Assembly (NCBI GenBank): GCA_016185725.1
Contig: JACPNA010000001.1
Span: 1 to 37,752, forward strand
Direction of reading: 5' to 3'
DNA from: Candidatus Woesearchaeota archaeon
Lineage (GTDB): Archaea > Nanobdellota > Nanobdellia > Woesearchaeales > GW2011-AR9
Length of the DNA stretch: 37,752 bases
How positions within the stretch are numbered: position 1 is the first letter of the stretch; every line of letters begins with the position of its first letter. Position numbers and translations under genes: made by a program. Positions 1 through 37,752 of this stretch are shown in pieces. The notes below the pieces were generated by a model that saw nothing but the letters and a program-made list of their open reading frames with translations, made no database searches and was not told the origin of the DNA.

Positions 1-115
1 ATTGAGTAAATAGCTTGTTTGAAAATTTTGATTTGTAAAGTATTAAACCGGCTTCGCCAAACAATTCGTAACAAAAATCCGCAACTTTTTTATATTTAGA
101 AGTTATTATTTCCAT
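1..115 (-). CDS. Probable transposase, N-terminal fragment cut by window edge
   Basis: The first 38 codons of a minus-strand gene begin at an ATG at 115, and the gene continues off the left edge. A clear Shine-Dalgarno (GAGGTG, about 8 nt before the ATG) sets the start. The peptide begins MEIITSKYKKVADFCYELFG and runs on through a basic YKSKFSNKLFTQ stretch. From memory this resembles the start of archaeal IS4/IS5-like DDE transposases, in which a basic helix precedes a 'TQ/TNHQLL' segment, but too little is visible to prove it. An AT-rich TATA-like stretch lies near 133-147. Other transposase remnants nearby make a mobile-element origin reasonable. The family assignment is tentative. Confidence 0.45.
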   Translation of the reverse strand, partial: MEIITSKYKKVADFCYELFGEAGLILYKSKFSNKLFTQ

Positions 116-350
116 CTGTAGTTCACCTCGTCGTTAAAATATTTTTGGTTAAACGTTTATCGACGTGGACTTCTTTATATTTTTTATGAATTTAGAAGGA
201 GGGTTTCATATTAGCCGGTAATCTTTAGCCTGAAATATTCTTTTTCAAAAAAAGAACTAAAAACAACGGAAATCCCCCACTCTTCTTTTTTCAAAAAAAA
301 GCAAAAAACGGCGGCGGAAACCCCCATAAGAAACAATAGACACGACGACT

Positions 351-389
351 TTGATTTTTTGCCTTCGGCATCGTTGCACTAAAAATCAA
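351..389. repeat. Inverted repeat with 9-bp perfect arms
   Basis: TTGATTTTT (351-359) pairs perfectly with AAAAATCAA (381-389), and the loop contains a small GCC-TTC-GGC hairpin. It may be part of an insertion-sequence end or a terminator. Its function is not known. Confidence 0.5.
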
Positions 390-463
390 TCCCTCCAAAT
401 ATTCGGGAGAATAGAACAGGGCCCGATGTTAGTTTCAATTTGAGGTTCGGGCTAAACAATAGT

Positions 464-480
464 CAAAATCTTCGATTTTG
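464..480 (-). terminator. Hairpin downstream of the 508-1177 gene
   Basis: CAAAATC (464-470) and GATTTTG (474-480) form a 7-bp stem with a 3-nt loop, 28 nt beyond the stop codon of the minus-strand gene ending at 508. This is a plausible 3'-end structure. Archaeal terminators are usually T-tracts rather than hairpins, so the role is inferred. Confidence 0.35.
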
Positions 481-507
481 AAGAAATAATAAAAAGAGGT
501 TGGCGTC

Positions 508-1177
508 TTATTTCAGTTTACGAACAAGTTCCGGATATCCGTTAGGTGACGCAATTTCATATCCGGGCAAAAAATTTTTTATCAGAAATATGCTGTCTTT
601 TTGTCTTAGCAAACGTACTCTTTGTATGAGAGGCACATCTCGTTTTGCTACTTCTCTCATCACTTCCTTATCGCTCATCCTTTGAGAGAGGCTATCAATT
701 AAAGCTACCATACTTTTTTTCCATTCTGGACTTCTATCAAACATTCCAAATTGTAGTTCGCTTGACACATAAAGAGTTACATGGCGGTTATTTGGTGAAG
801 ATGGCTGATTCCAACGCTCTATTTCGGTATGAAAATTATTGGCTCCAGCAATATAACTGCACCATCCGGCATTTTCTGTTGTTAGCCAAACATCTAAAAG
901 TGCTTCAGTAATAACTGCATCTGAACGGAAGGGATACTGATAATCGCCGGTATTTCTTTTATGATCTATTTCATTTCTTTTAAAAATTTTTGCCGTATAT
1001 AATCCTGGTACTGATACCAGTTCTGGAATATCCTTGCCAAAATAATCTTGTAGTGTAGATTCTAAATTCCGAATTCCTTTTGGATCTAAATCTTTAAAAC
1101 CGATAACCAAACTAAAAAAGATCGGAGTAATATAACGCACCAATATCCCCCATTAATTTTTTTCCGACGTCTTGCAT
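508..1177 (-). pseudogene. Unknown protein gene, probably frameshifted near its 5' end
   Basis: The main reading frame (508-1140 from a GTG) encodes about 210 aa of a soluble-looking protein I do not recognise; it has Trp- and Asn-rich stretches around WCSYIAGANNFHTEIERW. A TATA box at 1196-1206 lies 24 nt before an ATG at 1177, the usual leaderless spacing. That ATG opens a different frame (MQDVGKKLMGDIGALYYSDLF) which hits TAG at 1112-1114, immediately at a run of six A on the plus strand (1114-1119). Removing one base from that run joins the two frames smoothly as ...YSDLFSLVIGFKDLDPKG. I therefore read it as a 1-nt frameshift. The alternative is that translation really starts at the GTG at 1140, which has GGGGGAT just upstream, and the gene is intact. 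Confidence 0.55.
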
Positions 1178-1195
1178 ATTTATTCACTTGTATAT

Positions 1196-1206
1196 GGTAT
1201 AAATAG
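1196..1206 (-). promoter_or_regulatory. TATA box of the 508-1177 gene
   Basis: Minus-strand CTATTTATACC, centred about 24 nt upstream of the ATG at 1177. This fits a leaderless archaeal transcript. A second A/T box (CTTTAAATA) lies about 15 nt further upstream. Confidence 0.55.
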
Positions 1207-1254
1207 CAAGTATTTAAAGCTTTCGGTCAAGGAACTACTGTAGAGTTACAATCA

Positions 1255-1815
1255 TTATTTTTCCAAGATATCCGCCACTTTGTTAATAAATTTCCTTGCG
1301 TCATCCAACGTCATTTCTGCCAAATGCTTTTCAAAAGATACGCTTCCAGAATAACTTGCTTTTTCTCGCCGTTCCTTTGCTCTTCCAATTTCTTTAATCT
1401 CTTCCTCGCTTAGCTCCAGAATAGCTGAGAGATTCTCAATATCTTTCTTCTCCAATGTTTTTCCTAAACATTCTTTACAGAGAACACAAATCGTGGCTAA
1501 ATGAGTGCCTGCTTTATAGCCCATTTTATAGAGCAACGCCATGGCAGCGTGGTACATGGCATAATAAGCAATGACAATGACCCAATCGTAATATGTTTCT
1601 TCCTCTATTCGTTTATTGATATTCTGTTGATTTTGCACCGTAAAATTGGCAAAGTCGAGATTATGATATGATTTGTCAAGATGAATTTTTGAAAGAGATG
1701 AAGAAGATTCGATTTTACGAACGATATGCTGCCTGATGTATTTCTTAAAATCTCTGTTGAGATTTTTTGTGTTCTCTAACCATACTTGCCACTTCTTTGG
1801 TTTCTCTTCGTTCAT
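1255..1815 (-). CDS. HEPN-domain toxin of an MNT/HEPN pair
   Basis: 186 aa, all alpha, of the HEPN family (COG1895-like). The diagnostic part is YDWVIVIAYYAMYHAAMALLY (about 75-95), the helix with Y-x-A-x-Y-H-A seen in these proteins. A later charged segment AKERREKASYSG occupies the place where RNase-type HEPN proteins carry R-x4-6-H; here the motif reads R...Y, as in the subgroup ending R..ADY/ASY, so ribonuclease activity is uncertain. Its ATG overlaps the stop codon of the upstream nucleotidyltransferase gene (ATGA), implying coupled translation. In such pairs the MNT partner can neutralise HEPN, in known cases by AMPylation. The toxin role is inferred from family and context. Confidence 0.85.
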   Translation of the reverse strand: MNEEKPKKWQVWLENTKNLNRDFKKYIRQHIVRKIESSSSLSKIHLDKSYHNLDFANFTVQNQQNINKRIEEETYYDWVIVIAYYAMYHAAMALLYKMGYKAGTHLATICVLCKECLGKTLEKKDIENLSAILELSEEEIKEIGRAKERREKASYSGSVSFEKHLAEMTLDDARKFINKVADILEK

Positions 1816-2414
1816 ACTAACACCACCCTGAAAAATAATTCTGCTCCACTTATTAAAATATGGTCAGTTATCACCTGTTTTGCTAAATCATTTTTTTTCT
1901 TAAATTCCTCTAAAGTCATAAAATAGGGACTTATTTTTAAGCCTGTTCGTCCATTTATTAAATCCATAATGTCTTCTATTTTCTTTATATCATCTTGAGC
2001 AACATGCTCTTTGAGCAAGAGAAGATCGATATCAGACGTTTTTGTGGCATAACCTTTCACTACAGAACCAAAGACAAGCATAATGGAGTAATCTGCATAC
2101 TTCTCTTTGAGCATATCTAAAGCCCTTGCGAGAGTCTTATTTTTTGGGAGAAAAAGCAATGAGCGGTTATATTCAACCAAACCAAGCGTACTATACACCA
2201 AAGAAGTTTTTTTAAGTGAATAATATTTCACATTGGCTTCTGCACTTATCTCTAATATTCCCTGCTTAACTAACTTTCTCAACACCCTTAAAGTCCTTGG
2301 ACGAGTCAACTTGGTAACTTTAATTAATTCAGCAAAATAATGCCTCTTCAAATCTAGAAAAACATCTAGAATCTTTATTTCTGTCAAGCTCAATAGGGTA
2401 TGATTAACGTACAT
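1812..2414 (-). CDS. Winged-helix plus MNT nucleotidyltransferase, HEPN antitoxin
   Basis: 200 aa from the ATG at 2414. Residues ~8-70 form a winged-helix DNA-binding domain (LTEIKILDVFL, then a LTRPRTLRVLRKLVKQGIL recognition helix and wing). Residues ~100-195 are a minimal nucleotidyltransferase with the classical G116-S117-x-x-x-G...S127-D128-x-D130 motif, which places the metal-binding aspartates. The protein probably both represses its own promoter and modifies or neutralises the HEPN partner. The start was chosen because the TATA box at 2436-2446 sits 25-30 nt upstream; a longer frame to 2465 would have to begin upstream of that TATA box. It is the first gene of a two-gene operon. Confidence 0.82.
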   Translation of the reverse strand: MYVNHTLLSLTEIKILDVFLDLKRHYFAELIKVTKLTRPRTLRVLRKLVKQGILEISAEANVKYYSLKKTSLVYSTLGLVEYNRSLLFLPKNKTLARALDMLKEKYADYSIMLVFGSVVKGYATKTSDIDLLLLKEHVAQDDIKKIEDIMDLINGRTGLKISPYFMTLEEFKKKNDLAKQVITDHILISGAELFFRVVLV

Positions 2415-2446
2415 ATCGGTACAAATAACGTACATATATTTAAAGC
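2405..2446 (-). promoter_or_regulatory. MNT/HEPN promoter with duplicated 12-bp motif
   Basis: A TATA box (minus-strand CTTTAAATATA, 2436-2446) is followed by two exact copies of ATATGTACGTTA on the minus strand (2426-2437 and 2405-2416), whose starts are 21 bp apart, i.e. two helical turns. A further GTAC lies between them. The second copy includes the start codon. This is a good candidate operator for the winged-helix domain of the MNT protein. Confidence 0.6.
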
Positions 2447-2630
2447 TTACGATTTTGAACACCAAAGCCCCCTAAATATACGAGGAAAGCCCAGCTATCA
2501 ATTCATTTCAGAAAACTCCGGCAGCCCCTACCTTCTCGGCGCTGAAAAAACTCTTTCGCTGCGGCTCAAGCCCCGCTGTGCTCTCCCTTCGCTCCCTCGC
2601 TATTTGATAACGAAATGTTACTCTCGGTCG
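2447..2630. other. Intergenic, GC-richer segment without a recognised gene
   Basis: This segment lies between the MNT promoter and the decayed transposase and is visibly richer in G+C than its surroundings (for example around 2520-2600). No RNA gene or protein domain was recognised. It is probably foreign DNA left with the transposase remnant. Confidence 0.4.
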
Positions 2631-3062
2631 CTACGATCGGGTCGGCAAACAGGGGTCATCATTATAATAACTCAATATCTTCCTACCATTTTTCCGAGTG
2701 TACCGGAACTTCAAGTAAAATCTATATTTCCCGACGATTAATTCCTCTCTCTGAGCATCATACTCCTACTTATCATGGTTCAAGCTCTGTTCTTTACCAT
2801 CAAACTCCTGCGCCTGTGCTCGTGAGGGCACGTACAAATCTATCTTCTCATCCTCTGCAAATTTAATGTTCCCCGCGTCACTATACCCACAGTCAACTCC
2901 CACTTTGGTGTCCTTTTTCAGTTTGATATTTTCTTTAACATTCTTCATCTGCGGGATAAACTGATGAACATCATGCTTGTCCTGACAGACATCATTGGCA
3001 ATAATTATTTGATTCCTGTCGACAGAAAGCTGAGCATTGTAGCTTATATGAATTTTAGGTGT
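2631..3062 (-). pseudogene. Decayed DDE transposase (IS1182-like), internal fragment
   Basis: The frame from 3062 down reads ...HISYNAQLSVDRNQIIIAND, then a VHQFIPQ segment and VGVDCGYSDAGNIKFAEDE...IDLYVPS, the typical central region of IS1182-type transposases (S-YNAQ; D-GY-S/N-E; ID-Y-P). It meets an in-frame TAG at 2766-2768 and then continues in the same frame with EYDAQREELIVGKYRFYLKF and a YTRKNGRKILSYY stretch, which matches the following Cys-rich region of the family (its cysteines are mostly lost), until TAG at 2631-2633. The N-terminus is missing: a stop codon precedes 3062, nine bases from the ATPase stop codon. Inactive relic. Confidence 0.75.
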
Positions 3063-3070
3063 TTAACTTT

Positions 3071-5194
3071 CTACATTTTTTTCTTCCGTAGGAGCAAGGC
3101 ATTGACTGCTACGATAACAGTACTTGCTGACATGAATACTGCAGCTAATGCAGGTTGTAGGATAATTCCTTTAGATGTAAGCACACCGGCTGCTAACGGC
3201 AAGGCGATTATATTATACCCAGTTGCCCAAAAAAGGTTCTGAATCATTTTTGAATAAGTCATTTGTGATAAATGAATTATCTTGGGAATATCTCTCGGGT
3301 CGTTGCGAACTAATATTATCCCTGCTGATTCAATTGCGACGTTTGTTCCAGCTCCAATAGCAATCCCTAAATCAGCCTGCATCAGTGCTGGTGCATCGTT
3401 TACTCCATCGCCAACCATGGCAACCTTCCGTCCTTTCTGCTGTAGAATCTGTACCTTTTCTGATTTTTTTTCAGGCAATACTCGTGCGAAATATTCGTCC
3501 ATGCTTAATTCTTTTGCGACCCATGAGGCCACATCTTCTGAATCACCAGTCACCATTGCAACTTTTATACCGCATTCCTGTAATAATTTCACCGCCTCTC
3601 GTGACTCCTCTCGGATAACATCAGCAAGTGCCACTGCACCAGCAAGATTTTTCCCAGAAATTACATAAACGACTGTCTTTCCTTGTGCTGAAAGCATATG
3701 GACTTTTCGTGTAAAAGCCTCTGCCGGCCTTATGATTATATCCTTAAGCAAAGTTTCGCTTCCAATCTTTATCACTGCTTTGCCAATAGTTGCTTGCACA
3801 CCTTTTCCGGGAATACGTTTAAAACCGGTTACCTTTTTGAGCGTGATATTTTTCTTTTCTGCATCTTGAACTATTGCTTTTGCGATGGAATGTTCTGAAT
3901 GTTTATTTACAGATGCCGCAAGTAGAAGCACTTCACTTTCTTTCCATTTCTGTGTTGTCACAATCGTATCTATTCCAAATTCTCCTTTTGTGAGCGTTCC
4001 TGTCTTGTCAAAAAGGACCGTGTCAATCGTACGAGCTGCTTCCAATGCTAAACGTTGCTTCACGAGGAAACCGTTATTTGCAGCCATACGAGTAGAAATG
4101 GAAGCAACGAGAGGGACTGCCAAGCCTAGTGCATGTGGGCAGGCAATGACTAGTACTGCCACTAGCCTCGTGAGTGCAAATGCAGTACCTTTACCTAATA
4201 ATAGCCAAGTTAGCAGTGTCATACCTCCTGTAAGAACTGCAATAATTGTCAAGAGAAATGCTGCCTTATCCGAAAGGATTTGTAACCGTGACTTTGATGC
4301 TTGTGCTTCAGCTACTAAGCGCATCACGCCAGCCAAAAATGTTTTTTCACCAATCTTTGTTACTTTCACAGTGAGGCTTCCATCGATATTGATGGTTCCT
4401 GCAATTACTTCATCTCCTTTTTTCTTCTTGATCAGTTTTGATTCTCCTGTAACTATTGATTCATTGACTTCGGAGTAGCCTTCTGCAACTATTCCATCAG
4501 CAGGAATTTTAGCGCCTGGCTTTACTAAAACAAGATCATCCTCTTGTAATTTATTTAGTGATATGGTCACGATTTTTTTCCCGCTTAATACTTCTGCAGT
4601 ATCTGGCAACAGCTTGGCGAGCTCCTGCAAAGCTCCCTGCGCGCCGCGCACTGCTTTCATTTCAAGCCAATGACCCAAGAGCATTACTGCAATTAATGTT
4701 GCCAGTTCCCAAAATAATCCTGTAACTTTTGCAAAGATGGTGTAAACACTAAAGAGATAGGCGGCACTAATCGCCATACTGATGAGTGTCATCATTCCGG
4801 GAAGCTTTGCCCGTAGTTCACGATAAGCACCAAGAATGAACACTCCGCCACCGTAGAAAAAAATGATAGAACCCAGAAGCAAGATAACATAGTCAACACC
4901 GGGGAATTGAGGCGCTTCCCATCTTAAAACTAGCTCAGCAAGCTCAGAATAAAGAATGATTGGTACGGTAAGAATAGCAACAACAATAAATCGGTAGAGA
5001 AACATCTCGGGGGAATGGCCTTTATGTTTTTCTAAAGTTTTGTGTTCTTGGTGGTCTGTATAAGAAGCTTGTTTTTTCTTTTCAGCTACTAGTCTCATTC
5101 CACACTTGGAACATATTCCTTTCTGCTCCAGTTGGACTTCAGGATGCATCGGGCAAGTGTAAATCACTTTCTCTTTATGTTTTGGGTGGTTCAT
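3071..5194 (-). CDS. copB: Copper/heavy-metal P1B-type ATPase, CPH class (CopB-like)
   Basis: 707 aa. The N-terminus carries a small heavy-metal-binding motif, YTCPMHPEV (C14) followed by C28-x2-C31-G-M. About eight membrane helices follow. The transmembrane metal site is CPH (C352-P353-H354), characteristic of the P1B-3 (CopB) group associated with Cu2+/Cu+ export. Other hallmarks are TGES, the phosphorylation site D396-KTGT, GDGVNDAPAL, and the last-helix MSASTVIVAVNALLL. The usual SEHP of the nucleotide domain reads SEHS here. The protein would pump copper, or possibly silver, out across the cytoplasmic membrane. It starts 4 nt after the stop codon of the small membrane protein at 5199-5369, so the two are co-transcribed. 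The substrate is inferred from motifs. Confidence 0.9.
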   Translation of the reverse strand: MNHPKHKEKVIYTCPMHPEVQLEQKGICSKCGMRLVAEKKKQASYTDHQEHKTLEKHKGHSPEMFLYRFIVVAILTVPIILYSELAELVLRWEAPQFPGVDYVILLLGSIIFFYGGGVFILGAYRELRAKLPGMMTLISMAISAAYLFSVYTIFAKVTGLFWELATLIAVMLLGHWLEMKAVRGAQGALQELAKLLPDTAEVLSGKKIVTISLNKLQEDDLVLVKPGAKIPADGIVAEGYSEVNESIVTGESKLIKKKKGDEVIAGTINIDGSLTVKVTKIGEKTFLAGVMRLVAEAQASKSRLQILSDKAAFLLTIIAVLTGGMTLLTWLLLGKGTAFALTRLVAVLVIACPHALGLAVPLVASISTRMAANNGFLVKQRLALEAARTIDTVLFDKTGTLTKGEFGIDTIVTTQKWKESEVLLLAASVNKHSEHSIAKAIVQDAEKKNITLKKVTGFKRIPGKGVQATIGKAVIKIGSETLLKDIIIRPAEAFTRKVHMLSAQGKTVVYVISGKNLAGAVALADVIREESREAVKLLQECGIKVAMVTGDSEDVASWVAKELSMDEYFARVLPEKKSEKVQILQQKGRKVAMVGDGVNDAPALMQADLGIAIGAGTNVAIESAGIILVRNDPRDIPKIIHLSQMTYSKMIQNLFWATGYNIIALPLAAGVLTSKGIILQPALAAVFMSASTVIVAVNALLLRKKKM

Positions 5195-5198
5195 ATTG

Positions 5199-5369
5199 TT
5201 AGTGATGCCCTCCTTTCGTTATACTTTTGTGTCCCAAATGACAGGCAATCATTACGATGACAAACAGCCAGACATAACTCAGCTTAAAAACAAAGACTGC
5301 AATAATAGCCAAGGCTATTGCGATCCATAAGACAAGGCTTTGCCAATTCGTTTTCTGACTATACCTCAT
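5199..5369 (-). CDS. Small His-rich membrane protein (DUF2933-like)
   Basis: 56 aa from the ATG at 5369. One or two membrane spans (about 13-45) are followed by a tail reading ACHLGHKSITKGGHH, rich in histidine. Small proteins of this type (DUF2933) commonly accompany copper ATPase genes in bacteria; a metal-handling accessory role is inferred. The ATG is preferred over the GTG four codons upstream because the TATA box at 5384-5394 places the transcript start almost on it. First gene of the operon with the ATPase. Confidence 0.65.
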   Translation of the reverse strand: MRYSQKTNWQSLVLWIAIALAIIAVFVFKLSYVWLFVIVMIACHLGHKSITKGGHH

Positions 5370-5383
5370 TTTCAAACGCACTC

Positions 5384-5394
5384 TAGTATATAGT
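5384..5394 (-). promoter_or_regulatory. TATA box of the ATPase operon
   Basis: Minus-strand CTATATACTAG, centred about 20-22 nt before the ATG at 5369. It predicts a leaderless or very short-leader transcript for the 5369-3071 operon. Confidence 0.5.
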
Positions 5395-5448
5395 TCATAT
5401 CCTTCCTCTCTTTTTGCAGTGATCTACACATTTATTATATAACCACCC

Positions 5449-5697
5449 CTACAGTGCTCCTGATATATAAAAGAATAGTATTACCAAAATAAGCCCTAGA
5501 AAAAAGGTCCCTAAACTCATTTCTGGAATTACAAATACGCGCGAAAGATCAAGTCCACGGAACCAATATTTAAAGAATTTTATGGTCTGAACAGGCCAGA
5601 ACCCTACAAAGAAAGCACAGATAGAATAAATAATACTTACCGTTATACTTAAGACTAAACCTGTTGGATGTACATAGTGCAGAGTTGTTTTTTCCAT
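5449..5697 (-). CDS. Two-helix membrane protein (DUF5676-like)
   Basis: 82 aa from the ATG at 5697. Two hydrophobic segments (about 15-37 and 60-80) flank a linker with FKYWFRGLDLS. The pattern 'LS.T.SIIYS.C.....F...T..FF.Y.F.G.DLS' followed by a C-terminal helix resembles DUF5676 membrane proteins, often found beside copper ATPases. The start was chosen because GGTGAT at 5704-5709 gives proper spacing to this ATG and is too close to the ATG at 5703; an upstream ATG at 5748 gives a longer, less likely product. It lies between the YHS gene and the ATPase operon, all on the minus strand. Biochemical function unknown. Confidence 0.6.
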   Translation of the reverse strand: MEKTTLHYVHPTGLVLSITVSIIYSICAFFVGFWPVQTIKFFKYWFRGLDLSRVFVIPEMSLGTFFLGLILVILFFYISGAL

Positions 5698-5767
5698 TTT
5701 CATATCACCCTTTTTAATCTTATTCTTGTTATCATCTAAAAAATTCATATCTGATTATTCGCTCCTT

Positions 5768-6058
5768 TTAGTATAACACCTCACCAAAACGCTTCTTTTG
5801 AAATTTTTCTTTACATTTTTCTGAATCAAAACAGTACAATGCCCCTTTATGCTTTATCTTCCATATAGTTTTAGTTAAATTACATTGTTTCATGCATTCT
5901 GCACAATGGTCTGGATAGGGATGAGATTTTTGAATAAAATCTTCTTTACACTTCTTGCTGCAAAAGTAGAATTTTTCTTTGTTTTGTACTACAACTAAAT
6001 TCTCTTTGTCCGCTTTTTTCTCATCAACTTTCATACCACAACAAGAATCAATCTCCAT
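5768..6058 (-). CDS. YHS/TRASH-type metal-binding protein with two Cys modules
   Basis: 96 aa. Module 1 has SCCGMKVD and, after a short beta segment, FYFCSKKCKEDF, the treble-clef YHS/TRASH arrangement known to bind copper or other soft metals. Module 2 repeats the scheme in reduced form: CAECMKQC ... LYCFDSEKCKEKF. It is soluble, so it may act as a copper chaperone or sensor feeding the ATPase. The ATG at 6058 was chosen over an in-frame TTG at 6085 because GGTGAT lies at proper spacing just upstream. It heads the metal island and reads in the same direction as the membrane proteins and ATPase. Confidence 0.75.
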   Translation of the reverse strand: MEIDSCCGMKVDEKKADKENLVVVQNKEKFYFCSKKCKEDFIQKSHPYPDHCAECMKQCNLTKTIWKIKHKGALYCFDSEKCKEKFQKKRFGEVLY

Positions 6059-6137
6059 TTTTATCACCTTTTTTTTCTTAGACAATTCAATCTTTCCACT
6101 ATCTTTAATGTTAAGATTAATATCTAATTCTCCTTTT

Positions 6138-6157
6138 TCTAATTTAGAGAAATTAGA
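6138..6157. repeat. Perfect hairpin upstream of the metal island
   Basis: TCTAATTT (6138-6145) and AAATTAGA (6150-6157) form an 8-bp stem with a 4-nt loop, followed by TTTT on the plus strand. It lies in the 249-nt gap between the PAC2 gene (6308) and the YHS gene (6058), about 80 nt before the latter. It could be an operator for a metal-dependent repressor or a transcript end. The rest of the gap shows no gene. Confidence 0.4.
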
Positions 6158-6307
6158 TTTTCCGATTAGTCAATGTCAGCTGGATTTTATTGCATCTATC
6201 ATAAAATTTCTCGCCATCACCCCTAAATTTAGCTATGAATCTTCAAATCAAACCCTAATCCCCCCAACGACACACCTCTATACGATCAAAATGTAATCCC
6301 CGCCGAA

Positions 6308-7015
6308 CTAACCCACATATCCTAACCCCTTATCTTCTTGGATTTCTTCTGCCTGTTTGCTCTTTTCCAAAATACCCTTTAATTTCTCCTCAAATACAAT
6401 CGCCTGTTTCAACAATGGTTTAGGATCTATTTCTAACCCTACATACGCATCTAACGCTCTGATGATTTCTGCCGCCGCCTTGCTATCCGGCAAATTACTC
6501 TTCGCTTCTGCAAATAAAGCCACTATTGGAACCAATGTCTGCTTCGCCATCAATGCTCCGGTAACCCCTACAATAATACCTTCCATTAACGGATTAGCTA
6601 TCCCCTTCAATTTTTTCTCAATTGAACTATTACCCGAAGAAAAATAAAATATTCTTGATTGATCAGGATTAGGTGAACCAACACCTTCTAAAGAAATAAT
6701 TTCTTTCGCTTGCAATTCCTTGGCCAAATCTAATATTACATCAGCTAGCTTCCACCCTAAATTTTTTCCAATATTAATCGCATGCACTAACACTAAATTA
6801 TACTGCTTATTATAATGCAAAGAAATTGGCTCGATAACCTTGCTTTGATGTATCGCTACCATTGCTGGAATCTCATCAATCTCAATAATCCCGATTTTTT
6901 CTGTCTCTAAATGATCCATCAAGAACTCCGTCGCAATTGTACTAATTAATCCAAACCCTGGAAAACCTTCTATAATCGTAACATTTTTTGGCTTTTTAGA
7001 TAAAATTAATTTCAT
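6308..7015 (-). CDS. PAC2-family proteasome assembly chaperone
   Basis: 235 aa. The N-terminal strand-loop VTIIEGFPGFGLISTIATEFL is the family signature (G-F-P-G-G/F-G), and the internal EGVGSPNP and GALMAKQTL segments fit archaeal PAC2/PbaA-like proteins. These assist assembly of the 20S proteasome alpha ring. A helical tail (about 205-230) ends LGYVG, reminiscent of but not identical to the C-terminal hydrophobic-Tyr-X tail that docks into the proteasome. The start at 7015 is set by AGGTGAT 5 nt upstream; an ATG three codons further up lacks a site. It is a single-gene unit on the minus strand. Confidence 0.85.
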   Translation of the reverse strand: MKLILSKKPKNVTIIEGFPGFGLISTIATEFLMDHLETEKIGIIEIDEIPAMVAIHQSKVIEPISLHYNKQYNLVLVHAINIGKNLGWKLADVILDLAKELQAKEIISLEGVGSPNPDQSRIFYFSSGNSSIEKKLKGIANPLMEGIIVGVTGALMAKQTLVPIVALFAEAKSNLPDSKAAAEIIRALDAYVGLEIDPKPLLKQAIVFEEKLKGILEKSKQAEEIQEDKGLGYVG

Positions 7016-7076
7016 AAGTATCACCTTTTTTAGATTAATAGTATTGCTAAATCAATATCATTTTTAAGTCTTTCTA

Positions 7077-7790
7077 TTATGTTCCCACACATAAAATAGT
7101 ATTAATCAAACCATCCTTCATACAACTTTCCCCAATAAAAAATAAATACAACTTTTCATAAACATCTAATTTTGTATCATCATTAGGAATAATTAAAACG
7201 GGTAAAATTCCTATCGTCCTTAATACCTCATTTAACTTTTCCCTCCGACTTTGTTCACGTAAAGACACAACTTTAACCTCTTGCTCAAAAACACTATTAA
7301 AAATCAATTTCACCCGATAATATGCTTTAGGTGTAACTAAAACTAAAATATTAGTCTCATCTTCTTTGAACAATCGCTTAGAAAAAACCGCATTCTCTAA
7401 CGTATGATGGCTTTTATTTTCTCGTAACAAAAACTCCTCTGAATTAAACCCTAACCTTTCCATCTCCGGAACTAATCGTTGATACATCAAATCCGCCTCC
7501 ACTTCCCCCTCTCCTCGTACAACATATCCTCCGCCGTACCCGCTCAAAATAATTCTCGGCTTATGCTGTTGTCCTTCAAACAATTTCACTGCATAATCTA
7601 ACCTTTCCGGCACATTTCCTAATAAAGTTTTATTTGACGTACCCTCGCCGGTTATAATAATCAAATCATAACTCTCTCCTTCTATATCCGCAGGTAAAGT
7701 AGTATGAGTATAATATCCTATAAAAACCGCTAAAAAAATAATTGCAGCCACTACACCAAAAATAATTTTTCTTATCTTATTAAAAATCAT
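7077..7790 (-). CDS. DUF218 (YdcF/SanA/ElyC-like) membrane-anchored protein
   Basis: 237 aa. An N-terminal membrane helix (about 6-28) is followed by an extracytoplasmic alpha/beta domain with the DUF218 pattern: YDLIIITGEG, a PRIILSGYGGGY strand-loop, LLRENKSHHTLENAVFS (E..S..T.EN), and LVLVTPKAYYRV. Bacterial members (SanA, ElyC) act in envelope integrity and peptidoglycan/lipid-carrier metabolism; the archaeal role is unknown. The start at 7790 was chosen because a TATA box (7811-7824) lies about 27 nt upstream; a GTG at 7835 would lie upstream of it. The next genes upstream on this strand are an EF-hand protein and an L,D-transpeptidase, so an envelope role is a reasonable inference. Confidence 0.75.
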   Translation of the reverse strand: MIFNKIRKIIFGVVAAIIFLAVFIGYYTHTTLPADIEGESYDLIIITGEGTSNKTLLGNVPERLDYAVKLFEGQQHKPRIILSGYGGGYVVRGEGEVEADLMYQRLVPEMERLGFNSEEFLLRENKSHHTLENAVFSKRLFKEDETNILVLVTPKAYYRVKLIFNSVFEQEVKVVSLREQSRREKLNEVLRTIGILPVLIIPNDDTKLDVYEKLYLFFIGESCMKDGLINTILCVGT

Positions 7791-7810
7791 AAATCCAGAA
7801 AAACCTCTCT

Positions 7811-7824
7811 TTTTAAATAAATAT
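7811..7824 (-). promoter_or_regulatory. TATA box of the DUF218 gene
   Basis: Minus-strand ATATTTATTTAAAA, centred about 27 nt before the ATG at 7790. It decides that start and indicates a leaderless mRNA. Confidence 0.55.
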
Positions 7825-7915
7825 CCCTCCCGCACATTACCGCTTTTTTTTTAAACAACTTATTTATCTCTGCAAATGACCAAACATTTACCTAAAAATT
7901 CTCTTCTAGAAGAAT

Positions 7916-8362
7916 TCATTTTTTATACACCTCCTGTTTCTTGACCTTTGCTTGATTAATAAGTTTCATATCTTGCAATTCTTCATCTGAGATGTTCCCA
8001 TCCCCATTAAAATCAATTATTGGAGCTATCGCCGCTAATAAATGAGAATAATCGGAATCAAATAATACTCTTTTATTATCCTCATAACGCTCATCAACAT
8101 TTTTTGGTCTTAATTTTAACTGTTCTGAAAAAAATATAATAGCTCTTTCATCTTCATCAACGATATACTCCAATCCCGAAACCAAAAATAACGTATTAGT
8201 CTTATTCTCTAAAAATTTCTGATCATATTCAACTGTAATAGGCTGAACAGCATCGCTTACACTATATTCAAGTTTTATTGGTCTTTCATCCTTATTACAG
8301 CCATAGCTTTGAGTTAAACCTAATGTCAAAAACAATCCTAATACCTTCTTTTTTAATATCAT
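7916..8362 (-). CDS. Secreted EF-hand protein, possible lipoprotein
   Basis: 148 aa. A signal peptide (KKKVLGLFLTLGLTQSYG) is followed by Cys22, so the mature protein may be lipid-anchored, although the lipobox (SYGC) is not a textbook one. Near the C-terminus a complete calcium loop D117-F-N-G-D-G-N-I-S-D-E-E128 matches the EF-hand/dockerin consensus. The middle (35-110) is unrecognised. It probably sits outside the membrane and binds Ca2+. The gene lost its native upstream promoter sequence: an IS1-family element has inserted at its TATA box, leaving TATAAAGT (8385-8392) 27 nt before the ATG but replacing everything upstream. Confidence 0.7.
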   Translation of the reverse strand: MILKKKVLGLFLTLGLTQSYGCNKDERPIKLEYSVSDAVQPITVEYDQKFLENKTNTLFLVSGLEYIVDEDERAIIFFSEQLKLRPKNVDERYEDNKRVLFDSDYSHLLAAIAPIIDFNGDGNISDEELQDMKLINQAKVKKQEVYKK

Positions 8363-8384
8363 TTTTTTTATCTAAAAGCGTTGT

Positions 8385-8392
8385 ACTTTATA
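8385..8392. repeat. Left 8-bp target-site duplication of the IS1 element
   Basis: ACTTTATA, identical to 9178-9185 on the other side of the element. On the minus strand it reads TATAAAGT and is the TATA box of the EF-hand gene (27 nt before its ATG at 8362). Confidence 0.9.
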
Positions 8393-8420
8393 GGCCGTGT
8401 ACCATAGCGACTGATAGAAA

Positions 8421-8447
8421 GATTAATATTCTTGAAGAATATTAATC
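8421..8447 (+). promoter_or_regulatory. 27-bp perfect palindrome before the insA start codon
   Basis: Two 13-bp perfect arms (8421-8433 and 8435-8447) surround a single G, ending 4 nt before the ATG at 8452. In RNA it would form a tight hairpin over the ribosome entry region; as DNA it could be the binding site of InsA, which represses IS1 in bacteria. Both readings are inference. Confidence 0.6.
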
Positions 8448-8451
8448 ATCC

Positions 8452-8715
8452 ATGGTAACTAAACTTCTCTGTAAAAACTGTGGCAGCAATAACATTGTTT
8501 TGAACGGTAAACGTTCAAATGGTCGACAAAAATATCACTGTAAGAATTGTCGATGTTATCGAACATTCGGGCCAGAATACTATTATTCGACGGAACGAAA
8601 AGAAGAAATTCTCAGAACATATAAAGAACGTGCAAGTCTTCGTGGAGTCAGAAGAATCTTTGGTGTTTCAATAACTACTGTTCTGACTTGGTTAAAAAAA
8701 AAGTCTCAAGCCTGA
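8452..8715 (+). CDS. insA: IS1 InsA-like zinc-finger/HTH protein
   Basis: 87 aa. The N-terminal zinc ribbon LLCKNCGSNNIVLNGKRSNG ... KYHCKNCRCYRTFG (C-x2-C...C-x2-C) is followed by a helix-turn-helix, LRGVRRIFGVSITTVLTWLKKK (about 62-84). In bacterial IS1, InsA alone binds the terminal repeats and represses transposition, while a -1 frameshift product with InsB' is the transposase. The frame ends at TGA 8713-8715 just after a run of nine A (8694-8702), where slippage gives the fusion. Start at the ATG 4 nt after a long palindrome. Confidence 0.88.
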   Translation: MVTKLLCKNCGSNNIVLNGKRSNGRQKYHCKNCRCYRTFGPEYYYSTERKEEILRTYKERASLRGVRRIFGVSITTVLTWLKKKSQA

Positions 8716-9170
8716 GACCTTTTTCTGAATCATTATTTCCTGCGCTGACAGGAGACATTGTAGAATATGATGAATTATGGTCTTTTGTGCACAGTAAAGC
8801 ACAAAGAATATGGGTCTGGATAGCCCTTTGTCGTCGAACACAACAAGTTGTAGCTTATCATCTAGGAAATAGAGATAAAAAGTCATTTCATCAATTCTAC
8901 AACAAAGTTCCTATCGATTATGCAAATTGTTTGAGCACCAGCGATGGGTTGGAGGTCTATAAAGTCTTAAAGATTTATGGACATAGTATGGGCAAAAAGA
9001 AAGAGGGTAGAACATCTCAGGTAGAGGCATTTAATACCGTTTTAAGACAAAGACTAGCGCGTCTAATTAGGAGAACTTGTGCATTCTCCAAATCATTGGA
9101 AATGCACGAAACAGTAATTAGGGTATTTATTCAAGAATATAATGAAGAAATATTATCAGTCGGTTTGTAA
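8688..9170 (+). CDS. insB: IS1 InsB'-like DDE catalytic frame, expressed by -1 frameshift
   Basis: This frame lies -1 relative to insA and has no good start of its own; it is expected as the C-terminal part of an InsAB' fusion (8452-9170). The catalytic core is intact: first Asp in VEYDELWSFV, second in TSDGLEVYKVL, and Glu in SQVEAFNTVLRQRL. The family signatures RIWVWIALCRRTQQVVAY and FSKSLEMHETVIRVFI are clear. The stop codon (9168-9170) lies inside the right terminal inverted repeat, as is usual for compact IS elements. Nothing indicates decay. Confidence 0.88.
   Translation: MVKKKVSSLRPFSESLFPALTGDIVEYDELWSFVHSKAQRIWVWIALCRRTQQVVAYHLGNRDKKSFHQFYNKVPIDYANCLSTSDGLEVYKVLKIYGHSMGKKKEGRTSQVEAFNTVLRQRLARLIRRTCAFSKSLEMHETVIRVFIQEYNEEILSVGL
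8694..8702 (+). other. A9 slippery run for programmed -1 frameshifting
   Basis: Nine consecutive A after TT. In the insA frame it reads TTA-AAA-AAA-AAG; one base back it reads on as AAA-AAA-GTC into insB'. The position matches the A-rich frameshift site of bacterial IS1. Confidence 0.75.
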
Positions 9171-9177
9171 CACTGCC

Positions 9178-9185
9178 ACTTTATA
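9178..9185. repeat. Right 8-bp target-site duplication of the IS1 element
   Basis: ACTTTATA, identical to 8385-8392. The sequence beyond it (minus-strand CGAAAAGTT) is the displaced upstream part, including the likely BRE, of the EF-hand gene's original promoter. Confidence 0.9.
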
Positions 9186-9237
9186 AACTTTTCGATTGTT
9201 TTATCACTTATTAGTTACAACAATAATCCGCTTCAAA

Positions 9238-10065
9238 CTACGGCATAACAACCACTCTTGTTTTATAAGTTCCCTCCCCGGTACATCCCATCTCAACAAA
9301 AGCAGCAAGCTCATCGATATCTCTATCCTCCAACCCAACACATCCCCAAGTCCAATCACCGTCCTTAACCCCTCCTCCGCCATGAATCTCAATATCACCG
9401 CCCAACTCCGTATCTTGCGGAGGCGTTTTGCATTGATTTAGCGCCATTTCAATAGCTTCATATTTTCGTTTATTAATTAATCCTGACGCTAAACCTCGTT
9501 CTGCGCTTTCCAGACTGGGATAACTTAACAAAAAAGCGTTATGATAACCCGTAAATTTTTTTTTTTTAGCTATGTAAAACTCTCCCACTGGCGTTTTTCT
9601 ATCCCCTTCTCGTTCCTTATCCCCCTCTGGTTCTTCGCCAAGAGAAACACCATATTCTTTAAGAAGATTAGTATTAAGATAAACACCTAAAATACGCCGT
9701 GATTTTTCAATAAGAATTCTTTTTTGAATTTTTTCGGAAGAATTCTTTTTCATATATTCCTCTGTCAGAGTAGACAATTGCAACCCTTCATGGTAATATC
9801 TATCCTGTTTATTGTCCTCACTCTCATTTGGAATAAAATCTTCAATACAAAAAGGTTCATCTGCTTGCATAGTATACATCTGTTGAGTTATTTTTGTTAA
9901 ATTAGAACCTGCATATTGTGAATTTTTATCGCCATCACTGCCAGCATAAGAAGTATCCTTTGAACAAGAACATTCGTCAATTGATAAAATCCCTTCCACA
10001 GAACTGTAACAGCGTGTATTTATAACAACCGTCATAGTAAGTAGAGCCAATAACTTTGTAGACAT
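9238..10065 (-). CDS. Secreted L,D-transpeptidase (YkuD family)
   Basis: 275 aa. A signal peptide (about 1-18) precedes Cys19; the surrounding NTRC is not a standard lipobox. Residues 30-115 are low-complexity and Cys-containing with two YAGS repeats. The YkuD domain covers about 125-275: a GDRKTPVGEFYI segment (the usual 'GdraTPeGrF'), catalytic H228 in IEIHGGGG, and C242 in DWTWGCVGLEDRDIDEL. In bacteria these cysteine enzymes cross-link peptidoglycan peptides or attach lipoproteins. Archaea lack murein, so the substrate is unknown. Transcription starts from TTTATAAA (10089-10096), 27 nt before the ATG. Upstream of the EF-hand protein and DUF218 genes on the same strand, separated now by the IS1 element. 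Confidence 0.88.
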   Translation of the reverse strand: MSTKLLALLTMTVVINTRCYSSVEGILSIDECSCSKDTSYAGSDGDKNSQYAGSNLTKITQQMYTMQADEPFCIEDFIPNESEDNKQDRYYHEGLQLSTLTEEYMKKNSSEKIQKRILIEKSRRILGVYLNTNLLKEYGVSLGEEPEGDKEREGDRKTPVGEFYIAKKKKFTGYHNAFLLSYPSLESAERGLASGLINKRKYEAIEMALNQCKTPPQDTELGGDIEIHGGGGVKDGDWTWGCVGLEDRDIDELAAFVEMGCTGEGTYKTRVVVMP

Positions 10066-10088
10066 CTACCCCCCTTAAATCAACATAA

Positions 10089-10096
10089 TTTATAAA
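10089..10096 (-). promoter_or_regulatory. TATA box of the secreted L,D-transpeptidase gene
   Basis: TTTATAAA centred 27 nt upstream of the ATG at 10065. A GGGGG run lies 2-7 nt before the ATG. Confidence 0.6.
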
Positions 10097-10128
10097 CTTT
10101 CCTATTTTTTATTACTTATAAATAGTTA

Positions 10129-10791
10129 CTACTTCACTTCAACCATATATTCAAAATAATCATCCCACGGATTTTCTAACTTCATCATCTCCTGCACCGA
10201 TAACTTCTCAAAATACCGTCTAAATGGCCGCATGGAATTGCCATGTGCAGATATGACCGCATTCATCTTCTCTTTCCTCATCAATTGAAGTAAATCCTTA
10301 ATAAAACTCTTAACCCGTTTCTCCACCATCATAATACTCTCTCCCTCAGGCGGAATAGTAGTATAACTTCTCCGGATTGTATGCAAATCTTGTTGGCATA
10401 AATTTGTAGCTTTTTGCTGTTCTCGTCTAGATAAATGATCTACATTATGCCAATGCCATATTACATCACAATGCTCCTTTTCTTTTAATTTCAGATAACT
10501 ATTATGCGACATCCCTTGTAAAGTTCCATATGACCGCTCAATAATTCTATCATCAGTTAATACTTTACGGCATTCCGGATGAAATTTCAACACCTCCCGT
10601 AACGTCTCTTTTGAACGAGACAAATGACTCTGATACGCAATATCAATCTTCTTACCTTTCAATAACAAAGCAATTTTCTTTGCCTGTTTTCGACCAAGAG
10701 GTGTTAATTTAGAATCCTTCCACCCCGTAAACCGATGCGCCCGATTATAATACGTCTGTGCATGTCGAAACAGATAAATTTTAAGCTTCAT
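10129..10791 (-). CDS. Histidine phosphatase, phosphoglycerate-mutase-like
   Basis: 220 aa. The N-terminal RHAQTYYNRAHRFTGWKDSKLT (H10 as the phospho-accepting His) is that of the cofactor-dependent phosphoglycerate mutase branch. Other signatures are ERSYGTLQGMSH, PPEGESIMMVEKRV and SAHGNSMRPF with the second catalytic His. It would interconvert 3- and 2-phosphoglycerate in glycolysis/gluconeogenesis, or act as a general phosphatase; a middle segment (HWHNVDHLSRREQQ) differs from the canonical enzyme, so specificity is open. The start at 10791 is set by GAGGTTAG 3-8 nt upstream. Single gene on the minus strand. Confidence 0.8.
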   Translation of the reverse strand: MKLKIYLFRHAQTYYNRAHRFTGWKDSKLTPLGRKQAKKIALLLKGKKIDIAYQSHLSRSKETLREVLKFHPECRKVLTDDRIIERSYGTLQGMSHNSYLKLKEKEHCDVIWHWHNVDHLSRREQQKATNLCQQDLHTIRRSYTTIPPEGESIMMVEKRVKSFIKDLLQLMRKEKMNAVISAHGNSMRPFRRYFEKLSVQEMMKLENPWDDYFEYMVEVK

Positions 10792-10962
10792 TCTAACCTC
10801 TTTGAGTAAAAATCCCCCCACAATAGAGTTGCGGAGCATTCGATAACAATGAATAGAGATATCTTTACTCTTGAAAATTGGTCGCAGTAGAACTGCAGCA
10901 TATTAGACCTATTTTCATTGAATAAACAGAATCAAACTAACCAAGAATATAAATATTTCTTT

Positions 10963-11547
10963 TCACTTAACTAAAGGATAGATATAATCCATAAAACAAA
11001 TCGCTGCTAACGCCGTACCATATCTTTTTTTTGGAATAAAACTCTTTGTAACCATCTTGGATTTAAAATCATATCGTTGAGACAACGGATCAACTTCTAA
11101 CAACTCTTGAATCATGCATTCTAACATTCCTTTAGCATCTTTGACAGAATCTTTCCCCATATACTCGCAGACATATCCATCCCGTTTTTCCCCCCTCCTC
11201 CTATCACAAAACCAGCCGTAAATAAGTCCTGCCGTCGCTCGTTCACCCTTTTCCACATCCATCCTTGCCATAATCGTTTCCATGACTGAACCATGAACAT
11301 AATAGTTTGGTTTTAGAACTTGTTCTGCTTCTTGAGGTAAAACCGAAGAATAAGTAATAATATTATGCCGTTCAATACCTGCATCCTTCAATGCCCGATG
11401 AAAAGAACCCGTATGATGCGAAATATCGCTTTCTCCACATCCCTTAACAACATAAAAATGTCTCGGAATTTTACATCCCAACACCAGCGAGTGTTCATTA
11501 TTTTTTCCCCACTGATAAACATTGATTTTTTTTTGTTGCCTCATCAT
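10963..11547 (-). CDS. pdaD: Pyruvoyl-dependent arginine decarboxylase
   Basis: 194 aa. The family is recognised from YVVKGCGESDISHHTGSFH followed by ALKDAGIERHNIITYSSVLP. Self-cleavage between S67 and S68 would create the beta chain and the pyruvoyl-bearing alpha chain. The C-terminal KKRYGTALAAICFMDY also fits. The enzyme converts arginine to agmatine, which archaea use for agmatidine in tRNA-Ile(CAU) and for polyamines. The usual 'SSxLPP' reads SSVLPQ. The start is one of two tandem ATGs (11547/11544) after AGGTG; a GTG at 11550 is the longest option. Single gene unit. Confidence 0.88.
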   Translation of the reverse strand: MMRQQKKINVYQWGKNNEHSLVLGCKIPRHFYVVKGCGESDISHHTGSFHRALKDAGIERHNIITYSSVLPQEAEQVLKPNYYVHGSVMETIMARMDVEKGERATAGLIYGWFCDRRRGEKRDGYVCEYMGKDSVKDAKGMLECMIQELLEVDPLSQRYDFKSKMVTKSFIPKKRYGTALAAICFMDYIYPLVK

Positions 11548-11641
11548 CACCTAAAAATAAGTGCCTATTTATTAAATTTCCTTTTCCAAGAAAATCACCT
11601 TTGTTAAAAATACCCGCCATCCATCAATTATAACAAAAAGA

Positions 11642-11651
11642 TTTATATATT
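11642..11651 (+). promoter_or_regulatory. TATA box of the anchored L,D-transpeptidase gene
   Basis: TTTATATATT, centred 25 nt before the ATG at 11671. Predicts a leaderless transcript and fixes the start. Confidence 0.6.
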
Positions 11652-11670
11652 TTAAATATAAGATAAGACT

Positions 11671-13746
11671 ATGTTTTTAGGGTTAAAATTGGTGGTGGCA
11701 AATAGTAAATTTGCAGATTTGCTTAATCCCGAACACATTCTTAAGACAAATGAAAAATTATCGCTTCTCATTGAAGGATTTGAATACGACTACCAAAATT
11801 ATGCTCGAAAAAAAGAACAAGCCCAGCAGGATCTGCGTTCTTTAATAACCATTATTAAACGAACAGAAAATTTCTCCCTCTCCCCGGAATTGATCGGCAA
11901 TTCCAAAAAATACGAACAAATTCAATTAAAGCAAATCAATGACCTCATCAAAATAATTCGTTTTCTTGGCCAGCTTCTTGAAACTGAAGATATTGATCTG
12001 TTTTATGACGTCCGTACCCCTTTATCCATCTTTGAAGAATTTATCCATCAACTAAAAGACGCCGTGGGAAATTTTGCCATCAACAAAGATAAAGCAAGAA
12101 TAATTCGTAAAATTATCACTGATATTGATACACAATATCTCACCCTTCTCGAACAAGTAAAAACATACCTAGAAAACGAATTTCGCTTCCTTGCCCAAAC
12201 CGGGTATAACACCAATTTCGCCTTGGGAGAAAACATTGCCTTTGAACTCTATCTTAGAAACAGAGTAAAATTAAAACGTCAGATAAATGGTAAAGTGCAA
12301 TATATAAAAAAACAACTAGAACTCCTCGTCAAGGAAATCAAACCCTTAAAAGATAAAAAAGAATGGAGTGAAGAATATACCGATAACCTTATTATAAACA
12401 CAAAGTATTTTTATACACAATTTTCTGGCTTAATTGATTTCTCACTGCAAAGAATTGAAATATCAAAACAAATAATCATGGAAGGAATTAACCTTCAAAA
12501 AAAATATCTTCAACAGCTGGAAGAAACACAAACCAATGTTAAAAAATTCTACCAAGAAATAATCAATACCCTCACTGCAGTACAAGAAGAAAAAAAAACT
12601 CCTGGAAAAATAATCCCTGCTAAACTTGCCTATTGGTCTGCTCAATCTAAAAAATTTGCTGGAGTTATTCTTAAAACAGAAACAGAAATCCAGCAATATC
12701 TTCACCAAGCGCAAAAGCAAACTCAACGGTCTTTGCATCGAGAATCACGCAATTCCAAAACTGTATTACGCCGCTTTGATAAGTTAAGAAAATCCGTGGG
12801 AAAGACCCTTGCCATCCTTACTGCTTCCTCAATATTTACTCTTGCCTCCCCTCTCCCCATTTCTGACGAAGTATTCGCCCGAACATCTTCCCTGCCTACA
12901 CCTACTTTAAAAAAAGAAGGAATTACAGTAAAACAAACCACTCCTGTTCCCTTTGTTAATATCATCACTGAAAAACTAGGTAATCTAAACTGGGAATTAC
13001 CTTCCTTTACTTTTCCCGAATACCAAAAATTATTGCAAGAAGAAAAGAAAAATATACTTCCCTTTGAAAAAGACATTACTGAGGAAGGCATCACTTTACA
13101 TTTTTATCCTAGTAAACAACTTCTGCTTGTCCAAACAAAAAATACCGGAGAAACTATCACTTCTTACCATGTTCGTGGCGGTCCGAAAAAAAGAATGCCG
13201 GATAAGGACAACCCCGGACATTTTTTTGGACCAACTCCCTCTGGCAAATTTAAAATTTTTAAAAAAGACATTCGTCCCTACGTCAATCGTAATAGCGCCT
13301 GGGATGACGCTAAGATTGCCTTCGGAGCGCTCATTCGCGAAGTAAAGGGAGAGATTCAAGTAAGTGAAAACAACGGCAAAACCTGGTTCTTCGTAACCGG
13401 TAAAAACGCAAAATTTGGCGATTTAGATAAAGAAGACTTTTACGAAAATGGGAGATTAATGGATCGCTGGTGGGATAATCCTTTTGGACATCTCACCATA
13501 GAATTAAGAAATAAATTAGGAATAAAAATTGCCGAAAAAATTCATCCCAATATCGCCTTAGAACGTGGTGCACGTGGATTAGACTATGGTACAGAATATA
13601 TGATCCTCACGAATATTTCCCACGGTTGCATGCACATTCACCCCGCTAATATCGATGAACTTGCCCGTATCATCAATATGTCCCCTGATAAATTTACCGC
13701 GATAATAATACACCCATATACTGTTACCTCTCTACCCTTAACGTAA
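11671..13746 (+). CDS. Membrane-anchored L,D-transpeptidase with long helical N-terminus
   Basis: 691 aa. Residues 1-370 are almost entirely alpha-helical and highly charged (KK/EE-rich coiled-coil pattern) with no recognised domain. A single hydrophobic helix at about 376-394 is followed by a Pro/Thr-rich linker. The YkuD domain spans about 470-690, with HFFGPTPSGKFKIFKK, GHLTIELR and the classical motif ISHGCMHIHPANIDEL; C653 is the predicted nucleophile and H651 precedes it. The topology would put the coiled coil in the cytoplasm and the catalytic domain outside. Bacterial relatives cross-link cell-wall peptides; the archaeal substrate is unknown. This is the second YkuD protein within 4.5 kb, but the two catalytic domains are dissimilar, so not a recent duplication. 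Confidence 0.88.
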   Translation: MFLGLKLVVANSKFADLLNPEHILKTNEKLSLLIEGFEYDYQNYARKKEQAQQDLRSLITIIKRTENFSLSPELIGNSKKYEQIQLKQINDLIKIIRFLGQLLETEDIDLFYDVRTPLSIFEEFIHQLKDAVGNFAINKDKARIIRKIITDIDTQYLTLLEQVKTYLENEFRFLAQTGYNTNFALGENIAFELYLRNRVKLKRQINGKVQYIKKQLELLVKEIKPLKDKKEWSEEYTDNLIINTKYFYTQFSGLIDFSLQRIEISKQIIMEGINLQKKYLQQLEETQTNVKKFYQEIINTLTAVQEEKKTPGKIIPAKLAYWSAQSKKFAGVILKTETEIQQYLHQAQKQTQRSLHRESRNSKTVLRRFDKLRKSVGKTLAILTASSIFTLASPLPISDEVFARTSSLPTPTLKKEGITVKQTTPVPFVNIITEKLGNLNWELPSFTFPEYQKLLQEEKKNILPFEKDITEEGITLHFYPSKQLLLVQTKNTGETITSYHVRGGPKKRMPDKDNPGHFFGPTPSGKFKIFKKDIRPYVNRNSAWDDAKIAFGALIREVKGEIQVSENNGKTWFFVTGKNAKFGDLDKEDFYENGRLMDRWWDNPFGHLTIELRNKLGIKIAEKIHPNIALERGARGLDYGTEYMILTNISHGCMHIHPANIDELARIINMSPDKFTAIIIHPYTVTSLPLT

Positions 13747-13799
13747 TAAATAACAAAGACGAATTAACCCCCGCATCTAGCAAAATTTTTCACGCAACA

Positions 13800-13809
13800 T
13801 TTATAAATA
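13800..13809 (+). promoter_or_regulatory. TATA box of rpoL
   Basis: TTTATAAATA, centred 28 nt before the ATG at 13833. Confidence 0.6.
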
Positions 13810-13832
13810 GAATACCTAATTCTCCCTTCACG

Positions 13833-14102
13833 ATGGAACTTAAAATTCTGGAAGAAACTAAAACAAAATTAATCTTTGAATTAAAAGGCGAAACCCATAC
13901 TTTCTGTAATGCTCTAAAAGAAGAACTTTTGCAAATAAAAGGTATTACCCTCGCAACCTATAGAGTCAATCACCCTCTAATTGGCATACCCGAATTCCAC
14001 ATTGAAACCAAAGGTATCGAACCCAGAAAAGCTGTTAAAGAAGCATTAGCTAACTTAAAAAAGAAAGTTAAAGAATTCCAAAAAGAAGTTGCCTCCTTAT
14101 AA
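13833..14102 (+). CDS. rpoL: DNA-directed RNA polymerase subunit L (Rpb11 homologue)
   Basis: 89 aa, the normal size for archaeal RpoL. The sequence KLIFELKGETHTFCNALKEEL ... VNHPLIGIPEFHIETKG ... PRKAVKEALANLKK matches the alpha-NTD-like fold of Rpb11, with the 'D/E-T-HT..N.L' and 'HPL' signatures. RpoL forms the assembly platform of archaeal RNA polymerase together with RpoD, which is encoded at 17733-18515. It has its own promoter and stands outside the main ribosomal operon, just upstream of the primase gene. Confidence 0.9.
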   Translation: MELKILEETKTKLIFELKGETHTFCNALKEELLQIKGITLATYRVNHPLIGIPEFHIETKGIEPRKAVKEALANLKKKVKEFQKEVASL

Positions 14103-14120
14103 TCCCTATTTCTGATTATT

Positions 14121-14168
14121 ATAGTAAATCACAAAAGTAATAGCACATTACGCCATGTGATTTACTAT
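14121..14168. repeat. Hairpin with 13-bp perfect arms after rpoL
   Basis: ATAGTAAATCACA (14121-14133) pairs perfectly with 14156-14168 across a 22-nt loop, 19 nt after the rpoL stop codon. A second similar inverted repeat follows. It could end the rpoL transcript, be a small RNA, or regulate the primase promoter. Confidence 0.6.
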
Positions 14169-14170
14169 TC

Positions 14171-14212
14171 TAGCAAATCTCACAAATATTCAATAATTAA
14201 TGAAATTTGCTA
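14171..14212. repeat. Second inverted repeat in the rpoL-primase gap
   Basis: TAGCAAAT (14171-14178) pairs with ATTTGCTA (14205-14212). Its left arm and following bases (TAGCAAATcTCACAAA) resemble the left arm of the preceding hairpin (TAGTAAATCACAAAA), so the two hairpins look like diverged copies of one unit. Confidence 0.5.
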
Positions 14213-14268
14213 TTATCTCAAAAACTTTCCCAAAAGTATTTTAAACATTATTCCTTAATATATAACTC

Positions 14269-15876
14269 ATGCCCTTAGATAAATCAACCTGCATAAAATT
14301 TTATAAACGTAAAGACATACAAGAAGCTATAATCAATCACGCTAAAAATAAAGAAATTGGTATGCGTTATCATGATTTTTTTGGTAAACGTCCTGATATT
14401 TTAAACTATCCTAAAGAAATTCTCGAACTTTCCTTGAGAAACCTAACCTCCTTTCATTGCAGCGAAGAAATTTGGTCCAACCCCTTGCAACTCTCACCTG
14501 AATTAAAAAAACAAGATCTTAACGAACTGAGAATAGGATGGGATTTGGTTTTAGATATAGATTGCCCCGATTGGGAATTTTCCAAATTAACCGCTCATCT
14601 CTTTATCAAAGCCTTGCAGGATAATCAAGTGAAAAGTATCAGTTGCAAATTCTCCGGCAATAAAGGGTTCCATATTGGCGTGCCTTTTGAGGCCTTTCCC
14701 CCGGAAATCGGCTCACAGAAAACCAAATATTTATTCCCTGAAGGTCCGCAAAAAATCGCTCAATACCTTCTGGACTATATCTCTAAAAATTACATCAAGA
14801 TAAATAGCGGAACCATCACCTTTGAACAAAACTTCTCCTACAGTCTTCCCCAGCTGAAAGAAAAATTTGGCGACAAAGAATTTTTGCAGAATAAATGTTC
14901 TAATTGCAAAAAAAAGATTAAAATCAAACAAAAGAATTCTGAAGAATTTTCCCACGAATTTATCTGCACAAAATGTGAAAAAAAATCCCAGACAGACAAA
15001 GAATTTCTTAAATGTGATAAATGCAATATTCTAATGGAAAAAATAGAAACGGCAAAAACCGTATGCCCTTGCGGTTCCAATTCTTACACCGCCAACTTCA
15101 AACCATCTTCTATCATTGAAGTAGATACTATCCTCATCTCCTCACGTCATTTATACCGTATGCCCTATAGTTTACATGAAAAATCCGGCTTGGTAAGTCT
15201 CCCTATAGAACCATCGCAAATCCTCCATTTTTCTCGTGAACAGGCTCATCCCGAAATAATTGCTTCTCCCTCTATAATCTTTCTGGACCGCCATATTCTC
15301 CAAGAAAACGCTCGTCATCTTTTGATGCAAGCCTGGGATTTCAAAACCCAACTAGATATCCAAGAACAATCAACAAAAAAAGAAAAGCAAGAAAAAAAAT
15401 ATGATGAATTTGATCTCACCGCTGCTATCCCTGCAGAATTCTTCCCTCCCTGTATAAAAAAAACCTCGTATGGTTTAGAAGACGGCAAAAAACGCGCCAT
15501 TTTTATCTTAACCAATTTCCTTGGCAAAGCCGGTTGGAATAAAATAGAAATAGAACAATTTCTTGAAGAATGGAACAAAAAAAACCCTGCCCCCTTAAGA
15601 GAAGTCTATCTCAAAGGTCAGTTGCACAACCTTGCCGTCGGAGAACGCCTTCCTCCTAACTGTGATAATGAAGGCTATTACAAAGGCTTAAACCTCTGCC
15701 ATCCGGATACATTCTGTCCAAAAATAAAAAATCCCGCCAATTATGCTATTCTCAAATGGAAAATCCATCTCGAACAAGAAGAAGAAAATAAACCAAAACG
15801 CAAAAAAAAGAGTAAAGAAGATAAGATTAACGGAGATAAACAACTTCTCGCCTCTAATACAACAAAAGAAACATAA
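14269..15876 (+). CDS. priS: Single-chain DNA primase: PriS fused to the PriL Fe-S domain
   Basis: 535 aa, well above the ~350-400 aa usual for PriS. Residues 1-365 are the small catalytic subunit: FYKRKDIQEAI, RYHDFFGKRPD, catalytic D96-I-D98 in LVLDIDCPDW, SGNKGFHIGVPFE, and a later EVDTILISSRHLYRMPYSLH. An insertion around 205-270 carries four Cys pairs (CSNC, CTKC, CDKC, CPCG), i.e. two zinc ribbons. Residues ~390-500 are the PriL C-terminal domain: PPC395, PPNC465, NLC477 and TFC483-PKIKNPANY give the four cysteines of the 4Fe-4S cluster. A basic tail follows. It makes RNA primers for replication. A single-chain primase of this kind is known, to my recollection, from Nanoarchaeum equitans. 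Confidence 0.9.
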   Translation: MPLDKSTCIKFYKRKDIQEAIINHAKNKEIGMRYHDFFGKRPDILNYPKEILELSLRNLTSFHCSEEIWSNPLQLSPELKKQDLNELRIGWDLVLDIDCPDWEFSKLTAHLFIKALQDNQVKSISCKFSGNKGFHIGVPFEAFPPEIGSQKTKYLFPEGPQKIAQYLLDYISKNYIKINSGTITFEQNFSYSLPQLKEKFGDKEFLQNKCSNCKKKIKIKQKNSEEFSHEFICTKCEKKSQTDKEFLKCDKCNILMEKIETAKTVCPCGSNSYTANFKPSSIIEVDTILISSRHLYRMPYSLHEKSGLVSLPIEPSQILHFSREQAHPEIIASPSIIFLDRHILQENARHLLMQAWDFKTQLDIQEQSTKKEKQEKKYDEFDLTAAIPAEFFPPCIKKTSYGLEDGKKRAIFILTNFLGKAGWNKIEIEQFLEEWNKKNPAPLREVYLKGQLHNLAVGERLPPNCDNEGYYKGLNLCHPDTFCPKIKNPANYAILKWKIHLEQEEENKPKRKKKSKEDKINGDKQLLASNTTKET

Positions 15877-15917
15877 TAACTCTGATTGTGGAACTGACAA
15901 AGAAATACTCCCCCTAA

Positions 15918-15937
15918 CAATATCGCCTAAGATATTG
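15918..15937. repeat. Small hairpin between the primase gene and the ribosomal operon
   Basis: CAATATC (15918-15924) and GATATTG (15931-15937) form a 7-bp perfect stem with a 6-nt loop, immediately upstream of the ribosomal operon promoter. It may end the primase transcript or be an operator. Confidence 0.4.
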
Positions 15938-15941
15938 ACCG

Positions 15942-15958
15942 CCGAAAGCTTTATAAAC
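15942..15958 (+). promoter_or_regulatory. BRE/TATA promoter of the ribosomal protein operon
   Basis: CCGAAAGC followed by TTTATAAAC (15950-15958), a textbook archaeal BRE-TATA pair. A start 25 nt downstream would leave a leader of about 95 nt before rps13, unlike the leaderless genes nearby, so the leader could be regulatory. A second, weaker TATA-like stretch lies at 16057-16068 but is too close to the ATG. Confidence 0.6.
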
Positions 15959-16073
15959 AACCCCTATTTTTCTCCCCCTATCAAGTCCGAGTTAATCGCG
16001 TATAGGACTTATTATGAGTATATTCATTATACACTGGTAAGTTAACTTAATTCTCGAGACTAATTATATAAAA

Positions 16074-16622
16074 ATGGCACAACCACAAAATCCTGATTTC
16101 AAGCACATCGTACGTATCGCTAACGTTGACTTGCCCGGTAATAAATCCATTGGTTTTTCATTGACAAACATCAAAGGTATCGGTACCAATCTTGCCCATG
16201 TTTTCTGCACACTTGCAAAAATTAACTTAGACAAAAAAACCGGAGATTTGACACAAGAAGAAATTGAACGTCTAAATCTTATTGTTATTGAACCCCTTAA
16301 AAATGGCGTTCCTCAATGGATATCTAACCGTCGTAAAGACTACGATTCTGGCGAGGATAAGCATCTTTTAACAGGTAATCTAAACTTCGTTGTTGAAAAC
16401 GATCTTAAGCGTCATAAGAAAATTAAATCTTATCGTGGTGTTCGCCACTTGAAAGGCCTGCCTGTCCGTGGTCAGAGAACAAAAGCTAACTTCAGAAGAA
16501 ATAAAGGAAAAGTAGTTGGCGTAGCTAAGAAAAAAGAAACCCCTGGTAAAGAATCAGCCGGTGGCAAAGCTGATAAAGCCAGCAGTAAACCTGATAAGTC
16601 TGCGGCTAAAGGTAAAAAATAG
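16074..16622 (+). CDS. rps13: Ribosomal protein uS13
   Basis: 182 aa. The archaeal S13 core is complete: FKHIVRIANVDLPGNKSIGF, the NIKGIGTNLAHVF helix-hairpin, and the rRNA-binding KSYRGVRHLKGLPVRGQRTKANFRRNKG. A roughly 30-residue tail of Lys/Ala/Gly/Ser repeats follows, longer than the usual archaeal end. S13 sits in the 30S head and contacts the P-site tRNA and bridges to 50S. First gene of the archaeal S13-S4-S11-RpoD-L18e-L13-S9-RpoN operon, 10 nt from rps4. Confidence 0.96.
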   Translation: MAQPQNPDFKHIVRIANVDLPGNKSIGFSLTNIKGIGTNLAHVFCTLAKINLDKKTGDLTQEEIERLNLIVIEPLKNGVPQWISNRRKDYDSGEDKHLLTGNLNFVVENDLKRHKKIKSYRGVRHLKGLPVRGQRTKANFRRNKGKVVGVAKKKETPGKESAGGKADKASSKPDKSAAKGKK

Positions 16623-16632
16623 ATGAATTGAC

Positions 16633-17250
16633 ATGGGAGATCCAAAAAAGTTAAAGAAAAAGTACTTATCACCGAGCCACCCTTGGAATAAAGTTGCTAT
16701 TGAAGCTGAAGCTATCCTTAAAAAAGAATACGGTTTAGTCAACAAAAAAGAGATTTTCTTGGCTAACACTTTCTTAAAAAAATATAAAGATCTTGCCAAA
16801 AAATTAATTGCTACAAAAACTGTGCAAGCTGAACACGAAAAAAAATTAGTCTTGGTCAAATTACAAAAATATGGTTTATTGCCTGCTGGAGCATCTTTGG
16901 ATCAAATTCTTAGTCTGGAAACTAAAGACATCTTAGAACGACGTTTGCAAACTATAACTAACAAAAAAGGTCTGGCTCGTTCTGTAAAACAAGCCCGGCA
17001 ATTTATCACTCATAGACATATCATAGTAGGTGATAAAGAGATAACTTCGCCTGCATACATGCTTTCTTTAGAAGAAGAAAGTAAACTCTCCTTTAAGCCA
17101 GAATCATCCTTATCGAATCTAGATCATCCTGAACGTATGAATCTAGCTAAAGAAATAAAAGAAGAAGCTGAAGAAGTCAAGCCAAAAAAAGAATCTAAGA
17201 AAAAGAAAGAAGAAAAAGAGATTACAGTTGAGGAAAATACTAAATCATGA
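16633..17250 (+). CDS. rps4: Ribosomal protein uS4
   Basis: 205 aa. Starts [20 protein letters not shown] as archaeal S4 does. The S4 RNA-binding domain is at about 105-165 ([44 protein letters not shown]). The last ~40 residues are an acidic/basic KE-rich extension. S4 is a primary 16S rRNA binder that nucleates assembly of the 30S body. The stop codon overlaps the rps11 start by 4 nt (ATGA), so translation is coupled. Confidence 0.96.
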
Positions 17251-17690
17251 AAAAACCAGAATATACCGAAGAAAGACGTGAATCTGCTCCCGATTACAAT
17301 CAAAGAATACGCTGGGGCATTGCTCACATTTACTCCTCATACAATAATACTATTATCACTATTACTGATATCACCGGAACTGAAACCATTGCCCGTTCCT
17401 CTGGCGGACAAATAGTTAAATCTGACCGCTTAGAAAGTTCGCCTACCGCCGCCATGGGTGCAGCTAAAAAAGTAGCTGAGATTTGTAAAGAAAAAGGCAT
17501 CAATGGCTTATACATTCGTGTACGGGCTCAAGGCGGTCATAATGGGTCAAAATCACCTGGTCCTGGAGCTCAGGCTGCTATTCGAACCTTATCCCGAGTC
17601 GGTATGCGTATTGGCAAAATCGAAGAAGTTACCCCTGAACCGCACAACGGTTGTCGCATGAAGGGCGGAAGAAGAGGAAGGAGAGTATAA
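17247..17690 (+). CDS. rps11: Ribosomal protein uS11
   Basis: 147 aa. Contains [57 protein letters not shown] and the terminal [19 protein letters not shown], all diagnostic of archaeal/eukaryotic uS11. The protein lines the 30S platform near the mRNA exit. The N-terminal ~25 residues form a short lineage-specific extension. Overlaps rps4 by 4 nt. Confidence 0.96.
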
Positions 17691-17732
17691 ATAATATCCT
17701 AATTATCCTAATAAACAATACTAACAAATAAA

Positions 17733-18515
17733 ATGGCCATAAAAATTGAAAAATTAAAAGAAGAAAAAAAACGCGGCATTCTTAAATTTATGCTGAAAGG
17801 CAGTAATGAAGTCTTCGCCAATAGTATTAGACGTTTAATTATTGAAGAAGTACCAACGCTTGCCATTGAAGACATAGAAATCAAAGAGAATAGTTCTGCA
17901 TTATTTGATGAAATGCTTGCTCTTCGTATTGGTTTAATTCCCATAAAAACTGATTTAAAAAGTTATACCAGTAAAGAAAAATGTAAATGTGAAGGGGTCG
18001 GATGTGCGCAATGCGAACTTAAAATCACTCTTAAAACAAATAAAAAAGGATATGTCTATGCTAGTGAAGCAGAAAGCGCCGACCCTAAATGCACCTTTGT
18101 TTACGAAAAAATGCCCATTGTCAAATTATTGCCAAAACAAAAATTAGATTTAACTATGACTGCAGTCTTAAACAACGGTCGCGAACATACTAAATGGACA
18201 CCTGGCTGGGCTTTTTACAAAAAAGAACCCGTTATCACCATCAATAAAGTTAAAAATCCTGAACTGATTGCTCAAAAATCTACTGATAACGTCTTTACAT
18301 TAAAAAACAAAAAATTAGAATTAAATGAAGATAGAATATACGACAGCAACCTGCTGGAATATTATGCTGAGCTTGACGGAGGAATCTCCTTAGAATATAC
18401 TGATAATATCCTCTTCACCTTAGAAAGTTGGGGTCAACTTAGTTGCAAAGAAATCTTGCACAAGAGTTCCGAAATATTCCTTGAGAAAATTGAAGAAATG
18501 GAGAAATTAATATAG
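17733..18515 (+). CDS. rpoD: DNA-directed RNA polymerase subunit D (Rpb3 homologue)
   Basis: 260 aa. The alpha-like dimerisation domain (FMLKGSNEVFANSIRRLIIEEVPTLAIEDI; LRIGLIPIKTD) pairs with RpoL. Residues ~85-100 carry a four-cysteine cluster, CKCEGVGCAQC, at the site of the Fe-S/zinc subdomain present in many archaeal RpoD proteins. REHTKWTPGWAFYKKEP is the conserved archaeal RpoD segment. It initiates RNA polymerase assembly. 42 nt after rps11 and 11 nt before rpl18e. Not the bacterial sigma factor of the same name. Confidence 0.95.
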   Translation: MAIKIEKLKEEKKRGILKFMLKGSNEVFANSIRRLIIEEVPTLAIEDIEIKENSSALFDEMLALRIGLIPIKTDLKSYTSKEKCKCEGVGCAQCELKITLKTNKKGYVYASEAESADPKCTFVYEKMPIVKLLPKQKLDLTMTAVLNNGREHTKWTPGWAFYKKEPVITINKVKNPELIAQKSTDNVFTLKNKKLELNEDRIYDSNLLEYYAELDGGISLEYTDNILFTLESWGQLSCKEILHKSSEIFLEKIEEMEKLI

Positions 18516-18526
18516 GTAAATGTTAC

Positions 18527-18886
18527 ATGGTTAAACGCACCGGTCCAACAAACTATCAACTGCAGCAGCTTATCCTAGAATTAGAACCAAAAGCTCTTAT
18601 CAGTAGATTCTGGAAACGCGTCTTAGAAGACCTAAAAAAACCATCACGCCAGCGTAGAATTGTTAATTTGTACAAAATCGAACAATTTGCTCAAGATGGC
18701 GAAACTATTCTTGTTCCTGGCAAAGTTTTAAGCGTTGGCAGCATCAACAAAAAAGTGAATGTTGCTGCTTTAAAATTTTCCGATGATGCTAAACGTAAAA
18801 TTACTGATTTAAAAGGAAAAACCTTAACCATTAACGAACTGCTTCATGAAAACCCCGAAGGTAAAAAAGTGAGGATTTTAGGATGA
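18527..18886 (+). CDS. rpl18e: Ribosomal protein eL18
   Basis: 119 aa. KRTGPTNYQLQQLILELEPKA, FWKRVLEDLKKPSRQRRIVNLYKIEQFA and GETILVPGKVLSVGSINKKVNVAALKFSDDAKRKI are characteristic of archaeal L18e, a relative of bacterial L15. It lies on the 50S solvent side. The ATG overlaps nothing upstream; the downstream rpl13 overlaps by 4 nt. Confidence 0.95.
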   Translation: MVKRTGPTNYQLQQLILELEPKALISRFWKRVLEDLKKPSRQRRIVNLYKIEQFAQDGETILVPGKVLSVGSINKKVNVAALKFSDDAKRKITDLKGKTLTINELLHENPEGKKVRILG

Positions 18887-19314
18887 AAATATACGATGGA
18901 AATGGTGTAATGCTTGGACGGATTGCTTCTCACGTTGCCAAAGATCTTTTGCTTGGCGAAGAAATCCACATCATTAATTGTGAAAAAATAGTTATCAGCG
19001 GTAACAAAACCTTCACCTTCGCTTTAGAAAAACAGAAACGAGACCGTCGAGGATATCCCTTAAAATCTCAAAAATATTCACGTTTGCCAGATAAATTTGT
19101 TCGCCGATCAGTTCGTGGTATGCTTCCTTGGAAATTTAACCGCGGAAAAAAAGCATTTGAAAACTTAAAATGTCATATTGGCATACCTAACGGATTAATC
19201 AGCCAAAAAACAATTCACCTGCAAAATGATACTTATAAAAAATTACCTACCTTGTATTACACCACTGTAGGCGAAACTTGTAAACACTTAGGCGGTAAAA
19301 TAATAATACCATGA
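18883..19314 (+). CDS. rpl13: Ribosomal protein uL13
   Basis: 143 aa. YDGNGVMLGRIASHVAKDLLLGEEIHIINCEKIVISGN and FVRRSVRGMLPWKFNRGKKAFENLKCHIGIP are typical uL13. The C-terminus is slightly variable (GETCKHLGGKIIIP). Binds 23S rRNA early in assembly. Overlaps both neighbours by 4 nt, implying tight translational coupling across L18e-L13-S9. Confidence 0.95.
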   Translation: MKIYDGNGVMLGRIASHVAKDLLLGEEIHIINCEKIVISGNKTFTFALEKQKRDRRGYPLKSQKYSRLPDKFVRRSVRGMLPWKFNRGKKAFENLKCHIGIPNGLISQKTIHLQNDTYKKLPTLYYTTVGETCKHLGGKIIIP

Positions 19315-19706
19315 AAAATACAATTCATACTGATGGAAAAAGAAAACAAGCGGTAGCTCGCGCTACTTTACGTACAGGTACAGGTAAGGTTCTTATTAAC
19401 GGTAAATTATTACACAGTCTTACGGATCACCTGACTAAACTGCGTATCCTTGAACCTTTAGTCTTATGCGGCGAACTTGCCACCAAAGTAAACATTGACG
19501 TTAATGTCCATGGTGGCGGTGTCAATGGTCAAGCTGATGCCTCTCGTTTAGCTATCGCTCGTGCTCTTGTTCAATACGATGGCAAATTAAAAAAAATATT
19601 TAACGATTACGATCGCTTGCTCTTAGTAGCCGACGTTAGAAAGAATGAAGTATCCAAACCTAACGATTCTAAACCCAGAGCTAAAAGACAAAAATCATAC
19701 AGATGA
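19311..19706 (+). CDS. rps9: Ribosomal protein uS9
   Basis: 131 aa. TDGKRKQAVARATLRTGTGKVLINGK, VNIDVNVHGGGVNGQADASRLAIARALVQY and the C-terminal KPRAKRQKSYR are diagnostic; the final Arg reaches the P-site tRNA. Overlaps rpl13 by 4 nt; rpoN begins 10 nt downstream. Confidence 0.96.
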   Translation: MKNTIHTDGKRKQAVARATLRTGTGKVLINGKLLHSLTDHLTKLRILEPLVLCGELATKVNIDVNVHGGGVNGQADASRLAIARALVQYDGKLKKIFNDYDRLLLVADVRKNEVSKPNDSKPRAKRQKSYR

Positions 19707-19716
19707 GGCAACAAAA

Positions 19717-19914
19717 ATGATTATACCAATCCGCTGTTTTTCCTGTGGCAAACCGCTAGGGCATTTATGGGAAGAATTTGCCGAACGTACTCAAAAAGGC
19801 GAAGCGCCTAAAAAAATAATGGATTCATTATATATCGAACGCTTCTGCTGCCGCAGTTTATTTATTGGTAATGTCGAGCTTATTGATATGGCTGGCGAGT
19901 TCAAAAGAAGCTAG
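19717..19914 (+). CDS. rpoN: DNA-directed RNA polymerase subunit N (Rpb10 homologue)
   Basis: 65 aa from the ATG at 19717. MIIPIRCFSCGKPLGHLWEEF with the later FCCRSLF gives the invariant zinc site CFSCG...CC of Rpb10. Ends at FKRS, the normal length. The TGAGG of the preceding stop region serves as ribosome-binding site; a longer frame starting at 19645 overlaps rps9 and is not used. Binds the RpoD/RpoL platform. Last gene of the operon; the usual next gene rpoK is not in this window. Confidence 0.95.
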   Translation: MIIPIRCFSCGKPLGHLWEEFAERTQKGEAPKKIMDSLYIERFCCRSLFIGNVELIDMAGEFKRS

Positions 19915-19990
19915 TATCAGTCTTTTAAAAAAATAATATAGAGACTAATTTACCATAAAATTAATATACTCTTTTTAAATATTTATTCTC

Positions 19991-20464
19991 ATGGTATTAC
20001 TCTCTAAAATTGAATACGAACCAGCCATCAAAGGATTTAAAGATATTTCTCCCGAATCAATTTTAAAAATGTTATATGATGTAAGACAAGAGATTGGAAA
20101 ATTAGAGCCTTCTTTTGCGGATATTGATTTATTAAGAGTAGTCGCAATAGTTGAATCTGGAAAGTATGAAATAAATAGAAACATCTTAACTAAAATTGAT
20201 TTATCCTCTGCAAAACAGATTGTCAATACCTACAGAAATAATTCAGAAGGCGGATGTGAATCCTGCTCAAATTTCAGTATTGACATTATTAATGATAATA
20301 GGGACATGTTCTTTTATTGTGATATAAAAGAACATTATCAAAGAACTCCTCAAGAGTGTGGTCATAATAACGGATTTTCTCCAGAATTAGCTAAGTATTA
20401 TGAAACACCGTGTGCTTCTTGGAAACCAAAATTCTCTCCAAAACTGGAAGAACTTATTAGATAA
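19991..20464 (+). CDS. Unknown Cys-rich protein
   Basis: 157 aa, not recognised. The N-terminal two thirds are helical. The last third holds C89-x2-C92, C110, C123 and C141, a spacing that could bind zinc or an Fe-S cluster; W143 follows. No signal peptide. A TATA-like AAATTAATATAC at 19958-19969 lies about 28 nt before the ATG, so it has its own promoter 76 nt after rpoN. It ends 2 nt before a strongly structured element. Function not inferable. Confidence 0.65.
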   Translation: MVLLSKIEYEPAIKGFKDISPESILKMLYDVRQEIGKLEPSFADIDLLRVVAIVESGKYEINRNILTKIDLSSAKQIVNTYRNNSEGGCESCSNFSIDIINDNRDMFFYCDIKEHYQRTPQECGHNNGFSPELAKYYETPCASWKPKFSPKLEELIR

Positions 20465-20465
20465 C

Positions 20466-20582
20466 GAAAATTTGCTGTTTGGAACAAGGAAAACAAAGTT
20501 TTTCTGTTCAGAAAGACTACGTCTTTCCTGAATAGGAAATTTCGCGCTAAAGCGCGGTGTTTTACATCCAGCAAAATTTCCT
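20466..20582. repeat. Nested hairpin element, possible IS605-type end or small RNA
   Basis: Several stems nest in 117 nt. TTCAG-AAAGAC pairs with GTCTTT-CTGAA (20507-20532, one bulged base). CGCGCT/AGCGCG (20543-20556) has a 2-nt loop. AGGAAATTT (20534-20542) pairs with AAATTTCCT (20574-20582). AAATTTGCTG near 20469-20478 can compete for the same right-hand segment. On the minus strand the order AAAACACC-stem-TTTA-stem-A/T-rich resembles the hairpin at 36480-36507. It starts right after a stop codon. Confidence 0.55.
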
Positions 20583-20620
20583 ATAAAAAAAATAGTACCC
20601 TACTCTGCTTATCACACCGA

Positions 20621-21469
20621 TTAATCAGCTTGCATTTCTCTGACAAAATATATCTGTAACCAAACCAAAAATACCAAGAAAATAAATATATCCATAACTA
20701 ATAAAATAGTGGAATTAATGAACCCATTTCTTACAGGAGTCATCAACAATTCTAACACCATTAATGTTACTAAACCACTTAAAAATGACTTTCTAAACAA
20801 CTTAATTTTCAATTTCAAAATATGAAAAGCATTCCCCATGGAAGACCATACCTGATAATCTTTAGTAAAGAGATAATAAATTGCGTAAAGTATAAGTACA
20901 AATAAAACCACAAAGATAAATATCAACACACTATTTAATATTATTAAAAAATTATCAATCCCATTGGCAAAATTAACCGAAACCCAACTGTTAAGATTAA
21001 ACAAAAATTGCACCATTCCTTTAACTATAACCATGATTAAAAAAGCCATTAACCAATATAATCCTAGTGGAATTATCAATACCAACTGCAATACATTCCA
21101 TTTCCAATAATTATTCTTACTTAATTTTCTTTTTAAAAGATAATTCCAAGAGAATGCTTGCAATAAACTATACCCTAAAAATCCTAATAGCAATAATAAG
21201 ATTCCTATAATCACAAAAAACAACAAAAACGCTTTCAATTGCTCTAAGAACGGCAGCATCTGTTCCGGCGTACTCGATGCAAAAAATGCCTGTAATTGCT
21301 CCGGAGTTTTTCCCTGCATTAACACTTCTGATCTAATTTTAACCGTTTCCACAAACCAATACCCTAATAAACCAATCACACTAAAAAAAATAGCATTAAA
21401 GCAAAAAACATACCAAAATTCTCCCTTAACTTTAAATGAATTAAAATAATCTCTTAACCAACTCTTCAT
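20621..21469 (-). CDS. Polytopic membrane protein, unknown
   Basis: 282 aa with about six hydrophobic helices (near 20-42, 82-112, 127-150, 170-200, 230-250 and 255-278). A short extracellular-like loop TPEQLQAFFASSTPEQMLPFLEQL lies after the first helix. No transport or enzyme motif is visible. The overall pattern resembles uncharacterised integral membrane proteins common in DPANN genomes. It is on the minus strand, convergent with the Cys-rich protein gene, the structured element lying between them. Function unknown. Confidence 0.75.
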   Translation of the reverse strand: MKSWLRDYFNSFKVKGEFWYVFCFNAIFFSVIGLLGYWFVETVKIRSEVLMQGKTPEQLQAFFASSTPEQMLPFLEQLKAFLLFFVIIGILLLLLGFLGYSLLQAFSWNYLLKRKLSKNNYWKWNVLQLVLIIPLGLYWLMAFLIMVIVKGMVQFLFNLNSWVSVNFANGIDNFLIILNSVLIFIFVVLFVLILYAIYYLFTKDYQVWSSMGNAFHILKLKIKLFRKSFLSGLVTLMVLELLMTPVRNGFINSTILLVMDIFIFLVFLVWLQIYFVREMQAD

Positions 21470-21520
21470 ATATTAAAGAAATAACCGCAAGTATAAAAAT
21501 ATAACTGGTTAAAATTTGAT

Positions 21521-22078
21521 CTATTTTGATAATAAACCAATCAATCCTACTAAAGACATTCCCGCTCCGCCTATCAACGTAAAATAACTTACATACGCTA
21601 CTGCCGAAGGTCCGCATTTTGCTTCACCTGACATACTTCCCGAACAAACAACCGAATCTTTTCCTAAATAACCCACAAACATTGCTAAAACTCCGCTACC
21701 GAATAATACCCAATCTCCAGTATGACTTCTTTCGGAATAATGAGGTGCGCTATTCTCAGAACTACTTGGTGATTTGTAGGGAGTATCATCATTCTTCCTA
21801 GAAGCAGGTACATCTTTTTTATTGCATTTTAAATAAGGAGGACAAGGCTCATCATTCTGTGCTAACTCCATTCCTGACCAACTTATATTATTAAATAATC
21901 TACTTTCCAAAGAATTTCCCTGTCTATTATCATTATAAAGACTTAATAATTTAGGTTTCTCAGAATTAAACCTTAATTTATAAGCATAACTCGGCGTTGA
22001 CATTCCCAACGTTCCTGCTGCTAACACCGGAGCAAGAACTTTATATAAACTTGTTTTTTGCATTATATTTATAAGCAT
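21521..22078 (-). CDS. Secreted or membrane protein with C-terminal helices, unknown
   Basis: 185 aa from the ATG at 22078, or 180 aa from the ATG at 22063. An N-terminal signal (YKVLAPVLAAGTLGMSTPSYA) ends in a good AYA cleavage site. The middle is hydrophilic, Ser/Asn-rich, with CPPYLKC; two hydrophobic segments (about 122-142, 158-182) flank a CSGSMSGEAKC loop that could be disulphide-bonded. Two TATA-like boxes (22104-22116 and about 22091-22101) fit the two starts respectively. Divergent from the secreted protein at 22166, sharing an 87-nt AT-rich promoter region. Confidence 0.6.
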   Translation of the reverse strand: MLINIMQKTSLYKVLAPVLAAGTLGMSTPSYAYKLRFNSEKPKLLSLYNDNRQGNSLESRLFNNISWSGMELAQNDEPCPPYLKCNKKDVPASRKNDDTPYKSPSSSENSAPHYSERSHTGDWVLFGSGVLAMFVGYLGKDSVVCSGSMSGEAKCGPSAVAYVSYFTLIGGAGMSLVGLIGLLSK

Positions 22079-22165
22079 ATAATAAGCTTAAAATATAACT
22101 TATATTTAAAGTTTATTATTAAAAAGTTACAAAACATTTAAATATAACCTTAAAATAACTCTCAC

Positions 22166-22600
22166 ATGTTAGAAACAATCCTTAAAACCGGGAAAAAAAC
22201 ATTAATAGGTTTGACTTTAGCATCATCTTTTAGTTGTCAAACCTATGCTAAACGCGACTATGCCGAATATCCAGCTTATAAAAAAGATATCGCTTTTTAT
22301 AATTTAGAACAAATTGGAAAAAAAATTTGCGATTTTGAATTTAAAATTACCCCCACAACATTTACATGTAACGAGAAAATCTGTGTTGTTGGTAATATGA
22401 CTTGTCTTCTTTGGGATTCCAACAAACTCGATTTTGAGTTTACCTCAGTGGAAGGAATTACTCAAAAAAACAATGGTATCAACTTACAATTATCTCATTC
22501 TAAAGATACATCCAAAAAGACCCTCTATTTTTATAACGATCGACAAGCATTTGACTTCGCCGAAGCCTTGGATATATACATTAAAGAATTAAAAAGATAA
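22166..22600 (+). CDS. Secreted protein, unknown
   Basis: 144 aa. A signal peptide (KTGKKTLIGLTLASSFSCQTYA) ends with AYA-like TYA; C24 inside it might alternatively be a lipobox-like Cys. The mature part has four cysteines (CDFEF, FTCNEKICVVGNMTC) that could form disulphides. Predicted mixed alpha/beta, no recognised family. TATA box ATTTAAATATAA (about 22136-22147) lies 24 nt before the ATG, so the transcript is leaderless. Confidence 0.65.
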   Translation: MLETILKTGKKTLIGLTLASSFSCQTYAKRDYAEYPAYKKDIAFYNLEQIGKKICDFEFKITPTTFTCNEKICVVGNMTCLLWDSNKLDFEFTSVEGITQKNNGINLQLSHSKDTSKKTLYFYNDRQAFDFAEALDIYIKELKR

Positions 22601-22622
22601 TTTATTTGAAATATTTTATCTA

Positions 22623-22745
22623 TTAGAATTAATCTTGCCCGCAGGCTCAGTTTTGATTAAATTTTTGTAAAAATTCTTATTGAATTTAATCCTGCCGCAG
22701 GCTCTCTTTTGATGCAACTTTTGTAAAAGTTGCTTTCTTAAAAGT
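22623..22745. repeat. Structured repeat copy A, after the PIN pseudogene
   Basis: About 123 nt, closely similar to 23450-23574; the last 67 nt differ at only about 4 positions. Each copy holds two sub-units containing a palindrome: AATTTTTGTAAAAATT, then a longer one with arms GCAACTTTT/AAAAGTTGC (22714-22733). It abuts the stop codon of the minus-strand PIN gene, so it would form the 3' end of that transcript. Confidence 0.8.
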
Positions 22746-23150
22746 TTATTCCATTAAAAACTCAGTAGCTGTCACAATCTTTACGCCTGCAAACGATTTC
22801 AATTGTAACAAATGTGGATCGCCACTAATAACATATTTCACATTACCAACAATTGCACTCTCAATTATGACATTATTATCTGGGTCATCTTTAATAATAT
22901 TAACTTTATTTGTTATTCCCACAATAGTTGCTATTTCCATAATTATATTAACAAATCTTTCTTTTTGTTCTTCAGTAAAATCAAATTTCGGATAACTCAT
23001 AACTCTATGCAATTCTTCCATCTGTTCTGAAGATATTACTAATTCTACTTCACCATCAAGACATTTTTAAAAAATCATTCTCGGCTTGCCATTCCATCCT
23101 AACGCCGAAATCAGAATATTAGTATCCAAAACTACTTTTGTCGCGCCCAT
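22746..23150 (-). pseudogene. PIN-domain toxin broken by a nonsense codon
   Basis: The full frame from the ATG at 23150 reads MGATKVVLDTNILISALGWN, then GKPRMIF, a TAA at codon 28 (23067-23069), and continues in frame with KCLDGEVELVISSEQMEELHRVMSYPKFDF ... DDPDNNVIIESAIVGNVKYVISGDPHLLQL. This is a PIN ribonuclease (COG1569-like) with active-site D9 and the later acidic residues all present. The frame is unbroken except for that single codon, which fits a Glu-to-stop change (GAA to TAA). Its start overlaps the end of the AbrB antitoxin gene by 19 nt. A shorter product from the ATG at 23021 would lack D9 and be inactive. Confidence 0.8.
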
Positions 23151-23392
23151 TTAACTGCCTCAACAACATCATCGGAAGTTATTTTTTGTTTCTTAAACTG
23201 CTTCTCTATTTCTTTAGATAAGGTTTCAAATTCAGCTTTTACATTAGGTATCTTTATTCTTTTAAACAAAATTCCTCCTTTTACTGGAAAAGGAACAAAT
23301 CTATCTCCAGGATTAAAACCTTCTTGTTCTCTTATCTCCTGTGGTACAACTAACTGCCCCTTCGGACTCATTTTCACTAATTCTGTTTCCAT
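23132..23392 (-). CDS. AbrB/MazE-type antitoxin
   Basis: 86 aa. The N-terminal swapped-hairpin DNA-binding domain METELVKMSPKGQLVVPQEIREQEGFNPGDRF... is typical of the SpoVT/AbrB family; the C-terminal helices (KQKITSDDVVEAVKWARQK) would bind the PIN toxin. It is preceded by a strong GGAGGT site, and its promoter carries a perfect 17-bp palindrome. The antitoxin is intact while its toxin has a nonsense mutation, so the pair is probably no longer addictive. Confidence 0.88.
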   Translation of the reverse strand: METELVKMSPKGQLVVPQEIREQEGFNPGDRFVPFPVKGGILFKRIKIPNVKAEFETLSKEIEKQFKKQKITSDDVVEAVKWARQK

Positions 23393-23416
23393 ATTATACC
23401 TCCTAAAATACTTATC

Positions 23417-23433
23417 AGTTAAACAGTTTAACT
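23417..23433 (-). promoter_or_regulatory. Palindromic operator of the AbrB/PIN operon
   Basis: AGTTAAACAGTTTAACT is a perfect 8+1+8 palindrome. It directly follows the TATA box (minus-strand AATATTTATATA, about 23434-23444) and covers the space to the expected transcription start. This is the ideal position for autorepression by the antitoxin. Confidence 0.7.
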
Positions 23434-23449
23434 ATATAAATATTTCTCC

Positions 23450-23574
23450 TTAGAAATTCATCTTGGCTTCAGCCTCTGTTTTGATTAAACTTTTCCTAAA
23501 AGTTCTTATTGAATTTAATCTTGCCATAGGCTCTCTTTTGATACAACTTTTGTAAAAGTTGCTTTCTTAAAAGT
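23450..23574. repeat. Structured repeat copy B, after the surface-protein gene
   Basis: Second copy of the repeat at 22623-22745, in the same orientation. It ends 8 nt from the stop codon of the minus-strand gene at 23583-26069. It holds the same palindromes (CAACTTTT/AAAAGTTG at 23544-23561). The two copies bracket the AbrB/PIN locus. Confidence 0.8.
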
Positions 23575-23582
23575 GTAGTGGG

Positions 23583-26069
23583 CTACCACTGCGTATTTTT
23601 ACTAACCTTCCCATTAGAAACTGACGTCGTCGCTCCACTGCCTTCATTCTTAACTGAAGATTCCCACGCCGACTTACCAACCAAAGATTGCTCAATCTCA
23701 AAACAAATATTAGGAATATCTTCAGTTCCCAACGTTGTTACTGTTTTCATTTTCTTACCCCACTCAATACAAACCTCTTTAAACACCCTCTCAGAATAAT
23801 GCACAATCATATCTCTATCCTTAGCACCATTATTCAACTCAATAGGATATTGACTATTTTCATCCTTACGATATAATCTCGCTATCACAGTTCCACTCGC
23901 ATCCTTCAACACAATATTAAACGTCACCGCCACCCCATTCTCATCCACTAACGGTGTTAATTTCTCATCCTGCGGTGCAGAAACAGCCCAGGTAATCTTA
24001 TAAAAATATCCTTGTAATGGTTTCTCTGCATCTTCATTAGCATAACAAAACCCATCCTCCTTGCAAACCTGCCCTTCATCACAAATATATTTTATTTTTG
24101 CTTCCGTATCAGGATTAGCATAACATAACAACGGCGATTTATCTGCAGAACGTTCTCCTTGTACACTCCCTACCCCCTGATACGTACCCGAAACCGTTTT
24201 AATAAACTGCTTACCTTTAGAATTTATATCCGTATTAGAATTTTCTAAACCTAGGATACTCGTTCGTCCTTCACAAACCGCTGAAGGGAACCAATTACCC
24301 CCTAACATTGGCGCAAACGTTTGATCAGCCTTTCTCTGCCAATCTTCCACCGCAGTAGTTCCACCTAAATCCTTAAATAACAACTTCGACAACGCCGGAT
24401 ACGATTTGATCGAATTCGTAATTGCATAATACGATTCCAATACCGTTTGTGCCCCTGCAACAAATCCCGTGGTACTAGATTGGATTGCATCCGCTTTTTC
24501 TGCATTGGTCTTATCTAATTCAGTATTACCATTTTTCCATTTCCCTTGCTCATCCCTCTTGTAAGTAACTGGTTCTTTAGATTTAGTAACGGTCACTTCA
24601 CCAGTGTATTTACCTGTATCATCTTTTATTGCAATTATAGAACCACCATTAGGATAAATTTCCCCATTTCTCCTTCCACTCTGCGGATCATACATCTCTA
24701 CCCTAACCAATTTCTGATCCTTACCCATTCCCTTAGTATCTGCATCTAATAAAGCAAGAACCTTACCTGTCTTCATATCCACAAATGTTCCTTTATTATA
24801 AATTAAACAGTTCTGCTTGTCTTTACAATCACCTTCACTTTTACCACCTTGATAATAATCTCCCTCCCACTTAATCTCTGTTTGTTGTTTTAAATCCTCT
24901 ATCGTCCGCGTACCCTCTTGATATTGTGTCATTGTTATTTTATCCTCTTTAGCTTCCACACCTATTACCGGCACAGCATCAGCTTTTCCTATATCTTCCT
25001 TACTCGCATAACCAAAAATTTCTTTATCAGACAATACACCATTCACATCACTATCAACCTCCTTCACATAAACTTCCTGCCCATTAATCCTCACTTTACC
25101 ACTAGCTTTATCACTCTCTGAAGAACTCGCTAATATTTTACCTTGATAAACATAAGTAGCTCCATTCAACTCTTTAGAAGTGCCCTTAACTATAACAGCT
25201 TTAACCTTACCCTCCTCACCAGATACACTAATGATACCCTTGCTATTCTTCAATGTTAACTTCTTACCATACTCTTTAAAATTACTCTCAAAATCCTTCC
25301 AATTGACTAAATCGACATATTTCTTATAAACATCATCACCAACTTGTTTCTTAAACTCATCCTGCATAAACTTCTTTACAACCTCACTGTTGCCACCATC
25401 AGAAAAATAATTAGCTGGAATTGTTTGTTCCTGACCATCAATTGCCAACTTTCCTTCCATAAATTCCTTTAACGTTTCAGGAACAGTAGCTTTTGCATTA
25501 CTGTCTGATAATGTATAAAAAACTGTCTCTAATTTTTCCCATTTTCCGTTAGAATAATACTTTAAACCACCATTCTCTTCTTTTACGCTAAAATAATTCC
25601 CATTAATATCTTCATAAGTTACATAATCTCCAGTTGGATCTTTCTGAACCATTAACCCTCCTTCTACTTCAGCATCTTTATCATTAGCCCAACTATACCC
25701 CTTATCAGGAGTACAATCATCCCCTTTGCAAGTATAACCAACATCTTTTTTTATTTCTTTAGCTGGAGCGCTTTTTTTTATTTTACTTCCTTTTCCATTC
25801 TTAGAATTACTTTTAGTTTTCTCTTTAGCTTCCCCAACCAAATTCCCCCTACTATCAGTTTCACCCACAATATTACCACCTGAAGCCTCTCCTACCAAAT
25901 TCCCACTACTAACGGCTTCCCCTGCAATATTCACTTTAAAATTAGGATCCCCCCACAACAAACATTTAACCGAACCCCAGAAACCAGAACACTCGTCGGA
26001 AGCAATAACAAACGAACTCAAAACTAACAAAAACAACACAATTATTATCACACACTTTTTATACATCAT
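23583..26069 (-). CDS. Large secreted surface protein with Ca-binding-like loop
   Basis: 828 aa. A signal peptide (KKCVIIIVLFLLVLSSFVIA) is followed by SDECSGFWGSVKCLLWGDPN with a Cys pair, then a repeat segment with three copies of SGN(L/I)VGE(A/T) (about 52-80) and a Lys-rich linker. The bulk is unrecognised beta-rich sequence with Asp/Gly-rich turns; DSDVNGVLSDKE matches an EF-hand/dockerin calcium loop. A Cys-rich part (CYANPDTEAKIKYICDEGQVCKEDGFCYA) precedes a beta domain at the C-terminus. No membrane anchor is seen at the C-terminus. The ATG at 26069 (or 26066) lies about 24 nt from a TATA box. It forms a cluster with the two genes upstream on this strand. Function unknown. Confidence 0.75.
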   Translation of the reverse strand: MMYKKCVIIIVLFLLVLSSFVIASDECSGFWGSVKCLLWGDPNFKVNIAGEAVSSGNLVGEASGGNIVGETDSRGNLVGEAKEKTKSNSKNGKGSKIKKSAPAKEIKKDVGYTCKGDDCTPDKGYSWANDKDAEVEGGLMVQKDPTGDYVTYEDINGNYFSVKEENGGLKYYSNGKWEKLETVFYTLSDSNAKATVPETLKEFMEGKLAIDGQEQTIPANYFSDGGNSEVVKKFMQDEFKKQVGDDVYKKYVDLVNWKDFESNFKEYGKKLTLKNSKGIISVSGEEGKVKAVIVKGTSKELNGATYVYQGKILASSSESDKASGKVRINGQEVYVKEVDSDVNGVLSDKEIFGYASKEDIGKADAVPVIGVEAKEDKITMTQYQEGTRTIEDLKQQTEIKWEGDYYQGGKSEGDCKDKQNCLIYNKGTFVDMKTGKVLALLDADTKGMGKDQKLVRVEMYDPQSGRRNGEIYPNGGSIIAIKDDTGKYTGEVTVTKSKEPVTYKRDEQGKWKNGNTELDKTNAEKADAIQSSTTGFVAGAQTVLESYYAITNSIKSYPALSKLLFKDLGGTTAVEDWQRKADQTFAPMLGGNWFPSAVCEGRTSILGLENSNTDINSKGKQFIKTVSGTYQGVGSVQGERSADKSPLLCYANPDTEAKIKYICDEGQVCKEDGFCYANEDAEKPLQGYFYKITWAVSAPQDEKLTPLVDENGVAVTFNIVLKDASGTVIARLYRKDENSQYPIELNNGAKDRDMIVHYSERVFKEVCIEWGKKMKTVTTLGTEDIPNICFEIEQSLVGKSAWESSVKNEGSGATTSVSNGKVSKNTQW
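25947..26004. repeat. 58-bp direct repeat, copy within the surface-protein gene
   Basis: 56 of 58 bases match 26712-26769, same orientation, offset 765 bp. It encodes ASDECSGFWGSVKCLLWGD at the start of the mature 828-aa protein. Confidence 0.9.
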
Positions 26070-26709
26070 AATTAATAACAAAACTTTTATATATAAGCCT
26101 TTCTTTTATAAAGATATGAAACGAAAAACCAAAGATTATTTTGCAGATATAGAACAAGCTCAGAAAAATCCCGAATTTATTCGCACTATTTATGAATGGG
26201 TCCGTGAAAGTTGTTCCCCTAAGTAATTCTTTAAACTGCTTATACCTAATAAAAGAAGGATTTCCCACATTAAATTTAAGATTAACATTTTCATACGCTT
26301 TCCGAAAAACTTCATTCCACATTGTACCATTATCTTCAGAAACAACAATATCCACATTTTTAACAGAAGCACACGCCACAATAAGTAAATCATTATATAT
26401 TTCCTCTTTCAGCAAATTACCTCCAAAAAAAACATAATTTTTATAATACTCTTCAGCAATTCGCTCAAACATCCCTTCAATATCATACTCTTTCACAATA
26501 AAATAAGAATATGCTCTTAACAAAGAAGCTTGAACATTAACTCCCCCCACAACTTTCTTAGGAACTTTTTTTAACTCTTTACGAACAACACTAAATCCAT
26601 AAATCCTAAACTCTCCCCTTTTTTGTTCTATTAAAGAATGTAATAAATGTAAATCAGAATCTACAGTTAACAAACCATAAATATTTGTATCTAAAAGTAA
26701 TCTTTTCAT
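26059..26709 (-). CDS. PIN-domain nuclease inside the surface-protein cluster
   Basis: 216 aa from the ATG at 26709. PIN active-site residues are D7 in LLLDTN, E45 in VVRKELKK, D107 in YNDLLIVACAS and E125/D126 in VVSEDNG. The natural domain appears to end near FIRYKQFKELL (about 163). The remaining ~50 residues are hydrophobic and unlike the family, and their coding sequence contains the promoter and first bases of the surface-protein gene, so the 3' end looks like a fusion to foreign DNA. Its ATG overlaps the stop codon of a 38-aa leader ORF (TAATG). No antitoxin gene is recognisable next to it. Possibly an RNase toxin captured in this cluster. Confidence 0.75.
   Translation of the reverse strand: MKRLLLDTNIYGLLTVDSDLHLLHSLIEQKRGEFRIYGFSVVRKELKKVPKKVVGGVNVQASLLRAYSYFIVKEYDIEGMFERIAEEYYKNYVFFGGNLLKEEIYNDLLIVACASVKNVDIVVSEDNGTMWNEVFRKAYENVNLKFNVGNPSFIRYKQFKELLRGTTFTDPFINSANKFGIFLSLFYICKIIFGFSFHIFIKERLIYKSFVINYDV
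26085..26097. promoter_or_regulatory. Near-symmetric TATA box, possible bidirectional promoter
   Basis: TTTTATATATAAG reads as a TATA box on both strands. The ATG of the surface protein (26069/26066, minus) and the ATG of a 36-aa ORF (26116, plus) both lie about 24 nt from its centre, the leaderless distance in each direction. Confidence 0.5.
26116..26226 (+). CDS. Possible 36-aa protein antisense to the PIN gene end
   Basis: ATG at 26116, TAA at 26224-26226. The peptide starts MKRKTKDYFADIEQAQKNPE and ends in YEWVRESCSPK: charged, helical and protein-like, with a 'KNPEFIR' segment reminiscent of the N-termini of HTH antitoxins, although no helix-turn-helix follows. It is too short for confident assignment. 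Support comes from the TATA box 24 nt upstream. It overlaps the odd C-terminal tail of the PIN gene on the opposite strand. It may be an antitoxin remnant or a genuine small protein. Confidence 0.35.
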   Translation: MKRKTKDYFADIEQAQKNPEFIRTIYEWVRESCSPK

Positions 26710-26825
26710 TAATCCCTCCACAACAAACATTTAACCGAACCCCAGAAACCAGAACACTCATCGGAAGCAGAAACAAAACTAACCAAGAACATAAATACAA
26801 TTCCTATAATAAATATTTTTTTCAT
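26709..26825 (-). pseudogene. 38-aa orphan signal peptide, truncated paralogue of the surface protein
   Basis: Begins MKKIFIIGIVFMFLVSFVSA, a full signal peptide, then SDECSGFWGSVKCLLWRD and TAA. The part after the signal is nearly identical, in DNA and protein, to the first mature residues of the 828-aa surface protein. The frame stops where the PIN gene begins (TAATG). It starts 9 nt after the 1084-aa gene's stop codon, i.e. at the place expected for the third gene of the cluster. I read it as the original start of that gene (or of a paralogue), severed when the PIN segment arrived. It could still be a translated leader coupling PIN to the cluster. Confidence 0.65.
26712..26769. repeat. 58-bp direct repeat, copy within the 38-aa ORF
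   Basis: Matches 25947-26004 at 56 of 58 positions. Together the two copies bracket the PIN gene and the 36-aa plus-strand ORF. Confidence 0.9.
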
Positions 26826-26834
26826 CTATTCTCT

Positions 26835-29800
26835 CTACAGCACGCTATCACAATACTGCAACCCGCCGCTAGATATATCATCCTTAATCGTAACAATAAA
26901 TCCTGCAATACTTTCCAGTTCATCAATCCACTGCCATATGTACAACGCATAATCACATCCTCTTGACGCTGTACCGCTTATCGAACAACTAATACCACAA
27001 TAACCAATAGTTAAAGTATGAGCCGTAGCAAATGGATCTTTTAACGCATCCCAAATCGCTCTTATCCCTTTATCCCAAAACTGACTAAATGGGAAAACAT
27101 ACCATAACTCTCCAAAGAAATACTTGCAAGTTAACAAATTTTCTAATCTATCGCACTGGTCCACTGTAGCTAGCCCTGCCTTAACCTCATTCTGTAAACA
27201 ATACACTTTTCGACACTTAATCTGCCTATATTTATCCAAATTCTTAATTATCCCCGGCAAACAAAGAGATGCCACCGACAGATAAAGATTATCCTTGACA
27301 TTTCTTGCTGGACGTAATAATTTTTGTTGCGCACCTAATGGAGAATCCTGATCTTTTAACAATTCCACATTATACAAACTTAATATACTATTCTGCCATT
27401 TTCCATACCAAGTAAAAGGTTGATTATTAGAACTACTTTCTGTTCCGATATTATGCTGCAACGGTCTGCACGATAACACTTGTACAATTTGATCTAACGC
27501 ATTAACTCCTTTGTCAGCCGTTTCTTGCATACCATTTAATCCAAAACAAACTGCTATTCTACCCCCCTCTGCCCAAGGAATTGCCTTTGCAGAATCAGCG
27601 ACAGGCTTAACCCCACTCAGTAAAGCAATCACTCCTTTCACTATACTCACAATTTGCACCCCATAATCCACCCAATGCAACACTTTATTCAGTGTACCAA
27701 TAACTTTCCATGCTCCACCCGCGTCATCCTTCGCTTCCTGAATCTTTGCATCTAAATTAGCATTATCCGCCCCTAAACTAGAAAATGCAAACGGCACTTT
27801 AAACACAACTTCTTGCATTTCTGCATTCTGCAGAGCATTATCTCCTACTTGCGAAAATATTTTTAATTGGCACTTGTAACTAATCTCCTTCCTCAGCTCT
27901 TCTGATTTACCTTTCTCACCAACATTAAACAATTTCTTCCCCTCAAACGACGCAAATTCTAAAACCACTGTTGGTTTAGGCTCACTGACTGCCGTAATAA
28001 ATTTCCCGCCATATAATAACGCCCTGCTTATCACCGGCTTGTTCTCTGAAATATTGACAAACGCCAAACTCTCACCCGCATTCTCACACCCTATTACTTC
28101 CACCTTTAACGCCTGTACTTTCCCCTGCTTAGAATCCAACTGCACATTAAACGGAATTCGCGCTGAAGTCAACTGCGTCGTATCCAAATCAATAAACGAA
28201 GTAGCTGAGACTAATGTACTCTTACCCTCCCAATAATCCGGACTAGTTTCCGTACTCAACCCTAACAACTCTAAAATATAATTTCCTTTACCACCAGACT
28301 TAATATTCTTCGGCTCCTTCTCCCAAACCATTGCAGAATTTCCCGCTATATCCTTAACCTTAACTTCTACCTTAACCCCGCTATCCGGCCCGCTTCGTAA
28401 ATTATTCGTGACAAACACACATTCCCACGTCTTCGCCTCTTCATTGCGTTGACATTCCTTTTCCGTAAACACCTGCCATCCCGTTCCCTCCTCACGCGTA
28501 TAATCCATAACTGGCAATTTACTTTCCGCATCCATCATCAAATCATTCATATTAACTAATACCGCTAAACCCGAAACTTCCGCTACTGATATTTTAATCT
28601 TCAACTGATCATTACTTTGAAAATACTGCTTATCCCCTACCTCAGAAACACCATACAACTCCGCCTTCTGCACTTTAGGAGCAGAACCATCAACTACCAC
28701 CTCTATCTCCGGCATTTTCCCTTCATTACCTACATTATCCTGAAACTTTGACAATCCTACTTTCACAATTGTATCCGAACCAAAACTAGCATAAATATCC
28801 CAATAACAGGTAAACAATCCCTCCTTCATCCCACATTCTGATGGCGCTTCACTCACACTTTTTCTCAATGCCTTCAAATTCAACCTAATTCCACTTTCAT
28901 TAATACCTGCCCCCTGCTCTTTAACCTTCAAAATAATTCTAGCATTACCATTAGTAGCAATATAACTCCTACCCTTATATTGATGCTCCGTCCCAAAAAA
29001 ATCTATTTCCGGCGCATTACTATCCTTTACAAATCCTTTAGAAATTTGTTTCTCTACCACATTACCCGCTTCATCTCTCGCCATTATCTTCAGCGTAATT
29101 CCCGCTTCCGGTTTAACTTCCACCTTCTTCCACATACAATGCCACAACTCTACCTTCTCCACATCTTCATTACATTCTGCATCAACACCCAAAAACTGTA
29201 TCTGATCAGAACTGCCCTTAACCGAAACTAACATATTCTTTTCAATAACATCAACCTGTAAATTTGTTGTAATAATAACATCACCAATAAACTTTCCCAT
29301 ACTCGCAAAATTCAAAGTTTCATCTTTAACTACTGGCGCAATAAAATCAACCAATACATCCTTAACCACTGCACTAGATTGATGACCTAACTGATCGAAA
29401 GCAATAACCTTAATTTTTTTTATACCCTCTTCCTTCCATGGAGAAACAAACGCATTACTATAACTATACTCCTTAATACTCTTATCTAAATTCTCTACCT
29501 TCTCCAAAACTTTTCCCGATTCCGCATCACTAACTTCTATAGATTTCAACCCCGCCGAAGTTTTTCCATCATAAATATCCGTAACTGCAAAATTAATACG
29601 TACCATCCCTTTATCTTGTATAACTTTTAAATCATTGATTTTAGGAATCGAACCATCCGCAAGTATTACACTGGACGCCCCCGGATTTTTATTATAATTC
29701 TCCTCATCCTTCAACATCTCATAAACAATCTTAAAATTATACGCGCCTTCCTTAACTCCATTGGTTAAAGGACTGCTATACTTGCACATAACACCTAAAG

Positions 29801-30089
29801 AATCACTTGAACAAGTCTTAAACTTATCACTATTTTTATTGATAATTATTTTCACATCATCTGGACTTATTGAATTGTTGCTTTCTGCAGAAACACCCGA
29901 GACCAGCGCTTCTACAGTCCATACATCACTGCTTGCATCAAGTACACCTTCTATTCCTGCCTGCCCTGAATTTTTAGTGATCTGCACCGAAACCGCCATT
30001 GCGTCTGCAGAAAAAATCGGCATGGTAATTACTAACAAAATCAAAAATAATCCCGCCACACTCCAAATATTTTTTCTTCGTTTTGACAT
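26835..30089 (-). CDS. Giant secreted protein with Ig-like repeats and Cys-rich end
   Basis: 1084 aa. A signal peptide (WSVAGLFLILLVITMPIFSADAMA) precedes several tandem beta-sandwich-like modules (about 35-600). These are recognisable from repeated phrases such as V..FIAPVVKD, ITLKIMARDEAGNVVEK, VKVGLSKFQDNVGNEGK and KVEVKVKDIAGNSAMV, the 'D..GN' turns of bacterial Ig-like or cadherin-like adhesin domains. A hydrophobic stretch lies near 815-850. The last ~200 residues are rich in Cys (CRPLQ, SLCLPG, IKCRKVYCLQNEV, CDRLENLLTCKYF, GYCGISCSISG, RGCDYA), presumably disulphide-bonded. It starts 31 nt after the 793-aa gene. Likely an adhesin or scaffold of a surface structure; no enzyme motif seen. 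Confidence 0.75.
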   Translation of the reverse strand: MSKRRKNIWSVAGLFLILLVITMPIFSADAMAVSVQITKNSGQAGIEGVLDASSDVWTVEALVSGVSAESNNSISPDDVKIIINKNSDKFKTCSSDSLGVMCKYSSPLTNGVKEGAYNFKIVYEMLKDEENYNKNPGASSVILADGSIPKINDLKVIQDKGMVRINFAVTDIYDGKTSAGLKSIEVSDAESGKVLEKVENLDKSIKEYSYSNAFVSPWKEEGIKKIKVIAFDQLGHQSSAVVKDVLVDFIAPVVKDETLNFASMGKFIGDVIITTNLQVDVIEKNMLVSVKGSSDQIQFLGVDAECNEDVEKVELWHCMWKKVEVKPEAGITLKIMARDEAGNVVEKQISKGFVKDSNAPEIDFFGTEHQYKGRSYIATNGNARIILKVKEQGAGINESGIRLNLKALRKSVSEAPSECGMKEGLFTCYWDIYASFGSDTIVKVGLSKFQDNVGNEGKMPEIEVVVDGSAPKVQKAELYGVSEVGDKQYFQSNDQLKIKISVAEVSGLAVLVNMNDLMMDAESKLPVMDYTREEGTGWQVFTEKECQRNEEAKTWECVFVTNNLRSGPDSGVKVEVKVKDIAGNSAMVWEKEPKNIKSGGKGNYILELLGLSTETSPDYWEGKSTLVSATSFIDLDTTQLTSARIPFNVQLDSKQGKVQALKVEVIGCENAGESLAFVNISENKPVISRALLYGGKFITAVSEPKPTVVLEFASFEGKKLFNVGEKGKSEELRKEISYKCQLKIFSQVGDNALQNAEMQEVVFKVPFAFSSLGADNANLDAKIQEAKDDAGGAWKVIGTLNKVLHWVDYGVQIVSIVKGVIALLSGVKPVADSAKAIPWAEGGRIAVCFGLNGMQETADKGVNALDQIVQVLSCRPLQHNIGTESSSNNQPFTWYGKWQNSILSLYNVELLKDQDSPLGAQQKLLRPARNVKDNLYLSVASLCLPGIIKNLDKYRQIKCRKVYCLQNEVKAGLATVDQCDRLENLLTCKYFFGELWYVFPFSQFWDKGIRAIWDALKDPFATAHTLTIGYCGISCSISGTASRGCDYALYIWQWIDELESIAGFIVTIKDDISSGGLQYCDSVL

Positions 30090-30120
30090 TATTTACACTT
30101 CATTAACCTCTAGTAAAACC

Positions 30121-32502
30121 TTAACCAAACGTCGGCTCTAAACTGCTTCTAACCTTTTTGGAAATATTTCCTAACTGACCCATCACTTGTAAATCCTCCA
30201 ATACCCGCTTATGTTCTTCTTCCGGAACATTTCTCTCATCATAACTCACTACATAAAAAGTAATCTCTTGCGACCCATACAATTGCTCTGGAGTAACCAT
30301 CCAATAAACTCCCTTTTCCATCCAATCAACTTGACCAGTTAACATTGTATCCAAAGTTGTTTCATCAAACGTAATACAATCTGCTCCTATCAATTTATAC
30401 AGTACATTTCCCCCGCAACGTTCTTCTTCCGAAATAACTATCTCTTCATTATCCATTAATAACCCCGTAACACTATATATCCCTGGCACTAATTCTATTT
30501 CACTTTCTCCCGCCCCATTGACCATTACCGTAGCAGTAAAATCATCGGATACCGCTCCCGGAATTATATCCGCAACTTTATTGAGAATAATCGTTGCCGT
30601 TTCCTTCTCGCCTAGATTTCGAGCTGCATCAGCATATTTCCATTCATGTGTTTCTTCCAAAACTTGCGGCTCATAAGAATATAAAACTTCGCCGGTATTG
30701 CCAAATATTCCCTGCGCAAAACATTGCTCATCATCGCCATTCTTAATACACTTCTCTAGCATCTTTTTTTTCACCGTAACATTAATCATTTTAAATTTAT
30801 GTAGTGGCACAATTCTTTCCTCCCTGCCTGAAGCTAACGCATATCCTATAATCCCCCTCTGTTCCTTAAATTTATATGTATCTACCGGATAAAAATGAGT
30901 TAAATAATCTTCTTTCATAAAACTTGTAACCCCCCCATAAACTGCCGGATATTTGCTATTCAACTCACCCCTGTCATTGGTCTCGCCAATCACACAATCA
31001 TCATCATTAGGAATGCTAAAACCGATTTGTACACCCTCTATTGGCTTCAATGTGCTGCTATCCACAACAATAGTTTTAACTAACTGTGTATTTCTCTTAG
31101 AATAATCACACACCATACTTTTTCCTATATCACCTAACAGTGCTGGCTGCTTATAACCTGAAACCGGAATTTGATTATTTCTGATATTACTCTCTAACGC
31201 GAATACAAAATTAAATCCCTCACCATCAAATGCTTTCGCATCGCTTAATGTGACTAAAACCGGATAACTCACATCATAAGTATCAAAATAATGTTGCGAG
31301 TTAAATTGCAGCTTCCCAAAACTAACACCATTATTACTTGGTTCAATTCTTCCATTATTATCATTCATATCAAAATATAAATCCTCACCAAAATAATCAA
31401 AATTTACATTTAATCCCTTGCCTTTTTCCAACGGCAAAATCATATTATCATAATTCTTCTGATACAAATCACGTAAATCCGTAACCACTTCATTCTTATT
31501 TTGTGGATAATCATAACGATAAAAATTGTCTCCGCCTAAATACCTCAGCATAGGAACATGTGATATCAACAATCCTCGCAGATTCTCTTTTACATCCGTT
31601 TCCACCCAATACACCTTGGGCATAATTTCAAACGTTGCTGCTTCCATCGGCGGCAATTTATTAGAATTTACACCAGAATAAGCCGCAATCAAATCTAACG
31701 CTTGCCGTTCTAAAAAACTATAATTTTGTTCAACCTCCGTAATCTCCACAGCCGTTTCATACATCTGCTTTAACTTAATTGGTATTTTCACATAAAACTG
31801 ATTCATCTCTTGTTTACTATTCCCTTTAGTAACCGCCATCTCTTTGCTTAATAAAAATCCCACGCCACTTTCTCCCACTGAAACTTTAACTTCTTGCCCA
31901 CTCCTCTCCTCCACAACAAACCCTTGCTCATCAAACGCCTTATAATCCTTCAAACAATCATTTAGTTTTTCATTGATAAAACGATTCAATTGTGCTTCCA
32001 CACTCATCTCCTCATCTTCAGCAAAATACAACTTTGGACGCAAAGAACTATACAGCACTTCCGCTTCACTATTCACCTTTATATTGTAATGCCAATACGG
32101 AACTTTTAGCGGTTGTAAATCAATACCATCCGTATCAGTTACCTTAGAACCAGAAAACTTCCCCACCAACTCTGGATAAATATACCCACCCTGTTCACCT
32201 AAAACCTGTAAACCTTGTTTGCCTATTTGTTTTAAACAATTCTCAGTATAAATTTGTATCGGCTGAAATTCCTGTGGCACCACTGCAATAGTGGGCTCCT
32301 TCTCCTCTACAATTTTCTGAATTGCCGCCACTTTCGTAAAATAAATTATCGCCGCCACGGAAAACAAAATAATAATTCCCATGATAATAAAAACCGTTAC
32401 TTGCCCCCTTCTTCCCTGTTTATTCGTAAAATTATTTGTAAAAATCTCCCTAAAAATCTTTAAAAACCTATTACTATCTATCTTCTCTATTTTAGCCACC
32501 AT
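30121..32502 (-). CDS. Large surface protein with pilin-like N-terminal anchor
   Basis: 793 aa. A basic stretch KQGRRGQVTVFIIMGIIILFSVAAIIYF (about 28-55) is a single N-terminal hydrophobic helix preceded by R-R-G-Q, resembling archaeal pilin-like or class III signal sequences. The ectodomain begins with PIQIYTENCLKQIGKQGLQVLGEQGGYIYPE, a segment I recall from many DPANN proteins of this type. The rest is beta-rich with few cysteines and no catalytic motif. A TATA box CTTTATATACC (32533-32543) drives the cluster. First gene of 793-1084-828 aa. Whether the helix is processed as a pilin or stays as an anchor cannot be told here. Confidence 0.75.
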   Translation of the reverse strand: MVAKIEKIDSNRFLKIFREIFTNNFTNKQGRRGQVTVFIIMGIIILFSVAAIIYFTKVAAIQKIVEEKEPTIAVVPQEFQPIQIYTENCLKQIGKQGLQVLGEQGGYIYPELVGKFSGSKVTDTDGIDLQPLKVPYWHYNIKVNSEAEVLYSSLRPKLYFAEDEEMSVEAQLNRFINEKLNDCLKDYKAFDEQGFVVEERSGQEVKVSVGESGVGFLLSKEMAVTKGNSKQEMNQFYVKIPIKLKQMYETAVEITEVEQNYSFLERQALDLIAAYSGVNSNKLPPMEAATFEIMPKVYWVETDVKENLRGLLISHVPMLRYLGGDNFYRYDYPQNKNEVVTDLRDLYQKNYDNMILPLEKGKGLNVNFDYFGEDLYFDMNDNNGRIEPSNNGVSFGKLQFNSQHYFDTYDVSYPVLVTLSDAKAFDGEGFNFVFALESNIRNNQIPVSGYKQPALLGDIGKSMVCDYSKRNTQLVKTIVVDSSTLKPIEGVQIGFSIPNDDDCVIGETNDRGELNSKYPAVYGGVTSFMKEDYLTHFYPVDTYKFKEQRGIIGYALASGREERIVPLHKFKMINVTVKKKMLEKCIKNGDDEQCFAQGIFGNTGEVLYSYEPQVLEETHEWKYADAARNLGEKETATIILNKVADIIPGAVSDDFTATVMVNGAGESEIELVPGIYSVTGLLMDNEEIVISEEERCGGNVLYKLIGADCITFDETTLDTMLTGQVDWMEKGVYWMVTPEQLYGSQEITFYVVSYDERNVPEEEHKRVLEDLQVMGQLGNISKKVRSSLEPTFG

Positions 32503-32804
32503 CTTTAATATAAAACAGAAAAGAACTAAGGTATATAAAGGTTTTTATTTTCTTCAGTGAATAATTCTTATTAGTTTCTTTTCACATATACTATCGAGAT
32601 AATTTCATTCGCAAAGTTGAGAAAAGGCTGTCATAAAGCTCGAAGAATGATAAATTAGGAGATTAAACTGTGAATGTTCAAACGCAGTTATTATAAATGT
32701 TTAACCCTTAACTAAATAAATGACAGAATTTAAAGAGTATTTTCTAAAACATTAATGACGAGACAAGTGATATTGAATTTTGAATTAAACAAATCTCCAA
32801 TTAT
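32503..32804. other. 302-nt gap between the surface cluster and metG
   Basis: It contains the TATA box CTTTATATACC (minus, 32533-32543), about 30-40 nt before the ATG at 32502. The remaining ~250 nt are AT-rich with no tRNA-like fold, ORF or strong hairpin that I could see. They may be the metG 3' region plus regulatory sequence for the surface cluster. Confidence 0.5.
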
Positions 32805-34904
32805 CTACGCAATCCTCGCTCCTTCTTTCACTCCTTCCACCACTATTGCCGCCTTGCCATACGATAATGTTCTTCCCTCAAATACCACATTCTTACCTTT
32901 AACTTCCATCTTCAGCTTCTTAAAATCTTCATATCCTATCTCTCCTCCTCCAAATACCATCCCTTCAAACAACACTTCCTCACCTGCTTCCCTAGAACTA
33001 ACCTGTAATAATCCTAACTTTTCACCATCATCTGCTACCATAATCATCGCTTCACTAACCTCCCCACGTAATTTCGCTGGTTTCATATTCACACAAAACA
33101 CCGCTCTCTTCCCAACTAACTCCTCCAGCCTAAAAAACTTCTTTAATCCCGCTACCACTTGCTTCAATCCCTTTTCCACCCCGAAATCAACTTTCATTAA
33201 ATATAAACTATCCGCATTAGGATGATCCTCCACTTCTTTGACTTCCCCTATCACCATATGCAACGGAAACCGTACTATCTCATTTTTTAACTCCACCTTC
33301 TCCACCAATAATTCCACTTTTCCTAATTCTCCTTTCCATCCAAATCCTACATCAATCCCTCCCCACTTCTTCTCACCCAATACTTCTCTGACTTTTCGAC
33401 TGAATTCCGGCAGTATGGGACTTGCCAATATCGCTAAATTGCGCGCAAGATTCACACACCATCCCACCTTCGCTTTAGCATCATTGCTATCTTTACATTT
33501 CCACACTTCCGACCGTTGAAAATAAGCATTGCCTATATCTGCGATCGTCAATATTCCTTTAACTACACTCTTAAAATCCATCGCTAAATAGTCGCCTTCA
33601 ATTTCCTTAACCAATTCTAAAATTTCCCTATTCAAATTCTTCTCATCAGCAATCTTATCAACGCAACCATAATTCTTTTCTGCAAACGTTAAAACTCTAT
33701 AACAAAAATTACCTAAACTGCCCATTAACACATTATTATTGACTGCCTTAAATTCCTCTAAACTCAAATCAACATCAACTAACTTTCTATCTAAATGAGA
33801 AGCATAATAAAACCTCAATCCTTCAACAGGATAAAGCGCAGCAAAATCTTTCGCTGTAAAATACGTCCCTCTGCTCTTGCTCATCTTCTGACCATTAACC
33901 GTAATAAACCCATGCACCATTAATTTTGGCAGGGGAATTTCCATCGCCATCAATATCGCTGGCCAAAACAAGAAATGAAAGTAAGAAATATCTTTCCCAA
34001 TAAAATGTTGTACCCTTCCTTTATGCCAATAATCTTCCCATCGTTTGCTCATTCTGTTCATCAAATTTTGTGTAGAAGAAATATACCCAATAGGTGCATC
34101 TAACCAAACATAAAAATATTTCACTTGCCCTGTTTCTTGCAGCGAACCCGGAATTTCAAACCCAAAATAAGGGGCATCTCGAGAAATACACCAATCATCT
34201 AAACCTTTATCAATCCATCCTTGCAGCCAATTCTTCATCTCTTGTTGCATTTCTTTTTCTGAAAGCATCCACGCTTGCAGCTTATCCACAAACTGGCTTA
34301 GCTTAAAAAAATAATGTAAACTATCTCTTTGTTCCGGCTTATTTTTACAGATCACACAAAACGAATTGATCAAATCAAACGCTTTCAATACCGCATTGCA
34401 CTTCTCGCAAATATCCCCATACTGCTCTTCCGCCTTGCAGTTTGGACACACGCCTTTAACAAATCTATCTGGTAAATATCTTGCACAACTCACACAAAAC
34501 ATCACTTTAATCTTCTTAGTATAAATCAAATCCTTTTTCTTCAACTCAGAAAAAAAAAACTCCGCTAATAACCTATTTTCACTAGAATGCGTCTTATAAT
34601 AATTATCAAACTTTATTAAAAAAGTAGCAAAATCTTTTTGATGTTCGCTCCAAAATTTCTCTACAAAAACTTCCGGTTTAACCCCCTCTTTAGCCGCATT
34701 AACCTCTATCGGCGTTCCATGCATATCCGAAGCGCAGATGTAATACGCTTCTCTGCCTATCAGCTTCAAAAACCGCGTATAGACATCTGCCTGAATATAT
34801 TCTAAAAGATGCCCAATATGAATGTTACCATTAGCATATGGCAAAGCCGCCGTAACAATTACCTTATTATCATCACCTTCATACTTAGTCTTAGTCTTAA
34901 TCAT
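32805..34904 (-). CDS. metG: Methionyl-tRNA synthetase
   Basis: 699 aa, class I. TAALPYANGNIHIGHLLEYIQAD holds the HIGH signature, and QKMSKSRG the KMSKS loop. Between them the zinc-binding knuckles CVSCARYLPDR...CPNC and CEKC...CVIC form the full double-zinc insertion. The anticodon-binding helical domain follows, then a C-terminal EMAPII-like tRNA-binding domain fused to it (MVIGEVKEVEDHPNADSLYLMKVDFG ... GLKKFFRLEELVGKRAVFCVNMKPAKLRGEVSEAMIM). It charges tRNA-Met. The start at 34904 is set by a TATA box (34925-34935) 26 nt upstream; a TTG two codons earlier is unlikely. Confidence 0.95.
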   Translation of the reverse strand: MIKTKTKYEGDDNKVIVTAALPYANGNIHIGHLLEYIQADVYTRFLKLIGREAYYICASDMHGTPIEVNAAKEGVKPEVFVEKFWSEHQKDFATFLIKFDNYYKTHSSENRLLAEFFFSELKKKDLIYTKKIKVMFCVSCARYLPDRFVKGVCPNCKAEEQYGDICEKCNAVLKAFDLINSFCVICKNKPEQRDSLHYFFKLSQFVDKLQAWMLSEKEMQQEMKNWLQGWIDKGLDDWCISRDAPYFGFEIPGSLQETGQVKYFYVWLDAPIGYISSTQNLMNRMSKRWEDYWHKGRVQHFIGKDISYFHFLFWPAILMAMEIPLPKLMVHGFITVNGQKMSKSRGTYFTAKDFAALYPVEGLRFYYASHLDRKLVDVDLSLEEFKAVNNNVLMGSLGNFCYRVLTFAEKNYGCVDKIADEKNLNREILELVKEIEGDYLAMDFKSVVKGILTIADIGNAYFQRSEVWKCKDSNDAKAKVGWCVNLARNLAILASPILPEFSRKVREVLGEKKWGGIDVGFGWKGELGKVELLVEKVELKNEIVRFPLHMVIGEVKEVEDHPNADSLYLMKVDFGVEKGLKQVVAGLKKFFRLEELVGKRAVFCVNMKPAKLRGEVSEAMIMVADDGEKLGLLQVSSREAGEEVLFEGMVFGGGEIGYEDFKKLKMEVKGKNVVFEGRTLSYGKAAIVVEGVKEGARIA

Positions 34905-35014
34905 AAACAACTGAAAATAAGCTAATATATAAAAACATTCCTCATCTAAAGAAAAATCAATAACATCATCCCTACCCTACAATATTGAGATTATATGTTG
35001 CTTAACACATAAAA

Positions 35015-35025
35015 TTTTATAAATA
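35015..35025 (+). promoter_or_regulatory. TATA box of the 148-aa helical protein gene
   Basis: TTTTATAAATA. A start about 25 nt downstream leaves a leader of about 50 nt that contains a tandem repeat. Confidence 0.5.
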
Positions 35026-35044
35026 ACTCCTTCTTAACTAATTA

Positions 35045-35074
35045 TTACGATTAGTAATTACGATTAATAATTAC
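35045..35074. repeat. Tandem 13-bp repeat in a leader region
   Basis: TTACGATTAGTAA is followed directly by TTACGATTAATAA and then a partial TTAC. It lies at the predicted transcription start of the gene at 35098. It could be a regulator-binding site. Confidence 0.5.
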
Positions 35075-35097
35075 AACTAAAAAAGAAGTGATAATGC

Positions 35098-35544
35098 ATG
35101 ACTACCTATGAAGAACACGAAATAAAAACACCTATCACTACCCTTATCACTGTTCTTAAAGCCGCGCAAAGCCAGGCTAAGATTACCTTTTTAGGCTTAT
35201 TATCAGAATATCCCATTAACGAACGATTTCAAAATGCAATTACGTTATGTAATATCATTGAGAAAAAATTAAGGGCAACAGTCTTGCAGAAACTCGCCGC
35301 GCAAGAAGCGCAAATCTTATTTCTATTGAGAGATAATCTTCAACAACTTATTACCAAAAAAGACTTTGCACTATTAGAATTGGAGATTAATAAAAACAAA
35401 CCGATAAATAGAACCGCGGATCCACATACACAACAGGAAATAGTGAACCTTGCTCGTTGTAAAGAGATTATTAGCAATATTCAAACTCTCTCCAAAAAAA
35501 TTATTAACCAACTTGTGAAACAAAACATAATTGAACATAATTAA
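35098..35544 (+). CDS. Small helical protein, unknown
   Basis: 148 aa, almost entirely alpha-helical and charged, without signal peptide, membrane helix or recognisable domain. Heptad-like spacing near 60-100 and 118-145 suggests coiled coils. A GTGAT-like ribosome site precedes the ATG. Next comes a second small helical gene 91 nt downstream on the same strand; the pair may work together. Function not inferable. Confidence 0.6.
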   Translation: MTTYEEHEIKTPITTLITVLKAAQSQAKITFLGLLSEYPINERFQNAITLCNIIEKKLRATVLQKLAAQEAQILFLLRDNLQQLITKKDFALLELEINKNKPINRTADPHTQQEIVNLARCKEIISNIQTLSKKIINQLVKQNIIEHN

Positions 35545-35635
35545 AATAGTGCAACTTCCTAAAATGAGATAATAAAATATGAAATAATAAAATTAGACCA
35601 TAAAATTAAACAATACATAAGAAGAGGTAAACGCT

Positions 35636-35983
35636 ATGTCCCTAGATAATATTGAATCCCTAATCCGCGCCTTGAACAGTTCTAAACTTGACGTGCATGC
35701 CACAATAAAAGATATCAAACGGGAAATGGCTTTAAAAAATCAATTAGATAATTATATCAGTCTCTGTAAAGACTTAAAAACACACCTTGATAATAGAACT
35801 AAAGTTCATTTTGAACTAACCCGAAAACTTCAGGAACTCAGCCAAATCAAAACTGCCCCTGACCTAAAAGATGCTAGCATGATGGAACCTCATCAGATTG
35901 CTAGATATCAAGAATCATTTAAACGAATTCAACAAGAAACTAATTTATTGATTAATCGTTTAAAGATAGGTAATTTATTGTGA
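35636..35983 (+). CDS. Small coiled-coil protein, unknown
   Basis: 115 aa, helical throughout (for example MALKNQLDNYISLCKDLKTH and YQESFKRIQQETNLLINRLK), no cysteines beyond one, no signal. A strong GAGGT lies 9 nt before the ATG. Similar in character to the preceding 148-aa product but not obviously homologous. A perfect hairpin starts 4 nt after its stop codon. Confidence 0.6.
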   Translation: MSLDNIESLIRALNSSKLDVHATIKDIKREMALKNQLDNYISLCKDLKTHLDNRTKVHFELTRKLQELSQIKTAPDLKDASMMEPHQIARYQESFKRIQQETNLLINRLKIGNLL

Positions 35984-35987
35984 ACTA

Positions 35988-36019
35988 CCACGAGTTTCGC
36001 CTGCGGGCTCAACTCGTGG
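35988..36019 (+). terminator. Hairpin with 9-bp perfect stem after the 115-aa gene
   Basis: CCACGAGTT (35988-35996) and AACTCGTGG (36011-36019). It may be the outer end of the IS200-like remnant next to it, or a transcript terminator for the small helical genes. Confidence 0.5.
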
Positions 36020-36085
36020 CGTCACGTGTTGAGGCCACGTCAGCCTAAAAAATTGAACAGCATCTTCTGTTCTTTCTTTTCTTCT

Positions 36086-36364
36086 TCAACCCAATGTTTC
36101 TTCTGACCTTCCCTTAAGAAGATTGAACGCTTTGCTGTCATCCCTGCTATGAGGCAACGTCACAAGTGTGTGAACATGCTCCGGCAGGACCTTAAGATAA
36201 TGCACTGTAATGCCGTGCTCAGATGCAGCTTTTCTGATGGCAGCAGCCACAAGATTTTTATTCTCATACTTCTGCATCATCTTATATCAGTATTTGGGAC
36301 ACCATTCCATATGCCAGAAATTCGTGCCGACTTTGTTGCAATATCGATGTAAAGTTACGTCCAT
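36086..36364 (-). pseudogene. tnpA: Dead IS200/IS605 TnpA (Y1 HUH transposase)
   Basis: From the ATG at 36364 the frame reads MDVTLHRYCNKVGTNFWHME then WCPKY, a TGA at 36287-36289 (Arg CGA expected in the common 'WCPKYR'), and continues YKMMQKYENKNLVAAAIRKAASEHGITVHYLKVLPEHVHTLVTLPHSRDDSKAFNLLKG. The HUH histidines are in EHVHTLV. The frame then diverges and stops at 36086, before the catalytic tyrosine. Two lesions, so no activity. A GTCCC/GGGAC hairpin just before the ATG (36371-36383) matches the translation-blocking hairpin known from IS200 elements. Confidence 0.85.
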
Positions 36365-36370
36365 TTTTTT

Positions 36371-36507
36371 GTCCCTCCGGGACGAAAGCTCACGCTACTT
36401 TGATGGGTAGATATGTGCACAGTTTCGTCCGCAGTTCATACTGCGGCGAAGCCGCCACAAAAACTTTCTATAGAAAAAGACGCCCTAAAAGGCGTGGGTT
36501 TAAACCC
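36371..36507. repeat. Hairpin array flanking the TnpA remnant
   Basis: In order: GTCCC/GGGAC (36371-36383); CCGCAG/CTGCGG (36429-36446); GCGGC/GCCGC (36443-36455, overlapping the previous); ACGCC/GGCGT with loop CTAAAA (36480-36495); and the palindrome GGGTTTAAACCC (36496-36507). The last two resemble the subterminal hairpin at the end of IS200/IS605 elements. Together with 35988-36019 they outline a decayed element of about 520 bp. Confidence 0.65.
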
Positions 36508-36524
36508 TTAGAACACTAACAAAG

Positions 36525-37145
36525 CTATTTTATTTTAACATCCTTTTTAATCATTTCAACAATTTCCGGGAATTCAGATACCTTAAAATGACCATTTTTA
36601 CTTTTATAAATTATAATTTTAGCGTTTTTCAACTTCTGTCTGTATTTTTCAGCATGAGCCACAGGAACAACATCATCATCTTTAGAAAACATCAAGTAAA
36701 GATTTTTAGAATTCTTCTCAATGAGTGATAAATCCAATTTAAGTTTAAACCCGCCGACTAAATCTTCTCCTTGCAGCGAATTATCAAATGGTGGACATAT
36801 CAGGTAAGCGGATAATATTTTTTTAGGAAACTTGTTTTCCGATAAATATTTGGCGAGAAAAATTCCGCCCAATGACGAACCGATTAAAATTATATTATCT
36901 CTCAAATGAGGAAAATATCGTTCAAAATGAATTTTCCAGTCTTTATATTCTGCATTATCAGATAACGGCATTCGTGGTCTGATAATCTCAAAATCATTGC
37001 CTAACTTTTTAGTTAAATAATCATCGCTCCATCTTATTTTATTTTCAAGGGAAATTTTTCTAGTTTTCAAAAAATGTAAATAATCTTTCCGATTCTTAAA
37101 AGTCATACCGCCATGAATTAATATTACTTGAATTTTCTTGTTCAT
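36525..37145 (-). CDS. Alpha/beta hydrolase, RBBP9/YdeN-like
   Basis: 206 aa, cytoplasmic. N-terminal IQVILIHGG is the first strand with an oxyanion-type loop. The nucleophile elbow IGSSLGG gives S91; the acid is in FSKDDDVVP (D156-158), and H186 in NGHF completes the triad. Size and layout fit small serine hydrolases of the RBBP9/YdeN type; the substrate is unknown. Ends near the IS200-like hairpins and starts 9 nt before the partial gene at the right edge. Confidence 0.78.
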   Translation of the reverse strand: MNKKIQVILIHGGMTFKNRKDYLHFLKTRKISLENKIRWSDDYLTKKLGNDFEIIRPRMPLSDNAEYKDWKIHFERYFPHLRDNIILIGSSLGGIFLAKYLSENKFPKKILSAYLICPPFDNSLQGEDLVGGFKLKLDLSLIEKNSKNLYLMFSKDDDVVPVAHAEKYRQKLKNAKIIIYKSKNGHFKVSEFPEIVEMIKKDVKIK

Positions 37146-37154
37146 AAAGAATAT

Positions 37155-37752
37155 TTAAACCTTAAACTTAGTCTTATACTCTTTCACTACCTTGCCATCA
37201 ACCGTAAGCTTTCGTGAAATTTCGCCGATTCTTATCGCTTTTTTACGAGCAAGTTCGGCATCTTTAGCTAACAATTTATCATCAACATCAATATTTTCCA
37301 CGAAATATTTATGTTCAATAACTAAATCCTTAAAATCTTTCACATCAACATCAAATAAATAGTCTTCTTTAAAAGTACTCATAAAACTAGAAGGTAATTT
37401 TAATGTAACAAACTTGTCTGTAGGGCTTCCTAACTTAGGTGTAGTTTTCTTTTTTACTTTTAATAATACGCCCTCCGCTTTGACATTAAATAATAAATAT
37501 TCCATGAATAACTCATTAACCAATTTCTTATAAGTTTCTTTAGAAATCTTTTGTGCAGGAAGAACAAATTTACTTCCCGACTTGCCAAACCTTCTTTCTT
37601 CCTCAAATTTCACTCCAATTTTTTTAAACACTGAACTTAAATCTTTAACTGTTTCAATAACACCATCAACTTCCACATCTCCTTTAACATTTTCTGCCAC
37701 AAATCTCTGCATAAAATTAAGATATTCAAACCCGCCTTGCACAGTAAATCCT
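37155..37752 (-). CDS. Unknown protein, cut by the right window edge
   Basis: The frame is open from the stop codon at 37155 to the window edge (GFTVQGGFEYLNFMQRFVAE...); a GTG at 37742 is possible but not supported as the true start, so the 5' end is probably missing. The visible ~198 residues are soluble, Lys/Asp/Val-rich, with a regular beta-alpha pattern (DVEVDGVIETVKDLSSVFKK; LLFNVKAEGVLLKVKKK). No motif recognised. Downstream of it on the same strand, 9 nt away, lies the hydrolase gene, so they are probably co-transcribed. Confidence 0.6.
   Translation of the reverse strand, partial: GFTVQGGFEYLNFMQRFVAENVKGDVEVDGVIETVKDLSSVFKKIGVKFEEERRFGKSGSKFVLPAQKISKETYKKLVNELFMEYLLFNVKAEGVLLKVKKKTTPKLGSPTDKFVTLKLPSSFMSTFKEDYLFDVDVKDFKDLVIEHKYFVENIDVDDKLLAKDAELARKKAIRIGEISRKLTVDGKVVKEYKTKFKV

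Follow-up and report, generated by a model that had tools for sequence, protein, structure and literature searches.

Putatively exported YkuD-family enzymes of a Woesearchaeota archaeon as candidates for acting on bacterial peptidoglycan

The window (the whole stretch of DNA that was analysed, 37,752 nucleotides) encodes two YkuD-family proteins, YkuD-1 and YkuD-2, which we consider with about even confidence to be exported cysteine enzymes that would act on peptidoglycan stem peptides of bacteria, whether partners or prey, and not on a wall of the archaeon's own. In bacteria, YkuD-family enzymes work on the cell wall. A bacterial target is supported by the lack of any Mur ligase or MraY-type match in the genome, a lysine typical of the hydrolase branch in YkuD-1, a recurrent gene cassette in relatives and the repeated architecture of YkuD-2; from these we infer export and substrate, a bacterial target, and a reaction that is hydrolysis and not transpeptidation. 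There is precedent in bacteria-killing peptidoglycan hydrolases from archaea (PMC12352652) and in murein transglycosylase-like proteins of Woesearchaeota (PMC8204110, PMC9723730). A sequence-only reading of this DNA had left open whether the enzymes serve a self-made wall, surface proteins or the wall of a bacterial partner, and the evidence now favours the last of these.

YkuD-1 and the hydrolytic branch of the family

The catalytic residues earlier assigned to YkuD-1 are exactly as described (H228 and C242, in HGGGG...DWTWGC), and these and K150 are invariant among 11 aligned archaeal sequences. The accompanying label of L,D-transpeptidase is not supported for YkuD-1, as the nearest solved relatives in searches with the YkuD-1 profile were the hydrolases DpaA (8ikr, 54 bits), Bd1075 (7o21, 42 bits), Pgp2 (38 bits) and Csd6 (31 bits), with Bacillus subtilis YkuD behind them at 19 bits. 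K150 aligns with residue 65 of the 8ikr chain, which is Lys83 of DpaA because chain residue 125 is Cys143; Lys83 contacts meso-diaminopimelate (mDAP) and is restricted to DpaA and the LD-carboxypeptidases (PMC10653827). K150 is thus the YkuD-1 counterpart of the mDAP-contacting lysine (DpaA Lys83, Csd6 Lys107). Judged by these matches, YkuD-1 is a predicted member of the hydrolytic DpaA/Csd6/Pgp2/Bd1075 branch rather than of the L,D-transpeptidases; it would be a secreted or lipoprotein-type enzyme that recognises mDAP and cuts the bond after it, as either an L,D-carboxypeptidase or a protein-releasing amidase. N-termini are lipoprotein-like in most YkuD-1 relatives; the YkuD-1 of the window has a weak signal sequence, with NTRC in place of a proper lipobox.

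A collection scan, conducted with alignment A2 as alignment A1 was too diverse, showed named YkuD-1 homologs to be mostly bacterial, with 50% identity or less. In the YkuD-1 tree seven members of the archaeal family fell together with two myxobacterial rows, in a single cluster of weak support. This pattern agrees better with an ancient gain from bacteria than with contamination. A recent phage or plasmid origin was rejected: there was no match to YkuD-1 in phages and none to the YkuD-2 domain in plasmids.

YkuD-2, a modular protein

The second YkuD enzyme also stands as first described, 4.5 kb from YkuD-1, dissimilar to it, and with an SHGC motif whose C653 is the sole cysteine of the protein. 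Its 691 residues form a helical domain, a hydrophobic segment and then the YkuD domain (Table 1). The whole protein scored just below the Pfam YkuD (PF03734) cut-off (22.8 against 23.4 bits), and the C-terminal 261 residues alone scored over it (E-value 1.7e-5); the catalytic histidine is likely H625, in KIHPN. The helical domain is 34% identical over 326 residues (2e-51) to a protein of the distant genome G306, where the gene for this YkuD-2 relative adjoins a YkuD-1-like gene. Further members of the N-terminal family were found in G171, G030, G241, G039 and G460, the G460 protein having the same architecture with a textbook YkuD motif at its end (IHGT...SHGCIR), and the last domain is exchanged among these relatives. 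The hydrophobic segment, which may span the membrane or act like a signal, has a marginal mean hydropathy of 1.54 and has equivalents in the relatives. A single-sequence structure model of the YkuD-2 domain was of low confidence (pLDDT 36). We envisage that the SHGC domain would lie outside the cell, joined via the membrane segment to a cytosolic helical domain.

An alternative with the same substrate is that bacterial peptidoglycan is trimmed for nutrition or for harmless attachment to a bacterial host. DPANN archaea are presumed to rely on partners, the YkuD-1 relatives Csd6, Pgp2 and Bd1075 trim rather than lyse, and lipoprotein-like N-termini would hold such an enzyme at the surface. The sequence data would, however, look alike for an antagonistic role, and the patchy distribution and the exchange of end domains among YkuD-2 relatives look more like conflict than housekeeping; we regard scavenging or attachment as distinctly unlikely. 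As to action on bacterial stem peptides in general, it counts against it that no wall-binding (peptidoglycan-binding) domain was found by Pfam in YkuD-1 or YkuD-2, that the YkuD-1 signal is weak and that the YkuD-2 segment is marginal.

Genomic context

Table 1. Features of the window relevant to the two YkuD genes
Feature	Position	Strand	Evidence
PAC2-family protein, left anchor of the variable stretch	6308..7024	-	Pfam PAC2 117 bits
DUF218 (SanA/ElyC-like) protein, one N-terminal TM segment (24-42)	7077..7835	-	Pfam 49.4 bits
Lipoprotein-like protein, one weak EF-hand	7916..8362	-	EF-hand_5 18.9 bits (cut-off 25.9)
IS1-family insertion	8385..9185	+	DDE_Tnp_IS1 77.6 bits
YkuD-1, 275 aa, predicted exported YkuD-fold enzyme	9238-10065	-	Pfam YkuD 60.7 bits, residues 115-262
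Histidine phosphatase/phosphoglycerate mutase-like protein, outside the system	10129..10839	-	His_Phos_1 114 bits
Pyruvoyl-dependent arginine decarboxylase, outside the system	10963..11550	-	PvlArgDC 108 bits
YkuD-2, 691 aa	11671-13746	+	
YkuD-2 N-terminal helical domain (aa 1-378), motif YDxRxPL...EEF, predicted cytosolic	11671..12804	+	
YkuD-2 most hydrophobic segment (aa 379-397), after K/R-rich stretch	12805..12861	+	
YkuD-2 C-terminal YkuD domain, SHGC C653 and H625, predicted outside	13144..13680	+	Pfam YkuD 25.9 bits (trimmed)
RpoL, right anchor of the variable stretch	13833..14102	+	RNA_pol_L_2 75 bits; RpoL-primase-S13 synteny in family
S13-S4-S11-RpoD-L18e-L13-S9-RpoN operon	16074..19914	+	
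Surface-protein cluster: multi-TM protein; secreted/class-III-signal proteins of 832, 1084 and 793 aa	20621..32502	-	

The archaeal nature of the host, as first claimed, is confirmed: RpoL, the archaeal primase and the S13-RpoN operon are kept in synteny across the family. The GC content at 7-14 kb (34-36%) is like that of the remainder of the window and a chimera is therefore unsupported; a chimeric contig or contamination was rejected on the synteny, the GC content and the grouping of seven family members in the YkuD-1 tree.

Positions 7077-13746, which had been read as an envelope set, proved to be exactly the variable stretch between the PAC2 and RpoL anchors; PAC2 is also near RpoL in G254, G267 and G293, where one to three other genes separate the two. 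These intervening genes vary among genomes, and the set does not survive as a unit. The DUF218 protein is genuine, but it is untied to YkuD (the two occur together in 11 of the 288 genomes of the order, against 9.2 expected), and the phosphoglycerate mutase-like gene, the arginine decarboxylase gene and the IS1 element break up the block. The description of a secreted EF-hand protein is plausible but weak, since the N-terminus is lipobox-like and the single EF-hand falls below the Pfam cut-off. Neighboring conservation, the lack of which had been named as grounds for giving up the proposal, was indeed missing for the DUF218 and EF-hand genes, whereas YkuD-1 has in relatives a different and strongly conserved neighborhood.

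The IS1 element proper (8393-9177) has imperfect terminal inverted repeats and is flanked by an intact 8-bp target duplication, ACTTTATA, at 8385-8392 and 9178-9185; it is a fresh insertion. By gap arithmetic the EF-hand gene lay 82 bp downstream of YkuD-1 before this insertion, and the two were therefore probably once co-transcribed.

Absence of wall synthesis genes

The content of the subject genome (G000, 1.03 Mb, 97% complete) was assessed through family searches, which identified two YkuD proteins in all, YkuD-1 and YkuD-2, and no match to Mur_ligase_M or to Glycos_transf_4/MraY-type proteins; in control genomes the Mur ligase and MraY searches were each positive in 12 of 14. A murein or pseudomurein wall made by this archaeon is therefore unlikely, and the earlier suggestion of a self-made cross-linked wall was rejected on the same grounds. 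YkuD is patchy in the order (51/288 genomes), being absent even from the same-genus genome G271, and tends to occur where Mur ligases are absent (both in the same genome in 9 cases against 19.8 expected, P = 0.0005). One could still picture an unrecognised peptide-cross-linked polymer, built by non-homologous ligases and matured by the YkuD enzymes, and it would suit a genome that encodes two such enzymes, a DUF218 protein and an EF-hand lipoprotein whose gene probably once shared a transcript with YkuD-1. Set against the missing ligase and MraY-type matches, the anti-correlation with Mur ligases, the patchiness of YkuD and the independence of DUF218, such a polymer seems very improbable to us.

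A pilin, giant protein and YkuD cassette in relatives

Beside YkuD-1 orthologs in six other genomes of the family we found a cassette composed of a class-III pilin-like gene and a gene for a large secreted protein, with YkuD-1 convergent (tail-to-tail). The full-length large secreted partner is present in exactly 8 of the 288 genomes, always beside a YkuD of the YkuD-1 type, and class-III proteins are enriched (12 in 198 kb, compared with 5 in the 621 kb that surround other YkuDs; P = 7e-5). The YkuD-1 orthologs of G244, G263 and G282 are downstream of the S13-RpoN operon, that of G282 directly after orthologs of the window's surface-protein cluster and on the same strand. In the window itself YkuD-1 is an orphan with neither a class-III pilin-like nor a large secreted gene next to it, and as the partner is missing from G000 altogether its function is not simply transferable to this YkuD-1. 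Loss of the partner through IS1 was considered; the element is a simple insertion with its duplication intact, and thus does not by itself explain the loss.

A structure model of the giant partner (pLDDT 59) had among its best matches several caspase-fold proteases, at E-values of 0.09 or worse, and a caspase-like identity for the main partner family is therefore only suggestive. The only partner to pass a Pfam cut-off was that of L121 (C25), which is unrelated to the main family; no homology was found between the main family and either this C25 protein or the G039 protein. Proteins in the YkuD slot of some relatives seemed by motif to be clear NlpC/P60 enzymes, an identity that Pfam, PDB and profile tests did not confirm: the slot proteins themselves did not match PF00877 (cut-off 23), the best NLPC_P60 score was a marginal 18.4 bits (a G171 homolog), and homology to one another was seen only for the G254 and G171 proteins (5e-17). 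That NlpC/P60-like enzymes may replace YkuD in the same slot is an idea drawn from these motifs and marginal scores.

Sortase-assembled pili follow a general plan of a pilin, a large surface protein and a dedicated cysteine transpeptidase. The YkuD enzymes might likewise be sortase-like, trimming, cross-linking or anchoring the archaeon's own pilin-like or giant surface proteins, as would accord with the coupling of YkuD-1 to the cassette in relatives and to the surface-protein cluster in G282, and with the lack of detected peptidoglycan genes. Preservation of the mDAP-contacting lysine of the hydrolytic branch would not be expected with a protein substrate, however, no acceptor motif was identified, and the window's YkuD-1 has no partner; overall we find a sortase-like role rather unlikely. 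Under the preferred reading, that of bacterial stem peptides as the substrate, YkuD-1, the class-III pilin-like protein and the giant secreted protein of the relatives would probably form a surface-exposed contact device, of which G000 retains YkuD-1 without the giant partner.

More broadly, and as a tentative proposal whose odds we put below even, Woesearchaeota and related DPANN archaea may possess a so far undescribed, exchangeable surface weapon made up of a class-III pilin-like carrier, a giant secreted protein with variable ends (several caspase/C25-like) and a tail-to-tail wall-peptide hydrolase (YkuD or NlpC/P60-like), plus the modular YkuD-2-type family with its exported YkuD or other enzyme; jointly these would enable cells that lack peptidoglycan to attack bacteria or cling to them. 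For most DPANN archaea there is neither a culture nor a known partner. If our reading is true, exported mDAP-directed enzymes in a cell without its own peptidoglycan would point to bacteria, and not to archaea alone, as partners or prey, and activity on mDAP muropeptides becomes an assayable prediction; the recurrent cassette could be used to screen further genomes and offers a way into how DPANN cells might touch their partners.

Comparison with known systems

Archaeal peptidoglycan hydrolases as such are already known; the cassette and the modular YkuD-2 family appear to be undescribed. The known archaeal hydrolases (PMC12352652) are likewise bacterial-type wall enzymes with a patchy distribution in archaea without a murein wall, and are prominent in Nanoarchaeota. 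That survey demanded a wall-binding domain beside the catalytic domain in one protein, a combination that neither YkuD-1 nor YkuD-2 has, and its main text mentions neither transpeptidases nor PF03734. The fam00969 lytic transglycosylase-like proteins of Pacearchaeota and Woesearchaeota (PMC8204110, PMC9723730) are large, extracellular, from the same lineages and proposed to act on bacterial walls; their chemistry, however, is different, and Pfam reported no SLT domain in those giant partner proteins that were scanned. Like the classical L,D-transpeptidases (B. subtilis YkuD, LdtMt2 type), YkuD-2 carries an SHGC motif and matches the YkuD profile, but its domain sits behind a helical domain of ~378 residues and a hydrophobic segment, which a few of these archaeal genomes also encode, with other end domains in the relatives. 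The closest counterparts of YkuD-1 are DpaA (YafK/LdtF), Csd6, Pgp2 and Bd1075, with which it shares the YkuD fold, the catalytic cysteine and histidine and the mDAP-contacting lysine. YkuD-1 differs from DpaA around the catalytic cysteine (DWTWGC versus SIGC), and from all four of these bacterial enzymes in its host, an archaeon in which no peptidoglycan synthesis is detectable, and in the linkage of its relatives to a pilin-like protein and a giant secreted one.

Genes of the window and their host

The sequence-only reading had described two YkuD-family enzymes in an archaeon, and both proteins proved accurately read: the 275-aa YkuD-1 scored 60.7 bits against PF03734 (cut-off 23.4 bits) and has H228 and C242, and the C-terminal YkuD domain of the 691-aa YkuD-2, with SHGC (C653), scored 25.9 bits when trimmed and 22.8 bits within the whole protein; a genome-wide search identified these as the only YkuD domains. 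The DUF218 neighbour was also a clear match, but the presumed EF-hand protein is lipoprotein-like with one sub-threshold motif. The archaeal host is borne out, because RpoL, primase and the S13-RpoN operon keep their synteny across the family and GC shows no break, and the window is thus archaeal from end to end. Named contigs corresponding to relatives are MAGs of Nanoarchaeota/Woesearchaeota, on which grounds we class the host as a DPANN archaeon of Woesearchaeon type. A chimera with bacterial DNA, which the same reading had considered, is ruled against by this synteny and unbroken GC. Separately, a HEPN and nucleotidyltransferase (MNT) gene pair, with related genes near other loci (L104, L056), is likely a toxin-antitoxin module.

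Features of the window and of related contigs
Feature	Location	Remark
HEPN/MNT pair	1255-2465	
DUF218 protein	7077-7835	clear match
Lipoprotein-like protein	7916-8362	single EF-hand motif, below threshold
IS1-family element	8393-9177 (with duplications 8385-9185)	8-bp target duplication ACTTTATA
YkuD-1	9238-10065, minus	
Mutase, histidine-phosphatase type	10129-10839	
Arginine decarboxylase	10963-11550	
YkuD-2	11671-13746, plus	
YkuD-2 helical domain	11671-12804; also L194, L214, L222	
Surface-protein cluster	20621-32502; L061 3-9535; L056 14924-17561; L207 12250-19901	no Pfam match for any member
Mutase, cofactor-independent (apparent, by eye)	L205 15570-17051	G293
Agmatine-to-putrescine genes (apparent)	L199 17472-19613	G271
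Giant secreted proteins	L059 1-7958; L078 1-8180; L055 8774-12532; L057 3-5819; L209 16743-19901	
YkuD paralogues without catalytic Cys	L088 (G176), L098 (G210), L106 (G247), L073 (G070), L094 (G201), L099 (G212)	

A variable stretch between PAC2 and RpoL

The order PAC2 ... RpoL-primase-S13 operon is repeated in related genomes (G254, G267, G293), where one to three other genes separate PAC2 from RpoL. The interval 7077-13746, proposed earlier as an envelope set, coincides exactly with this stretch, which varies between genomes; it is therefore a variable chromosomal spot and not a conserved envelope operon, and it also holds phosphoglycerate mutase-like and pyruvoyl arginine decarboxylase genes. 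The suggested link of DUF218 with YkuD likewise falls away, as the two occur independently in the order (together in 11 of 288 genomes, 9.2 expected). The IS1 insertion, for which no plasmid match was found, looks fresh, its two transposase frames overlapping and joining at an A run (frameshift type); it probably split a former two-gene unit of YkuD-1 and, 82 bp on, the lipoprotein gene. At this spot the window has a mutase of histidine-phosphatase type and G293 one that by eye resembles the unrelated cofactor-independent mutase, and beside RpoL the window has arginine decarboxylase where the same-genus G271 has apparent agmatine-to-putrescine genes.

An own wall is unlikely

Neither Mur_ligase_M nor Glycos_transf_4 (MraY-type) had a match in the 97% complete genome of the window, which makes a murein or pseudomurein wall of its own unlikely and speaks against the peptide-cross-linked polymer entertained before. 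Of 288 genomes of the order, 51 have YkuD and 112 have Mur ligases, but only nine have both, against 19.8 expected (P = 0.0005, a value that is optimistic because related genomes are not independent samples).

A pilin, large protein and YkuD-1 cassette

In six genomes of the same family (G118, G222, G244, G263, G278, G282) and three of other families (G104, G257, G203), a YkuD-1 relative lies tail-to-tail with the gene of a large secreted protein (the two overlap by 41 bp at one extreme and are about 95 bp apart at the other), itself preceded by a pilin-like gene with a class-III signal (KGQ[VI]T); in G244, G263 and G282 the YkuD gene is located downstream of the S13-RpoN operon. A named Woesearchaeota contig (L121) has the same plan, but its large protein is unrelated and passes the Pfam cut-off for peptidase C25. 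The main partner family is full-length in exactly eight of 288 genomes, with YkuD adjacent in all eight. A phylum-level search, made as an out-of-sample check, added three YkuD-1 relatives: in G353 pilin, partner and YkuD share a contig but lie 7 kb apart, G304 lacks the cassette, and in G306 the neighbour is a YkuD-2-type protein. The association is thus strong within the order and not universal. The window's own YkuD-1 is an orphan, since the partner was not found in its genome.

The corresponding chromosomal site of G288, G292 and G254 has a pilin and large-protein pair facing another secreted protein, with motifs resembling NlpC/P60 enzymes. These slot proteins had no Pfam or PDB match, and a G171 homologue of that in G254 scored a marginal 18.4 bits for NLPC_P60 (cut-off 23); because formal tests did not confirm the assignment, we treat a possible YkuD/NlpC exchange as a lead.

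Beside the S13-RpoN operon, several family genomes keep a cluster that encodes a multi-TM protein and three large surface proteins. Giant secreted proteins (about 1000-2900 aa) are also recurrent, several directly behind a class-III pilin-like gene; some are mutually homologous, others differ at the C-terminus.

Modular relatives of YkuD-2

The N-terminal ~378 aa of YkuD-2 make up a helical domain that few genomes contain: G171, G030, G241 and G039 within the order, G306 and G460 at the level of the class. In complete proteins it is succeeded by a stretch rich in K/R, then a hydrophobic segment and an end domain that differs between them. The window and G460, which carries one in-frame stop, have YkuD there; G306 has NlpC-like motifs and G039 a His...Cys caspase-like set (both by eye only), and the end domain of G030 is unassigned. 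From this layout the enzyme part is predicted to be exported and the remainder to be cytosolic, as a sensor-like or anchoring element. In G306 the family protein directly adjoins a YkuD-1-like gene, tail-to-tail, an independent echo of their closeness in the window. The YD[IV]RxPL motif of the helical domain resembles a histidine-kinase H-box; one G171 sequence gave a weak, below-cut-off HisKA match (14.9 bits) spanning HDTRAPL, and Tyr replaces this His in most relatives.

Relatives and probable target of YkuD-1

Most named homologues of YkuD-1, which reach 50% identity, come from bacteria (Acidobacteriota, Myxococcota, Desulfobacteria relatives, Armatimonadota, Planctomycetota) and a few from Woesearchaeota/Nanoarchaeota; in a quick tree the seven family sequences grouped together with two myxobacterial rows at modest support (83). 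This is consistent with an acquisition from bacteria older than the family's diversification, or with repeated exchange. Several YkuD paralogues of the order have lost the catalytic Cys, with NGG or the like where intact enzymes read HGC, and some of them adjoin intact copies; these may be pseudo-enzymes or immunity-like partners.

Peptidoglycan hydrolases with which archaea act against bacteria are already in the literature (PMC12352652), and so are giant proteins of Woesearchaeota/Pacearchaeota that resemble murein transglycosylases (PMC8204110, PMC9723730); our literature search, which covered papers outside subscription, turned up no description of YkuD enzymes in archaea or of the cassette. 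Most likely both enzymes are exported and work on the stem peptides of peptidoglycan in nearby bacteria, where YkuD-1 would be a hydrolase directed at mDAP and YkuD-2 a tethered enzyme of the classical YkuD type. In this scheme the domains, the residues, the lack of Mur ligase and MraY-type genes, the cassette of the relatives and the modularity are observed; export, substrate, reaction and target are what we infer. The main rival is that the enzymes process surface proteins of the archaeon itself, pilin-like and giant ones, in the manner of sortases, which the cassette would fit too; a conserved lysine speaks for peptidoglycan, as K150 of YkuD-1, invariant in 11 archaeal sequences, aligns with DpaA Lys83, which contacts mDAP and is specific to DpaA and LD-carboxypeptidases (PMC10653827). 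DpaA was also the best-scoring solved structure for the YkuD-1 profile (8ikr, 54 bits), followed by Bd1075 (7o21, 42), Pgp2 (38) and Csd6 (31), all four being hydrolases (PMC10653827), whereas B. subtilis YkuD scored lower, at 19 bits.
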